DNA of 64,000 nt from assembly GCA_036768485.1 (NCBI GenBank), contig JAVLUZ010000169.1:994936-1058935 (forward strand), written 5' to 3'. The notes beneath the pieces are model-generated. The model ran no database searches and was not told where the DNA came from. It worked only from the letters and a program-made list of their open reading frames with translations. The stretch comes from Mermis nigrescens. Lineage: Eukaryota; Nematoda; Enoplea; Mermithida; Mermithidae. The translations under genes and the position numbers were made by a program. Positions 1 through 64,000 of the stretch are shown here, piece by piece. Within the stretch, counting starts at the first letter, position 1; the number at the start of each line of letters is the position of its first letter.

Positions 1-839
1 GTCGGTTCACACAGTGACATTTTATGGGACATACACTCGACATACATGTTGCGACATACAGTCAACAAACGTATGTTGCTTAAACTCGGCAAGTGTGAAC
101 GAGGGCGACATATACCTAGCATAAGGGTGACATATACATGACATATAGTTTCCGATTTCGCCGCTAGGGCTATTTTGTCCAACATATAGTGCGACATACA
201 CACTATATTGAGCGTTTGATGTTTGGCTGTTTGTTATCAATTATGCCGCCAAAGAAGCAGAGTATGTTTCTTTAGTAACGACCAACTTGTTTTGTAGTAA
301 TTTTTGTATAATAATTTAGAATGCGAAGCTCAAGAATGGTCATCGGATGAAACATTGAGATTAATTGGTGTGTACCAAGAAAATGGATTTGTATGGAGTA
401 CAAAAAACGATAATTTCTACAAAAGGCTTGCACGAGATGCTAAAAATTTCTAGAAACGACCGTAGGTATTTTTCACTGTCTGCAAGAGCTAATTCTCACA
501 CCAAATTTTCATAACAACCAAGTGCTTTTCTTTCCAAATATGGTTTTACCCAATACTTTCTTTTTACAGAATCAAAAATTTCATCTTCCAAAATTAAAGA
601 AATTCCAACAAGAGCCACAACCTTTCTTTTCCCATCAAAAATGTACAATGCAACAGACAAATGTCGCATATATGCCTCCTATATGTCAATATGCATGTTT
701 TGTTTTATGTCGTGCGTGTGAACATACAAATGTTGCAACATTTTTTCAAATGTGTCATATGTCGCAACAGAGCCATGCAGCAAATATATTGACGCGCATA
801 CACGCGAACAAAACCGGTCTTATTGGCCGAACCCAATAG
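1..839. repeat. Possible degraded MITE with gcgacata-type subrepeats
   Basis: The octamer-like motif gtcgcaaca/gcgacata recurs on both strands in 1-200 and again in 640-780, and the two blocks look like loosely inverted ends around a plain AT-rich middle. The short open frames here are low complexity and match no family I know. Ends and target duplication could not be fixed. Confidence 0.25.
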
Positions 840-1626
840 CCTTTATCAGCGCTGACTCCTCACTTAGCACTTTAACGTGCTGAGTTCGGACCGGTTCCAT
901 TCAGTCGTTATGCCCAATCGTTATATGCATTCGTTTCTTGTTGTTCAAACATGCGCATCAGCTGTCAATGGATTACTGTAGTAGCGTGTTACGTTTTTAC
1001 CTGACAACTGATAGAACTACAAGAAATCAGACTTTGAGACAAGTAGCGGATTAGAAAGAGCATAAAATTTTACAGGTAAAGTATTTACCGAAAAAATTTT
1101 AAAATATTCTTAAACCGCACAGAGTTATGAATCTATGACTATAGTATTTTTCAATATGGCCGCCTACATAGAGTTCAAATGAAAATGAGAATTATCTACT
1201 AAACCAGACGAGTGAGTACTGAGCAATCATTCGAATGCACTTTTGTCGCGCTTTTCAAAATGTTGTAAATTAATCATAAAAATCTGTGGCGCGCAGTAGT
1301 ATGCGGCCATATTGGTGGAAAAAATTTATTATGCGTTAGTTAGTAGAGTGGTCTACGAGTTTAGAAGAAAAAACGAAAACTGAACGTTGTAGATGATGCT
1401 GAAAGCAATTGCCTTTCCAATTTCCTGCTTCATAATAAAAATGCGGCTGCTTCAGCCCAGGGGCGGATTTAACGAGGGGGCGGGGGCTCGCCCCCTCATT
1501 GGCCAAAAATATTTGGCGAGATAAAGAATGGACGTGCAGTTAGCAATGGTCGCGTCGTAAATTAAACCCTGATAAATATCAGAGTCCCGCCCCTCTGGTA
1601 ACGCCTGCACAAGTTCTTGTACAACA
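840..1626. other. Anonymous AT-rich DNA with one GC-rich repeat fragment
   Basis: No gene is visible. At about 1456-1510 there is a GC-rich start (caggggcggattta) that resembles the complete hAT-type MITE at 57864-58052, but I cannot find its partner end. Confidence 0.4.
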
Positions 1627-1866
1627 TTATCGGAAATTTTGATCTTCCTGCCTTTTCAAGATATCAGTAAAGATGGCTAAAGCAGTCCCTACTAAATTCG
1701 ACTCCAAAAATGCAATTTTATAAGCATCTTCTGTATTCAAGACCCCTTGCAAAACCATCGATTTTTGAAATTGTTCGAACCATTCTCCAAAAGATTCTCC
1801 AAAAGCACCGGAAAATGGCTCAAGTGGCTTTGCATTCATTAGGGCGCTTAGCCAAATGAGAGAGGC
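1627..1866 (-). pseudogene. Retrotransposon gag fragment (downstream part)
   Basis: The frame reads PFSGAFGESFGEWFEQF followed by a hydrophobic/aromatic helix region ending LVGTALAIF, which has the look of the N-terminal capsid domain of a Gypsy/Pao-type gag protein. It stays open leftward to 1627. At its upstream side the frame runs into the TIR element at 1867. The missing upstream part lies on the far side of that element, at 4937-5098. I infer one gag gene split by an insertion; no protease or reverse transcriptase of the same element is visible nearby. Confidence 0.5.
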
Positions 1867-2204
1867 CCATGCTACCCCTAGACCGCTAATTTGCGGTCTA
1901 GGGTAGCATACCTATGCAAAGTATAAGTACATGTGTTTTGTGCGCAGTTTTCGTGTTATGTAAACAAGACTGCAAATTTGCAGTTTAGGTGGCAGGGCAT
2001 ATGTATGCAACGTATAGGTACATGTTTTTTGTGCGCAGTTTTCGTCAGTACCGCACAGTATAGTTACATGTTATATGTAAACAAAGTGTAAGCGGCAGGC
2101 CGATAATCAATTAATTAGGTAAATACAGTGTGAAATGTGATTTCTGATAGGTAAGAAAACTTAAAATCCAAAATTAAAATGCTTTCTAAGTTTTTTATTT
2201 TAGT

Positions 2205-3175
2205 AGCTACAGATATGCATATCGATCTTTTTTGGAGACTGAGTTGAACTTTGGAAGAGATGCTAAAAAACACAATTACAAGCTGCATTGTATCACCCCG
2301 ACTTTGACGATAGTGAAACACAACAAAATTCTGGTTTTCAAACTCGCATGAGCTTATTCAAAGACAGCGCATGGGTCGAACTAATGGCGCCAATTCATGC
2401 CGAGTTAATGTTTCAAGACAGATTTCTAATAAATCAATGTGAACTACGCTTAGAATTTTACAGAAAGAGCGATAATTTCTTTTTAATCGATATAGACTGA
2501 AATCCACAAACAAAATTATAAAATTGAGGTCAAAGAAATGTGCTTATATATTAAAAAGGTTGAAGATGCAGAATCAATCTCCTTAGCTATAGAATCTATG
2601 CTACGAAATACTACCATAAAATATCCAATTCGAGAACACAAATAACAACTGCACATGTTAATAACCGAAAACCGTTGTTCGACTTCACTGAATGCACTTT
2701 TTTCTGGCGCTCTGCCAAGGCATATCGTCGTTGGACTAGTTAGTGCAGAGGCAGCAAGGGGTTCATACAAAACGTCACCCTTTCAATTTCAAGATTTCGG
2801 AATTTACGAAATTAAAATTACAAGTGGCACAACTACAGTACCCTCAACGCCTTATAAATTAAATTTTGATGAAAATCAGCTGATTCGATCATTTGTACAA
2901 TTGTTTGATGGTTTAGGAATTTTGCAAGATGATAAAGGAAATTAGATTAGTTCAAAGCGATTTAAAAATGGTTGTACTTCTTTTTGTTTTCGAATTAAGC
3001 GCCAATGGTGCTGACAACAACTCCTGAGAGCTCTTAAGGGAGGGAACCACGAGTTTAGAAATTGTTTTTAATAGAGCTGTACCCGCAGGAGGAGTTGAAA
3101 GCATCATATACGGCGAGTTTGATAGAATTTTCATGCTGGATCACTCCCATCAGGTTTTTTACGACTATACAGTAT
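2205..3175 (+). pseudogene. Divergent Polinton-like major capsid protein relic
   Basis: Broken frames match the 433-aa capsid candidate at 29889-31190 in order. A stretch around 2207-2245 matches YAYRAFLETELNYG. The open frame 2288-2500 contains the equivalent of LFLQDRFLLN. The stretch 2540-2640 matches the NTIKYPVRR region, 2655-2945 matches the LFSGQLPRRIIFG to DNKGN region, and 3035-3175 matches the C-terminus including REGTTS and a final YDY. Several frameshifts and stops separate the pieces. Identity to copies A and B is far lower than A is to B, so this is an older or different lineage. The neighbouring protease and minor capsid genes are not recognisable. Confidence 0.75.
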
Positions 3176-4064
3176 GATATATTGGATATACGTGAAGTGT
3201 TATTTTTTATCATTTGTTGAAAAAATTAATATGAATAAAAATGAATAAAAATCACATGTTAAAGCAAAAAATTTACGTCTGTAAAATTACAAAGTTATAG
3301 GTTTGGCTCTTGGTTGCGCTCAATAAATGAAATTTTGATTAAATATTCTATGTAGCATAAAAATTCTTATTCATATTTGCTCCTTTTATTTGCGAGCGTG
3401 ACCTTAAAATTTTTGAAAAATTTGTATACTCCACAGTGAGTTATTATATAATCTTAAAGTATAAATGAAAAGCGTACAAAGCAAACATAATATTATATTG
3501 CCCAAACTGACCATTAAATTCTTTTATGTAAGTGACAATGGAGCCTGACTTTACATATATTTACATAAATACCCACTCTAAAATATTTGTATACCATAGT
3601 GTCACACGCATTAAATAAACTGAAAGCACTATAATTTTCAATTCAAACGTTTCATTTTCAAAATTCGCATCTACATATTAAGTCAAATATGCTGCCTCCT
3701 GCGAAGTTTCTACAATATTTCATTAAAATCCAAGATATTATGATAAGTATATATAATCTTGAACTTATACTTAAAATTTTACTTTTTGAAGCTGTGCGAT
3801 GCTTTTTATATCCTCTTGTTATATGGTTTTTGCTCATGTTCTCATTCTTTTTAGGCGTCGAGTCCAATCCGCTATTTAGAGCAGAATGGCGGATTTAACA
3901 TGGCTAACGCTATCCAAATGCTCAAAAAAATTTAAACGAAGAAAGGGCCCATCAGCATAATATGGAATACCAGCTGATGGGCTGAAAAAAGATGACAGGG
4001 TTTTGGCTATTCGCCGGCCACTTTGAAAATTGTTCAAAAGAAGGAAGCATTTGTCTTTCCTATG
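3176..4064. other. AT-rich interior of the TIR element, no gene seen
   Basis: I see no family match. A small hairpin lies near 3945-3985 (cccatcagc / gctgatggg). Short open frames are low-complexity. Confidence 0.4.
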
Positions 4065-4770
4065 TAGGAAAAATGTTTGACGAGTTAGAGGGTAAGATAG
4101 ATTTTTATTTTTTTTCTGGATAATTTAATTTTAAATATACTTACAATGTTATACAATTGTTAGAATTTATTAAACTGAATTTTTTTACCTAGAAATAATA
4201 TAGACATTTTGTGTACTTTTGAAAGTAAATTCAATATCTTCTATGTACGAAACTTATTTAACAATTTAGACGGTAAGGAATATTTTTATTGCTCTCAATA
4301 AATTAATATTGAATGTACATAATAATGTATCACATTTGTTAGAATTTATTGAACTGATTTTTTTTCACTTCAAAATAGTATAAACATTTTGCGTAATTTT
4401 GAAAGTAAATTCACTCTCTTCTACGTACAAAACTTGTTTAACAATTTAGACGGTAAGGTTTATTTTTATTTTTCTCGATAAATTAATTTTAGATATACTT
4501 ATATTGTTTCACATTTGTTTTGAACTTATTTTATACTTCAAAATATTATAAACATTCTGCGTACTTTTGAAAGTAATTTCAGTCTCTCCTACGTATGAAA
4601 CTTGTTTCACAATTTAGATGGTAAGGTATATTTTTATTTTTCTCGATAAATTAATTTTAGATATTCTCATATTGTTTCACATTTGTTTTAAACTGATTTT
4701 TCACTGAAAAATAATATAAACATTTCGCGTGCTTTTGAAAGTAAATTCATTTTTCTTTATAAAATACTAT
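4065..4770. repeat. Tandem array, about four units of 167-182 bp
   Basis: The phrase acaatttaga(c/t)ggtaagg followed by a T-rich block and a gaaagtaaattca block recurs at about 4088, 4270, 4450 and 4617. Units are 167-182 bp and have diverged by substitutions and small indels. It lies next to the right TIR of the host element and may be a subterminal array. Confidence 0.75.
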
Positions 4771-4936
4771 TCATTACTAATTATAAAGTACTAAAAATTT
4801 TACACCGCTTGAGTGTTTAAATAAATATTTCATAATTTTGAATAATATTCTTCGTAAAATATCACAAAACACATGTACCTATACTTTGCATAGGTATGCT
4901 ACCCTAGACCGCAAATTTGTAGTCTAGGGTTGCATG

Positions 4937-5098
4937 GTTTACTACTTGAGAGGATGGTCCCCCACTGGGGCTTGAGCAGCAAAACTCGCCTTGTTCTACG
5001 AAAGCTTTAAGTTCCTTCATTTGTTGATTTATTGGGGCACCGTAAACTTCAAAAGCATGTTTAAAAGCATCTTCTAATCGCTGATCGTCGTTTATCAT
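4937..5098 (-). pseudogene. Retrotransposon gag fragment (start of gene)
   Basis: Starts with ATG at 5098 (MINDDQRLEDAFKHAF) and stays open to the TIR element border. It is the natural upstream partner of the gag fragment at 1627-1866: both are on the minus strand and both end at the element. The region is rich in charged residues and Ser/Gly, as at the N-terminus of many gag proteins. Assignment rests mainly on the partner fragment. Confidence 0.4.
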
Positions 5099-5746
5099 TT
5101 TTCTCGTTAAAGGTGTTTTAGATCTTTGAATTAAAATCTTTTTAATAAAGGAATATCTGTTTTAGTAAACGCTGATTCCCTTTCTCGCACTAGTTCCGGA
5201 AATATTTGGGCTAAAATTAGAATACTGATTTATGGGGGTACTCTGGCCTGCTGGGTTTCCTAATTCACTCTGAAAAAGCGTGTCGAGAAATGTTTGATGG
5301 GCTTCAAGAGCTTTTCTGGACTTTCAAATTGAATTGAGTCTAAAAATCTCTAATGAGCCTGAAGAGTAATTTGAAATTCAGAATTAGAAAACTTCAGAAA
5401 TTTCCGAACTTGAATCCGTCTTTTAAACAATTTCTTCGATATTTCTTCCTTTACCTCCTACGTCCCTCCAAAAATAAGCAATAAATTTATTCGTCGAAAT
5501 TTAGAAAATAGGTTGCTGAAAACGTTGGCCGGACGTGATTAGCAGAACAATTGTGCGCACCTTCTGACCGAAATCACGAAAAAGGGTCAGGAAAAATTTA
5601 ATATAATATAATAATTCAAATATTCAAAGTTTTAACGGCTTTTCTAAGCCTATTTAATTCATTTTAGCGATTTAGGGGCTATGCTTTACCCGGGGATTAT
5701 CGCAGCTTGACCACTTCAAAAAAATGTAAATTTAGCAAATCTTTAA

Positions 5747-5915
5747 CCAATTCCTTTTCTGACCTTTCAATGGAGTATCGGAGCAATATTTCAACAGCCT
5801 ACGTTCCTCCGGAATCAGAGAAAATATTAGCTAAAAGCTTTTTCTCTTCTTTCACTGGACTATCGGCGCAATATTCCAGCAGCCTACGTTCCTCCAGAGA
5901 CAGAAAAATGATTCT
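5747..5915 (+). repeat. Two-copy direct repeat, about 86 bp period
   Basis: The phrase caatatt(t/c)caacagcctacgttcctcc occurs at about 5791 and 5876, each preceded by a similar block (gagtatcgg / gactatcgg). It is an imperfect local duplication with no visible function. Confidence 0.65.
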
Positions 5916-6655
5916 ATAGGGGAAGAATCGATTTGCTGGGTCGTGATTTAAAATTAATTCAAAGTGAATTAAAAAAATTCTTCGGAGTTTAGGACGTCAT
6001 TTTTTTAAATCGTACGTGGAAAAAATATAGATTTCAGCGGATTCGAAAATCAGTAACTTTCTCTGAAACCTAGAAAAGGCGATTTTCAGCAGAGGGGCGG
6101 ATCCTACTTTCTGCGCCACAAAATTATGTCAGGTTCGTGCGTAAAACTATCCTACTATTTTCGCTTAAGCTTTAGGGAGACCAAGATTTGGGGTTCCCCT
6201 TCTGTGCGTGAAATAAATGAATCAAAACATCGACGTTTACTTACAATAGGTATGTGACCGAGTCAAATAAGAATTATGATAATCGAAATACAAGGAAGTC
6301 GAAGTAGTAGCATAATACGTTAGAAATACTGAAATAAGAAAGCAACGCTATCAGACGACGTCGACTGTGAAAGGTGAAGGAAGATCACTTTTACGCTTGA
6401 ATCTACGACGCTAAACCAAGAGATACTGAGCGACTTTTCTTAGATTTTTCCGCTCTTATACTTAAAAGCATCTCTGGCTTTTTCCACCAGAGGCGATCGT
6501 AAAGTGCACTTTACTTTCAGCCATTAATTTTTCCATTTTTTGGTATCTTATACGTTTTTTGGCTTATTTTAAGTATATCTGGTGTGCATATGATTGCTGA
6601 CCTTTTCACCGCACCGCGTTACCTCTATTCCCTTGAACTCACATGGTCTTCAACG

Positions 6656-6895
6656 TTACCTTGAGCTACCTTTCTCACCTTTCGCCCTTTTCGGGCTTAT
6701 TTGCATCCTGACATGTATTAATCCAGAAAAATCTGGTTTATATTGCCCTTGGGGCTCCCGAAAATCCCCAAACTTCTGGACGCGTATCAGTTTAATCGGT
6801 CTTAACTTTTTATTGGGAAAAAGTATTAATTGATCCTTATCTTTTAAGACCTCTATGATTTGGGGTGGAAGGCGCATCTCGTTTAAGGTACACAT
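6656..6895 (-). CDS. Unknown short open frame, possibly an exon or relic
   Basis: The 79-codon frame (starting MCTLNEMRLPPQIIEVL) has a balanced amino acid composition with alternating hydrophobic and charged residues, unlike the low-complexity frames around it. I do not recognise it. No splice-linked neighbour could be identified. It may be chance. Confidence 0.15.
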   Translation of the reverse strand: MCTLNEMRLPPQIIEVLKDKDQLILFPNKKLRPIKLIRVQKFGDFREPQGQYKPDFSGLIHVRMQISPKRAKGEKGSSR

Positions 6896-7235
6896 ATTTG
6901 TTGACGATTGCTACGTGACTTTCATCCTTTATAACGTTTACATATATGCTCATATCGCCATCATCATCTTACCTAAATCCTTTCCATTTCGCATCGCCCG
7001 ATAATATGACATATTATATACACGCATAATAATAAAAAGTTAGCGCGCTAAATAAATTTACCTTATAATGCTCAACCGTCAAAATAACGTTATGGAGTTC
7101 CTAAAATAAATGTTTGCATGCACTTAATGTATAAAAGTAAGAGTAAACTTTACAGTTTCTCGTTTCGACTTGACAAGTGCAAAATTTCTTAAAGCTCAAA
7201 AGTAGTCTTAAAAATGGTGGTGCGGCTAAGAAACG

Positions 7236-7450
7236 TCATTTTCCAAGGTTTCTTATCGAGCACAATTCATCGGCATCAAAAAATTGCGAAAAAAACGAAA
7301 TTTTCAAATTATATTTTGAATGGAGGGTAGTTTGATTTCTGGGGGTGGGTATTCGACCTTGTGCGTGGGGCCCCACCCACGCCCACTTGTGGTAAGGGGT
7401 ATTGCCCGTCCCCGCTGAAGGATCAGCTAGACAGGTCTCTCTGACGATTT
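7236..7450 (+). repeat. Interspersed repeat copy (shared with 12.9, 43.9, 57.0 and 58.3 kb)
   Basis: Contains the chain: tatcgagcacaattcatcggcatcaaaaaattgcg-like block, then a tgaat block, then a gggggtgggtattcgacc-like GC-rich block. The same chain recurs at 12880-13215 (inverse), 43840-43990, 57030-57270 and 58340-58530. Copies are 200-330 bp and strongly diverged. I found no TIRs or coding capacity, so the family is unclassified. Confidence 0.6.
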
Positions 7451-10400
7451 TGAGCTGACGGAACGTTTTTTGCATCATTTTTGAGGTGTAAATAGCAGAA
7501 CTCTTTTACCCAAAAAGCGACAAAAATATATCAATTTCTGTTTTTTAGCCTAAAAGTGATGTATTGCAGTCAGACTAACACTGCTTTTAAAATACGAAAT
7601 ACGAAATTATCTCGAAAAGACGTTTTATAGGCTATTAGGCTATTTTGACCACTTTTATCATTTAAGCAACAAAAAATTCATGATCGTTAAGTGTACTATA
7701 TTGAATTTTTGAGATTTTACCCCCCCCCCGCTGCCAACCCTGACCATGTGCATCTATAATGCAGGGCCATTCATTCGATGTTACGTTTTTAAAAAATGTG
7801 AGGACGAATTAAGTTGACACAAATTACAAGAACACTCTGTTTAGGAGTGACAATTCCATGAAGTAACAATTGAATATTTTTTGATTGGAAAGGAATAAGC
7901 ATATCATACCTCTTATGATATACGTAGTGGCATAAAATCAATAAAAAGACGAATACTTCGGCTGAAAATCCTTAACGAATAAATGAGCGATTGTAAAACA
8001 TTGAAAGACAAATGTAACATATTGCCCCCCGTGTCTACACGTAAGTGTGTGGGGGGGTTGGGAAGGGGACTTTGAACCTTCGAGTAACCGATGGCCCCCA
8101 TTTCCACAAATCAATATAATCCCTGGAATTTAATTTCGGTGCTATTTTCAGCAATTCTACCTCATCGGACCCCCCCAAGAATGTACAGCTTTGTTCAGTA
8201 CAGAGGCATAATACTCAAATACTCCGGTCACAAAGTTAATAATGAGCATAAATGTTTCTTGAAATAGCTAGTATCCAATAAGCTGTATAAAGAGATTTTT
8301 TATAACTGCAGCGCACACGGGCGTGGGGGTCTGGGTCGTCCAGACGCCTTCTTAACATCGACACACCCTAGAGTTTAATTTCTGTTGATATTTTTGGCGA
8401 GTCCGCCCAGCGCCCCCCACGCCAGAGTGTGTCTGCTACCCATCTATGATCACTATTCACCATCACGAATCAACAGAATCGCCGGTCTGATTGGGGCGAG
8501 CTATCCTCTATGGAATGAAATAGCCGTGATTGAGTGTTTTGGTCTACTCGAGCACTTTAATGGACAAATTATAATTTTTGTGTGTTTAAGCTTATTTCGG
8601 ATCATTTTTGTCATAAATTTTCAATCTGTGTGGAGTTAGACCTCCCCGAATTTTATGCGCTTTTCTGGTCTTAATCATTGATGCAGAGCATAGGCGATCT
8701 GTGGGAAGAAAGTCAGCCGGTGTAAGGGGATCATCAAATAAATTCTTTAGGCCAGAATAATCAAAAGCGACTGTACACATTCGGAAATGGCGTTAAAACT
8801 AAGTTTGCCATCCGTTTCTGATCGATTTCAAGCATTTTCGAAGAAAATTTCAAATTTTCGTCCGGCTTTCATTCAGCTTCATTTTCCCAAGAAAATTTCC
8901 ATTAATTGATTCTAGGAGCTCTGGCCGGATCTCCCCGAACCCCTTCACGTTCATATCTGGTCATTATCATTTTGACGACACAATAAAGTGGCCAAATAAA
9001 CTAAAGAGATTATTCATGAAATATTTGTAGTGTTTTTTCCTTGCTGCAGCCTAATGCGACAATGTCCAAGGGAAAGATGTCTTTCAATAATCAGTATTGC
9101 GAAATCTTAAGAGTCAATTTCTGTAAGAATCAACCCAGCGATGTAGTAAGGGCGGACAGTTAAAAAATAACCTATCCTCATTTTGACGTATGTTGTACAG
9201 TTTTTTATTCTGTGCAACATGGTGTAAAGCGTTTTATACAAAAACCATTTTTCGCTTGGAACATTAACCTCAAAGTTTGAAAAATCGACACTTTTTGTCA
9301 AAAAAGAGTAGATTTACTTTTATGACTATAACTTCTGAACAACGCAAGATATTAGAGTCAATATTTTTTAAATGAAAGAGCAAGATCTTAGCTTTGAATT
9401 ATCACTTTGATAAGTTCACAAGTTAACGGGTTGAGAAATAATGTAAGACTGAATATGAAAAAGTTTGACTATAAGCACTAAAAAATTTCACATTTTGTCC
9501 TATAACTCCTATACTAGATGCGAGTGATTCCCAAAATTTTAGTATGATGTGGCACTTAGATGTCACATATGTTTGGCAAAAAATAAAAAAATTAAAGGAC
9601 CACTATTTGAGCAATGAGTCTTCACGCAAGACCATTTATTAAGAGTTACACAATTGTTCTTGCCCAAAACTTTTCTTTAGACGTTGTATCTCGCAAGTAA
9701 GGTAAGACCAACTCTCAAAATTTTGGTTAAATAATTTACTTGGTCTTATGATGTTATCAGCAAAAGAATATGAAAGTTGTCAAATTTCTGATTAAACAGT
9801 GGCCCTTAGCGTAAGTGCAAGTCAGGTAGGAATGGCTGATTATCAGCACACAAAATTCTTCTTTTTCCAATTATAACTCCTGCATTAGACATGGGACAAC
9901 ACATTGTTACTGTAAGCCCTTTTGTGCCATTGGTAAAAAATAAAAAATATTGCTAAACCACTTCTTGAGCAACGGATCATTAAGTAAATACTACTATGAC
10001 ACATGACTGGATACACTCAAAACCTTTCTATGTTCTAGGGGATCATTCATTATAGGAAATTAAGACAATTTTACTGCACCTCATCATATTCAGCGCATAA
10101 TAAGAGAACAACACCCAATTTCTCGAAGCATGACTATCAAGAGTTGTCTTATTTTTAGCTTGCTCAGTTGTATATCTGAAGATAATTAATTCTGATGGGA
10201 TTTCACTTTGCTCCAATTACATCTGTAGTTTACCTACTCACCATGTAGGTATGGATTGATTTGTTGTGAATGTAAGCATGTGCTAATGTCAGTTTCTTTG
10301 CATAAGAAGAATTGAAATAAAATTTTTTAAAGCAAAGGAAGATAGCAAGTTGATTAAGTTCAAGCTTTAGAAGGGCCATACTGTAAGTAAACATTTTTGA

Positions 10401-10712
10401 AGCAATATCTACTTTGTGAAAGTGCAAAGACGCAAGCTTGGCTGTAGAGAACTCAGCTTATGGACTCATATGAAAGATTACTCAAACAGTGACAAATGTA
10501 CAAATATAATCTTGCTTTGGATTACTGGATCATAGATGCTATCATTCAAAGCTATTCCATAAAAAGTTGAGTTAGGATCAGGAATGGACTATGAGGACTT
10601 AATATCATGCGACAAATTGTTACAACAAATTCAAACATCAAAACAGTCACTGTGCAGCAAAACATCTTCAATTTCTTCAGACTCTAATTCAAGGTTTGGG
10701 TCAGCCATAAAT

Positions 10713-11044
10713 TCATCCTTCTGGGCATTCATCAGTCACATCTTGCGCTGCTCCCTCTGATTCTCGTTTTCTGGCTTCATGCGACCAAAAATTTGCTATT
10801 TGTTGCCATGTAAGATATTCTGATGAGCTAAACTGTGGTAAGCTTCGCAATTCTTTCGCCACATCTTGCGGGTCATATTTCTGGCGATTCTGCACACCTT
10901 AGTCAAGTTTCTGGATAAGGAATTGGCGCTGCTTTTCAGAAAGAGCTTTGCATATTCTGCGCTGCCGTAAGGCCCACTCCGCTTCTGAATGATCAATATT
11001 ATTGTCGGTGGAATATGTTTGCCATTGATTTTGCAGAACTTCAT
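10713..11044 (-). pseudogene. Decayed gene of the long-TIR element
   Basis: Two overlapping frames (11044-10796 and 10895-10713) seem to be one gene broken by a frameshift and a stop. The readable part has a pattern KYDPQDVAKELR followed by EYLTWQQIANFWS and a basic AxKR end. It resembles an uncharacterised domain I have seen in repetitive invertebrate genes (pattern DP..VA..MR ... EFLT..QI..FFSR.A.KR). I cannot name its function. Being the only coding relic between the long TIRs, it is the likely element gene. Confidence 0.4.
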
Positions 11045-11059
11045 TTAAGCTAGCTAGCC

Positions 11060-11289
11060 TATAGTCTGTTTCATTTAACTTTGCGGTTTTCTTTTAAATT
11101 TTTCCCGCAAGAATCGAGGCTACAAAAGTAGTTTAAAATGTTGATGCAGTAATGCGGCTGTGCAATAGCATACGTCTCCATATGACACATTATACTGTTG
11201 AATATCATAATTACCGTATTAGTTTAAAACACTTTTGTAATCACTTTAAATTTTTTTAAAAACCTCAAAGTTAAATGAAACAGACTATA
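11060..11289. mobile_element. Mariner-type MITE, 230 bp
   Basis: Ends are tatagtctgtttcatttaac and its near-perfect inverse ending gaaacagactata; TA at each border fits a TA target duplication. The same ends occur at 63757-63877. There is no coding capacity. It is nested in the core of the long-TIR element. Confidence 0.75.
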
Positions 11290-11944
11290 GGTGTCAAGTG
11301 CCGTTGCACAAAAGGACGTACAGTAACAATGTGTTAAAATTTAAATAATGTCCTATGTCTAATGCAGGAGTTAAAATTGGAAAAAGAAGAATTTTGTGTG
11401 CTGATAATCAGCCATTCCTACCTGACTTGCACTTACGTTAAGGGCCACTGTTCAATCAGAAATTTGACAACTTTCATATTCTTTTGCCAATAACATCATA
11501 AGAATAAGTAAATTATGTAACCAAAATTTTGAGAGTCGGTCTTACCTTACTTGCGAGATACTAACGTCTGAAAGATAAGTTTTGGGCAAGAACAATTGTG
11601 TAACTCGCAATAAATGGACTTGCGTGAAGACTCATTGCTCAAAAAGAGGTTCTTTAATTTTTTTTATTTTTTGCCAAATACATGTCGCATGCCACATTAT
11701 ATCAGAATTTTGAGAATCACCCGCATCTAGTATAGGAGTTATAGTACAAAAATGTGAAATTTTTCAGTGCCTAAAGTCAAACTTTTTCATATTTAGTCTT
11801 ACATAATTCCTGAACCCATCAATCTTGTGGACTTATCAATGCAATGACTTTTGAGAAAATCTCGCTCTTTCATTTAAGAAAATTTGACTCTGATATCTTG
11901 CGTTGTTAAGAAATTATAGTCATAAAAGTAAAGCCTGGTTCAGA

Positions 11945-12600
11945 AGTAAAAATCGGCGATATTGCCAACATCGCCGACACTTTTTCCCGGTTCAGAGTGT
12001 CTCGATTTTCCCGATTTTTAGTCAGCAATATCGCCGACTTTCCCAATTTTTGTCGGCGATATCGCCGATTCTTACGACTTTCCCAATTTTTGTCGGCAAT
12101 ATCGCCAACTCTTACGATTTTCCCGATTTTTAGTTGGCAATATTGCCGACTTTCCCAATTTTTGTCGGCGATATCGCCGACTTTCCCGATTTTTGTCGGC
12201 GATGTCGCCAACTAAAATCGTAAAGCCCGGTTCAGAAGTAAAAGTCGGCGATATCGCTGATTTTTGTCAGCAATATCGCCGATTTTACCGATTCAGTCGG
12301 GAAAGTCGGCGATGTCGCCGACAAAAATCGGGAAAGTCGGCAATATTGCCGACAAAAATCGGGAAAGTCGGCGATATCGCCGACAAAAATTGGGAAAGTC
12401 GGCGATATCGCCGACAAAAGTCGGGAAAGTCGGCGATAACACCGACTGAAAATCGGGAAAATCGTAAGAATCGGAGATATCGCCGACAAAAATAGGGAAG
12501 TTGGTGTTATCGCCTACTGAAATCGGGAAAGTCGGCAACAGATACTTACATAATGACCAGCACAACAGAACACAAACCGACTAAAATTGGGAAAGTCGGC
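11945..12600. repeat. Palindromic satellite array (unit about 31 bp)
   Basis: Each unit is an 18-bp perfect palindrome gtcggcgatatcgccgac plus a spacer of about 13 bp (aaaaatcgggaaa). Spacers read in one direction up to about 12210 and in the other after about 12240, so the array itself switches orientation. Many units carry single substitutions. Translations in all frames are repetitive artefacts, not genes. Confidence 0.9.
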
Positions 12601-12879
12601 AATAGGTACATATATAATTTTTAACGCGTACCCTTTGTTTTTAGCCCAAAAAGGACTCAAGAAAAAAAGTTCCCCCAGAAATTTTTTACTGTGCATGTCT
12701 GCGGCCAAGTCAGAAATTTTCTGGGAAAAATAGGGCAGAAATAAGGACAAAAGGTGATAAAGATCGCAATTTTTTCACAAGTGTCTGAATTTCGTTCTTT
12801 ATCATGAATTGTGGTAGAATTGGCGCGAATTTGACTTTTCTAGCACTTTTCAGTCGTTTTTGGCCCCAAAAACCGAAAA

Positions 12880-13215
12880 AATTCCGACCTAATGGTACCG
12901 GCTGACCCGCCAGATTGACCAGGCTGTGCATCTATGGTCTGGAGGCTCTGAGCCACACGTGGGCGTGGGGGTTCGAGTGTATGCATCCCCCCAGAAGGCA
13001 AAATACACAACATGAAAACAAGAATACCTCCCATAAATCGATTTTCGAATTTTTTCAGCATTTTTCGCGATTTTTTGATGACAATGGATAGCACTCGATG
13101 AGAAATATGGAAAAATCGTGCTTTTTCGCCCTTCCACCATTCTTAAGGCCATTTTTTGACCTTTTAAAAATTCTTTTACACTCCCCCAGAATTTTCGTGC
13201 TGACCACGTTTGCTC
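12880..13215 (-). repeat. Interspersed GC-rich repeat copy inside the satellite element
   Basis: On the minus strand this matches the chain seen at 57030-57270, including the tcgagtgctatccattg block and the GC-rich cgtgggggttcgagtgtatgcatcccccc block. It fills the middle of the satellite-ended element, either as an insertion or as its core. Confidence 0.6.
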
Positions 13216-13604
13216 TGGACCCCCAGAATCTGAAAGTCCCCTAAAATTCAAATGACCTCGGAATTCAATGTTTAATGCGATTTTCGGCATTTTAGCCCCA
13301 TTGGACTTGTAGGTACGTACGTACAAACAAATATGTAATAGCACAAAGTGTCAAAATGTGTGCAGAAAAGTCAGTTGAGTATCTCAGCTAATTAAAATTC
13401 ATGACATAAGATAGTAAGCAGTATAGTTTTCCGTACTCTCAGCTAAAAGTACGTAATATGTGTTAATCAGTAAGATTTGTTATGCAGTCAGGCACCTAGA
13501 TTGGTGGTACCTACATTTTTATGTACTTTATGATGATCTACATGAACAGCTACGTGCTTAAGTAGACAACAGCATACCTAGCGTATACTTCAATGCACCA
13601 AAAA

Positions 13605-13957
13605 TCGGCGATATCGTAGAAAAATAGGATGGGTTCCTTATTCTTACGATTTTAGTCGGCGACATCGCCGACAAAAATCGGGAAAGTCGGCGATATCACC
13701 GATAAAAATTGGGAAAGTTGGCGATATCGCCGACTAAAAATCGGGAAGTCGGCGATATCGCTGACAAAATCGAAAGTTGGCGATATCGCCGACAAAAATC
13801 GGGAAAGTCGTAAGAATCGGCGATATCGCCGACAAAAATGCAGGAAAGTCGGCGATATCGCCGACTAAAAATCGGGAAAATCAGGGCACTTCTGAACCGG
13901 GAAAAAGTGTCGGCGATGTCGGCGATATCGCCGATTTTTACTTCTGAACCGGGCTTA
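13605..13957. repeat. Second palindromic satellite array
   Basis: Same gtcggcgatatcgccgac unit and spacer as at 11945-12600, about ten units, ending in the terminal motif ctgaaccggg. It lies at the right end of the same element, giving array-type TIRs. Confidence 0.9.
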
Positions 13958-13973
13958 AGAATAGAGACCCATC

Positions 13974-14370
13974 AGTAGTACTCCATGCCCCTCCAGCACT
14001 ACAATCGGTTAAGCATAGCACATGCTTAAGCATAGAAACACTCGGAAGTATAGGCGCAAAGCGCCAAACTTGAGCGTTCTATTTTGAGTGAAGTGGCCGA
14101 AGCGCCGCGAATTTAGGACCATACTACTACACACAAAGCTAATAAAGTTAGAGAAATCGAATCAAAAAAAGGAACTCGCGCCTACTATTTTGCACTGGTC
14201 GGTCACCTGACAAGCAAAAATCATACTTTTTTTGCTTTGGTGCGAATCGCCAAACTTTTAATGCACAGTCGGTTATCCTGGACGGGCGGAACAAATTAAT
14301 TTAATTTGCATAAGTAGCGAGCAGCGTCCCACAGCATGCTATATGTTTTGGGTCTGTTATAATTTTAGTT
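13974..14370 (+). repeat. Left TIR of copy A
   Basis: Contains the family signature in order: the AGTAGTA end, the dyad cacatgcttaagcatag, the phrase tgcacagtcggttatcctgg, the GC block gacgggcgg, then an AT-rich stretch ending ttttagttcaga. Copy B's two ends have the same chain. This copy is longer because of an extra segment at about 14070-14240. Confidence 0.8.
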
Positions 14371-14632
14371 CAGATCATCAGCTCGCTGCACGTTGACTTC
14401 GCAGATAATGAGTCATCATAGGTTCTATTTTTAGTTCACGATGCATGCCAATGATGACCCATGCCAATACGACAAAGTCCATAGTCCCATAACATGCACA
14501 TGTTTAGTGTTCATTCTAATTTTAGAACATAGAATTATTTCTCCAGTACCATATAAGATATTCCAAAAAACTGAAATTTCCGGTTTTTCCAGTTTTGTCC
14601 AATTCTCATCCTCTTGTTTTTTTATAAAAGGA

Positions 14633-14640
14633 GAGAGCAA
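14633..14640 (+). promoter_or_regulatory. TATA box before polymerase, copy A
   Basis: TATAAAAG followed by gagagagcaagcaag, matching the promoter of copy B's polymerase gene. It lies 96 nt upstream of the ATG at 14736. Confidence 0.6.
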
Positions 14641-14735
14641 GCAAGAAAAATCATTCTCCAAAAATTTTTTTACTTGAACATCTGAATTTTCGCTCTTGAA
14701 ATCGTTTCATATTCAAACGGATCTGGAGTGTCGAA

Positions 14736-17700
14736 ATGGTTGATGACTGTAAACACAAGACGCGTGGTATGAACGGACGAAGAAATGCGGAGGAGGAGGA
14801 CAGTTCGGACGTTGTACAAATGGTACCCGCCAGAAGAATTTCACAAGAAAATTAAGGAGCCGAAACTCAAAAAGATCAAACGATCTAACACGGAAGGTCG
14901 AGCGTACATTAAATCTTCAGCAAATTTGATGGCCTAGAGACTTAGAAAGTACTCGGCCGAAATTTCCTTGACAGTAATCAAACAAAATTTTGACGATTCA
15001 ACGCAGACATGGTGGGCCTACAACATGCATCCACGTGCCAAAAAAGCTGGTAAATTGTGTCTTTCAAAAGCGGCGAGCAAATGAATGGCGAGAAAATTAA
15101 AATATACAATCGAGCGCATCTTTGCAGTCGAACGAGGAAGCAGCTTGAACAGCCGGAACGTGATAAAAATTGTATGAGAAAAGAAATGCATCAAATTAGT
15201 TCAGGTCAGCATAAGCGCAGATTTATAAACTAGAAAAAGAAATGAATACAAACAATGCCTTTTGTAAAATTAAGAATAATGATAATCTATAATATTGTAA
15301 ATTAGGTAGTAGCCAAAAGCACGTGTGCTCGTACATGGAAAACCCCAACGATAAACTTCCCAAAAGCAAAATATAAACATATGTGATAATTTTTACATCA
15401 TACACGATGCAACGAACTAGTGCAAGGAGTTGATGAAACTCGCAGGTGTTAAAGGTCATATAGTCTTGGCGGTATACCGGAGCGTAGGCGTTGCAGGCTG
15501 CAATGCCAACTTTCAAATTAAGGTTTTTAGTGCTGATTTCAGGAAATCATAATTTTTGAAGGCCGCCCGCAGAAAAAATGTACATTTGTATCATAATAAT
15601 AATAATCATTTTGACGTCAGTAGTATGCGGTTTGTCAGAGAATGCGGCTACTTCTGCGGAAATTGTAATATTGGCTATTCTAATGCCAATCAACATCGGT
15701 GCTCTAAAATTTGCCCATGTTGCTACGGTCCAGCATGTCCGAACGTCGCTCGTACGAATGTACAGACTGTAATCGCCTATTTAGGGGACAAAGGTGCTTT
15801 GAAAATCATAAAAAAAGTCGGAAAATCAACAATCGGTTTGTCAACAAACCACGCTATGTAAAACCTGTGGCCGACATGTAAATAGAGTCGATAAAATACG
15901 GAAACATAAATGTGGTCACTTTTATTGTAAAAACGTGTAAATCTGATGCGCCTACAGTTGATCATAAATGTTAAGCATGCAAGTCGTATTTCCGACGAAA
16001 AAGATAAAAGAAAAGACCAAATACGTGTTTTTTGACTTTGAAACGAGACAAGAAAAGACATGCGGAAATTCAAGACTCGAGCATGAACCCAATTTGTGTA
16101 TAGCGCATATTGTTTGCAGATTGCCGGCGAAGCCACTTGGACATTGCGATAAATGCGGCGAAAACCGGCGCATATTTTATGGCGATATTTCTGTACAGAT
16201 GCATTTTGCGATTTCCTTTTTTTGGTCTCGAAAATGCTATAGCAATCGCTCAAAACGGCTAAAGGTTTTGATGGACATTTTATTTTAAAATACTTTTTTA
16301 AGCAAGCCATTGCGCCCACCATTGTCACAAAAGGCTTAGAAATCATGAGCCTGAGTGCCGGATCGGTAAAACTTATCGACTCATTCAACTTTCTACCGAT
16401 GCCATTAGCCGCTTGCCAAAAACATTCGACGAACCCGAATTGAAAAAGGGCTTTTTCCCACATCTTTTCAATACAAAGGCGAACGAAAATTATGTGGTGA
16501 ACACAGACGCTTGGTACTACTCCCTGAAAGCGACTATGAGCCCCAAGAACAAGGGAAATTTCCAAAAGTGGTACGTCGAACAAAAAGGAAAAATTTTCGA
16601 TTTTAAGTCCGGAACTCTTTTGCTTATTGTGAGTCTGACGCCGATATTTTAAGGCGATGCTGTATGAAATTCCGCGATTTGTTTATAGCCGAGACCGGAA
16701 TGGATCCATTTGACTGCTCACTAACAATAGCAAGTGCGTGTAACAAAGTTTTCCGGTCAACCTACCTAAAGCCACAAACAATAGGCATAGTACCACACGG
16801 AGGGTATAGGCGAATAGAAAAGCATTCGATAACAGCCATGAAATGGCTCAAGTGGTTGAGCCAAACACATAAAATCAACATCAGGCACGCACGCAATATG
16901 GGCGAACAACAAAAAGTTGGCAATTATCGTGTAGACGGCATTTACGAAAATACTTGTGTGTACAAATTTAATGGATGCTTTTGGCACGGGTGCCCGAAAT
17001 GCATGAAGAAAAGGACACAAATGACGGCGGACCAAATAACATCGGCGGAAGAAGCTGCTTTCAAAATACTGTAAGACGGCGTAAAGCAATTGAAACAATG
17101 AGCTATGCTGTAATAGAGCTTGGGAGTGTGAATTGCGTCAGCAATTAAGAGCAATAAAGAGATGAAACAATTTTTCGACTCGGTAAAAATAGTTGACCCA
17201 CTTGACCCCAGAGAAGCGTTCTATGATGGACGCACAAACGCAATAAAGCTGTATGAAAAAATTAAACACGACCAAAACAAGGAACCACTAGAACGCATAA
17301 TGTACACGGATATATGCAGCCTATACCTGATCAGAATGAGTATGGCTTGCAATTTATCGGGCCACCCGCAAATTTTCACGGAAAATTTTTCGGAAATGAC
17401 AAAGAACAGAAGGCCATACCAAGGCTTAATAAAAGCGAAAATTCTCCCACCCAGGAATTGTACCACCCACTATTGCCGTACAGATTTGGCGAAAAATTAT
17501 ATTTTCCGCTATGCAGAACATGCAGTGAAACGCATCAAACAACAAGATGCGAGCACACAGTTATGAAGAACGCGATAGTGGGCGCATGGGCGACACTTGA
17601 AATGTACAAAGCGCTAGAACTGGGGTTCAAAATAATGGAAATATACGAGATATGGCACTACGAAACGACGGAGCAATATGATAAAACAAATAACCCAAAC

Positions 17701-18615
17701 GGCCCGTTTACATCGTATATCAATAAATTTATGAAAATAAACAAGAATCCGACGGATGGCCCTCGTGGGTAAAATCGGACGAAGACAGCGTGAAATACGT
17801 GCAAGAGTACAAAGAAAATGAAGGAATAGAGCTAGACGCTACAAAAATAGCCAAAACCCTGACTGCGAGCATTAGCAAAGCTAATGCTCAACAGTTTCTG
17901 GGGTAAATTCCTGACAGCGAAATACCATGTCGAAAGTTTCGTTTTTTACCAATCCGGCCCCTTTATTTTCACTTAATTTTCGATCCCTCAAATGTAATAT
18001 ATTCAATTAACGCGATCAATGAAAATCTAATGGCCGTCACAATGCAAAAGAGGATGAGTTCGCCAATCTTGATGGGGAATACAAAACTCGTGCTCGCGGC
18101 TTACACAACATCACAAGCTGACTAAGATTGTATGAGCATTTAGAGAAGCTAGGCGAACGTGTATTATATTTTGACACAGATAGTGTCATATATAAGAGCA
18201 CACTGGGAAGCAACGGGTATGAGGTGCCTATAGGGTCATACTTGGGAAATATGACGGATGAGTTGAAAGAATATGGCAAAGGCAGTTACATTGAAGAATT
18301 TGTTAGCTGCGGCCCTTAAAAAAACTACGCCAGACAAGGTACGCTCAACAAAAGATGGTACATTTTATTACCATATAAAGCGGGGGTTCACACTTTCCAC
18401 CGTAACTGCTACAAAAATTAATTTTCATTCATTACTAAAATGGTCAAAATTTTTGTACAGAAAAACAATATCGCTGGAAAAACTGTATATTTTCCACAAA
18501 TTCGGCGATTACCCGACCATAGTATTGTGACAGAAGATGCATCAAAAAAGTATAAAATTGTTTATAATAAACGGGTTGTAAAGCCCGATTTTTCAACAGT
18601 GTCTCATGGTTTTTA
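14736..18615 (+). pseudogene. Protein-primed DNA polymerase B relic, copy A
   Basis: Aligns throughout with the polymerase at 36240-40137 but is broken by many frameshifts and stops. Recognisable pieces: the N-terminal acidic region (14736-15200), the Cys-rich cluster HRCSKICPCCYGPACP (about 15690), the exonuclease I motif FFDFETRQEK (16030), the exonuclease III motif YCESDADIL-like (16625), the FNGCFWHGCPKC insertion (16960), polymerase motif A YTDICSLY (17300), motif B LMLNSFWGKF (17880) and motif C YFDTDSVIY (18170). Catalytic motifs survive but lie in different frames, so no working enzyme is made. The decay is much further on than in copy B. Confidence 0.9.
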
Positions 18616-18625
18616 ATATGTCCAT

Positions 18626-19000
18626 AACTCAATTGTATGTTTGTTTTTTCTGGGTGCACTTCATACCCTGTGGAGTGAGCAGGTACGTGGTGCAGTGTAC
18701 CCGGTGCTTGGGTCTTTTTTATATTTTGCTGTTGCTGCCTGTACCTTGCGGAAGCAAGTTTGTGGCAGGAGGTAGCGGTCAACTCAATTGGGTGTTTGTT
18801 CTTTCTGGGTGCACTACATACCCTGTGAGGAGCAGGTACGTGGTGCAGTGTACCCAGTGTTTGGAGTTTTTTTTATTTTGCTGATGCCGCCTGTACCTTG
18901 CAGGAAGCAAGTTCGTGGCAGGAGGTAGCAGCGTTCGGTGTGATTGTTTTTTCCACTGCCGCCTGTACCTTGTGGAAGCAAGTTCGTGGCAGGTAGCGGA
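18626..19000 (+). repeat. Tandem hairpin-bearing repeat, ~155 bp, 2.4 units
   Basis: Units begin at about 18626 and 18781 (aactcaattg), with a partial third after about 18946. Each contains ggtacgtggtgcagtgtacc and a foldback block gcctgtaccttg...ggaagcaagtt...ggcagg. Copy B has different sequence in the equivalent polymerase-membrane gene interval (35840-36240), so this interval varies between copies. Confidence 0.7.
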
Positions 19001-19300
19001 TTTGTATGTGCATATGGACGAAAAGGGATTGTTTTAATAAATTTGTAAATATTCTATGCATCTTCTGCTTCACTCTTTCTATCTTTTTGTGTATTGTTTC
19101 ATAGAATTTTTCATTTTGTTTAAAGAATAGAAAAGTGCATAAAAATCGAAAAAAACCTAAAAATCGCCCAAAAATTTTATGCTCTCACGTGCATCCGGCT
19201 CCCCGCGGCCGAGAGTGGAAAACGCTGTTTTACAGCGGCTTAGTGATGCACATCCCCGATTTTTCTATAAGCTTATTAAGCACTTTTCCCTTATGAAAAA

Positions 19301-19551
19301 ATGTTAAATGGTACTTGCATAACTAGATACCACCTACAATCCTGTTTATACGAAATTTTGAAGGTTGTATTGTTCTCATAATTGTTCTATCTATTTTAGT
19401 TTTGTGCAAGCTTTTGAAGAAACAAATTAAAAAGTTGCATAGAGGTTTAAGTAGCTTAAGATCAAGTAGAAATGGATCTCGTCGATTGTCTGCAGTGTCT
19501 GATGAAGCCCAAATCGAAATACCACTACGAGATTTGTAATTTTCTGCATAA
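19301..19551 (+). pseudogene. Small membrane protein, copy A (frameshifted)
   Basis: Equivalent of the 82-aa protein at 35588-35836. The start MLNGTC and the C-terminal half (LSAVSDEAQIEIPLRDL) are readable, with a frame change in between. The hydrophobic segment CSHNCSIYF/LIIVLSILVL region is present. The function is unknown. Confidence 0.6.
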
Positions 19552-19800
19552 GAAACCATGTTTTCAACGGAGATGGTGCAGATTTTTCGAACCTGGTTGT
19601 AAACAGTGTTTTTAAGATAGCTAAAAATCTCCAAGTTTTTCATTTTCACTCTCTGAGAAATGTTCAAGTGAAATGAACGTTATCAAGAAAGATAAGTACA
19701 TGTTGTACTTTTATTCGGAAGGACCTCAGTCAAAACGTGACGATATAAGCTTTGCTGTTAAATGTGATGATTGTATTTTAAAAATTTCACGAAAGAAAAA
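19472..19800 (+). pseudogene. Cys-rich protein, copy A
   Basis: Starts MDLVDCLQC inside the end of the membrane protein frame, as in copy B, and keeps the Cys spacing up to GCKQC before a stop. Later pieces (KCDDCILKISRKK, about 19760) match the decayed C-terminus of copy B. Conservation of this overlapping frame in two copies argues that it is a real gene. Confidence 0.5.
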
Positions 19801-19890
19801 TTAAAAATTGTAGTAAAATTTTGCAAAAAGTGTACTAATATTTTTGCACGGTAGCAAAAGGCAAAAAACGCTTTATATTTCTATTGAATC

Positions 19891-20910
19891 ATGGAGGAAA
19901 ATTATTATGATCCTCAAACAGGGTACACGGGGTCGAACCTCTGAGAACACATACAAAACTCCCCAAAAAGGAGGTGATAAACTGGTTAGAAACTCAACCA
20001 ACGTACACACTACATAGACCCGCCCATAAAAAATACGAACGTAACAAGGTGATTGTTTCGAGGATTGATGAACAATGGGCTATAGATTTGGTAGACTTGC
20101 AATCACTGAAAAAGTATAATGATGGTCATGTTTTTCACTTAAACTGTATAGACGTGTTTAGCAAATACGCTTGGAGTGTACCTGTAAAAAAATAAAAAGC
20201 GCAGCATCGATTCTCAATGCTTTCAAACTCATTTTGGATAAAGGCCGAAAACCAGAAAAGGTGCAAAGCGATGCTGGCACAGAATTTTTAACAAACAATT
20301 TCAAACCTTTTTGAAAGAAAATGATATTGATTTTTTCACAACAAACAGTGAGCTCAAGGCATGCGTAGTCGAGCGTTTCACCGCACGCTTAAAGAACGCA
20401 TGTGGCGTTATTTTACGAAACATAACACGCATAGGTACATTGATATTTTAGACGATTTGATTAAAGGTTACAATAATACAAAACATCGTACGATAGGGAT
20501 CGAACCGGCCAATGTTAATAATAATAACGAGTCTCAAATTTTACAGAAAGCATTCAAAATTGATAATAAAAACGTAATTTTTAAGTTTAATGTAGGAGAT
20601 AAAGTTCGCATAAGTAAGGTCAAGCAGAACTTTTGAAAAGGGCTACGAGCCCAATTGGAGTGAAGAAACGTTCGTAATAGATAAAAACTTAAACGCAATC
20701 CTCGCCTACACACTAAAGGACCAGATGGGCGGAAAAAATTAGACGGTGTATTCTATGAGCCAGAACTACAAAAAGTAAACATTATCGATGAAGTTTACGA
20801 ACAGAAAAGTTTTAAACACTCGCAAAAAAGGAAGAAAAACGGAATATTTAGTTAAATGGCGCGGTTTTCCTGAAAAATTCAACAGTTGGGTTAATAATCT
20901 GATAAAAATT
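19891..20910 (+). pseudogene. Integrase with chromodomain, copy A
   Basis: Retroviral-type (rve) DDE integrase, first reading frame starting MEENYYDPQTGYTG at 19891. It meets a stop soon after (19940s) because of a frame break shared with copy B, then resumes as INWLETQPTYTLHRP. The first catalytic Asp lies in AIDLVDLQSL, the second in SDAGTEF (about 20270; deleted in copy B), and the Glu in the KACVVERF region. After several frameshifts the chromodomain is readable (KTEYLVKWRGFPEKFNSWV, 20835-20890). Catalytic residues survive but not in one frame. Confidence 0.85.
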
Positions 20911-20917
20911 ATGAGTC

Positions 20918-20925
20918 TATATAAG
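20918..20925 (+). promoter_or_regulatory. TATA box before zinc protein, copy A
   Basis: TATATAAG followed by aaac, 41 nt before the ATG at 20959; identical spacing to copy B. Confidence 0.6.
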
Positions 20926-20958
20926 AAACCTCTGATAAAAAGCATGCATCGTTAAAAA

Positions 20959-21261
20959 ATGGATTCTACAAACAAGACTATCAAACCCCAAATTCAGCTG
21001 TGCCCTTTACAACTTGCCTCGGCTAATGTATGCACCAACGATCGAACTTTGCTATTTTTTGCCAAAAATTTGCGAAGAACGAGACTGCTTTAGAACAGAT
21101 TCGGGTAACTTATTTTTCGGATACCGATGTGTCCAAAATGTTTGGAATACAATAAGGCGAGACAAGAGGCGGGGATCGCAGTTCTTGAGAGACACTTGGA
21201 AGACAGAAAAAATATGGCTTCACGACGGGAAGAAAGCTTGCTAAAAATAGCATCAGAATAG
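20959..21261 (+). pseudogene. Zinc-ribbon-like small protein, copy A
   Basis: Counterpart of the 102-aa protein at 33921-34229. Starts MDSTNKTIK and shows the CEERDCFRTDSG block. Frameshifts separate the first Cys pair from the second. See copy B for the description. Confidence 0.6.
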
Positions 21262-21338
21262 AGCTGGAGTCTATCTAAGGGATTAAAAATTTAAAGAAGC
21301 ATCATTCTTAAAAATTTTAACTTACTGTGCGGTCGAAA

Positions 21339-21730
21339 ATGTCTTCCGGTCAGCAAGTATTTGTTACTTTTTGTTCCGAGCTAGCGCTCTCGCATTTTTT
21401 CGTTGTTTCCATACAACGATTACCAGCTTGCTCGGGTTGCAACGTATTTTTGAACCGTTTCTCTGATGCCTACAAGGATCAGTGGAAAGCGGCTGCTGCA
21501 GATTACAACATGCAGCGCGAGTTGACAGGAAAAAAACAAACGGCGCGGCTTCTGAGATATTTTGCTATTGCCTTAGAGCGGCAAATGGCCCGTTTCGAAA
21601 CATCTTTCTTTGTCGAAATGTGGCAACATATTCGGCCAGAACGTCGCGTTGTTTGGACACTGTCAACCGAAAATACGTTGATACGCAAATTGAGCGTATC
21701 ATGAGCAATATAGAAAACCTCAATTTGTAA
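21339..21730 (+). pseudogene. Unknown structural-type protein, copy A
   Basis: Counterpart of the protein at 33474-33860, starting MSSGQQVFVTFCSELA and ending in the same MSNIENLNL. Frameshifts occur near 21400 and 21660. The TATA-like box before it has decayed to TATCTAAG (21272-21279). Confidence 0.6.
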
Positions 21731-21885
21731 AAAATGTACATTCGCCTGGTAAAAATCAAAAAATTCTTAAATTAGCGCTGAAGCTCTGGGTGCTCGTCTC
21801 AAGAGGGTCAGAGCAGCTGCATAAGCAGCTGGCAGAGAGAGCTTCATCTATATTAGAAAAAGCACAATTCATACACGTAATGAAA

Positions 21886-22496
21886 ATGGATCTCCGATTT
21901 AAACACCCCTTTTACTTGAATTGTGGCCGGCCCCACAAAGGCTGGAAAATCAACTTTTTGTAAAACAGCTTGTAAAAAAATGCAAATAATTTTATTCATC
22001 CGCCTCCGAAATTCATATGGTGGTTTTTCGCAGAAGATCAGAGTTTGTATAAAGAGATGGAAACCAGCGTAATTTTCATGAAAGGTCCCCTGATTTAAGT
22101 CTAGTTAGGCAACATAGCAGTGAACCACAATTAATTATAATAGATGATCTTATGCAAGAAGCAAAAATGATACATTATTCACACGTGGTTGTCATCATTG
22201 GAATATTTCTGTAATAAACATCGTTCAAAACATATTTTTTAAAGGTTTGAGAACGTCGCATAAACACGGAATATTTAGTTTTAATGAAGAATCCGTCTGA
22301 TCGGCTCCAGGTACAAACACTAGCCCGTCAGCTTTACCCTCATAGTCCTAAATTTTTCTTTAAAGCCTTTAATGATACTACAAAAGAAGCGTTTTCTTTC
22401 CTTTTGGTCGACTTGACACAATCTACACCTGAAAATTCACGCTTCCGCGCTAAAATTTTTTCGAAAAATCCTGTTGTTTACACCGAAAAAGTATAA
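21886..22496 (+). pseudogene. Packaging ATPase, copy A
   Basis: Counterpart of the ATPase at 32708-33319, starting MDLRFKHP. The P-loop region (GPTKAGKS) and the Walker B strand (LIIIDDLMQE) are present at about 21930 and 22130, but frameshifts near 21905, 21960, 22090 and 22260 break the frame. The C-terminal 70 residues (22284-22496) are open. Confidence 0.8.
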
Positions 22497-22499
22497 AAG
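22492..22499 (+). promoter_or_regulatory. TATA box overlapping the ATPase stop, copy A
   Basis: TATAAAAG contains the TAA stop of the ATPase gene (22494-22496) and lies 40 nt before the ATG at 22532. The same overlap is present in copy B. Confidence 0.65.
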
Positions 22500-22531
22500 A
22501 ACTTAAACGTATTTTTAGGTCAAAATAAAAA

Positions 22532-22872
22532 ATGGCTCCAAAACGTTTACAAAAACACATTAGCTACATCGACGTGTTGTCTAAGGCAAAACCTAAACAA
22601 CGTAAGGCAATATTAGAACATGCCGAAAATGACCTAATTTTATGCTTATGCGAATGCATACTCAACGTATTAAATGGAAATGTCCCTTTAAACCGGTCGA
22701 GTTCGAAAAATTGAGTAAATTTAAGACACAAGCTGCGCAACCTATCTGCCTCAAATATATCAGTAAAAAAGAAAAAGGACATATTGGTACAAAAGGGTGG
22801 TTTCCTTCCTGCCTTACTCGCGCCTATATTAGGAATAGCAGGGCAGCTTTAGCAGATGCAATTATTAAATGA
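22532..22872 (+). pseudogene. Small conserved protein (~113 aa), copy A
   Basis: Counterpart of 32333-32674. Open to about 22714 (MAPKRLQKHISYIDVL ... KGNVPL-like block), then frameshifted; the last part (hydrophobic, ending ADAIIK) is in another frame. Its TGA overlaps the next ATG (ATGA) as in copy B. Confidence 0.65.
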
Positions 22873-23537
22873 TGATTCATACAAACAAAATGATTCTAGT
22901 CCCCACGAAGCTAGCTCGGGGAGAAATGAAAGCACTTCCGATTACATGTCAAACCTAGATCGTGAAATGATGAATATTTTAAACGATAATTCGTTACCTA
23001 TGGACGCTAAAATTTTACAATATAATCAAATTTTGCGTAGATATCAAACAGCTAAGCAGGATCTTGAAAACCGTTACAGCTCGAAATTAAGGAAGAGAGA
23101 GCAGCAGACGCTAAATTTTTGCATACAGCCAAGCAAAATTGAATGAACCTATAAAGACAGATGTTGTAGAAGAAGCAGTTTTTAGCACAGTACCCCGAAA
23201 ATGGCAGAAACAAGCCCCACTATTACTTAAATATGCTTGGAAAAGCCCACACATAAAATGGGCAGACAAAGGAGAAATGATTATTGACGGTAATAAAATT
23301 GCAGGATCGAACATTGTTGATTTAGTTTCCGATTTTTCGCGTATTCGAAAATCTGAACCACCTATCGGTGCTGAAATTTTTCTCCAAAAATTAATCGATG
23401 AAAATATTCCAAAAGAATCTATTGTAAATAAAAGTCAATTGAATTTATTGCAAAACCAAGTTTATGCATCGCCATCTCAGTCATTTTCTACGCCATCGTC
23501 ACAAGAGAAAAGCCACTGAAATACTGATAAATCTATA
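22869..23537 (+). pseudogene. Conserved ~200-aa protein, copy A
   Basis: Counterpart of 31660-32336. Open pieces 22856-23146 and 23139-23519 cover SNLDREMMNIL, the KRW/KWQKQ block, HIKWADKGEMIIDG and the Ser-rich tail. A frameshift near 23120 and a one-base loss near 23525 break it. The original stop codon would fall inside the next TATA box (23534-23541). Confidence 0.65.
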
Positions 23538-23541
23538 AAAG
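23534..23541 (+). promoter_or_regulatory. TATA box before minor capsid gene, copy A
   Basis: TATAAAAG followed by aaat, 51 nt before the ATG at 23585, same spacing as in copy B. Confidence 0.6.
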
Positions 23542-23584
23542 AAATTTAAAGCATAATTAAACACTAAAAAGAATTTTACAAAAA

Positions 23585-23985
23585 ATGAGACAACAATTCA
23601 ATCCAGATAATTTTAACGCTTGGTTAGATTACTATACCGACCAGGTTTCCCAGGTCGGATATGGTATGGTGGGGTTCAAGGGAATGCCGCATCAAAGAGG
23701 GGCTGGACTTGGTAGCTTTTTCCGTTCACTTTTTTCGGATGGCTATACCTGGCTTTAAATCAGCAGCATCTAGTGTGGGAAAACAAGCTCTATCTACGGG
23801 TGCACATATTGCCGCAGATGTACTGATGGCCGTAATATTGTTCAATCAATGCAGGCACATCGAAAAGAAGGCGAAAGCTAATTTGCTAAAACAAGCTAGT
23901 GACAAATTACAACGGCAAACGGGGCGAGGTTTGGGCACCCGACCCAAGCCTATAAAGAACTTCGTGTTGACGTATTTTCAACTAA
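23585..23985 (+). pseudogene. pVI/pX-like minor capsid protein, copy A
   Basis: Counterpart of 31190-31613, starting MRQQFNPDNF. The Gly/Arg-rich amphipathic segment (GAGLGSFFRSLF) is intact here. An extra T near 23740 shifts the frame before the second half; copy B is intact at that site but broken upstream. The C-terminal end is fused to the capsid gene by a deletion at about 23985. Confidence 0.65.
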
Positions 23986-24875
23986 CGCCAAAACTCTATT
24001 TTGTCAGGTCAAACTTTTTAAATAATAAGCTCGTACATGACAGCGGAGATAAATATGCATACCGAGCATTTTTAAAGACTGAACTAAATTATGGGTGGGA
24101 TGCTAAAAATTCGCACTTGCAACGGCTTTGTACATCGGGGAGATAGTCCGGGTTATAACGACACAGAAAACAACTATGGATTGAGAAAACGCATAGAATT
24201 TTTTGGTGGATAAGACTATAGTTGAATTAAGTGCGCCACTACACATTGATTTATTTTTACAAGACAGGTTTTTACTTAAATTATACTTACGTCAGGCTTG
24301 AATTAAACAGAAATCCTGACGCGTTTGTTTTGCAAAGTTTTAAGGGTGCCAAAAATGCGCATTTAAGTATTCAACAAATGAAGTTTTGCATACGAAAGGC
24401 AGAAATTTTAGAAAGCACAGGGCTAGCTAATGAAAGAGTACTTGCATCAAACACTATTAAATACCCCGTGCGCAGAGTTACGATGATGAATATACATATA
24501 CCTAGCACTTGTCAATCTACTCCCCTTAACTTCTTATTTTCAGGGCAGCTTCCTATACGCATTATTTTTGGATGTGTGGATGCAGATGCATATAGGGGAA
24601 ATATAAAAAAATCTCCTTTCAATTTTAAATCATACAGTATAAACGATGCAAAAGTAATTTGTGGGGGCGTTACCTTCCCCTCTCACCCATTCAGCTAGAC
24701 TTTAAAAATAACAAGTACCTTAGAGCTTTTGATCAATTATTCGAAACACCTGATATTAGTCGGGACAATAAAGGGAATGGGGTGACAAGAGAAGGGTTCA
24801 AAAAATGGTCAGTGTCTGTTTGCATTTGATTTGACTCCAGACGAAGATGACGGTGGACATTGGGATTTAATTTGG
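23985..24875 (+). pseudogene. Major capsid protein, copy A (both ends lost)
   Basis: Matches copy B's capsid from about residue 95 (KTLF ... LNNKLVHDSGD) to about residue 385 (GGHWDLI). The first ~95 codons were lost in a deletion that joined it to the minor capsid gene. The end is replaced by the A/T tract at 24876. Frameshifts occur near 24120, 24210 and 24290, and the reading frame breaks again after 24690. Confidence 0.85.
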
Positions 24876-26701
24876 GAAAAAAAAATTTTTTTAAAAAATT
24901 TTTAACTGCTGAAACAGTTCACAGCCGTTCGCCAACACACCTCATCGCCCGACACCCGACGTGTTTATACGCCAGATTCACAAAACAACTTAGCCAAGTG
25001 CAGTTTAATATCAACGTAGTCAAAAAAGCGATTAAAGAAGCCAAAATTCAAAGGCGTTTGGTCCAGATGAAATTGCAATGCCGTAATTTAAACACCTCGG
25101 CCCTTTGGTCTGGGTAGTTCCTTACAAATTTGTTCACTGGCCTTGCCTCGACTGCTATTTTGCCTTTGATTTTAAAAAATGCCTGATCATACCTCCATAC
25201 AACCTGGCAAAGATCCTAATACTGCATCATCACATTCCGACCTATCTCACTTTTATGCCCCTGCAAAAATAATGGAACGCCTACTCTTGCCACACATTAA
25301 TAATCATTTACCGCCTGCCTTACACCAGCACGGCTTCAGACCTGGCCATTCAACTACATCTGCCCTCTTGCATCTTACAACTGCAGTATGCCAAGGTTTC
25401 ACCCAACCAAAACCAGCGAAAAGAACAATAGCAGCAGCACTGGATCTGAGAAAGCCATGATTCTGTGGATCACACTATGCTGCTGAAAACTCTGGCCAAC
25501 TCGGATCTTACCTGGCTGGACCTGCCGCTGGTTGGTAGCCAGATTAATGAGGAAGAGAAGCAATATGTACTTTCCGTAATGTGAGATCCAAAAGTACAAT
25601 CACTAGGAATGGTGCTCTTAAGGCCTGTGATTTCACCAGCCTTATTCAATGCATATATATCCGCGACTTGCCAATACCATCGGAAATCCAAGTGATTTTG
25701 TATGCGGATGATATAACCGTGTTCACGAGCAACCCAACAATCAAAATCATGGAAAACCGGTTGAACAACTAATATCACCTCTTTTCGCCACCTTCCCTCA
25801 AAAACGCCATCTCACAATTTCTACCAAAAAATCAACAAGTACACTATTTACTCCTTAAAACCGTGTTAGAAGATTGCCGTAACTAACATCATCAACAACG
25901 TACATCTGCCAACCGAAAAATATCCAAAAATTTTAGGTGTTACGTTTGACCCTAGCCTATCGTTCAACCGCCATACCGAGACGATCAAACAAAAAGTTCA
26001 AAAACGCAACAACATCTTGAAAGCGTTAACTGACAAATATGGGGTGCACAAAAAGAAACGATTCTTCTAACATACAAGGCCATTGGCCGTTCAATTTTGA
26101 ATTATGCTGCACCAGTTTGGACACCATCAATTAAAACATCTAATTTTGGAAAAACTGCAAAGCTGTCAAAATACGGCACTCCATTTGGCTACCAGTTGGC
26201 TTCAACTCACGTCAATCGACCACCTGCATAGCGAAACCAGAATGCTATCTGTATCAGGATCACAACCGACTCTTGGCTGACCAATATTTGTCGCATGCCT
26301 GCATAGAACAAACCATCCATGCAGGCAGTTATTCGGCTGTCCTGGACCACCTTGCCAACGTCAAAGAAATTTCCCGGGCTCAAACCTACACTTAAAATGT
26401 ACTCAGAAACTAGAGTCTGAATGTCATAAGAAATCTACCTCCACCTACGACACTTCACCAATGTCAAAACAATCTCCACAAGAAGGCATCGCCAGCCGTC
26501 ACCGCTTCATCAAACCAAACCCCTTTCATATTTCGTCGCCCACCAAACATCGCCGTTAGACAAGAAACAAATCTCCCACGTTGCTCCCGAGCCAAACTTG
26601 CACAACTAAGGAGCAGATACAGCTACATATTGGCATCAACTCGCAGCCGACTAGACAACACTGGCCAATTATCTGATCTGTTCTTACTGCCTGGCGGCGA
26701 C
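24876..26701 (+). mobile_element. Jockey/R1-like LINE relic
   Basis: From about 25000 the plus strand carries pieces of a non-LTR reverse transcriptase in several frames: a RPIS..CPAKIMERLLLPHI-like block, GFRPGHSTTSALLHL (25340), a GSVISPxLFNxYI-like block (25620) and the catalytic YADDITVFTSNP (25700), then the thumb region and a tail rich in Pro/His up to the N gap. Multiple stops and frameshifts make it dead. The A/T-rich run at 24876-24905 marks its junction with Polinton copy A. The 3' end is hidden by the gap. Confidence 0.8.
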
Positions 26702-26875
26702 NNNNNNNNNNNNNNNNNNNNNNNNNNNNNNNNNNNNNNNNNNNNNNNNNNNNNNNNNNNNNNNNNNNNNNNNNNNNNNNNNNNNNNNNNNNNNNNNNNN
26801 NNNNNNNNNNNNNNNNNNNNNNNNNNNNNNNNNNNNNNNNNNNNNNNNNNNNNNNNNNNNNNNNNNNNNNNNNNN
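26702..26875. other. Assembly gap (174 N)
   Basis: Unresolved bases between the LINE relic and the C2H2 gene relic. Confidence 1.
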
Positions 26876-27480
26876 TAAGCAATTACTAAATAATTTAACT
26901 TTAAACGACGCAAATACCTCATACGTGGAATATCAGAAATGAGAAATGATACATCAGAGTCTGAACAAATGACAGTTAGTGATAGTAATGAAGGCAGTAA
27001 CGATGAAGATTCTTCAGATGTGTCTGAAGACAGCTCAAATGAAGCTGAAATTTAAATCGGTTGGACTAACCTGTTTTTGGCGCTTTTTAGTAAAAGTCGT
27101 GCTTTCAGACTTTAAAGATTTTCCAAATAGTATGCGAGACCGTCAAACAGAACCATTTTAAAGGAGTTGTTTTAATAAAATCTATATTATCCATGATTTT
27201 TATGAATCACTCCAAGATGCTCTAAATGAAAGCGGATTAAAGGCAGAACTAGAGCGTGCTAATGATTACGGTATAATTAAAGTTTGACAAAAAGGAAGTT
27301 GATGAAACAGCTTGGCCAAAAATAAATGTTTAAAAAATTGATCAGCAAAAATGCTGATCTATTTGAGGATGAGCAGATGAAACGAGAAGGCAAAAATGAA
27401 GTTGCCACATCTGTTGAAGAGTCTAGCAGTGCTCTACTAAACCTTCCAGATCGGATAAAAATGCATAGAATATAATCAGA
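26876..27480 (+). pseudogene. C2H2 zinc finger gene relic, copy 3
   Basis: Matches the C2H2 genes at 48366 and 46987 from just after the zinc finger, which lies in the gap. Readable: the acidic Ser/Asp/Glu-rich stretch (MRNDTSESEQM ... SSDVSEDSSNEAE), then IGWTNLF and a charged helical region. Stops and frameshifts are frequent. It ends about 25 bp before the TIR of Polinton copy B. Similar acidic C2H2 genes accompany related elements in other animals as far as I recall, so it may be element cargo. Confidence 0.6.
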
Positions 27481-27503
27481 ACACTACTCTAAAAATATAT
27501 ACT

Positions 27504-27735
27504 AGTAGTAAAGCCTGCCCTTGGAGGTATACAATGCTTAAGCATAGCACATGCTTAAGCATAGAGACTCCATGAGACGCTAAGCGTCTACAATGGGGCC
27601 ATACTCTTACATAGGCGTGAAGCGTCCAACAATGCACAGTCGATTATCCAGGACGGGCGGAGTTAATCAATTTTAATTTGCATAACTAGCTAGCAGCCTC
27701 CTCCCATGCTACTGTTACTAATTTTAGTTCATTAA
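27504..27735 (+). repeat. Left TIR of copy B
   Basis: Begins AGTAGTA, then the dyad cacatgcttaagcatag, the phrase aatgcacagtcgattatcc, the GC block and an AT-rich part ending ttttagttca. It is the inverse of 40375-40606 with scattered differences; the outermost ~30 bp are less alike. Confidence 0.85.
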
Positions 27736-27805
27736 CTGCACGTTGAAGCATTTCCTCGTTTATTTTTTGCATGTTTTTCAAACTTCGAGACATGTAGGTT
27801 CACTA

Positions 27806-28090
27806 GCTTATGAGACAAAAGTTGATATTTTTCTTATCTTATTTATAGCTCATGGGTGCTTAGCCGTTTTATCCTATGTGTGCAATCATTTTATTTCTAG
27901 CTTATGAGACAAAACATGTTATTCATTCTCATCTTATTTATAGCTCATAGATTTAGCAGCCGTTTTATCCTATGTGTGCAATCATTTATTTCTATAAACA
28001 TGAATAAACTTGTTATTCATTCTCATCTTGTTTATAGCTCATGGGTGCACCTTTTACTTTTGCTCTATGTGTGCAATGTTTTCATTTTGA
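27806..28090 (+). repeat. Three ~94 bp tandem repeats at the element's 3' end
   Basis: Three units each contain a ttatttatagctcat phrase and a ctatgtgtgcaat phrase (about 27806, 27900 and 28000). They lie between the TIR and the last gene (TBP-like). The role is unknown; possibilities are a terminator region, a replication signal or simple slippage. Confidence 0.75.
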
Positions 28091-28095
28091 ATGGT

Positions 28096-28616
28096 TCAGT
28101 CAAACACACTATGCATTTTCTCAAAGCGTTTCAGTTGTGCCTCACTCCTAGCTCCCGTTATAACAATTTTTCCCGTTGTGAAAATAAGAACTGAATGGTA
28201 GACCATCCGGAAATCGTAGTTTTAAACCGGGGAATAATTCTTGTTCGTAATCAACAAATTTTTTGTAATTTTGAGCTAAATTCCGTAAATTAATCATCGA
28301 ACCTAAATTTCCCGATCCGACTATATTGTGAATTTTGTGTTCAGTTAGTTTTAGCTCGTATCCGCTTTGCTTTAACATTTCACAAATTTTTTCGTTCGCA
28401 ATTTTGTTTTGTTCAACGCCTTTAGCACCGATGCAAACAAGTTTGCCGCTACTAAACAACAGAGCCTGTACATTTTGGCTCTGTTATTCGAATTACTGCA
28501 GCGTTGAACTTTTTATGATCAAATTCCACACCCTCACAAGTTCTCTTAATTTTATACAAATTTAAAAGCTTTGAAGAGACTCGAGCTGTAGAAACAACAT
28601 TTCGAATCGTAATCAT
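28096..28616 (-). CDS. TATA-binding protein-like factor (two frameshifts)
   Basis: The last gene of the element. Its two direct repeats have the TBP saddle pattern: repeat 1 begins IRNVVSTARVSSKL and continues through FNAAVIRITEPKCT to a FSSGKLVCIGAK block; repeat 2 begins IHNIVGSGNLGS and contains YEQELFPGLKLRF and a final GK-I-V-type strand. These are the landmark positions of eukaryotic and archaeal TBP (SSGK, ELFPGL). ATG at 28616 was chosen because it precedes the first strand and lies 33 nt after a TATA box. One extra base near 28467 and one near 28165 shift the frame, so as assembled it yields fragments. It has no introns and lies between capsid genes and the TIR, so it is element cargo. 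Expected role: promoter recognition for the element's own genes (inference). Confidence 0.85.
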
Positions 28617-28648
28617 GATTGAGAATGATGAAATTTTAATAGACACGA

Positions 28649-28657
28649 CTATTTATA
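28649..28657 (-). promoter_or_regulatory. TATA box of the TBP-like gene
   Basis: TATAAATAG, starting one nucleotide after the stop codon of the penton gene (28659-28661) and 41 nt before the TBP ATG. The element's TBP may therefore control its own promoter. Confidence 0.65.
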
Positions 28658-28658
28658 T

Positions 28659-29395
28659 CTAAAAATATGAAGGTTTAATCTTTCGAAAATGCAACTTGAC
28701 AATCACTTTTCCGGAAATAAACGGTATAAATAGATCCAAATCGTCTTTTATGTTTATTTCTATGCTAGAAATATCTTTTACGAGGACGGGTATGTAGTGG
28801 GGAAAATCATAGATTCTGTCAATGATGTTGGGGTATTTTCCTTCCACGTTTATGATGCGCAAAAGAGGGGCTGAAATATCGCCTACGATCTGGGGTTCTA
28901 AAATGTTGGCATAGACGTACATGGTTTCAAGACCACCCCCACCAAGTCCGGCTCCCTATCCGACCATCCTGTATCTTTTAGTACTGTTTCTTTAAATCCT
29001 AAAATATGTGCTATTCTTTCGGACAGTTTCACTGATTTCACAAAGGATTCGAGCATCATTACAGAAACGCGTTTTATTGAAGTGTAATAATTGAATTCTA
29101 CTCCTTCTACTTTTTCTACACAAAATTTCATAGCCTCTATAAATTCCTGGATGGAGTCGTAGCATCCTTCCTGCATTTGAAGTTTATATTCAATACCATC
29201 TGCACTTATAATTTTAATTTCCGTTTCGTGTTTTCTTATTGTTTGCCAATTATGGGGGTAAATAAATTCCGAGAGACCACACTCCCAATCACCGATTAGT
29301 TTTAATTTTTGCGGTAAATGTACAATAAACTTTGAAGGCGTATTCTGCCTATCGCTTATCGTGTTGCTGGGCAAAGTTATGTAAAATTGATCCAT
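28659..29395 (-). CDS. Candidate penton/minor capsid protein (one frameshift)
   Basis: Read as two overlapping frames: 29395-28898 (starts MDQFYITLPSNT, contains GDWECGLSEFIYPHNWQ) and 28922-28659 (MYVYANILEPQIVGDI ... HFRKIKPSYF). The first ends in a short nonsense tail after a frame break at a run of five C (about 28935-28940). The second continues with a YVYxNxxEPQxVGD block that I associate with the same protein family in related invertebrate elements. Size (~240 aa if continuous), beta-rich composition and place after the protease fit a single-jelly-roll penton, but that is inference. The ATG lies within the last codons of the protease gene (19-nt overlap). Confidence 0.6.
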
Positions 29396-29886
29396 TTTTG
29401 ACAAATTTGGTTTATGATAAAATCTTCATCTATGACTGGGGTGTTTATCTTAAATAGACTATTTACAAAACCCGTTACAAATTCGTCCGCATAACTTTTT
29501 TCTAAACTTTTTAGAATTAGTTTCATGGGCACCCCTCTGCACCTCCAAATTAAAAAATAAACACACATTTGGCCGCACGTAGACGTTAGTGGCTGCTGCA
29601 CGCATTTTTTATTATGCTTAATTTTTGTAGCATACTGTAGAATATAATTTTGTGTTTGGTTATCAGGCGCTAAGCCGTAGCTGTCGAAATAGTCGCATGA
29701 GTCATGCGCGTCAAAATACATGCAAGTCCAATGCGAACCAGGTTGGGTACTAGGGTCCATATTCATTACCAATGCAGCAGGTTTGCTAAAAATGGGTGGT
29801 AATTTATCGCTCGGGTAAACACCAAGAAAATTTTGACCGACCGCTTGGTCGCCTTTTAAAACATTTGAGAGTTGGAAGGTATTCAT
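29377..29886 (-). CDS. Adenain-like cysteine protease
   Basis: 169 aa, intact. The catalytic His lies in GSHWTCMYFD (about residue 52), an acidic residue in CDYFDSYG, the oxyanion Gln in QQPLTSTCG, and the nucleophile Cys in TCGQMCVYFL. This is the His-Asp/Glu-Gln-Cys order of the C5 (adenovirus protease)/ULP1 clan. Members of this family mature capsid proteins in Polintons and adenoviruses. ATG at 29886 is 2 nt after the capsid stop, and its 3' end overlaps the penton start, so it sits within a tightly packed capsid block without a TATA box of its own. Confidence 0.9.
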   Translation of the reverse strand: MNTFQLSNVLKGDQAVGQNFLGVYPSDKLPPIFSKPAALVMNMDPSTQPGSHWTCMYFDAHDSCDYFDSYGLAPDNQTQNYILQYATKIKHNKKCVQQPLTSTCGQMCVYFLIWRCRGVPMKLILKSLEKSYADEFVTGFVNSLFKINTPVIDEDFIINQICQKWINFT

Positions 29887-29888
29887 TT

Positions 29889-31190
29889 TTAAGCATTATA
29901 ATCATACATAACATTTCTGTTCTTATCTAACATTACTAAATTATCAAACTCGGCATAAACAATCACTTCAAGGCCCGTATCGGGAATTTTTTCGGAAAAT
30001 GATATTTCAATGCTAGTTGTACCTTCCCTAATTAAATCCCAATGTCCGCCGTCATCTTCGTCTGGAGTCAAATCAAATGCAAACAGACACTGACCGTTTT
30101 TGAACCCTTCTCTTGTCACCCCGTTCCCTTTATTGTCCCGACTAATATCAAGTGTTTCGAATAATTGATCAAAAGCTCTAAGGTACTTGTTATTTTTAAA
30201 GTCTAGCCTGAATGGGTGAGAGGGGAAGGTAACGCCCCCACAAATTACTTTTGCATCATTTATGCTGTATGATTTAAAATTGAAAGGAGATTTTTTTATA
30301 TTTCCCCTATACGCATCTGCATCCACACATCCAAAAATAATGCGTCTAGGAAGCTGCCCTGAAAATAATGTGTTAAGGGGAGTAGATTGACAAGTGCTAG
30401 GTATATGTATATTCATCATCGTAACTCTGCGCACGGGGTATTTGATAGTGTTTGATGCAAGTACTCTTTCGATAGCTAGTCCGGTACTTTCTAAAATTTC
30501 TGCCTTTCGTACGCAAAACTTCATTTGTTGAATACTTAAATGCGCATTTTCAGCACCCTTAAAACTTTGCAAAACAAACGCGTCAGGATTTCTGTTTAAT
30601 TCAAGCCTGACGTCAGTATAATTTAGTAAAAACCTGTCTTGTAAAAATAAATCAATGTGTAGTGGCGCACTTAATTCAACTATAGTCTTATCCGCAAAAA
30701 ATTCTATGCGTTTTCTCAATCCATAATTGTTTTCTGTGTCATTATAACCCGGACTATCTACAATGTACAAAGCAGATTGCAAGTGCGAATTTTTAGCATC
30801 CCACCCATAATTCAGTTCAGTCTCTAAAAATGCTCGGTATGCATATTTATCTCCGCTGTCATGTACGAGCTTATTATTTAAAAAAAGTTTCACTTGACGA
30901 AATAGAGTTTTGGCTATCAGATTGATAGGGCCTACATCTGGCGCTGTGCCATCAGCCTGAGGCGTTCCTTTAGATATAGAAATTTGCATGTAAATGTAAT
31001 TTTTATTTAGTTGCAAAAAATGAGGGTCGGGAGGAATGTGAAATTCGTAAGGACCCTCGTCTGTTACAGGATTTGTTAAGTTAATCTCATCCCAAAACCC
31101 GCGTTTTATGGCTACCTGGGTAGGCGGAACAGTGAAAAAATCAAGTTCGCTTTTTGTACTAGCGACTGAAAATGAATCGATTAAAGACAT
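29889..31190 (-). CDS. Candidate major capsid protein
   Basis: 433 aa, intact, beta-rich and without membrane segments or Cys clusters. It belongs to the family often annotated in invertebrates as uncharacterised protein F54H12.2-like; landmarks include FHIPPDPHFLQLNKNYIYM, the LNNKLVHDSGDKYAYRAF block, LFSGQLPRRIIFG and a C-terminal YAEFDNLVML. Position between the minor capsid and protease genes and two homologous relics in this window support a capsid role, probably a double jelly-roll major capsid protein. A structure prediction would settle this. ATG at 31190 overlaps the upstream stop by 1 nt (TAATG). It is the longest unbroken structural gene of the element. Confidence 0.7.
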   Translation of the reverse strand: MSLIDSFSVASTKSELDFFTVPPTQVAIKRGFWDEINLTNPVTDEGPYEFHIPPDPHFLQLNKNYIYMQISISKGTPQADGTAPDVGPINLIAKTLFRQVKLFLNNKLVHDSGDKYAYRAFLETELNYGWDAKNSHLQSALYIVDSPGYNDTENNYGLRKRIEFFADKTIVELSAPLHIDLFLQDRFLLNYTDVRLELNRNPDAFVLQSFKGAENAHLSIQQMKFCVRKAEILESTGLAIERVLASNTIKYPVRRVTMMNIHIPSTCQSTPLNTLFSGQLPRRIIFGCVDADAYRGNIKKSPFNFKSYSINDAKVICGGVTFPSHPFRLDFKNNKYLRAFDQLFETLDISRDNKGNGVTREGFKNGQCLFAFDLTPDEDDGGHWDLIREGTTSIEISFSEKIPDTGLEVIVYAEFDNLVMLDKNRNVMYDYNA

Positions 31191-31613
31191 TATTTCTTTT
31201 TACTTCGTTTTTGAGTTGAAAATACGTCAACACTAAGTTCTTTTATAGGCTTGGGTCGGGTGCCTAAACCTCGCCCCGTTTGCCGTTGTAATTTGTCACT
31301 AACTTGGTTTAGCAAATTAGCTGCGCCTTCTTTCCCATGAGCCTGTAGTGATTGAACAATATTACGGCCGTCGAGCACATCTGCGGCAATATGTGCACCC
31401 GTAGATAGAGCTTGTTTTCCCACACTAGATGCTGCTGATTTAAAAATGGGTATAGCCATCCGGAAAAGAGAACGGAAAAAACTACCAAGTCCAGCCCCCC
31501 TTTGGTACGGCCATTCCCTTGAACCCCACCATACCGTATCCGACCTGGGAAGCCTGGTCGGTATAGTAGTCTAACCAAGCGTTATAATTATCTGGATTGA
31601 ATTGTTGTCTCAT
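31190..31613 (-). CDS. pVI/pX-like minor capsid protein (one frameshift)
   Basis: Starts MRQQFNPDNYNAWLDYY at 31613 and runs to a run of six G (about 31496-31501), where a one-base change throws it out of frame. The second half is open from MAIPIFKSAASSVG (31459) to 31190, ending in a basic KKK-type tail. The Gly-rich, amphipathic, membrane-active-looking segment around the break resembles adenoviral pVI/pX-type proteins; copy A is intact at this site, showing the frame was once continuous. TATA box 51 nt upstream; 1-nt overlap with the capsid ATG downstream. The function as membrane-lytic or core protein is inference. Confidence 0.6.
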
Positions 31614-31656
31614 TTTTTGTAAAATTCTTTTTAGTGTTTAATTATGATTTACGTTT

Positions 31657-31664
31657 CTTTTATA
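31657..31664 (-). promoter_or_regulatory. TATA box overlapping a stop codon (minor capsid promoter)
   Basis: TATAAAAG contains the TAA stop (31660-31662) of the upstream ~200-aa gene and lies 51 nt before the minor capsid ATG. It is probably the promoter of the whole minor capsid-capsid-protease-penton block. Confidence 0.7.
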
Positions 31665-32336
31665 GATTTATCCAGTATTTCAGTGGCTTTTTCTCTTCTG
31701 ACGATGGCGTAGAAAATGACTGAGATGGCGATACATAAACTTGTTTTTGCAATAAATTCAATCGCCTTTTATTCACAATAGATTCTTTTGGAATATTTTC
31801 ATCGATTAATTTTTGGAGAAAAATTTCAGCGCCGATAGGCGGTTCAGATTTTCGGATACGTGAAAAATCGGAAACTAAATCAACAATGTTCGATCCTGCA
31901 ATTTTATTACCATCAATAATCATTTCTCCTTTGTCCGCCCATTTTATGTGTGGGCTTTTCCGCGCATATTTAAGTAATAAAGAGGCTTGTTTCTGCCATT
32001 TTTGGGGCACTGTGCTAAAAACTGCTTCTTCTACGACATCTTTCTTTATAGGTTCCACAGGTTCTTTCTTTTCTTGCCTGACTATATCTGAAGGTTTTTC
32101 TACTCTCTCTTCTTTAATTTCGAGCTGTAACGGCTTTTCAAGTTCCTGCTTAGCTGTTTGATACCTATGCAAAATTTGGTTATATTGTAAAATTTTAGCA
32201 TCCATAGGTAACGAATTATCATTTAAAATATTCATCATTTCACGATCTAGATTTGACACGTACCTAGAAGTGCTTTCATTTTCCCCCGAGCAAGCTCGTG
32301 GGGGACTAGAATCATTTTGTTTGTATGAATCATCAT
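31660..32336 (-). CDS. Conserved ~200-aa element protein, function unknown
   Basis: Long open part 31660-32259: SNLDREMMNILNDNS, a coiled, charged segment, then a compact domain with STVPQKWQKQASLL, HIKWADKGEMIIDG and NIVDLVSDF, and a Ser-rich tail. I recognise it as a recurrent companion of this capsid family but know no function; a small virion or scaffold protein is possible. The likely start is the ATG at 32336, which overlaps the preceding stop (ATGA); that frame (MILVPHELA...) must shift once near 32285, next to a G run, to reach the main frame. Copy A has the same frame offset through different local indels, so the true start remains open. Confidence 0.55.
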
Positions 32337-32674
32337 TTAATAATTGCGTCTGCTAAAAGTTGCCCTGCAATTCCTAATATAGGCGCGAGTAAGGTAGGAA
32401 GGAAACCACCCTTTTGTGCCAATATGTCCTTTTTCTTTTTTACTGATATTTTTGAGGCAGACAGGTCGCGCAGCAGTGTCTTAAATTTACTCAATTTTTT
32501 TAACTCGAGCGGTTTCAAAGGGACATTACCATTTAACACGTTGAGTATGCATTCGCATAAGCATAAAATTAGGTCATTTTCGGCATTTTCTAATATCGCC
32601 TTACGTTGCTTAGGTTTTGCCTTAGACAACACGTCAATGTAGCTAATGTGTTTTTTTAAACGTTCTGGAGCCAT
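32333..32674 (-). CDS. Small conserved element protein (113 aa)
   Basis: Intact. N-terminal helical part with KAKPKQRKAILENAE and CLCECILNVLNGNVPL, then a basic stretch (KKLSKFKTLLRDL, SVKKKKDIL) and a hydrophobic C-terminal segment (GGFLPTLLAPILGIAG). The pattern recurs in many animal Polinton-like elements; its role is not known to me. Basic plus hydrophobic character would suit a DNA- or membrane-associated virion protein (inference). ATG at 32674 chosen because it is the first ATG after a TATA box 38 nt upstream; the stop overlaps the next gene's ATG. Confidence 0.65.
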   Translation of the reverse strand: MAPERLKKHISYIDVLSKAKPKQRKAILENAENDLILCLCECILNVLNGNVPLKPLELKKLSKFKTLLRDLSASKISVKKKKDILAQKGGFLPTLLAPILGIAGQLLADAIIK

Positions 32675-32704
32675 TTTTGGTAAAGATAGAAGCACGTGAA
32701 AGTT

Positions 32705-32712
32705 CTTTTATA
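32705..32712 (-). promoter_or_regulatory. TATA box overlapping the ATPase stop
   Basis: TATAAAAG contains the ATPase TAA (32708-32710) and lies 38 nt before the next ATG (32674). The same arrangement is conserved in copy A. Confidence 0.7.
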
Positions 32713-33319
32713 CTTTTTCGGTGTAAACAACAGGATTTTTCGAAAAAATTTTAGCGCGGAGACGTAAATTTTCAGGTGTAGATTGCGTCAAGTCTACTAA
32801 AAGGAAAGAAAACGCTTCGTTTGTAGCATCATTAAAGGCTTCCAGAAAAAACTTAGGATTATGAGGGTAAAGCTGACGGGCTAGTGTTTGTACCTGGAGC
32901 CGATCAGACGGATTCTTCATTAAAACTAAATATTCCGTGTTTATGCGACATGTTCTAAGACCTTTGAAAAATATGTTTTGAACGATATTTACGACAGAAA
33001 TATCCCAATGATGACAACCGCGTGTAAATAATACATCATTTTTTGCTTCTTGCATAAGATCGTCTATTATAATTAATTGTGGTTCAGTGCTATGTTGCCT
33101 AACTAGACTTAAATCAGGAGGTCCTTTCATGAAAATTACGCTAGTTTCCATTTCTTTATGCAAACTCTGATCTTCTGCGAAAAACCACCATATAAATTTC
33201 GGAGGTGGATGAATAAAATTATTTGCATTTTTTACGAGCTGTTTAACAAAAGTTGATTTTCCAGCCTTTGTGGGGCCGGCTACAATACAAGTAAAGGGGT
33301 GTTTAAATCTGAGATCCAT
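32708..33319 (-). CDS. DNA packaging ATPase (A32/FtsK-like)
   Basis: 203 aa from ATG 33319, intact. The P-loop is GPTKAGKSTFVKQL (about residues 15-28), followed by a WWFAED-like strand, Walker B LIIIDDLMQE (about residues 83-92), an RGCHHWDISV region and a sensor-like segment with NTEYLVLMKNPSDR. The short size and motif order suit the A32-type genome-packaging ATPase of Polintons and NCLDV relatives. The frame is open further upstream to 33448 but only through non-ATG codons. It has no TATA box of its own and may share the transcript of the upstream 33474-33860 gene. Confidence 0.8.
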   Translation of the reverse strand: MDLRFKHPFTCIVAGPTKAGKSTFVKQLVKNANNFIHPPPKFIWWFFAEDQSLHKEMETSVIFMKGPPDLSLVRQHSTEPQLIIIDDLMQEAKNDVLFTRGCHHWDISVVNIVQNIFFKGLRTCRINTEYLVLMKNPSDRLQVQTLARQLYPHNPKFFLEAFNDATNEAFSFLLVDLTQSTPENLRLRAKIFSKNPVVYTEKV

Positions 33320-33473
33320 TTTTATTGTGTATAAAAATTGTGTTTTTTCTAATATAGATGAAGCTCTCTCTGCCAGCTGCTTATGCAGCTGCCCAGCCTG
33401 CGGGACGAGGACCCGGAGCTTCAGCGCAGGCCAAAAAAATTTTTTCAATTTTTTTTCAGGCGAATGTACGTTT

Positions 33474-33860
33474 TTACAAATTGAGGTTTTCTATATTGCT
33501 CATGATACGCTCAATTTGCGTATCAATAGTATTTTCGGTTGACAGTGTCCAAATAACGCGACGTTCTTGCCGAATATGTTGCCACATTTCGACAAAGAAA
33601 GATTTTTCGAAACGGGCCATTTGCCGCTCTAAGGCAATAGCAAAATGCCAGAAACCGCGCCGTTTATTTTTTCCTGTCAACTCACGCTGCGTGTTGTATT
33701 GCGCAGCAGCCGCTTTCCACTGATCTTTGTAAGCATCAGAGAAGCGGTTCCAAAAATACGTAGTGACTCGAGCAAGTTGGTAATCGTTGTATGGAAATTG
33801 AGAAAAAATCCGAGCCAACTCGGAACAAAAGGTAACAAAGATTTGCTGACCAGAAGACAT
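33474..33860 (-). CDS. Unknown element protein (128 aa)
   Basis: Intact, starts MSSGQQIFVTFCSELA; rich in aromatic and basic residues with a central FSDAYKDQWKAAAAQYN helix and a C-terminal coiled part. I do not recognise the family. The spacing of aromatic and basic residues faintly recalls an HMG-box, which would make it DNA-binding, but this is weak. The TATA box is 67 nt upstream and overlaps the previous gene's stop. Copy A has a frameshifted counterpart. Confidence 0.6.
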   Translation of the reverse strand: MSSGQQIFVTFCSELARIFSQFPYNDYQLARVTTYFWNRFSDAYKDQWKAAAAQYNTQRELTGKNKRRGFWHFAIALERQMARFEKSFFVEMWQHIRQERRVIWTLSTENTIDTQIERIMSNIENLNL

Positions 33861-33919
33861 TTTCGACCGCACAGTAAGTGAAAAATTTGAAGAATGATGG
33901 TTTTTTAAATTTTCAGTTC

Positions 33920-33927
33920 CTTATATA
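33920..33927 (-). promoter_or_regulatory. TATA box overlapping a stop codon
   Basis: TATATAAG contains the TAA (33921-33923) of the zinc protein gene and lies 67 nt before the ATG at 33860. Confidence 0.7.
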
Positions 33928-34229
33928 GACTCCGATGCTATTTTTAGCAAGCTTTCTTCCCGTCGTGAAGCCATATTTTTTCTTTCTTCCAAGTGTCTCT
34001 CAAGAACTGCGATCCCCGCCTCCTGTCTGGCCTTATTGTATTCCAAACATTTCGGACACATTGGTATCGAAAAAAATAAATGACCCGAATCTGTTCTAAA
34101 ACAGTCTCGTTCTTCGCAAATTTTTTGGCAAAAATAACAAAGTTCGATCGTTAGTGCATACATTGGCCGAGGCAAGTTGCGGGAGCACAGCTGAATTGGG
34201 GGTTTAATAGTCTTGTTTGTAGAATCCAT
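33921..34229 (-). CDS. Zinc-ribbon-like small protein (102 aa)
   Basis: Intact, MDSTNKTIKPP start. Cys pairs CYFCQKIC and MCPKCLEY enclose an ERDCFRTDSG loop, a likely zinc-binding fold; a charged helix follows (EAGIAVLERHLEERK). It could be a transcription or nucleic acid-binding factor, but I cannot place it in a family. The TATA box is 41 nt upstream. Confidence 0.6.
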   Translation of the reverse strand: MDSTNKTIKPPIQLCSRNLPRPMYALTIELCYFCQKICEERDCFRTDSGHLFFSIPMCPKCLEYNKARQEAGIAVLERHLEERKNMASRREESLLKIASESI

Positions 34230-34262
34230 TTTTTAACGATGCATGCTTTTTATCAGAAGTTT

Positions 34263-34270
34263 CTTATATA
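34263..34270 (-). promoter_or_regulatory. TATA box of the zinc protein gene
   Basis: TATATAAG, 3 nt after the integrase/chromodomain stop (34274-34276) and 41 nt before the ATG at 34229. Conserved at the same place in copy A. Confidence 0.7.
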
Positions 34271-34273
34271 GAC

Positions 34274-35241
34274 TCATAATTTTATCAGATTATTAACCCA
34301 GCTGTTGAATTTTTCAGGAAAACCGCGCCATTTAACTAAATATTCCGTTTTTCTGCCTTTTTTGCGAGTGTTTAAAACTTTTTCTACTACGTAAACTTCA
34401 TCGATAATGTTTACTTTTTGTAGTTCTGGCTCATAGAATACACCGTCTAATTTTTCACCCATCTGGTCCTTTAGTGTGTAAACGGGGGGATTGCGTTTAA
34501 GTTTTTTATCTATTACGAACGTTTCTTCACTCCAGTTAGGCTCGTAAGCCCTTTTCAAAAGTTCTCTTGACCTTACTTATGCGAACTTTATCTCCTACAT
34601 TAAACTTAAAAATTACGTTTTTATTGTCAATTTTGAATGCTTTCTGTAAAATTTGAGACTCGTTATTATTATTAACATTGGCCGGTTCGATCCCTATCGT
34701 ACGATGTTTTGTATTATTGTAACCTTTAATCAAATCGTCTAAAATATCAATGTACCTATACGTGTTATGTTTCGTAAAATAACGCCACATGCGTTCTTTA
34801 AGCGTGCGATTAAAACGCTCGACTACGCATGCCTTGAGCTCACTGTTTGTTGTGAAAAAATATCGCTTTGCACCTTTTCTGGTTTTCGGCCTTTATCCAA
34901 AATGAGTTTGAAAGCATTGAGAATCGATGCTGCGCTTTTATTTTTTACAGGTACACTCCAAGCGTATTTGCTAAACACGTCTATACAGTTTAAGAGAAAA
35001 ACATGACCATCATTATACTTTTTCAGTGATTGCAAGTCTACCAAATCTATAGCCCATTGTTCATCAATCCTCGAAACAATCACCTTGTTACGTTCGTATT
35101 TTTTATGGGCGGGTCTATGTAGTGTGTACGTTGGTTGAGTTTCTAACCAGTTTATCACCTCCTTTTTGGGGAGTTTTGTACGTGTTCTCAGAGGTTCGAC
35201 CCCGTGTACCCTGTTTGAGGATCATAATAATTTTCCTCCAT
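34274..35241 (-). pseudogene. Retroviral-type integrase with chromodomain (broken)
   Basis: The N-terminal piece starts MEENYYDPQTGYTG (35241). A frame break with stop at about 35190 is shared with copy A. Then 35158-34823 carries the HHCC-less core start (TLHRP ... AIDLVDLQSLKKYNDG, first catalytic Asp; DVFSKYAW). About 80 bp are deleted at about 34858, removing the second catalytic Asp (present in copy A as SDAGTEF) and shifting the frame. The core resumes as KACVVERFNRTLKERMW with the catalytic Glu, then a basic region; one extra T near 34553 shifts again. The last frame (34558-34274) is a chromodomain (VEKVLNTRKKGRKTEYLVKW). It cannot catalyse integration; copy B would need a helper element. 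Confidence 0.9.
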
Positions 35242-35439
35242 GATTCAATAGAAATATAAAGCGTTTTTGCCTTTTGCTACCGTGCAAAAGATATGAGTAC
35301 ACTTTATGCAAAATTTGACTACAATTTTTAATTTTTTGTTTCGAGAAAGTTTTAGAATACAGTCATTACATTTAACAGCAAAGCTTATATCGTCACGTTT
35401 TTGACTGACGGTCATTCTGAGTAAAAGTACAACATGTAC

Positions 35440-35667
35440 TTATCTTTTTTGATAACGTTTACTTCCATTCGAGCATTTCTCACAGAGTAAAAATGAAAAA
35501 TTTGGAGACTTTTTAGCTATCTTTAAAACACATTTTTTACAACCAGGTTCGAAAAAGCGACACCATCGCCGTTGAAAACACGGTTTCTTATGCAGAAAAT
35601 TGCAAATCTCGTAGTGGTATTTCGATTTGGGTTTCATCGAACACTGCAGACAATCGACGAGATCCAT
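35440..35667 (-). CDS. Cys-rich small protein overlapping the membrane protein gene
   Basis: 75 aa open frame starting MDLVDCLQC with repeated Cys pairs (CLQC, CKKC, CEKC), basic throughout; probably zinc-binding. Its first 80 nt overlap the end of the membrane protein gene in another frame. Frame-shifted sequence downstream to about 35330 (KCNDCILKLSR) looks like a lost C-terminal part. Copy A preserves the same overlap, which supports a true gene. The function is unknown. Confidence 0.5.
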   Translation of the reverse strand: MDLVDCLQCSMKPKSKYHYEICNFLHKKPCFQRRWCRFFEPGCKKCVLKIAKKSPNFSFLLCEKCSNGSKRYQKR

Positions 35668-35836
35668 TTCTACTAGATGTTAAGCTACGTAAACCGCTAT
35701 AAAATTTTTTAATTTGTTTCTTCAATAGCTTGCACAAAACTAAAATAGATAGAACAATTATGAGAACAATACAACCCAAAATTTCGTTATAAATAGGTTG
35801 CAAGTGATTTCTATTTATGCAAGTACCATTTAACAT
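35588..35836 (-). CDS. Small single-pass membrane protein (82 aa)
   Basis: Starts MLNGTCINRNH; one strong transmembrane segment (GCIVLIIVLSILVLCKLL, residues ~21-38) followed by a basic cytosolic-type tail (KKQIKKFYSGLRSL, SSRNGSRRLS). Small membrane proteins are common in this element class, but I know no function for this one. The TATA box is 47 nt upstream. Confidence 0.6.
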   Translation of the reverse strand: MLNGTCINRNHLQPIYNEILGCIVLIIVLSILVLCKLLKKQIKKFYSGLRSLTSSRNGSRRLSAVFDETQIEIPLRDLQFSA

Positions 35837-35875
35837 TTTTTGATAGCTAATGAATGTTTAATTAGCTTATATAAA

Positions 35876-35883
35876 TGTTTTAA
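35876..35883 (-). promoter_or_regulatory. TATA box of the membrane protein gene
   Basis: TATATAAG, 47 nt before the ATG at 35836; it lies in the 350-bp spacer after the polymerase gene. Confidence 0.6.
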
Positions 35884-36239
35884 CATGCCTCTCCGCCACT
35901 GCAAAATGCAGTGCCCAGTGCCAGCACGGGGAGCTGGGCATGTATCGGCACCATATATATATATATATTTTTTTCTTTTTTTCAACAAAACTATACCACC
36001 CGTGTTTCGACTACCCACCGGCACTTGCTCTTTTCAGGGAGATCCGGCAGGCAGGCGAGAACAAAACAAAATAGTAACCATGACCGCCATATGAACAAAA
36101 CAAAATGACGTCTTGTCCGGTCACACCGTTTTTCGGACGGGTACCGGCCAGAGGAACGAAATAAACAAAAAAAATGATGGTCAGAGGGTCAAATAATAAA
36201 ATAAGGCACGGGGGTAAACAAAAAACGTGCAGAAAAAGA
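35884..36239. other. Spacer between polymerase and membrane protein genes
   Basis: Holds an (AT)n tract at about 35954-35970, a Gly/Cys-type foldback (cagtgccagcacggggagctgggc) and a purine-rich run after 36100. It differs completely from the same interval in copy A (18616-19300), which holds 155-bp tandem repeats. No gene seen. Confidence 0.5.
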
Positions 36240-39200
36240 CTAAAAGCCGTACGGCACAGTAGAGAAATCGGGTTTTACAACACGTTTATTGTAAACAATT
36301 TTATACTTCTTCGATGTGTCTTCTGTCACAATAGTGTGGTCGGGCAAGCGACGAATTTGCGGAAAATATACAACTTTTTCGACAATATTGTTGTCCTGTA
36401 CAAACGTTTTGACCATTTTTAGTAAGGAGTGAAAGTTAATTCTTGTGGCAGTTGTTGATGAGAGTGTGAAGCCGCGTACTTTTATATGGTAATAAAATTT
36501 ACCATCTTTTGCTGAGCGTACCTTGTACGCGTAGTTTTTGGGGCCTCCGCTTACAAATTCTTCAATGTAGCTGCCCTCGCCATACTCCTTTAATTCATCG
36601 GTCATATTTCCTAAATACGACCCTATAGGCACTTGATACTCGTCTTTTCCCAGTGTGCTCTTGAATATGACACTGTCTGTGTCAAAATATAATACACGAT
36701 CGCCTAGCTTTTCCAAATGTTCGTACAATCTGAGCCGCGCTTGAGTTGTTGTATAAGCTGCAAGCACGGGGTTTGTATTTCCCATCACATCGGCGAATTC
36801 GTCTTCCTTTGCATGTGTAACAGCCATCAGATTTTGGTTTATGGCGTTAATTGAGTAGATTACATTTGAAGGGTCGAAAATTAGGTCAAAGTATGGTGCA
36901 GGGTCGGTAAAAAAGGACACTTTCGACATATTATTTCTTTGCCCGAACTTTCCCCAGAAAGAGTTCAACATAAGTTTACTTAATGACCGAAGTCCTGGGT
37001 TTTTTGTAATTTTCGTAGCGTCTAGCTCAATCCCTTCATTTTCTTTGTACTCTTGAACGTATCTTTCTTTGTCTTCCTCCGATTTCACCCATGAAGGCCA
37101 TCCGTCAGATTCTTGTTTCAGTTTCATAAATTTATTGATATAGGAGGTGAAGAGGCCGCCGTTTGGGTTGTTTATTTTATCATATTGCTCTGTTTTTTCG
37201 TAGTGCCATATCTCATATATTTCCATTATTTTATAGCCCAATTCTAGCGCTTTGTATACTTCGAGCGTCACCCATGCTCCCACTATCGCACGTTCTTCAT
37301 CATTGTGCTCGCATCTTGTTGTTTGATGCGATTCAGTGCATGTTCGGCATAGCGGAAAATATAACTTTTCGCCAAATCTATAGGGCAATAATGGATGGTA
37401 CAGATTACGGGGTGGCAGGATTTTTGCTTTGATTAGGCCTTCATAGGGTCGGGTTTGAGCTGTGATATTAGTAAAATTTTCAGTGAGAATTTGCGGGTGG
37501 CCAATAGGGTACAAGCCGTATTTATTTACGGTCGGGTATAGGCTGCATATATCTGTGTACATTATATGCTCTAACGCTTCGCCGTTCTCATTGCGTTTTA
37601 TTTTCTCGTTTAACTTTATTGCGTTTGTGCGCCCACCATAAAACGCTTCTCTGGGGTCGAGTGGGTCAACAATTTTCACCGAGTCGAAAAATTGTTTCAT
37701 TACAGGATTTATTTTCAATTCCTGTCTTAATTCGCACTCCCAGAGTTCTATAACACCGTAGCCCTTGGCTTCAATTTCTTTGCGCCGTCTCACTGTGTTT
37801 TGAAAGGCTTCTTCGGCGGATGTTATTTGATCAGCCGTCATTTGCGTCCTTTTCTTCATACACTTAGGGCACCCGTGCCAGAAGCACCCGTTAAATTCGT
37901 ATACTGTATTTTCATGTAGGCCGTCTACGCGATAGTTGCCCACTTTTTGCTCGCCCATATTGCGTGCATGCCTGATGTTGATTTTATTCGTCTCGCTCAT
38001 CCACTTTAGCCATTTAATGGCTGTTATCGACTGTTTTTCCATCCGCCTATACCCTCCGTGTGGTACAATGCCTATTGTTTTTGGCTTTAAGTAAGTTGAC
38101 CGGAAAACTTTATTGCACGCGCTCGCTATTGTTAATGAGCACTCGAACGGATCCATTCCGGTCTCGGCTAGAAATAAATTGCGAAATTTAAGGCAGCATC
38201 GCCTTAAAATGTCGACGTCAGACTCGCAATAAGCCAAGAGTTCTGACTTAAAGTCGAAAATTTTCCCTTTCTGTTCGGCGTACCATTTTTGGAAGGCTTC
38301 TTTGTTTTTGGGACTCATGGTGGCTGGGGAATAGTACCACGCGTCTGGCCACTCACCCACATAGTTTTCGTTCGCCCTTGTGTTAAAGAGATGTGGGAAA
38401 AATCCTTTTTTGAGTTCAGGCTCATCGAACGTTTTTGGCAGAGCGGATAGGGCCATGGGGAGAAAGTTGAAGGAATCGATTAGTTTTACAGACCCAGCAC
38501 TCAGGCTCATGATTTCTAACCCTTTTGTGATGATAGTGGGGGCAAGTGCTTGTTTAAAAAGGTATTTTAAGATGAAATGTCCGTCGAAACCTTTAGCGTT
38601 ATGGGCGATTGCTATCGCGTTTTTGAGGCCAAACAGGTAATCACAAAACGCATCTGTACAATTGTCACCGTAAAATATACGTCTATTTTCCCCGCATTTA
38701 TCGCACTGTCCTAGGGGTTTTGCTATGCAATCTGTACAAACAGTGTGCGCTATACACAGATTGGGTTCGTGTTCAAGTCTTGAATTGCCACACGCTTTTT
38801 CTTGTCTGGTTTCAAAATCGAAAAACACGTATTTATTCTTTTTCTTGTCATCCTTTTCTTCGGCTACAATTTGCATGTAACACTTGTGATCATTTATTGG
38901 CACGTCAGCTTTGCATGTTTTGCAATAAAAGTGACCGCACTTATGCTTCTGTATTTTATCGGCTCTATTCATATGCCGCCCACAGTTTTTACAGAGCATC
39001 ATTTGCTGACAAATCGATTTTTCGTTTTTTCCGACTTTTTTATGATTTTCAAAACACTTTCGACCCCTGAATAAACGATTACAGTCATTGCATTCCATGA
39101 GTGCTATGTTAGGGCAAGCAGGACCATGACAACAGGGGCAAAGTTTAGAACAGCGGTGATCATCCTTATTATTATAGCCCTTGTTGCAAGGTTCACAAAA

Positions 39201-40137
39201 GTAACTACGGTTCATAAAGCCGGCCATACTGCCTATGACGTCAAAATGACTGTCGTGGTGATATAAGTGTATAACTTTTTCTGCGGGCGGCCCTTCAAAC
39301 ACTATAGCATTGCAAAAATCAGCACTAAAAACTTTAATTTGAAAATTTGGCATTGCAGCCTGCAATGCTTGCAGTTCTGGTATGCCACAAGGGCCCACAT
39401 GATCTTTAAGACCAGCAAGATCCATCAACTCCTTAGCGTTTGTTCGTTGAACCGTGTATCGATATGCGTCACCTTTACGTATTGCCATATATTTAGATTT
39501 AAGAGTTTTGTCATCAGGCTTTTCCATGTGCAAGGCTCGTGCTTTTGCTACAACTAATGCTCTGGGTAAACATAAATCATCGCTGTTTTTGATTTTTACA
39601 AAGCAGCGTTTCATTTTCATTTCTTTTTCCAAATTTATGAACCGTCGTTTATGCTGACCTGAGCCACTCGGCGGGCTAACGTGTACTATTTTTATGCGCG
39701 TTTCTGGTTCTTGCAGACGCACTTCTTCATTAGATTGCAGGATGCGTTCAATAGTGTGTACGATTTGCTCGCCTTTTATTTGTTCACCTTTTCGGAAAGG
39801 CACGATCGCCGGTTTTTAAGTGTTGGGTGTGTAAGTTGCAGGCCCACCATGTCAGTCGTGTTAGAACCGTCCAGAATATGTGTGATGGCACTATCGAAAA
39901 TTTCGACCAAATTTTTTCCCAAATCGAGACGGTCTAGATTTTTAAAGTTCAATGTGTATGCTCGCCCTTCGGTGTTGAAGCGTTTGATTTTTTGCGTTTC
40001 TGGCTCCCCCAGCTCATAAAAATCTTCTGGGGAAACCACTCATCCACAATTTCAAGGTCTTCCTCTCGCATTTCTTCATCAGACTCGTACCACATGTCTT
40101 GCGTTGAAAGGTCTTCCATTTCAATGTCAGAAGCCAT
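36240..40137 (-). CDS. Protein-primed family B DNA polymerase (5' frameshifts)
   Basis: The core frame (39803-36240, 1187 codons) is unbroken. It has a Cys-His region (HRCSKLCPCCHGPACP and following CxxC pairs); exonuclease motifs FFDFETRQEK, AHNAKGFDGHF and YCESDVDIL; a FNGCFWHGCPKC endonuclease-like insertion; polymerase motif A TDICSLYP, motif B KLMLNSFWGKFG and motif C YFDTDSVIF. All catalytic acids are present. The core frame has no ATG at its edge; homologous N-terminal sequence continues upstream in two further frames (39776-40039 and 39949-40137), so the gene probably starts at MASDIEMED (40137). Breaks lie near 39814 (one base lost) and near 40035. It replicates the linear element by protein priming. 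Confidence 0.9.
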
Positions 40138-40222
40138 TTGAATAAGTAAAAACAAGAGCAGAAATTGAGTAGTTCAAAAGAGCAATAATTTTGGAGAATG
40201 ATTTTTTCTTGCCTGCTCTCTC

Positions 40223-40230
40223 CTTTTATA
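40223..40230 (-). promoter_or_regulatory. TATA box of the polymerase gene
   Basis: TATAAAAGG followed by a gagagagcagg stretch, 93 nt before the ATG at 40137; conserved in copy A (14633-14640). Confidence 0.65.
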
Positions 40231-40374
40231 CCCTCTGAGATGAGACTATTTTTGGTATCAGTCAAACCGGAAATTTCCGGTTTTTTAAAATTTTTTGTTT
40301 TAAAAATAGAACCCATGATGACTCATCGTCTGCGAGTCAACCAAGATAGCTAAACTAAAACTGAACTAAAATTA

Positions 40375-40606
40375 GAACAGTAGCATGGGGGAGGCTGCTA
40401 GCTAATTATGCAAATTAAAATTAATTGGCTCCGCCCGTCCTGGATAACCGACTGTGCATTGTTGGACGCTTACGCCTTGTGTAGTAGTATGGCCGAAAAT
40501 TCGGCGATTCAAGAGGGTGAGTGCACGTGTACTGAGAGCGTGCGTGGTCCAAATGGAATCTCTATGCTTATGCACGTGCTATGCTTAAGTGCTTTGAGGG
40601 GGCCTT
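40375..40606 (-). repeat. Right TIR of copy B
   Basis: Inverse of 27504-27735 with the same order of landmarks (AT-rich stretch, GC block, tgcacagtcggttatcc, cacgtgcataagcatag dyad). The outermost bases differ from the AGTAGTA end of the other TIRs and run into the 17-bp array of the neighbouring Mutator-like element, so the tip may have been lost. Confidence 0.8.
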
Positions 40607-40850
40607 GTTCGCGCGTCTCACTTGTTCGTGCGTCCCACCTGTTCGTGCGTTCCACCTGTTCGTGCGTCCCATGTGTTCGCCAAATGGTATAACTTGAAAA
40701 ATAAATACTGTAGAGAATCCCACCTGTTCGTGCGTCCCACCTGTTCGAACGTCCCACCTGTTCGTGCATCCCACCTGTTCGAGCGTCCAATATTTTTACG
40801 CGTCCCACCTGTTCGTGCGTCTCACCTGTTCGTGCGTCCTATATGTTCGA
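40607..40850 (+). repeat. Left 17-bp tandem array (TIR)
   Basis: Roughly ten copies of acctgttcgtgcgtccc, interrupted at about 40675-40725 by an AT-rich segment (caaatggtataacttg). Single-base variants are common. Frames through it give repetitive, spurious peptides. Confidence 0.9.
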
Positions 40851-41300
40851 AAAATATTATACAACAATATATTCGTGAAGAAATCTTCCACCTCATCATG
40901 CGTACCGCTTCTCCGAATGTCCCAGTCTTCACGGGTTCAGCTAATTCGAAAAATCATTAACCTAAGATCTTTGTTAATGAAAAATGCAAACTTTGCGTTT
41001 GAATCGTCCTTTTGTGCCATGAAATGTAATTGAAAAAACACACGAATCCTTTATTTACTCTCCCAGATTGGTATATTGTTTAGTCTACTATCGTAAAAGT
41101 AAGAAACTACATTCCTTATTTTATTACAAGAATTATTTTGTGCAGGAAGGAGAGGACTTTGTTCTCTCTGAGAGAGTAGTGTAATATGTACTCTATCAAC
41201 ATACATAAACAAACAAACAAACAAACAATTAACGCAGTGAACGCGTAAGTACTACTGTTGCAGTTCTATTCATCCGTAAGGTTAGGTTGCGTCTCTAAAT

Positions 41301-44300
41301 ATGGCTCATGATTTTGGGGAAGCAGTTTTCATGCTAACTGTACATGGCAGTTTGACTCTGCTAAAATGTGAAAGCCGAACAACACCAAATCATTTTTGGT
41401 TGTTTCGGAAGAATAAAACTTCTCGTTTATCAGATGGATTGCAATGTACTTATTTTCAATGTCAAAATTGCAGCAAATTAGGAGGTGAAAAAAGTCGGGT
41501 CAAGGTTATAGATAATCGAATTACAACGGATCCAGAAGTAGGCCATAATCCACTTTGCGAACCGCTGGATTTAAGTTCAACCGAAGCTCTTTGCTTGAAA
41601 AGAGAAATTATTAAATCAGCTGCAGAAGGCGAGAAACCGATTCGAGCATACAGGTAATAATTCGTGCTCCATCAGATATAGGGCTGTAGTAAGGATAGGG
41701 GGCGTGGGGGCGCCGGTAAACTAACTTTTCTTAACAGTCGAAAATAGGTCCGACTGAAAATTTTTTCGAATTTTTGCTTAAAAATGGAAGGAAATTATGT
41801 TTAAATAGTTGATTCTGTGCTCCAGAAATCTTTTTAGGAATCATAAAAATGTTTACTACTATAAGAATAAGTCTTTGATGCCGAAATATGACTTCCAGGC
41901 CGCCAAAAAGCAAATAAATGTCATTGGAAAAAATGGAAAAATTTATGAAATTATGATCACCGACGGCCGAAAAATCAACTTTCCATTCCTTATCTCACCA
42001 ATCACTTTGGGCTAATGGGGGCCCGCCGTCCCCATCACCCTAAATCTGTCCCTTAATTCCTCCAATAAGCCGCCCCTCTGAATTTTCCCTTGAATCCGCC
42101 TCTGCCCCTGAATTCGTGGAAGTTTTTCTTATCGTGCTAACAAGAATTGCAGAAAATTTGATTTATTTTACAGATTTATCCTATATGAAGAAGTTAAAAT
42201 TGCACCAAATAGACATTTTTTATCTAGATTAAAACGAACTAATCGAAATTACGCAATCCAGGGACGTATATAAGCGCAATGTACTAAGACATTTACGTTT
42301 ATCTTGCTTCATTGACTCAAGCTTGCTTATCTTCTGGTGTACCACTTTTGAATTTTTTGCAATTGTACGATGTACAACTTTTTCATACGTTTTTTACTTA
42401 TTAACCTTAGCATTTGTGATTATATAGACTGATCTGCAGACTGAAGAAGCTAAAAATATATATCGAACATGTATCTTTCGAGAACAAGGTCGAGAAATCA
42501 TGAAATAAAAAATTCACTTCAATTTTTAAAATAACTTTGTTCGAAATATCGAATGCGGAATTCATTGGTTTAAAAATGCATATTTTATAATTTTAAGGAG
42601 CGGTCTAGCTAAAATACCGCGGCGCTTTCCAAACGAGAATGTTCGGCAAGAGGTTTCCTTGGCTGTTCCAGCATTTCGTTCTATGCGTTCTTCTTTGTAT
42701 AGGTATGACTAACATATATTTTTAAAACATGAACTACGATTGATGCGCAGCCGATCTGATGAGTTCCAAAAATGAAATTACGTCAAAATTGTCACAATTA
42801 CGCCAAAACCTGTTTATGTGCTGAAATAACCGAGAATCTATGTTATTCTACACTAGCTGATTAATTTTAAACTATGTTATTGAAACTCTGAAACTATGTT
42901 ATTCTACACTGGCTGGAGAGTTTAGAGGGGGCAGGGGCACCCCCTGTCGTCGAAAAATTAGGCGCAAAAAAGAGCACGCTCTATCCATTAAGATAAAAAA
43001 TTCTGAGTTTTTCGAAAAAAATTTTTCCATCCAAAAGAGCTATAAAAAAGTGTTATTTTTGGTCAGACTTGGGCCAAAATGATAGAAAATACTTCACATC
43101 GGGCGCGAAGGCCGAAAATTCGAAAATTTAACATCAAAGACAGTCAATTTTTCCATCTTTCCGTGCATTATCTTACCTAACAAAAATTTAATTCCGGCTA
43201 AGGGGGCGCCCCCCCTTAAATACGGCCCTGCTGGGAGATATAGACCCTAAACCTCCTCCCACATGCATGTCTGGTCACTAATCATTATCACTTTGTTTAT
43301 GATGGTTTTTTATCCCATGCTTGTGACTTGAACAAAGATTCGTATTCTTATTCAGTAACAAGCCAATGCATGTCACTTCTGAACTTTTTATTATTTAGGG
43401 CTAGTTCGAAATGTCTGATTCCAATTCCAAGCCTTGACATGTTGCCAGTCGAGTATCAACTGACATTGAACGGGCGCGAAGCCTTTGCTAGAAATGATCC
43501 AGAGCCTCATGAGCGTTTTCTGCTTTTGAATGAAGAACGAATGCTAGTCTATGGATCTGACCTCGAGTTAGAAGTGATGTTTAATTCTGAATTTTGGATC
43601 GGCGACGGAACGTTCGAAATGTGTCCATCTATCTTTAGTCAGCTTTACACTATTCACGCATTCGTGAACGGAGAAGGTGAGTACGAGTTTACGACCATAC
43701 ATGCACAGCGTAGCCGATCTTGGAGGGGGTCAACCGGATCGAGAAAAGTCAAAAATGAACGTTTTTTGGGGTCAAGATACATAACCTAGAAACTAAAAAT
43801 AAAATTATGGGGATCTGCAAAGGGTATTTCACTTGAAGATGCAAGCCCTCAAACCCTCCTCACCACACATGGGCGTGGGGGTTTGGGGGTATGCACCCCA
43901 GAAGTTGAAATACCCCCAGAAATCAAAATGCTACCCCCGCCTAATTCCATTATTAAATTTTGTTTTTTCATGATTTTTTTGATGCCAATGAAATTAATTA
44001 GTATTAAGATTTATATTATATTTATTATTATATTTATTATATTTATTTATATTTATTAATCCAGTACGATTTAAATATTAATATTTTTAGGAATCCCGTG
44101 CTGTTATGCTTTATTGCCTGACAAGACACGCAATAGCTACGAGTCCATCTTTCGTGCCATTTTGGATGCGATAACGTTGCGGTTCGGAGGACTAGGTAGC
44201 TTACATACGTTCATTCTCGATTTTGAAGCTGCTGCACACAATGCTGTTCGAACTGTTTTTCCTGGTGTTACTACTAAGGGATGTTTATTCCATTTTGGAC

Positions 44301-45822
44301 AAGCTCTGATCAGGAACCTTCAGCGCTTTGGGCTCATGCATCAGTACGAAGATGAAGAATCGAATGTGCGCCAGTGGGTAAAACTGTTAAAGGCTTTAGC
44401 CCTCCTTCCTTCGGATTTAGTCATGGAAGCTTGGCATAACTGGCTAAGCGTTTTTCCGGCGGTAGATGATGCAATCGTTCAAAGACAGCTAGAAAATTTA
44501 GCGAACTATTTCCGAGTAAGCTACGCTTGCAAAGCTCTTGCTTGAATTTATGGTCTCGGTCGGCGAAGTCTCTTATATTCCAAACAATTTTTGAGAAAAA
44601 ATGAAAATACTAAGAATTTCGCACGTAAATCAGGTGTGCATATATTTCAAGTTTTGACATTCGTTAATTTCCTGGACTTAGCATTTGCGACTTAAAACGA
44701 TTTAACCATAGCCATTTTTATGCATCTGGTAAAATTAGATCGAAAATTCTGGGTAATCTTTAATCACCTTAGCGTATCGTTGATTTTTTTGGTGGAATTT
44801 CATAATGACTAGTTTTAAATAACGAGAGAATATTTTTAAAAATTATCATTTATTATGAAAATTGCAAAATTTTCGGCCAAACAAGTTCTGCGCGTAAGCA
44901 TATTTCTATTTGTTCACTGTTGGTCGCTATTATTGTATGGAATGGGAATTCTGGGGTTGTTGTTTTTTTCCGAAGGAGTCAGGAATAAAATTGGGCAGCA
45001 TAAAAACTCTGGGGAGCGGGTCAGAGGATGGGTCAGTTCAGAACACCTAGATTAAAAAATAAGACTAAAAAATTTGGAATTTTTTATCATTTCGAGAATC
45101 ATTGTCAAATATATCAAGTCTTTGAAAAATTGCTAAAACCACACAAGAAAGACAAATAAAGAGTAACATATGCAGATAAGCACACAGCATGGGCCGTCAG
45201 CTATCCATCATAAAAGTTTTTCAATTAAAATGGTCTAAATTTTATGCTAAATGTTGGATTAATCTTTTAAAAAATTCTGATTCGCCATTTGCAGCAGGTT
45301 TTGTACAATTTTACATAGTTTTGTTTTTTGCATTGATAGTTGTCCGACTTTGTATTTATTTTGCCTCATTTTTGGCAAAAACCTCTTTGAATTTCTCGAT
45401 CTAATCAATTTGATCTCTCAAAGACAACTTGGTTGAATGGCACGTGGAATGTAAGCATATGGAATCATTTTGAGAATGAATGGCGAGTTAATAATATGCC
45501 GGGACCAAGGACAACAAACCATGCCGAAGGGTGGCACAATCGAATCAATCACGATTTCGGCCATCCGCATCCTGCACTCAATACGTTTTTGCACTGGCTT
45601 CAACAAACATCGAATGTAAACGATATACGAATCAGACAGTTGCAAAATGGTGAACCACCTCGCGCAAGACTCGACCAGTACGTCCAAGTGGATAACAGTA
45701 TCGCCCGTGCAAAGTTCCACTTCTCCCAGGAACGTGCTTTGATACCAGTGGGTGCAGGTTTCGAAAATATATTGACTGAGATTCAAAGATATCTGCGCTA
45801 CGTTGTACATCTGATTGGCTAG
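41301..45822 (+). CDS. FLYWCH-domain MULE transposase, six exons
   Basis: Exon 1 41301-41653 (FLYWCH-type zinc domain: YFQCQNC ... HNPLCEP); exon 2 42174-~42265; exon 3 ~42600-42712; exon 4 43399-43676; exon 5 44091-44515; exon 6 45424-45822. Junctions 1-2, 3-4, 4-5 and 5-6 use GT-AG and keep frame (AG|gtaata, ag|gtatga, G|gtgagt, cga|gtaagc). The 2-3 junction could not be resolved. The DDE triad is visible: Asp in FWIGDGTFEM, Asp in FILDFEAAAHN, Glu in TNHAEGWHN, with the CLFHFGQ motif between the second Asp and the Glu. It may be intact, which would make this a recently active element. MITEs lie in introns 1 and 3. Confidence 0.8.
41667..42110. mobile_element. 444-bp insertion with 8-bp duplication in intron 1
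   Basis: Flanked by AATTCGTG at 41659-41666 and 42111-42118. The right end is GC-rich and reads as the inverse of caggggcagaggcggatt, a hAT-MITE-type end; the left end is poorly matched. The 8-bp duplication fits hAT. It lies wholly in an intron, so the transposase frame is unaffected. Confidence 0.55.
42913..43233. mobile_element. Probable hAT-type MITE in intron 3
   Basis: Left end ctggagagtttagagggggc and right end cccttaaatacggccctgctgg are inverse-related and resemble the widespread CAGGGCCGTATTTAAGG-type arthropod ends. GC-rich tips enclose an AT-rich core. The target duplication is not clear. Confidence 0.45.
43840..43990 (+). repeat. Interspersed GC-rich repeat copy in intron 4
   Basis: Contains the cacacatgggcgtgggggtttgggggtatgcacccc-like block in common with 12880-13215 and 57030-57270. 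It lies in the transposase intron. Confidence 0.55.
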
Positions 45823-46054
45823 CTACGATTTTTCGTCAAACATAATACGAATTTTTTTGAATAAATCTTGGACGTTAAATTCTCAGATCTTACTCCATTC
45901 TGATAATATTGAAACTAAACTTTTCTGAACTTAAGTGTCTAAAAATTTGAGCTGGCATGAGTGCTTTTATTTAAAATAATTATATAAATTGTATTTGATG
46001 AGACATAAAACATTCACTCAACAGGTCGGATGCATGAAGAGATTGGATTTCCGA
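45823..46054. other. 3' untranslated/spacer DNA of the MULE
   Basis: AT-rich with an AATAAA at about 45859-45865 that could serve as polyadenylation signal for the transposase; otherwise nothing seen. Confidence 0.4.
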
Positions 46055-46270
46055 ACACATGGGATGCACGAACACATGGGACGCACGAACAGGTGGGACG
46101 CACGAACAGGTGGGACGCACGAACAGGTGGGACGCACGAACACGTGGGATTTTCGAACAGGTGGGACGCACGAACAGGTGGGACGCACAAACACATGGGA
46201 CGCACGAACAGGTGGGACGCACGAACAGGTGGGACGCACGAACACATGGGACACACAAACAGGTGGGTCA
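46055..46270 (-). repeat. Right 17-bp tandem array (TIR)
   Basis: About twelve copies of gggacgcacgaacaggt, the reverse complement of the left array. Variants such as gggatttt... and acacatggg occur in register with variants of the left array. Confidence 0.9.
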
Positions 46271-46399
46271 CAATCAAAATCTTAAACATATAAACTCTGC
46301 CCTTGTAGGCACGAAGCACCAAATTTCGGGTAAAAATTCTTTAGGGTAGTGTACTGATTATATTCTGAGCATTTTTATCCGATTTGGATAGTCTAGCAG

Positions 46400-46987
46400 A
46401 GCACTGCTAGACTTTCAACGACAACTTCATTATTGTCTTCTCGTTTCATCTGCTCATCCTCAAATAGATCGGCATTTTTGCGAATCAATTTTTTAAACAT
46501 GTATTTTCGACTCGCCCAAGCTGTCTCATCAGCTTCCTTTTTTTCCAAATTTTAATGTTTGCCAGTAAAAATTATTAGCGTTTTCTAGTTCTTCCCTTAA
46601 TTCGCTTTCATTTAGAGCATCTAGGAGTGAGCCATAAAGATCATAGAGATTATGGATTTTATCAACAAAACTGCTGTAAAATGGTTCGCTTTAGAGGTCT
46701 TGTATACTGTTCGGAAAATCTTCGAAATCTGAAAGCACGACTTTTACTAAAAAGCGCCAAAACGGGTTAGTCCAACCAGTTTCGATTACAGTCTCATTTG
46801 AGCTGCTTTCAGACACATCTGAAGAATCCCCATTGTTACTGCCTTCACTGCTATTATCATCCGTCATTTGTTCAGACTCTGATGTATCAGTCCTCATATC
46901 TGATATCCCATGCATGAGGTATTTGTGTCTTTTTAAAGTAAAATTATTAAGTAATTGCTTACCACAGATTTCACAGATTTTATTCAT
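46400..46987 (-). pseudogene. C2H2 zinc finger gene, copy 1
   Basis: Starts MNKICEICGKQL at 46987; one C2H2 finger (CEICGKQLLNNFTLKRHKYLMH), then an acidic Ser-rich region and WTNPFWRFLVKVVLSDF. The first frame ends at 46691; further matching sequence (DEQMKRE-type region) continues in other frames to about 46400. It is nearly identical to copy 2 in the other arm. The function is unknown; a DNA-binding element gene is likely. Confidence 0.6.
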
Positions 46988-47171
46988 TTTGTCAACTATT
47001 CAAGATGTGGCATTCCCTTATATAAACTTTATTGCACATGGGATCCGCGTTTACATCACATTCTTGACGTAGAAGCTCACATTCTTGACGTAGAAGCTCA
47101 CATTCTTCACAATATTGGTCACTACCGTCACTTCATTCAATTCTATAGCCTAGCATGCGTTTTCTTCATGT

Positions 47172-48172
47172 GCAGGACCTTAAGCCTGGTTCTGAAGTGA
47201 AAATTATCGTTGATAAAGTGCTCCGATTTTTGACAATATCTCCAAGAATCTTAATTTTTGTCGGTAATATCGTCAATATTAATACAACCTCACACAGAAA
47301 GGTGGTTTGCTAGTCAGTTGTTAGCTGATGCAACTACAAATATGTGATTTTTATGAAGCGCGCATAAGATATGCCCAATTGAGATTTTCAGCGGAATGTG
47401 GCGATGTGATGCTTTTTGTGCAGAATGTGATGCTTTTTGTGCAGAATGTGAGGATTTTGTGCACTTCACATTTTGCAGAAAAATCTCACATTCTAAATTG
47501 TGCACCTCACATTCTGCACAAAAAGCATCACATCGTCACATTCCTCTGAAAATTGGGCGCATTTGCTTTTAACTTATCAGTCGCCAAGGGTGAGAAGGTA
47601 TGAACCTCCTGGTACACATTTTCAGCGGAATGTGACGATGTGATGCTTTTTTGTGCAGAATGTGAGGATTGTGCACCTCACATTCTGCAGAAAAATCTCA
47701 CATTCCAAATTTTGCACCTCACATTCTGCACAAAAAGCATCACATCGCCACATTCTGCTGAAAATGTGTACCAGGAGGTTCATACCTTCTCGCCCTTGGC
47801 GACTGATAAGTTAAAAGCAAATGCGCCCAATTTTCAGAGGAATATGACGATGTGATGCTTTTTGTGCAGAATGTGAGGTGCACAGTTTAGAATGTGAGAT
47901 TTTTCTGCAAAATGTGAGGTGTATTAATATTGACACAAAAAGCATCACATCGCCACATTCCGCTGAAAATCTCAATTGGGCATATCTTATGCGTGCTTAA
48001 TAAAAATCACATATTTGTAGTTGCATCAGCTAACAACTGACCAGCAAGCTACCTTTCTGTGTGAGGTTGTATTAATATTGACGATATTGCCGACAAAAAT
48101 TAAGATTCTTGGAGATATTGTCAAAAATCGGAGCACTTTATCAACGATAATTTTCACTTCAGAACCAGGCTT
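47172..48172. mobile_element. Palindromic MITE-like element at the palindrome centre
   Basis: Ends are ttaagcctggttctgaagtg and its inverse, with TTAA at both borders (piggyBac-like target). The interior is a series of inverted blocks built from gcagaatgtgag/ctcacattctgc subrepeats, folding around about 47675. The terminal motif is shared with the satellite-ended element at 11929-13967, so the two are one family. Confidence 0.65.
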
Positions 48173-48365
48173 AAGGTCCTGCACATGAAGAAAACGCATG
48201 CTAGGCTATAGAATTGAATGAAGTGACGGTAGTGACCAATATTGTGAAGAATGTGAGCTTCTACGTCAAGAATGTGAGCTTCTACGTCAAGAATGTGATG
48301 TAAACGCGGATCCCATGTGCAATAAAGTTTATATAAGGAATGCCACATCTTGAATAGTTGACAAA

Positions 48366-48965
48366 ATGAATAAAATCTGTGAAATCTGTGGTAAGCAATT
48401 ACTTAATAATTTTACTTTAAAAAGACACAAATACCTCATGCATGGGATATCAGATATGAGGAATGATACATCAGAGTCTGAACAAATGACGGATAATGAT
48501 AGCAGTGAAGGCAGTAACAATGGGGATTCTTCAGATGTGTCTGAAAGCAGCTCAAATGAGGCTGTAATCGAAACTGGTTGGACTAACCCGTTTTGGCGCT
48601 TTTTAGTAAAAGTCGTGCTTTCAGATTTCGGAAGATTTTCCGAACAGTATACAAGACCTCCAAAGCGAACCATTTTACAGCAGTTTTGTTGATAAAATCC
48701 ATAATATCTATGATCTTTATGACTCACTCCTAGATGCTCTAAATGAAAGCAAATTAAGGGAAGAACTAGAAAACGCTAATAATTTTTACCGGCATACATT
48801 AAAATTTGGAAAAAAAGGAAGCTGATGAGACAGCTTGGGCCAGTCGAAAATACATGTTTAAAAAAATTGATTCGCAAAAAATGCCGATCTATTTGAGGAT
48901 GAGCAGATGAAACGAGAAGAAAATAATGAAGTTGTCGTTGAAGAGTCTAGCAGTGCTCTGCTAGA
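48366..48965 (+). pseudogene. C2H2 zinc finger gene, copy 2
   Basis: 108-codon first frame, same domain order as copy 1: C2H2 finger at residues 5-27, acidic Ser/Asp/Glu tract at ~33-75, then GWTNPFWRFLVKVVL. The frame changes at about 48625, where copies 1 and 2 differ by an indel; further conserved charged sequence continues to about 48960. Its mirror position in the palindrome means both copies are transcribed outward from the centre. Confidence 0.6.
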
Positions 48966-49334
48966 CTATCCAAATCGGATAAAAATGCTCAGAATATAAT
49001 CAGTACACTACCCTAAAGAATTTTTACCCGAAATTTGGTGCTTCGTGCCTACAAGGGCAGAGTTTATATGTTTAAGATTTTAACCCGTTTTATGATGTTT
49101 TATGCGTTGACTAATGCGTTGTGGTGTGGAAATTTGCATTGATCATGTGCTATATGTTGTGCTGCCTGGCTAATTCTCTGTAAATTTTTATTTGGCTTGT
49201 TTTTTCTGATTTTGATTAATTAAGGTGTTGTATTATTGTTGTATAGCCTGACATCCAAATTCTAGCGCTTCGCTTTTTGATAATGATTTATTATGCACGC
49301 ACTCACATGTCTTCAGTTCGAAAAACATGCAAAA

Positions 49335-49510
49335 ATAGAACCTATGATGACTCATCATCTGCGAGTCAACGTGCAGTGAGTTGATGATATGAACTAAAAT
49401 TAGAAGAGTAGCATGGGGGACCCTGCTGCTAGTTATGCGAATTAAAGTTAATTGGTTCCGCCCATCCTGGATAAACCAACTGTGAATAGTTGGGCGATTC
49501 ACGCTGTGCT
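49335..49510 (-). repeat. Polinton end fragment 1
   Basis: Holds the subterminal chain of the Polinton family: gagtcaacgtgcag, actaaaattag, gtagcatggggga, ccgcccatcctggataa and a degenerate aactgtgaatagttgggcg. The outermost dyad is missing. No element genes are next to it. Confidence 0.7.
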
Positions 49511-49589
49511 TAAAATAGAATGTCAGAAATTCGGCGCTTCGAGCCCATGCTTTAATGTGTAGTGAATCAACATAGCTGATGATCTGAAC

Positions 49590-49867
49590 TAAAATTAGAG
49601 CAGGCCAGTAAAGGGGGACGCTGCTCGCTACTTATGCAGATTAAATTAATTTGTTCCGCCCGTCCAGGATAACCGACTGTGCATCAATAGTTCGGTGCTT
49701 TGCGCCTATACTTTTGAGCTTTATTGTCTAGTAGTATGGCCGAAAATTCGGCATCAAGCGGCTGAGTGCACGTGTACTAAGAGCGTGAGTGGTCCAAATG
49801 GAGTCTCTATGCTTAAGCATGTGCTATGCTTAACCATTGTACAGCCAGATGGTCCAGGAGTACTACT
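49590..49867 (-). repeat. Polinton end fragment 2 (complete TIR tip)
   Basis: Same chain as fragment 1 but reaching the tip: ccgcccgtccaggataacc, tctatgcttaagcatgtgc dyad and a terminal ggagtactact, the inverse of the AGTAGTACTCC tip at 13974. It is in tandem with fragment 1 and is cut by the N gap. Confidence 0.75.
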
Positions 49868-49967
49868 NNNNNNNNNNNNNNNNNNNNNNNNNNNNNNNNN
49901 NNNNNNNNNNNNNNNNNNNNNNNNNNNNNNNNNNNNNNNNNNNNNNNNNNNNNNNNNNNNNNNNNNN
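49868..49967. other. Assembly gap (100 N placeholder)
   Basis: Exactly 100 N, so its true length is probably unknown. Confidence 1.
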
Positions 49968-50012
49968 GATCTGACCAGTCGGAAATCGGCTAAAGTTTCT
50001 AATATGGTTCTG

Positions 50013-50255
50013 TCACTGATTCTCCTAAGAATCCTTTTTCTGATAGATTTGAGGACGCCGAGTTCAGAAAAAAGCGTTTAGAGGAGGCTGACGAACATTT
50101 GTGGAGATGGAGCCCTTCAAACTTTCAAAAAAATGTGATTTTCAATATGTTCTTAGGGCTCTATATCTCCACAAATATTCGTCAACCCCTAGAACGGGTT
50201 TTTTCTGAACTCAGCGTCTTTGAATCTATCAGAAAAAAGTATTTTAGGAGAATCG
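50013..50255. repeat. Short palindromic element
   Basis: Arms 50013-50125 and 50155-50255 are inverse copies (gattctcctaagaatcc...; ctgacgaacatttgtggagat), loop about 30 bp. It is probably a foldback MITE. A related sequence follows at 50260-50410 and 50640-50850. Confidence 0.7.
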
Positions 50256-51344
50256 ATGAAAAAAAATTTGAAAAAAATATGCGAAAAAAGAAAAAAGTTA
50301 TGCAAAAGCCCCATTGCAAATCTGATGTTAAAAATGCGTAAAAACGCTGTTTTTGGGAAAATTGAGAAAAAATCATATTATAAAAAATTTGGAACGGAGT
50401 CATCAAAATGTTCTTTACTGCCGTAGTATGCAAAGATGTACATATGAATAGACTTGATATTAATTACGTTCTTAGGCTTAGGCTTAGAAAGTGTATTCAC
50501 ATTGGTGCCAGCTGATGGTCTGAGCCTGAGACAATTTTTGCCCCAATTGTGCCTTAGGCTTAGACCATCTCTGGCACCAACTTGATATGCTTGGCAAGTC
50601 CAAAACAATAACTACTTGATGAATCGAGTACAACCTTGCTTCGGCTTTTTAACGTCAGAACTGTAATGTAGAAATGTTAAAAATGGGGGCTTCGCAGAAA
50701 AATTTCTTGGAAAAAAATTTTTGCAAAAAAAAAATATGCACAAGCCCCCATTTTAAACATTTTTACATTAAAGTTCTGAGTTTAAAAAAGCGTAAAAACA
50801 TTGTCTTTGGGAAAATTGAGACAAAACCATATTAGAAAAAATTCCAGAAAATCTTCAGAAGCTATTATTTCTAAAGCATAATTTGCGAGCATTCGGATTC
50901 AATACGTGGAAGCTCCCAAGCACTTAGGCTGATGAACATGTAGAATGCGGCGCAAGCAGCAGCAGTAGCAGTAGTGAAGACTCAAATAATATTGAGTGTA
51001 ATAGCAGCGACATAGAATTTATTGATGATTCGGACAATGCAACACTGGACTTAATGTTTCTTGTGATATAAATAGTAATAAAACTTGATTTGAAAAGGGC
51101 ACCTAACTTTGCGCTTACCATTCACAATTGAATAGAGCAGTCGCTCATCATTTCTCTCCCAATACCCACCTCAAGTATGTGTCAGGCAATAATATTTTCC
51201 TTGTCTGACTCCGGCTCCCGGCCCCGGCTCAGCTGGGGCCGGGAATTTTCTCAGCCCTGGTACCGCCCCGGCCAAAAAGTCCGCCCCGGTCAATCACTGG
51301 TCGCTTCATAATACTTACTATTCTGTAGAAGTAGCGACTAAAGA
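50256..51344. other. Small inverted repeats and GC-rich patch, no gene
   Basis: Holds an inverted repeat at 50470-50580 (ggcttaggcttaga / tctaagcctaaggc type), another at 50660-50765 (atgttaaaaatgggggctt / aagcccccattttaaacat) and a GC-rich self-complementary patch at 51215-51300 (ccccggc/gccgggg). No coding sequence could be supported. Confidence 0.5.
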
Positions 51345-51510
51345 TTAATTGACGTCGACTTATCTAAATTTATTAGAGGGTTGGCGTAAATCATCAGTTT
51401 TATGACCCATTTGTCGCCTTTTTCTGTGTGCTTTCACTCGACTGTACGCTTCTATTATTCTCTTGCATCCTTCGTGATGGTCGCGTTTCAGCAATAATTC
51501 ATTCAGTTCA
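51345..51510 (+). mobile_element. LINE 3' end fragment (5'-truncated copy)
   Basis: Matches the 3' end of the LINE at 52195-53380: gtcgacttatctaaatttattagaggg, then the cgcttttattcttttgaccg-like part and the gtcgcgtttcagcaataa end. Severe 5' truncation is typical of LINE copies. Confidence 0.7.
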
Positions 51511-51839
51511 ATCCACCGTTTTTTTCCAGCAATTTGATTCACATTATAGACCAAACCCAAAATTTTTTTCCACTTTCCGACCTTTTTCCACATTTTTGGG
51601 AGGTCTACAAACGTTAAAAATAGAGCGCCTGTGTTGAAAAAGCAGTGTTTTTTAAGTAGAAAATTTTATGTACACATGCAATAGCGGTGTTTGATGCACT
51701 TTTTGTATAAAATTTCGCGCTCTAGAAGAAATATCACGATCAGTATACGTTATTAGTGTTAAAATTAGAATTTCCTTCCTTCAGTAAAGCATTTTAGCGA
51801 ATTCTGAAGTCGTTTCTGACAATTAAAACTATAATTTAT

Positions 51840-52190
51840 CAAATGGCGCGAAGCGCAGAAAAATTTTGAAATTTTAGCTCTCTAAATCATTTTTGCATTA
51901 CAAAAACTATACAGAAGGTGAGGATTTTCAATTGTGAGTGGAGTTCTAGGACCAGATTATTAATAAAAATTCTGCAATTGGCGCCGTACGGCTTAAGCAT
52001 TAATAACAAGTAAGAATAAAATCAATTTGGCGCGAAGCGCCGAAAATTTTGTAGTTTCACCTCTCTAAAACGCATTTCCGCATTACAAAACTAACCAAAT
52101 CCGTGCAGAAGATGAGGCTTTTCAATCGTGGTGAAGTTCTAGACCAGATTGTCGATAAAATGCTGCAATTGGCGCAGCGCAGCCCAAAGA
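51840..52190 (+). repeat. Two tandem copies of a ggcgcgaagcgcc repeat
   Basis: Units at about 51845 and 52027 share ggcgcgaagcgc, tctctaaa, gcattacaaaa, agatgaggcttttcaat-like and ttctagaccagatt-like blocks. Another fragment is at 54676-54745. They flank the LINE insertions. Confidence 0.65.
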
Positions 52191-52194
52191 ATAA

Positions 52195-53380
52195 GTCAAC
52201 ATATCTAAACTTCTTGTTAAATTAACTAGTTACGGTATTGAACAACACCTATTTAACTGGTTAAAGGCTTTTCCATCTGATCGTATTCAGTGTGTTCGCG
52301 TTAATCAGTGTTTTTCAGATTATACGCTGTTACAAGTGGAGTTATTCAAGGTTCCATTCTTGGACCTACGTTGTTTTTGATTTTTATAAATGATATCTTT
52401 GATAACTTGTCAAGTTCGACTTTTATGTTTGCGGATGACCTAAAAATATCCAATCATTCCTGCAATTATCAAATACTTCAGACCGATTTAGATAGAATTT
52501 CCATTTAGGCCACCAAAAATTGTTTATTAATATCATATTCTAAATGCACAGCCCAATATTTGGGCAAAAATAATCCCAAATCGTCATATACACTCAATAC
52601 ACAAGTTATTACGAACGATTCTGTCTATGTTCAGTGATTTAGGAGAGCTAATTTCGCAAAACCTAAAATTTAAGGAACATTACAACAGTATAATCAAGAA
52701 AGCTTTCTTGAGATCTATCTTAATTAGAAAATTGTTTCTTTTTGCGTGATAAAAATAATCTCGTAAAGGCCTTCATTGTTTACATCAGACCGATCCTTGA
52801 ATATTCCTGTGCTTTATGGAACCCCTCTTATATTAGTGATATCAATAGGCTGGAGGCTCTGCAGCGTAAATTTACTAAATACATAGTTGGATACCACAGC
52901 CCTCTTTCTTACGACAGAACGCCTTAACCAACTTAACTTGTGTCGATTAAATTACGTTGCCTTCATATTTGCTTATGTATGATGTATCAAAATATTAGTC
53001 AAAAATCTTGTCTTTCCATGACAGATTTTTTTGTGCTTAATCAAAATACTACTCGCTGCACAAATTAATTCAAGCTAGTTGTTCCTCTTGTCCGTTCTAA
53101 TTTACAAAAATTTGACTTTTTCTATAAGTATATCTCTGTTTGGAATCACCTACCTGATTTTGTAGTCTCTTCCCCTAACTTAAATATATTCAAATCTAGA
53201 TTTATTGATGTTGACTTATCCAAATTTATTAGAGGGCGGGCTTAAATCGTCATTTTCATGACTCGCTCGTCGCTTTTGCTCGTACGCTTTTATTCTTTTG
53301 ACCGTACGTTTTATTACTCTTTTACATCCTTTGTAATTGTCGCGTTTCAGTAATAAATTATTTGAATGAATGAATGAATG
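52195..53380 (+). mobile_element. LINE relic with reverse transcriptase 3' half
   Basis: Broken frames carry YGIEQHLFNWLK-like (52230), GVIQGSILGPTLFLIFINDI (52340), FMFADDLKI (52430, the catalytic FADD), KNNLVKAFIVYIRPILEY (52750) and the C-terminal part, then a 3' end with a (GAAT)n-type tail at 53363-53380. The type resembles CR1/Rex/jockey-like LINEs. Stops and frameshifts throughout. Confidence 0.75.
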
Positions 53381-54645
53381 AAATAATTTATTACTGAAAC
53401 ATAACATAAAGAGGAACAACTAGCTTGAAACGATTTGTGCAGCGATGTAGTATTTTGATTAAGCACAAAAAAATCTGTCATGGAAAGACAAGATTTTTGA
53501 CTAATAATTTGATACATCATACATAAGCAAATATGAAGGTGACGTAATTCTAATCGACACAAGTTAAGTTGGTTAAGGCGTTCGTCAGAAGAAGAGGGCT
53601 ATGATATCCAACTATGTATTTAGTAAATTTACGCTGCAGAGCCTCCAGCCTATTGATATCACTAATATAAGAGGGGTTCCCGCAAAGCACTGGAATATTC
53701 AAGGATCGGTCTGACGTAAACAATGAAGGCCTTTACGAGATTATTTTTATCACGCGAAAAGAAGGATTTTCTAATTAAAATAGATCTCAAGAAAGCTTTC
53801 TTGATTATACTGTTGTAATGTTCCTTAAATTTCAGCTTTTGCGAAATTAGCACTCCTAAATCGCGAACATAGACAGAATCGTTCGTGTAATAACATGTGT
53901 AGTGAGTGTATATGACAATTTGGGATTATTTTTGCCCAAATATGGGGCTGTGCATTTAGAATATGATATTGGTAAACAATTTTTGGTGGCCCAAATGGAA
54001 ATTCTATCTAAAATCCGGATCTGAAGTATTTAATAATTGCAGGAAAGATTGAATATTTTTAGGTCATCCGCTATGAAGACATAAAAACTCGAACTTTACA
54101 AGTTACCTATCAAAGATATCATTTATAAAAATCAAAACCAACGTAGATCCAAGAATGGAACCCTGAATAACTCCACTTGTAACAGCGGTATAATCTGAAA
54201 AACGCTGATTAACGCGAACACACTGAATACGATAAACGATTAGATAGAAAACCCTTTAACCAATTAAATAGGTGTTGTTCAATACCGTAACTAGTTAATT
54301 TAACAAGAAGATTAATGTCGACTTTGTTGAAGGCTTTTGCAAAGTCTATATAAATAATATCAACGGTTTCTTTACATTCCAGTGATTTAACCCAAGAATA
54401 TTTACAATTCAATAGTTGCAATTCGCAAGATTTATGTTTTTGGAAACCGTATTGAAAAGGTGATATTAACTTATTAGTAGATAGATAAATTAATAGTTGA
54501 GTATTAATAATACTTTCCATTACCTCACAAGTTGAGCAACATATAGAAACAGGACGATATTTCTCAGTTAATGAGGGGTCACCCTTTTTAATTATAGGTA
54601 CAACGTAAGCCTCCCTCCAAATGTCTGGGATTATTTCATTCATTC
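53365..54645 (-). mobile_element. Second LINE copy, tail-to-tail with the first
   Basis: Same LINE on the minus strand with its 5' side at 54645: MNEIIPDIWREAYVVPIIKKGD, YRPVSICCSTCEVMESI, FQYGFQKHKSCE and IYIDFAKAFNKVD (the first catalytic Asp) are open in 54643-54209; later parts mirror 53350-52195. The two 3' tails meet at 53363-53390 in an (AATG)n/(CATT)n centre, making a ~1.2 kb-arm inverted repeat. Confidence 0.75.
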
Positions 54646-54744
54646 ATTCATAAGTAATATAATTACCTAAATCAATTCGGCGCGAAGCGCTGAAAAATTT
54701 TGAGTTTTAACTCTCTAAAATTTTGAGTTTTAACTCTCTAAAAA

Positions 54745-55384
54745 AAAATTGGAATGGAGGATATTCTGGAAAACAACGAAGTAAAAGATTTGGGTATTCT
54801 TTTGAACGAATATATGGATTTTTCGCCGCACATTGCACATATAGCTTAAAAGTGCATATTTTAGGATGTCATTGATTTTTCGAGCATTTAAGGCTAAAGA
54901 TGCTGAACTGCTAATTATGGCTTATAAAACGTATATCCGACCTTTACTAGAATATTGCACGGTTATTTGGTCACCACACAAAAAGCAAGACGTGAGAAGT
55001 ATTGAGAGAGTTCAAAGATACTTTACTAGAAGGGTCTTAAATTTTCCTGACTTGAGCTATAGTGAAAGATTAGATTTTCTCAAATTAGACTCACTTCAGT
55101 TACGTCGAGTCCGTCATGATCTATCGATGGCCTATAAAATTTACCATGGTCTTATAGACATCGATTTTAACGAGTTGTTTACGGTGTGTAATGGCATCAC
55201 TCGATCAGTTAACTCGGTAAAGCTAAAAATACCTAAATCTCGCTTAAATTTGAAATTGTATTGTTTTGCAAATAGACTCCCTCCTCTTTTGGAATAATTT
55301 GCCAGAAGAAGTTGTAAATGCCCCGAACTTTCCCTCCTTCAGCAGTCGTTTAGAGAAAATTAGTTTTACTTTAGACTATAAGTA
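54745..55384 (+). mobile_element. Second LINE family, C-terminal fragment
   Basis: Reads VKDLGILLNEYMDFSPHI, then MSLIFRAFKAKDAELL, KTYIRPLLEYCTVIWSP, RRVLNFPDLSYSERLDFL and, after a frameshift near 55283, a NNLPEEVVNAP-type end with stop at 55384. This is the thumb/C-terminal region of a CR1-like LINE, distinct from the one at 52195. 5'-truncated. Confidence 0.75.
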
Positions 55385-56860
55385 AGTGCAAACCGCCTTT
55401 ATAGTCCTTGCGCAGGTTTTTGATTATATATTTCATTGCATTGACTACATTTCAGTGTATGATTCTTTTCTTTTTTTAATTTGACCGAATTTGTATTGTT
55501 TTAAATTCCGTCTCTGTCGCAATAAACTATTTCTAAAACGCATTTTTAACATTACGAAAATTTTCCACAAATGCCAACTAAGCTCAAAAATTTTTTCCAT
55601 TTCCCGAAATTTTGGTTGACAAATAGACCGAAAAGTGGAAAAAAACGGTGGTTCAATCAAATAAATTCAATCCGGCCTTCACATACATTTAACCTCTCCA
55701 AAACGCATTATTGCATAAAAAAATTTTCCACAAATACCAACCAAGCCCAAAATTTTTTCCATTTTCCAAAATTCTGGTTGACAAATAGACCAAAAGTGGG
55801 AAGAACTACAGTGACTCGGAAAATGCGCATAGCAAACAGAGGATGGAAATTTAAATACAGTAATTTATACGAGAGAAAAGTTTTAACAACAGCTCAGACT
55901 TACAGATGGCGAATTTAAGCTTAAACAATAAAAAGAAAAGTTATCATCAAGAAAACGCGAAATAAGAAGTACATGTTAGGTGCTTAGGACGAATTAACAA
56001 GAATGATAAAAAGACATATGGTCACATAAATCACGACGAATTGAGTATGATCCTTATCAGCCAAAAAATTACCTATACGTACTTTTACACATGTACACGG
56101 GCAGCTGGTATAACGAGTTTAAACGATTTAGCCTGCCTGACATCACGATTCTTTTGAAAAGAGTATGAGTTTTTTGACCCTATCGTCAATTTGTCAGCTT
56201 TAAAAATTTTTGACCTATGTACGGCATTCGGGCGTGGTACACGCTCCATGTACCTACCTACTATGTATGTACCTATGCGGGTACGTAGATTTTCGCAAAC
56301 CTAGCCCGAGTACGTGTCATCGATGCCAGGTTTTTTATGCTCCAATTTTCCGTATACATACAGGCTAAAAGTAGGTAGGTACTTATACTAATATTAATAA
56401 TTTATTCGGATACACAAAGATTAAACGTCGCAAGGAAAATAAGATAGCAAAGTATAAAAATGCGAATGTCCTGGACACAAAGGCAAATACAATTGCGCTC
56501 ACGTGTGCCCAGCCCACCAAAAAAATTACAAAACCAACCTTTTTCAAATTTCTCTTAAATGTCTAAACATTTAGAGAAATTGGAATATATTGAGGAAGAT
56601 TGCCCCAAATTCTAGCTGATCTAGTAGCAAAGCAATACTTTCAACAATTAATTCGAAATAAACCCCTACGTCAGCGCTGAGAGCAGTTTAGGTACCTTAG
56701 TAAGTCCCGAAGGTACATATTTACTTAGAGTCGTGTCCGTATCGCATTAGTAAATACGGACCGGCCCAGTATTTACATTAGTACCCGCCTCTCACATCAA
56801 CCGATTCGCTAATTGTACAATATAAGGGGTACCTATGTAATATTTCAAACTTCGCCGCCG
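55385..56860. other. AT-rich DNA with a tandem duplication
   Basis: Contains a direct repeat at 55528-55690 and 55692-55805 (aaaacgcatt ... ccacaaatgccaac ... ttggttgacaaatagacc). The rest is anonymous, with gtacctacctac-type runs near 56250-56400. No gene. Confidence 0.5.
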
Positions 56861-56867
56861 CTTCCCC

Positions 56868-56945
56868 AAGTGGTTTAGCGGTATTACCATTCACTTCACG
56901 GCGCGAAATACAGAGTTCGGTTCCACGCGCAACAAGTATTTTTCT
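56868..56945 (+). other. Weak tRNA/SINE-like segment
   Basis: gtggtttagcggtattacc followed about 40 nt later by agttcggttcc resembles a degenerate A-box/B-box pair. No cloverleaf could be completed, so it is at most a tRNA-derived SINE remnant. Confidence 0.2.
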
Positions 56946-57029
56946 TGCGTGAGGCTGCCGGTCAAGCTCTCTCAGCTCTTAATAGTCAGACTGACTCACA
57001 GTGCCAATCATACGTGGGCAGCACCACAA

Positions 57030-57270
57030 TTCTGGGGTGCAAGATTTTTCGAAGGTCAAAAAATGGCTTTGAAAATTGTGGTATGGCGAAAAAAGACACC
57101 TTTGTTCAACGTTTCTCATCGAGCACTATTCATTGGCTTCAAAAAATTGTTAAAAAAAAACAAAAATTTCAAAAAATTGAATTCTAGGGGGGTTATTTTG
57201 ATTTCTCGAAGGGGGGTGCATACCCCCAAACCTCCTACGCCCAGGTTTAGTGGCAATGCTCAAGGGTTTA
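57030..57270 (+). repeat. Interspersed GC-rich repeat copy
   Basis: Same chain as 7236-7450: cgagcactattcattggcttc, a ttgaattctaggggggttatt block and a ggtgcatacccccaaacc block. One of at least five copies in the window. Confidence 0.6.
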
Positions 57271-57863
57271 GAGCCAAATAACGCGCAGTTTAGCGTGGTT
57301 ACGTTAACGTTATTTTAACGTTTTAATACCGTTAACGTGGCCTAAAATTAAAAACGTTAACGCTAACGTTTTTAATTTAGGAAGTTGACGTTAACGGTAA
57401 CTTTATTTTTTTAACTAACGTTAACGTGAAATAACGTTACTTAAACCACAAAATTACTTGCAGCTCGCAATTTACTGTAGCAAGATTCATGATTGAGACG
57501 ACGCGAGCGACAGGACAGAACAGAACGAAACCGGGTTTACCAAGTTAGGTTTTCTCCCCATTTTGACAGTTTTTTAGGCCGTGAGAGACATTTTTTATCA
57601 ATTGAGGTTGTTCCGCGCGTATGCTTAACCATTAATTGAGGGGTTTTTTAGGCAGTTCGAAGATTAAAATTGGTTTTTTTTTGACAATAGCACTTAGCAA
57701 CGAACCCAGTTGGTCGGTACATGTATTTATAAAAGTAGTAAGATTTAGAAAATCAGTAATCAATTTAGACTCCTCTTTTTGCATTCACTGAGCCTAAACA
57801 AGAAACAAGGATGAAGCACCCTAAAAGATCTTTTTCTGCATGTGGCCGGTTGTCCTTATACAC

Positions 57864-58052
57864 CAGGGGCGGATTTAGGGGAGGCGGGGTAGCGGCCGCT
57901 TCCCCCATTGGACCAAAATAGTGCGCAAAATTAAGGATTTTTGAGCGATTTTTAGCGATTTTCTGGTTAAAACTGCTAATTTTTCCGCCCAAGTCAGGGT
58001 TCCGCCCCCCTTAGGGGTACCGCCCCTTAGGAAAATCCTGGATCCGCCACTG
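57864..58052. mobile_element. hAT-type MITE with 8-bp target duplication
   Basis: 189 bp; ends caggggcggatttagg and cctggatccgccactg are inverse. TTATACAC is duplicated exactly at 57856-57863 and 58053-58060, the hAT signature length. GC-rich tips, AT-rich middle. The complete duplication indicates a fairly young insertion. Confidence 0.9.
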
Positions 58053-58339
58053 TTATACACTCATGTTTGTTCATCCTTACCTAATAACGGGTGTTCAATA
58101 TAAATCTGCACTGGCTTTAAAGTCGTTCTATTGACGACTTGAAAGGTATAAATTAAACATCCAATATATAGATCGAAGAGCAAAAAAAGCTGAATAATTT
58201 ACAATCATGGACGACTTTCAATAACTCCATACCTGCGAATAGTATCAATACGTTTAAGAATACTCGCACATAGCTTCTGTACAACATTTTTATCAACTTT
58301 TTTAAACAATATTTTAAACAAAACAAGATTTTTATAAAA

Positions 58340-58530
58340 GTCAAAAAATTGTGGTTTGGCGAAAAAAGCACAATTTTTCAACGTTTATCATTGAGCACTA
58401 TCCATTGGCATTAAAACATTGCGAAAAAGAGGAAAAAATTGTCAAAAATTGAATTCTAGAGGTTATTTTTATTTATGGGGGATGCATACCCCTGCGCCCA
58501 GGTATTGTGGTAATGGTGGGATGGATTTCC
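58340..58530 (+). repeat. Interspersed GC-rich repeat copy
   Basis: Contains ttgagcactatccattggc and gaattctagaggttatttttatt, matching the copy at 57030-57270 in the same orientation. Confidence 0.6.
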
Positions 58531-58939
58531 GAAAAGGTGGTACCAAAAATTCGCCTATATTTTATGCATATTCCAGAAAACTTTTTGATGGCCATGAGTG
58601 AGTGTAGATTGCTATGTACAAAGAAGTTCACTAACGTTAACATTAACGCGTTAACGTTATTTTTTAGGCGAAGTTAGCGTTAACGCTAACGTTATTTTAT
58701 TTTGAAAAACGCTAACGCTAACGTTTTCTTCTTTTCCCTAACGTAACCACGCTAAGTAGACTATAGCTAATCGGATGAAAGGCCTTACGCCGATTGGCTG
58801 ATTCTCACCCTTCGAATCACCTAGTAAAATTATATAAGTAGATTTGATTTGCAAATGCATTCCTAGGCAGTAGGTACGCGAATGACCATAACACTAATAA
58901 TAATCTTCAGTAGGTAAGAGATTATTATGAATAATACTA

Positions 58940-59711
58940 TACTAGCAAAGAAAAATGTCTAGACGGAACAAAAAAGATGAATATACTTGGAATTGTGGAT
59001 TATTATGGATGTAAAAGGAGGGGACTAGGAAAAATCTGGCCTAAAGTCGGAAAATCTGCTAAAAATCACACTTTCTCTAAGCAACGCAAAAAATCGATGT
59101 ATATTCTGCGGCCAACAGATTAAAATAAATATTCAACCATAACAATGATTGAAACAGCAGCACGTTAGCTCGTGCAGTAGCTATGGGAAATGATATTAAG
59201 TAAACTAACAGTCTTCCAAGCCAATTGAATGAAATAGCAAACATCGAAGACAATTGAAGACATGGTTGGTTAAAAACAGTAGGAAACACGTAAGTTGGAC
59301 TTGAAACAGACTTAATGTAGATACACTAGCATGCCCGAAACGATTGTGTGCACTAATCAATCGGCTCCTGCTTTGCTTGCTATAATGCTCATAAAACAAA
59401 ACAACTTTAAATACAATACCTCTTAGCTTTCTATCAATCAGGTGCCAGCAATTTAAAAAAAGCAACCTTGATAGATTTCGTTTATACACTCTTATCTGAA
59501 ACTTCGAACATTATTTAAAAAAGACACTTTTTTAGGAGGCCGCAGAATATACATCGATTTTTTGCGTTGCTTAGAGAAAGTGTGATTTTTAGCAGATTTT
59601 CCGACTTTAGGTAGATTTTTCCTAGTCCCCTCCTTTTACATCCATAATAATCCACAATTCCAAGTATATTCATCTTTTTTTGTTCCATCGGAGCATTTTT
59701 CTTTGCTAGTA
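58940..59711. mobile_element. Long-TIR MITE, 770 bp
   Basis: Arms 58942-59113 and 59537-59709 are inverse (ctagcaaagaaaaatg at the tip; cacactttctctaagcaacg inside). TA at both borders fits a TA target. The 420-bp core has no recognisable gene. Confidence 0.8.
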
Positions 59712-60019
59712 CACTACTTTTAATTAGCGTGATTTCAGTACATCAGTCAAGTAAACACAATCAGTAACATGCCACAATAATGACAACAGTCCAAGAACGC
59801 GGAAAACAATATTGTTCTTAACATCAGCATTATCCTTTTTAAACAAGACAACCTTATTGACACCATCCATTTTCAAATTAAAACTGCATTAAGTTATTTC
59901 TTCTTCTAATGTGCAGTTCACTTATAATCAAGCACAAAAATTTAACCAACGAATTCACATTGCAAATCCTCACTCAATCAATACACAAGCACAATGTGTT
60001 GTGACTTTTGAAATTGAAA

Positions 60020-60115
60020 AACACCCAATTTTCAATTTTCAAATTGAAAATTGGATCAATTTTCAAATTGAAAATTGGGTCAATTTTCAAATTGAAAATT
60101 GGGTGTTTGAATTTG
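60020..60115. repeat. 24-bp palindromic tandem repeat, about three units
   Basis: ccaattttcaaattgaaaattgg is itself a palindrome and repeats with period 24 (60023-60107). The short frame through it is an artefact of the repeat. Confidence 0.8.
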
Positions 60116-60429
60116 CGATGAAGAAAATAATCAAAAGATAGTCACTTGGTTTATTTAAGCCGAGTAATAAAATAACGACCGTCCACCAATTCCAAACTAA
60201 ACGCAACTAATCTGATCACTATGAAAAGTTTTGAAAAATGAGCTTGCTAAGCGAGAGTTGTAAACCAAGAGAAACTTAAAGTTAAAACCTACCATTAAAT
60301 TATGAGAGAATTATAAAAGATTTTAAACTTCAAGAAAATGGAAAAGGCGGGATGTTGGTAAATTAGAAGGCAAAGATTTTCGGCAAAAAATTCAAAAACT
60401 TCACGCAAATATCAAAATGTAAGGAACAC

Positions 60430-61760
60430 TAACGCTTTGATTTGGCAGTAAAATAAATTTGTAGTATAGACTACATATTAACAACAAATGAATAGTGCAA
60501 ACTTTACACAACTACTAGGTGTAGAGAATACTAACAGCTTACAGCTTATTAATGTACATGATTACAATAAAGCTGTATATCTTTGTCGACTTCTGTGCAC
60601 AGTAGTGTGATTGCTGGTTCATTTTAAACCACTTTTGCAGGCAATTTACATCAATTAAACGATAGCTCTCCATGTGCAAGATTTTGTGAAACATATTATA
60701 AACACGGCTAAGAAAGATTTAACTTTAATGCAACCCATTTAAGACAAAATTACATCTCTTCAATGATCTAAGTGACACTTTGAACATAATTTTTAAATCA
60801 CTTTAGATTACTTTTGGAGGGTAAACAAACTCACTTAATTGATGTCTCACATATGAATCCTTGAAAATTTCTTTGACTTCAGTTACAAAGTCTCTGCAAG
60901 TCTATCGAATTAGGAGTCAGACACGCAACGTAAACTTTACACAAACACATAGCGTAAAGAATATTTTAGTCGGATTCGTAATTTTGATATTGCTCCGATA
61001 TTTCTTTCAACATTTATGGAAAAAATGAGTCTCCATAATGTTTTAATGACATGCAAACATTAGGTTTAAACCACTTTTGCAATACTGCTGAGTGTAAGCA
61101 AGCGCGCCCAATTGACGTATATATTTCATTCCCCTGTAAAATTTTTATATCTCAGGAAAAAAATTTCGATTTTTGCAATGCTCTAGGAACAAAGGCTAAC
61201 ATGCAGTGTGCAAAAAATTACTCGATATTATGATCAACATTCATGAAAAAATTATGTCTCTCGCGCTGGTCTGAGGACATATAAACAATGAATGTAAACT
61301 ACTTTACATCACTCTCTGGATGTAAACAAACGCGCCTACGTGACGTCTCACATTTGATCCTTTTGAAAATTTCTAGGCTCCAAGAAAAAATTAGGTTTCA
61401 GGAATGCTCAAAAACGAAGATAAATATATATGTAGTGTAAACTTCATGTAAACACCTAGTGTAAAGAAGATTTTAGTCAGATTCGCAATTTTGATATTGT
61501 TCCGATATAACGATTAATATTTATGAAAAAATTAAGTCTACATAATGTTCTATGGGCAAACTAACAAATTGGTGTAAACTACTTTACAACACCGTAGAGT
61601 GTAAACATATGCGCCAGACTGGCATATCAAATTTGATTCCTGGTCCATTTATAGACTTGATAAACGTGTCCCTGACTCATAACCGGAGAAGCAGGCAGAA
61701 AAAACAAGACAGAAACGCATTTAAAACTCCAAATTTTTGACTTTGTACACTCGCTAAATA
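60430..61760 (+). repeat. Diverged ~250 bp tandem array
   Basis: A block with a taaaccacttttgca or taaactactttaca phrase followed by tgtaaacaaacgcgcc and tgacgtctcaca recurs at about 60811, 61062, 61300 and 61574, and weakly at 60620. Longer stretches (gtcggattcgtaattttgatattg) match with a ~500 bp offset (60970, 61475). An old satellite-like array without genes. Confidence 0.65.
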
Positions 61761-63756
61761 TTAATGTATAGACAATTTGCTTTGACATGCACCCGATATG
61801 CAAAGCACTTTATTTTTATTCTATTAGAACTTATCCCGACTTCTGACGGAGAAAGTGGCGGGAACAAAAAACGCAACAAAAAACGTATTTTCCATCATTT
61901 AGAACACTGTAAACTTTAAAATTCCGTACCGAACTCCCCATTGAGTTTAAAGAAATTCGGTTTGGTACAATTTGTAGCTTTTAAATCGTAGTACATTCCT
62001 GTGTGCCAAAATTCTGTTGCAAAAATTATTCGGCATGATTTATCAATCAAACTTCGGAAAAAACGTGTTTTTTAGCCCATTTTTTACCTCTGATTTCGAA
62101 CTTTACACCCCCATAAATAACTCAATATTGCGTTTTTTTAAAATGCGGTTTGCTGCGATGTTTAGCCCCTGTGAGGCACTTTATTAATGCTGTCTTCGAT
62201 TTGCACTGACTCATAAGCGGAAAAATTTGGCAGAGAAATCTTAGTTAAAATCCGTTTTTTTACACCATCCACTAGAGTGTAAACTTTAAACCCCAGGATC
62301 TAACTCACCATAGAGCATACAAGACTTTGCTTATATGCAGAATGTAGCCCTTGATCCGCTCTACATTTCTGTCAGAAAACATTTTAAAAACCTCATAACC
62401 GGAGTTAGTATCGGACATAGGAAGGTTGAAAACTCGACCAAAAAGTGCTTTTTCACCCCCAGATTTTCGCACTCTTTACACTGCCGTTCGATAAATAATG
62501 CGAATTTCAAAAACAAAAAAGTGTCATCTGTAGAATTCATCCTCTATTATCCTATTCTGTTCAATCCTTCAAGTCATTAATACTCAGTTGTCCACATGCC
62601 GCAGTAAAGGTCCCAAAATTTGTCCTATGTTATAACGTTACACAAAAACTTTACACCTTCTTTACACAGTCAATTTTGAGTTTCAAGAAAAACAAAAAAA
62701 CAGGGGCAGCGAATTTTTTATTATCTTTCTTTTTAAAAAAAACCGCACCTTCCAGAAGTGTCCCGTTATAGCTGTAGGGGGAGTGCCCAGGTGTTGGGGG
62801 TACCCAAGTATACTATAGGTACGCGCTAACGCGCTACCTATGATGAAACTATTAAATCAAAACAAGTTCTACGAAACGAGTTTAAGCCTATCTAAATTTA
62901 AGGCTTTTAGCTTTTCATAAAAATTGCTTAGCTTGTACATACATATATCCAACCTTTTTGTAAATTTCCGCTGTAGTCACCCGTATCCTGTTGATATCAG
63001 AAAGCAAATGAGGGCTCCATACAGTTGGAGCATACCTACATACACTCTACTATAGGCCGAACACAATTCTTAAAAGCAAGAACAAACATTTTTAGATCAC
63101 GTGATTCAGAACATTTGGAAATCAAAGCGCTCATTTTCGAAAGTTTTGCTGATATATTATAGTTGTTTCATTCCAGAGCTCATTCCCACTTTAGAGTTCA
63201 TTACTGTAGCAGAATGTCTTATGAGTTAGGTTATTGCAGCAGTGTTAGATGTGACACAGTTTAAGCAAAACGCTTTAAACATCAATAAAAAGAGTTTAAA
63301 GTTGCCAGCTGCTACGAGAGCGGGACTGGAAAAGCCGTCTGTGCAGTGAACAACTAATACAGCAATAAGAATTTAGATAAAATGGGCTATTTGGAATGGA
63401 ATTGATTATAGTACAATTACAACGTCAAGCATAGTTAAAATTAAAAAAGTATCACTTACATACCTATGTAGCCTTATTGCACGGAACCTTGCGTTTTCTT
63501 CAAAAGTGGTCGAAATTGACTATAAACTGTGGAGTAATGTAGTTTTAGCATTACTACGACTTTTGAGTAGATTTTGACCCAAAAAGCTCAATTTTGCGAC
63601 CTCCCTGTCCCAAGACCGACCGATCCCCACAGATCGGCCAAGCGGTGTATCTAAATGGTAGTTACTTATTTACTACATCTGCTTTTATTCACTGCAACGT
63701 TCTTACAGCTGCAGCTTTGACGTAACAGTTCCAAATCTGTTCAAAGAAAATCTACA
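61761..63756. other. Anonymous AT-rich DNA
   Basis: Contains further isolated tgtaaacttta phrases to about 62660, an A/T-rich run near 62690-62745 and a GC patch at 62775-62850 with a self-complementary gcgctaacgcgc. No gene seen. Confidence 0.4.
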
Positions 63757-63877
63757 TATAGTCTGTTTCACATAAGTAAGAATTTTCTTCGTCAGTTAGC
63801 CAAGGTGTGCTATAATCGCAATTTGTCAGAGATGATTTTTAAGACTTAACGCCCAAACTCGAGTGAAACGGACTATA
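63757..63877. mobile_element. Mariner-type MITE, 121 bp
   Basis: Ends tatagtctgtttca and tgaaacggactata, same family as 11060-11289, half its length. TA borders. Confidence 0.75.
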
Positions 63878-64000
63878 GTGTATCTAAAATTCCAGGCTAG
63901 ACTAACGTTGGGGTTATGTAGGTAAGTACCTATGTACATATAAACGCGATGTTTTATTTCTAGCCAAGTGCATTCACTAAATAATATATAACGAATTGTT

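Follow-up and report, generated by a model that had tools for sequence, protein, structure and literature searches.

A TATA-binding protein homologue carried by Polintons in the genome of the nematode Mermis nigrescens

Does a Polinton carry a TATA-binding protein (TBP) of its own and, if so, what would the element gain from it? It is generally assumed that small DNA viruses and transposons rely on the general transcription factors of their hosts; giant DNA viruses have large genomes and many possess their own RNA polymerase. An earlier note on the window (the whole stretch of 64 000 nucleotides analysed here) had proposed that an element within it encodes a TBP. The genome searched was the assembly that holds the window (524 Mb, 860 contigs). 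The gene is indeed carried by the element and by its family more widely, and divergent intact TBPs occur in other Polinton families. From the sequences, we consider it probable that Polintons of this genome carry a core-only TBP as standing cargo, which would bind the elements' own TATA boxes and recruit host TFIIB and RNA polymerase II (Pol II). The protein would act as the general transcription factor of the element.

The window gene is intronless, lies on the minus strand and contains two TBP repeats, as the earlier note had described. Both of its open pieces match PF00352, the family on which that note had staked its reading, above the Pfam cut-off of 22.9 bits (longer piece, E = 1.7e-18, 66.7 bits; shorter piece, E = 2.3e-8, 34.2 bits), and the longer piece matches human TBP (1jfi_C; PDB phmmer, E = 2.2e-18). 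The two pseudo-symmetric repeats and the saddle fold are those of the TBP family. A TBP fold is seen in the model, and giant DNA viruses likewise encode one: the matching giant-virus TBP models in BFVD, A0A1C9C511 (Heterosigma akashiwo virus), A0A3G4ZLQ9 (Terrestrivirus) and Q8QNL4 (Ectocarpus siliculosus virus 1), show 13–22% identity to the model. The warning that this copy may be dead was apt, as its frame is broken first after ruler codon 51 and a second time by codon 155; the pieces located by tblastn correspond to ruler codons 1–51 and 52–155, followed by a tail in other frames. An assembly error, which had been suggested as the cause, is unlikely for the first break because 4 of 20 sister copies share it.

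An inner pair of inverted repeats (about 91% identity) brackets the block from TBP to the DNA polymerase gene (PolB; Table 1), and an outer pair (26876–27502 and 46330–46961, 83%) lies outside it. Once the inner pair is taken as the terminal inverted repeat (TIR), TBP stands first and not third from the tip; the outer pair may have been used for the previous count. Upstream of TBP, and all on the minus strand, are o28659/o28898, the protease, the gene in the capsid position, the ATPase candidate, a four-cysteine protein, the integrase and PolB. Neither o28659 nor o28898 has a Pfam match, and the 433-codon capsid candidate matches nothing in Pfam and, by sequence, nothing in PDB below E = 0.37. 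At locus L024 the relative of the ATPase candidate attains the Pox_A32 cut-off and that of the protease is slightly under the PF00770 cut-off (20.4 versus 21.3 bits). Relatives of the integrase exceed the rve cut-off at L024 (44.3 bits) and L016 (47 bits), and that of L024 also exceeds the chromodomain cut-off. A protein-primed-type PolB, an rve integrase (recognized through its relatives) and an adenain-type protease identify the element as a Polinton. These genes, the chromodomain of the integrase, the ATPase candidate, the capsid-like gene and the inverted repeats are shared with Polintons/Mavericks and adintoviruses, from which the window family differs by its additional TBP.

Table 1. Features of the TBP-bearing Polinton in the window, with copies of the four-cysteine protein at other loci
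Feature	Position	Strand	Basis or remarks
Left inner TIR	27530..27731	.	91% over 136 nt and 92% over 37 nt to inverted 40362-40589
TBP-like gene tail, out of frame	28096..28150	-	tblastn pieces, ruler codons 135-166 and 164-177
TBP-like gene, open piece 2 (remainder of repeat 1 and most of repeat 2)	28148..28459	-	PF00352, 1jfi_C
TBP-like gene, open piece 1 (repeat 1)	28455..28616	-	PF00352; start ATG at 28616
TATAAA box, 41 nt 5' of TBP ATG	28652..28657	-	sequence
o28659	28659..28922	-	match to the C-terminal part of a gene forming one 258-codon frame in L024; tblastn
o28898	28898..29404	-	match to the N-terminal part of the same 258-codon L024 gene; tblastn
Adenain-type cysteine protease	29377..29886	-	PF00770 E 3.6e-6, 27.2 bits versus cut-off 21.3
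Putative major capsid protein, 433 codons	29889..31190	-	open frame; assigned from size and gene order
Packaging-type ATPase candidate	32708..33448	-	Adeno_IVa2 and Pox_A32, both below cut-off
Small four-cysteine (CxxC...CxxC) protein	33921..34229	-	alignment, tblastn; often near TBP in other families
Four-cysteine protein, copies at other loci	L024:2526-2864; L016:4389-4769; L012:5464-5790		tblastn
Integrase, broken pieces	34274..35158	-	rve core 34823-35158 (PF00665 E 3.6e-5, 24.4 bits, below cut-off 32.6); chromodomain 34277-34558 (PF00385 E 1.5e-10)
Family B DNA polymerase, organellar/viral type	36240..39803	-	PF03175 E 1.6e-40; 1187 codons open
Right inner TIR	40362..40589	.	inverted pair with 27530-27731, about 91%

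Further repeats lie in and around the element. Three GAGCTATAAATAAGATGAG-like stretches lie between TBP and the TIR (27820–28060) and may represent repeated TATA elements. An inverted, decayed and partial second Polinton copy at about 20000–25117(+) extends to the capsid gene; comparison of 27601–29000 with window positions 1–26600 gave a sole match (115 nt, 77%, to the TIR end, at 14260–14372), so that this second copy has no recognizable TBP. A 17-bp minisatellite (TGTTCGTGCGTCCCACC-like) occupies 40589–40878, where it abuts the right TIR, and 45986–46308. To the right of the element are a MULE transposase fragment (44114–44542(+); PF10551, 2.3e-7) and a large palindrome (46276–49081) with arms that are 97–100% complementary in the five blocks listed.

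In a PF00352 profile search of the assembly, 2553 first-look candidates gave 150 scored rows; the top two rows are exons of the same ordinary TBP gene on C73. Absence from sister elements, which the earlier note thought would be telling, was not observed: the window gene has at least 39 other copies with 86–97% DNA identity. Of 20 sister copies fetched, six have one open frame of at least 164 codons from a conserved ATG and 14 are interrupted earlier. Intact copies are many, and a search with the L024 TBP gave at least 150 rows, 139 of the 150 listed having no in-frame stop. The PF00352, window-gene and L024 searches and five capsid loci together give at least 277 distinct TBP loci outside the C73 gene on at least 147 contigs, a tally that could include a host TRF, if one exists. 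The codon-51 break is common to five copies on five contigs (the window, L029, L032, L033 and L034), and the capsid rows adjoining all five are 99–100% identical to that of the window (the C19 row spans codons 99–433). Elements with a broken TBP have therefore spread, either through supply in trans or because TBP is partly dispensable, and an intact TBP in cis is thus not strictly needed. This spread, and the interruption before codon 164 in 15 of 21 copies (the window and its 20 sisters; L035 and L036, open-frame sisters with divergent C-terminal ends, are interrupted near the C-terminus), would fit a relic that was acquired early, was once active and is now mostly carried along by element replication. 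We regard such a relic as rather unlikely, since stop-free frames prevail among the L024-type rows and dN/dS is low between diverged TBP copies, which indicates purifying selection.

Unlike eukaryotic TBP (the core of TFIID), the mobile-element-encoded Polinton TBP consists of the core domain only, without an N-terminal domain, and has changed TFIIA contacts. An alignment of 15 relatives keeps the four phenylalanines and the glutamate that we take to be the intercalating and TFIIB-contact positions, respectively, with one F305Y replacement in L003. TFIIA-contact positions are altered to a varying degree, several being changed. Loss on this face is uneven: of the four positions, L023 retains three, and one is retained in an archaeal-type TBP. 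Thr222 is replaced in eight of these 15 sequences, Asn257 is replaced in L016, L017 and L021, and L054 and L055 show a difference immediately behind Phe288, so DNA use may differ from that of host TBP.

Many element genes are preceded by a TATA box at a constant distance. The motif TATAWA is found at −25 to −60 of 46 of 77 element gene starts, compared with 8.3 in dinucleotide shuffles (maximum 15 of 300), and at −70 to −105 of seven of the same 77; these starts were de-duplicated from 117, with some internal ATGs and overlapping starts remaining. The box is absent from all three protease, all four g31660 and all three L003-type TBP starts. A first automatic test was weaker (20 of 57 versus 5.9 in shuffles, maximum 13) because internal ATGs of broken genes were included; its opposite-strand count (16 of 57) is a poor control because the motif is near-palindromic. 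A PF00382 search over the genome gave three rows of ten candidates, with no sign of an element TFIIB. It is possible that the element TATA boxes are used by host TBP only. In the reading that we prefer, TBP made by an active element would bind that element's TATA boxes, its four-phenylalanine wedge would bend them and its conserved stirrup (YEPELFPGL-type) would recruit host TFIIB and hence host Pol II. The altered TFIIA face may allow the protein to work with less help or control from host TFIIA/TFIID, and the element in the window, with its broken TBP, is perhaps served in trans by intact copies.

The same surfaces would also suit a competitor or decoy that sits on host TATA promoters or sequesters host TFIIB/BRF, thereby lowering or redirecting host transcription instead of acting at element promoters: DNA and TFIIB contacts are kept and several TFIIA contacts are changed, as for a dominant competitor, and TBP copies are many. 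We consider this unlikely, as the TATA boxes before element genes offer a direct target in cis and a harmful factor present in hundreds of copies would probably be costly unless silent.

The association of TBP with Polinton genes was followed from both sides. Among 20 TBP loci (10-kb stretches, compared with the window Polinton proteins), 14 contain one or more of the genes for PolB, capsid, protease, ATPase and integrase, and at L026 none of the window's Polinton proteins was matched in this stretch. The genome holds 98 rows related to the window capsid candidate; with one fragment row left out, 22 of 97 have a listed TBP at a distance of up to 8 kb (10 of 33, 12 of 41 and 0 of 23 by identity group), among the matches listed. 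Five capsid loci with no listed TBP nearby were fetched and all five contain a TBP within 3 kb, with one open frame in four and an interrupted frame in L053.

Two layouts are found. In the first (the window, L023, L025, L049, L050, L051 and L053–L056), TBP ends the structural block after o28659; it adjoins a TIR in the window, L049 and L050. The gene o28659 directly precedes TBP in all three fetched sister loci, with the full order capsid–protease–o28898–o28659–TBP in L049 and L051 and two partial copies in L050. In L049 and L050, sequence resembling the inner left repeat is present about 0.3–0.4 kb past TBP, and in L051 only 37–41 nt of this repeat are matched, 2.8 kb from TBP. In the second layout (L021, L024 and L052), TBP is encoded on the opposite strand, with integrase to one side of it and ATPase to the other; in L021 and L024 it lies inside inverted repeats. 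By binding to TATA or Pol III promoters, TBP might tether the integrase, with its chromodomain (PF00385), and so help to choose integration sites; yeast Ty elements are targeted through TFIIIB, and TBP adjoins the integrase gene in L021 and L024. Gene order varies, however, and in the window 5.6 kb separate TBP from the pieces of the integrase, and we hold a role of this kind to be highly improbable.

Four relatives score 126–168 bits against PF00352. An alignment of eight proteins (A1) represents at least six families, seven of the proteins being 35–39% identical to the first, and the L023 protein shares 40–43% identity with the TBPs of human, yeast and Arabidopsis. In two trees the sequences fall into type I (the window, L023 and L054–L056; support 100/100) and type II (the remaining Polinton TBPs, with proteins from metagenomes; 97/94 and 97/95). 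Archaeal-type TBPs are separated from both types, which lie on the eukaryotic side. In the phylogeny against host TBP, which the earlier note had called for, the Polinton TBP does not fall beside it as a near copy; the grouping of type I differs between the trees, being beside host and plant TBPs in the first (95/89) and part of a three-way split in the second. A single origin of all Polinton TBPs is not rejected by AU tests (p = 0.181 with P0066 left out; p = 0.503 for the second tree, which left out P0066, P0180, P0122, P0125, the window piece, L031, L035 and L036 and added L052 and L054–L056). P0066, labelled archaeal, is placed among eukaryotic rows in the first tree; the archaeal label stands without an organism name in eight of 14 rows (P0009, P0010, P0013, P0030, P0066, P0092, P0094 and P0105). 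A chance retrocopy or pseudogene of host TBP in one element, as the broken and intronless window copy might suggest, carries practically no weight given the same position in sister elements, the TBPs between inverted repeats in other Polinton families and at all five capsid loci, the trees and the purifying selection.

Within type II of the first tree are P0006, P0014, P0122, P0123 and P0125, from metagenome contigs of 956–3683 bases, and this kind of TBP therefore seems not to be limited to this genome. Protein searches with alignments A1 and A2, the source of these five, found mostly archaeal-type TBPs among the matches listed (120 of 4543 and 120 of 2008, respectively), and that with the window piece alone found no matches. 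IMG/VR, searched with the window piece, the TBP alignments, P0006 and the capsid alignment, yielded no confirmed relative, which is weak evidence because the scan requires exact short patterns. A fuller account, which we advance tentatively, is that of a Polinton radiation with a private TBP, acquired once or twice, selected in at least six families and with kin in metagenomes, which has a remodelled TFIIA face, reads element TATA boxes and borrows host TFIIB and Pol II, with element transcription split from that of the host at the TBP step.

A TBP in Polintons or adintoviruses was not found in print; most subscription papers lay outside the scope of this search, and novelty is provisional. 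Term searches within PMC11071296, PMC11071308, PMC8097293, PMC10120064 and PMC4028283 gave no hit for TATA or TBP. According to PMC10675990, TBPs occur sporadically in Cymbomonas, an alga, on viral elements of putative mirusvirus origin, where the gene lies on an endogenous viral element as it does here. If our reading is correct, a selected TBP in animal Polintons of about 13 kb would mean that even midsize elements can have a basal factor. The elements may bring their own switch for turning on their genes, which would provide a simple handle on Polinton expression and bear on how giant viruses acquired TBP.

Two further kinds of gene were noted near TBP. Of the 20 TBP loci, 15 gave a tblastn match to the four-cysteine protein, which is the only window Polinton protein matched in five (L010, L011, L012, L014 and L020). 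Considered as a candidate TFIIB-type ribbon, it gave no Pfam match above cut-off, a poor AF2 model (pLDDT 62.6) and a best PDB fold E of 0.24. F-box proteins (PF12937) are encoded at L016:5692-6555(+) (1.8e-11) and L013:6232-7047(-) (3.9e-8), with an F-box-like gene below cut-off at L026:6370-6729(+) (0.0012); they possibly give these Polinton loci a hold on host ubiquitin ligases.
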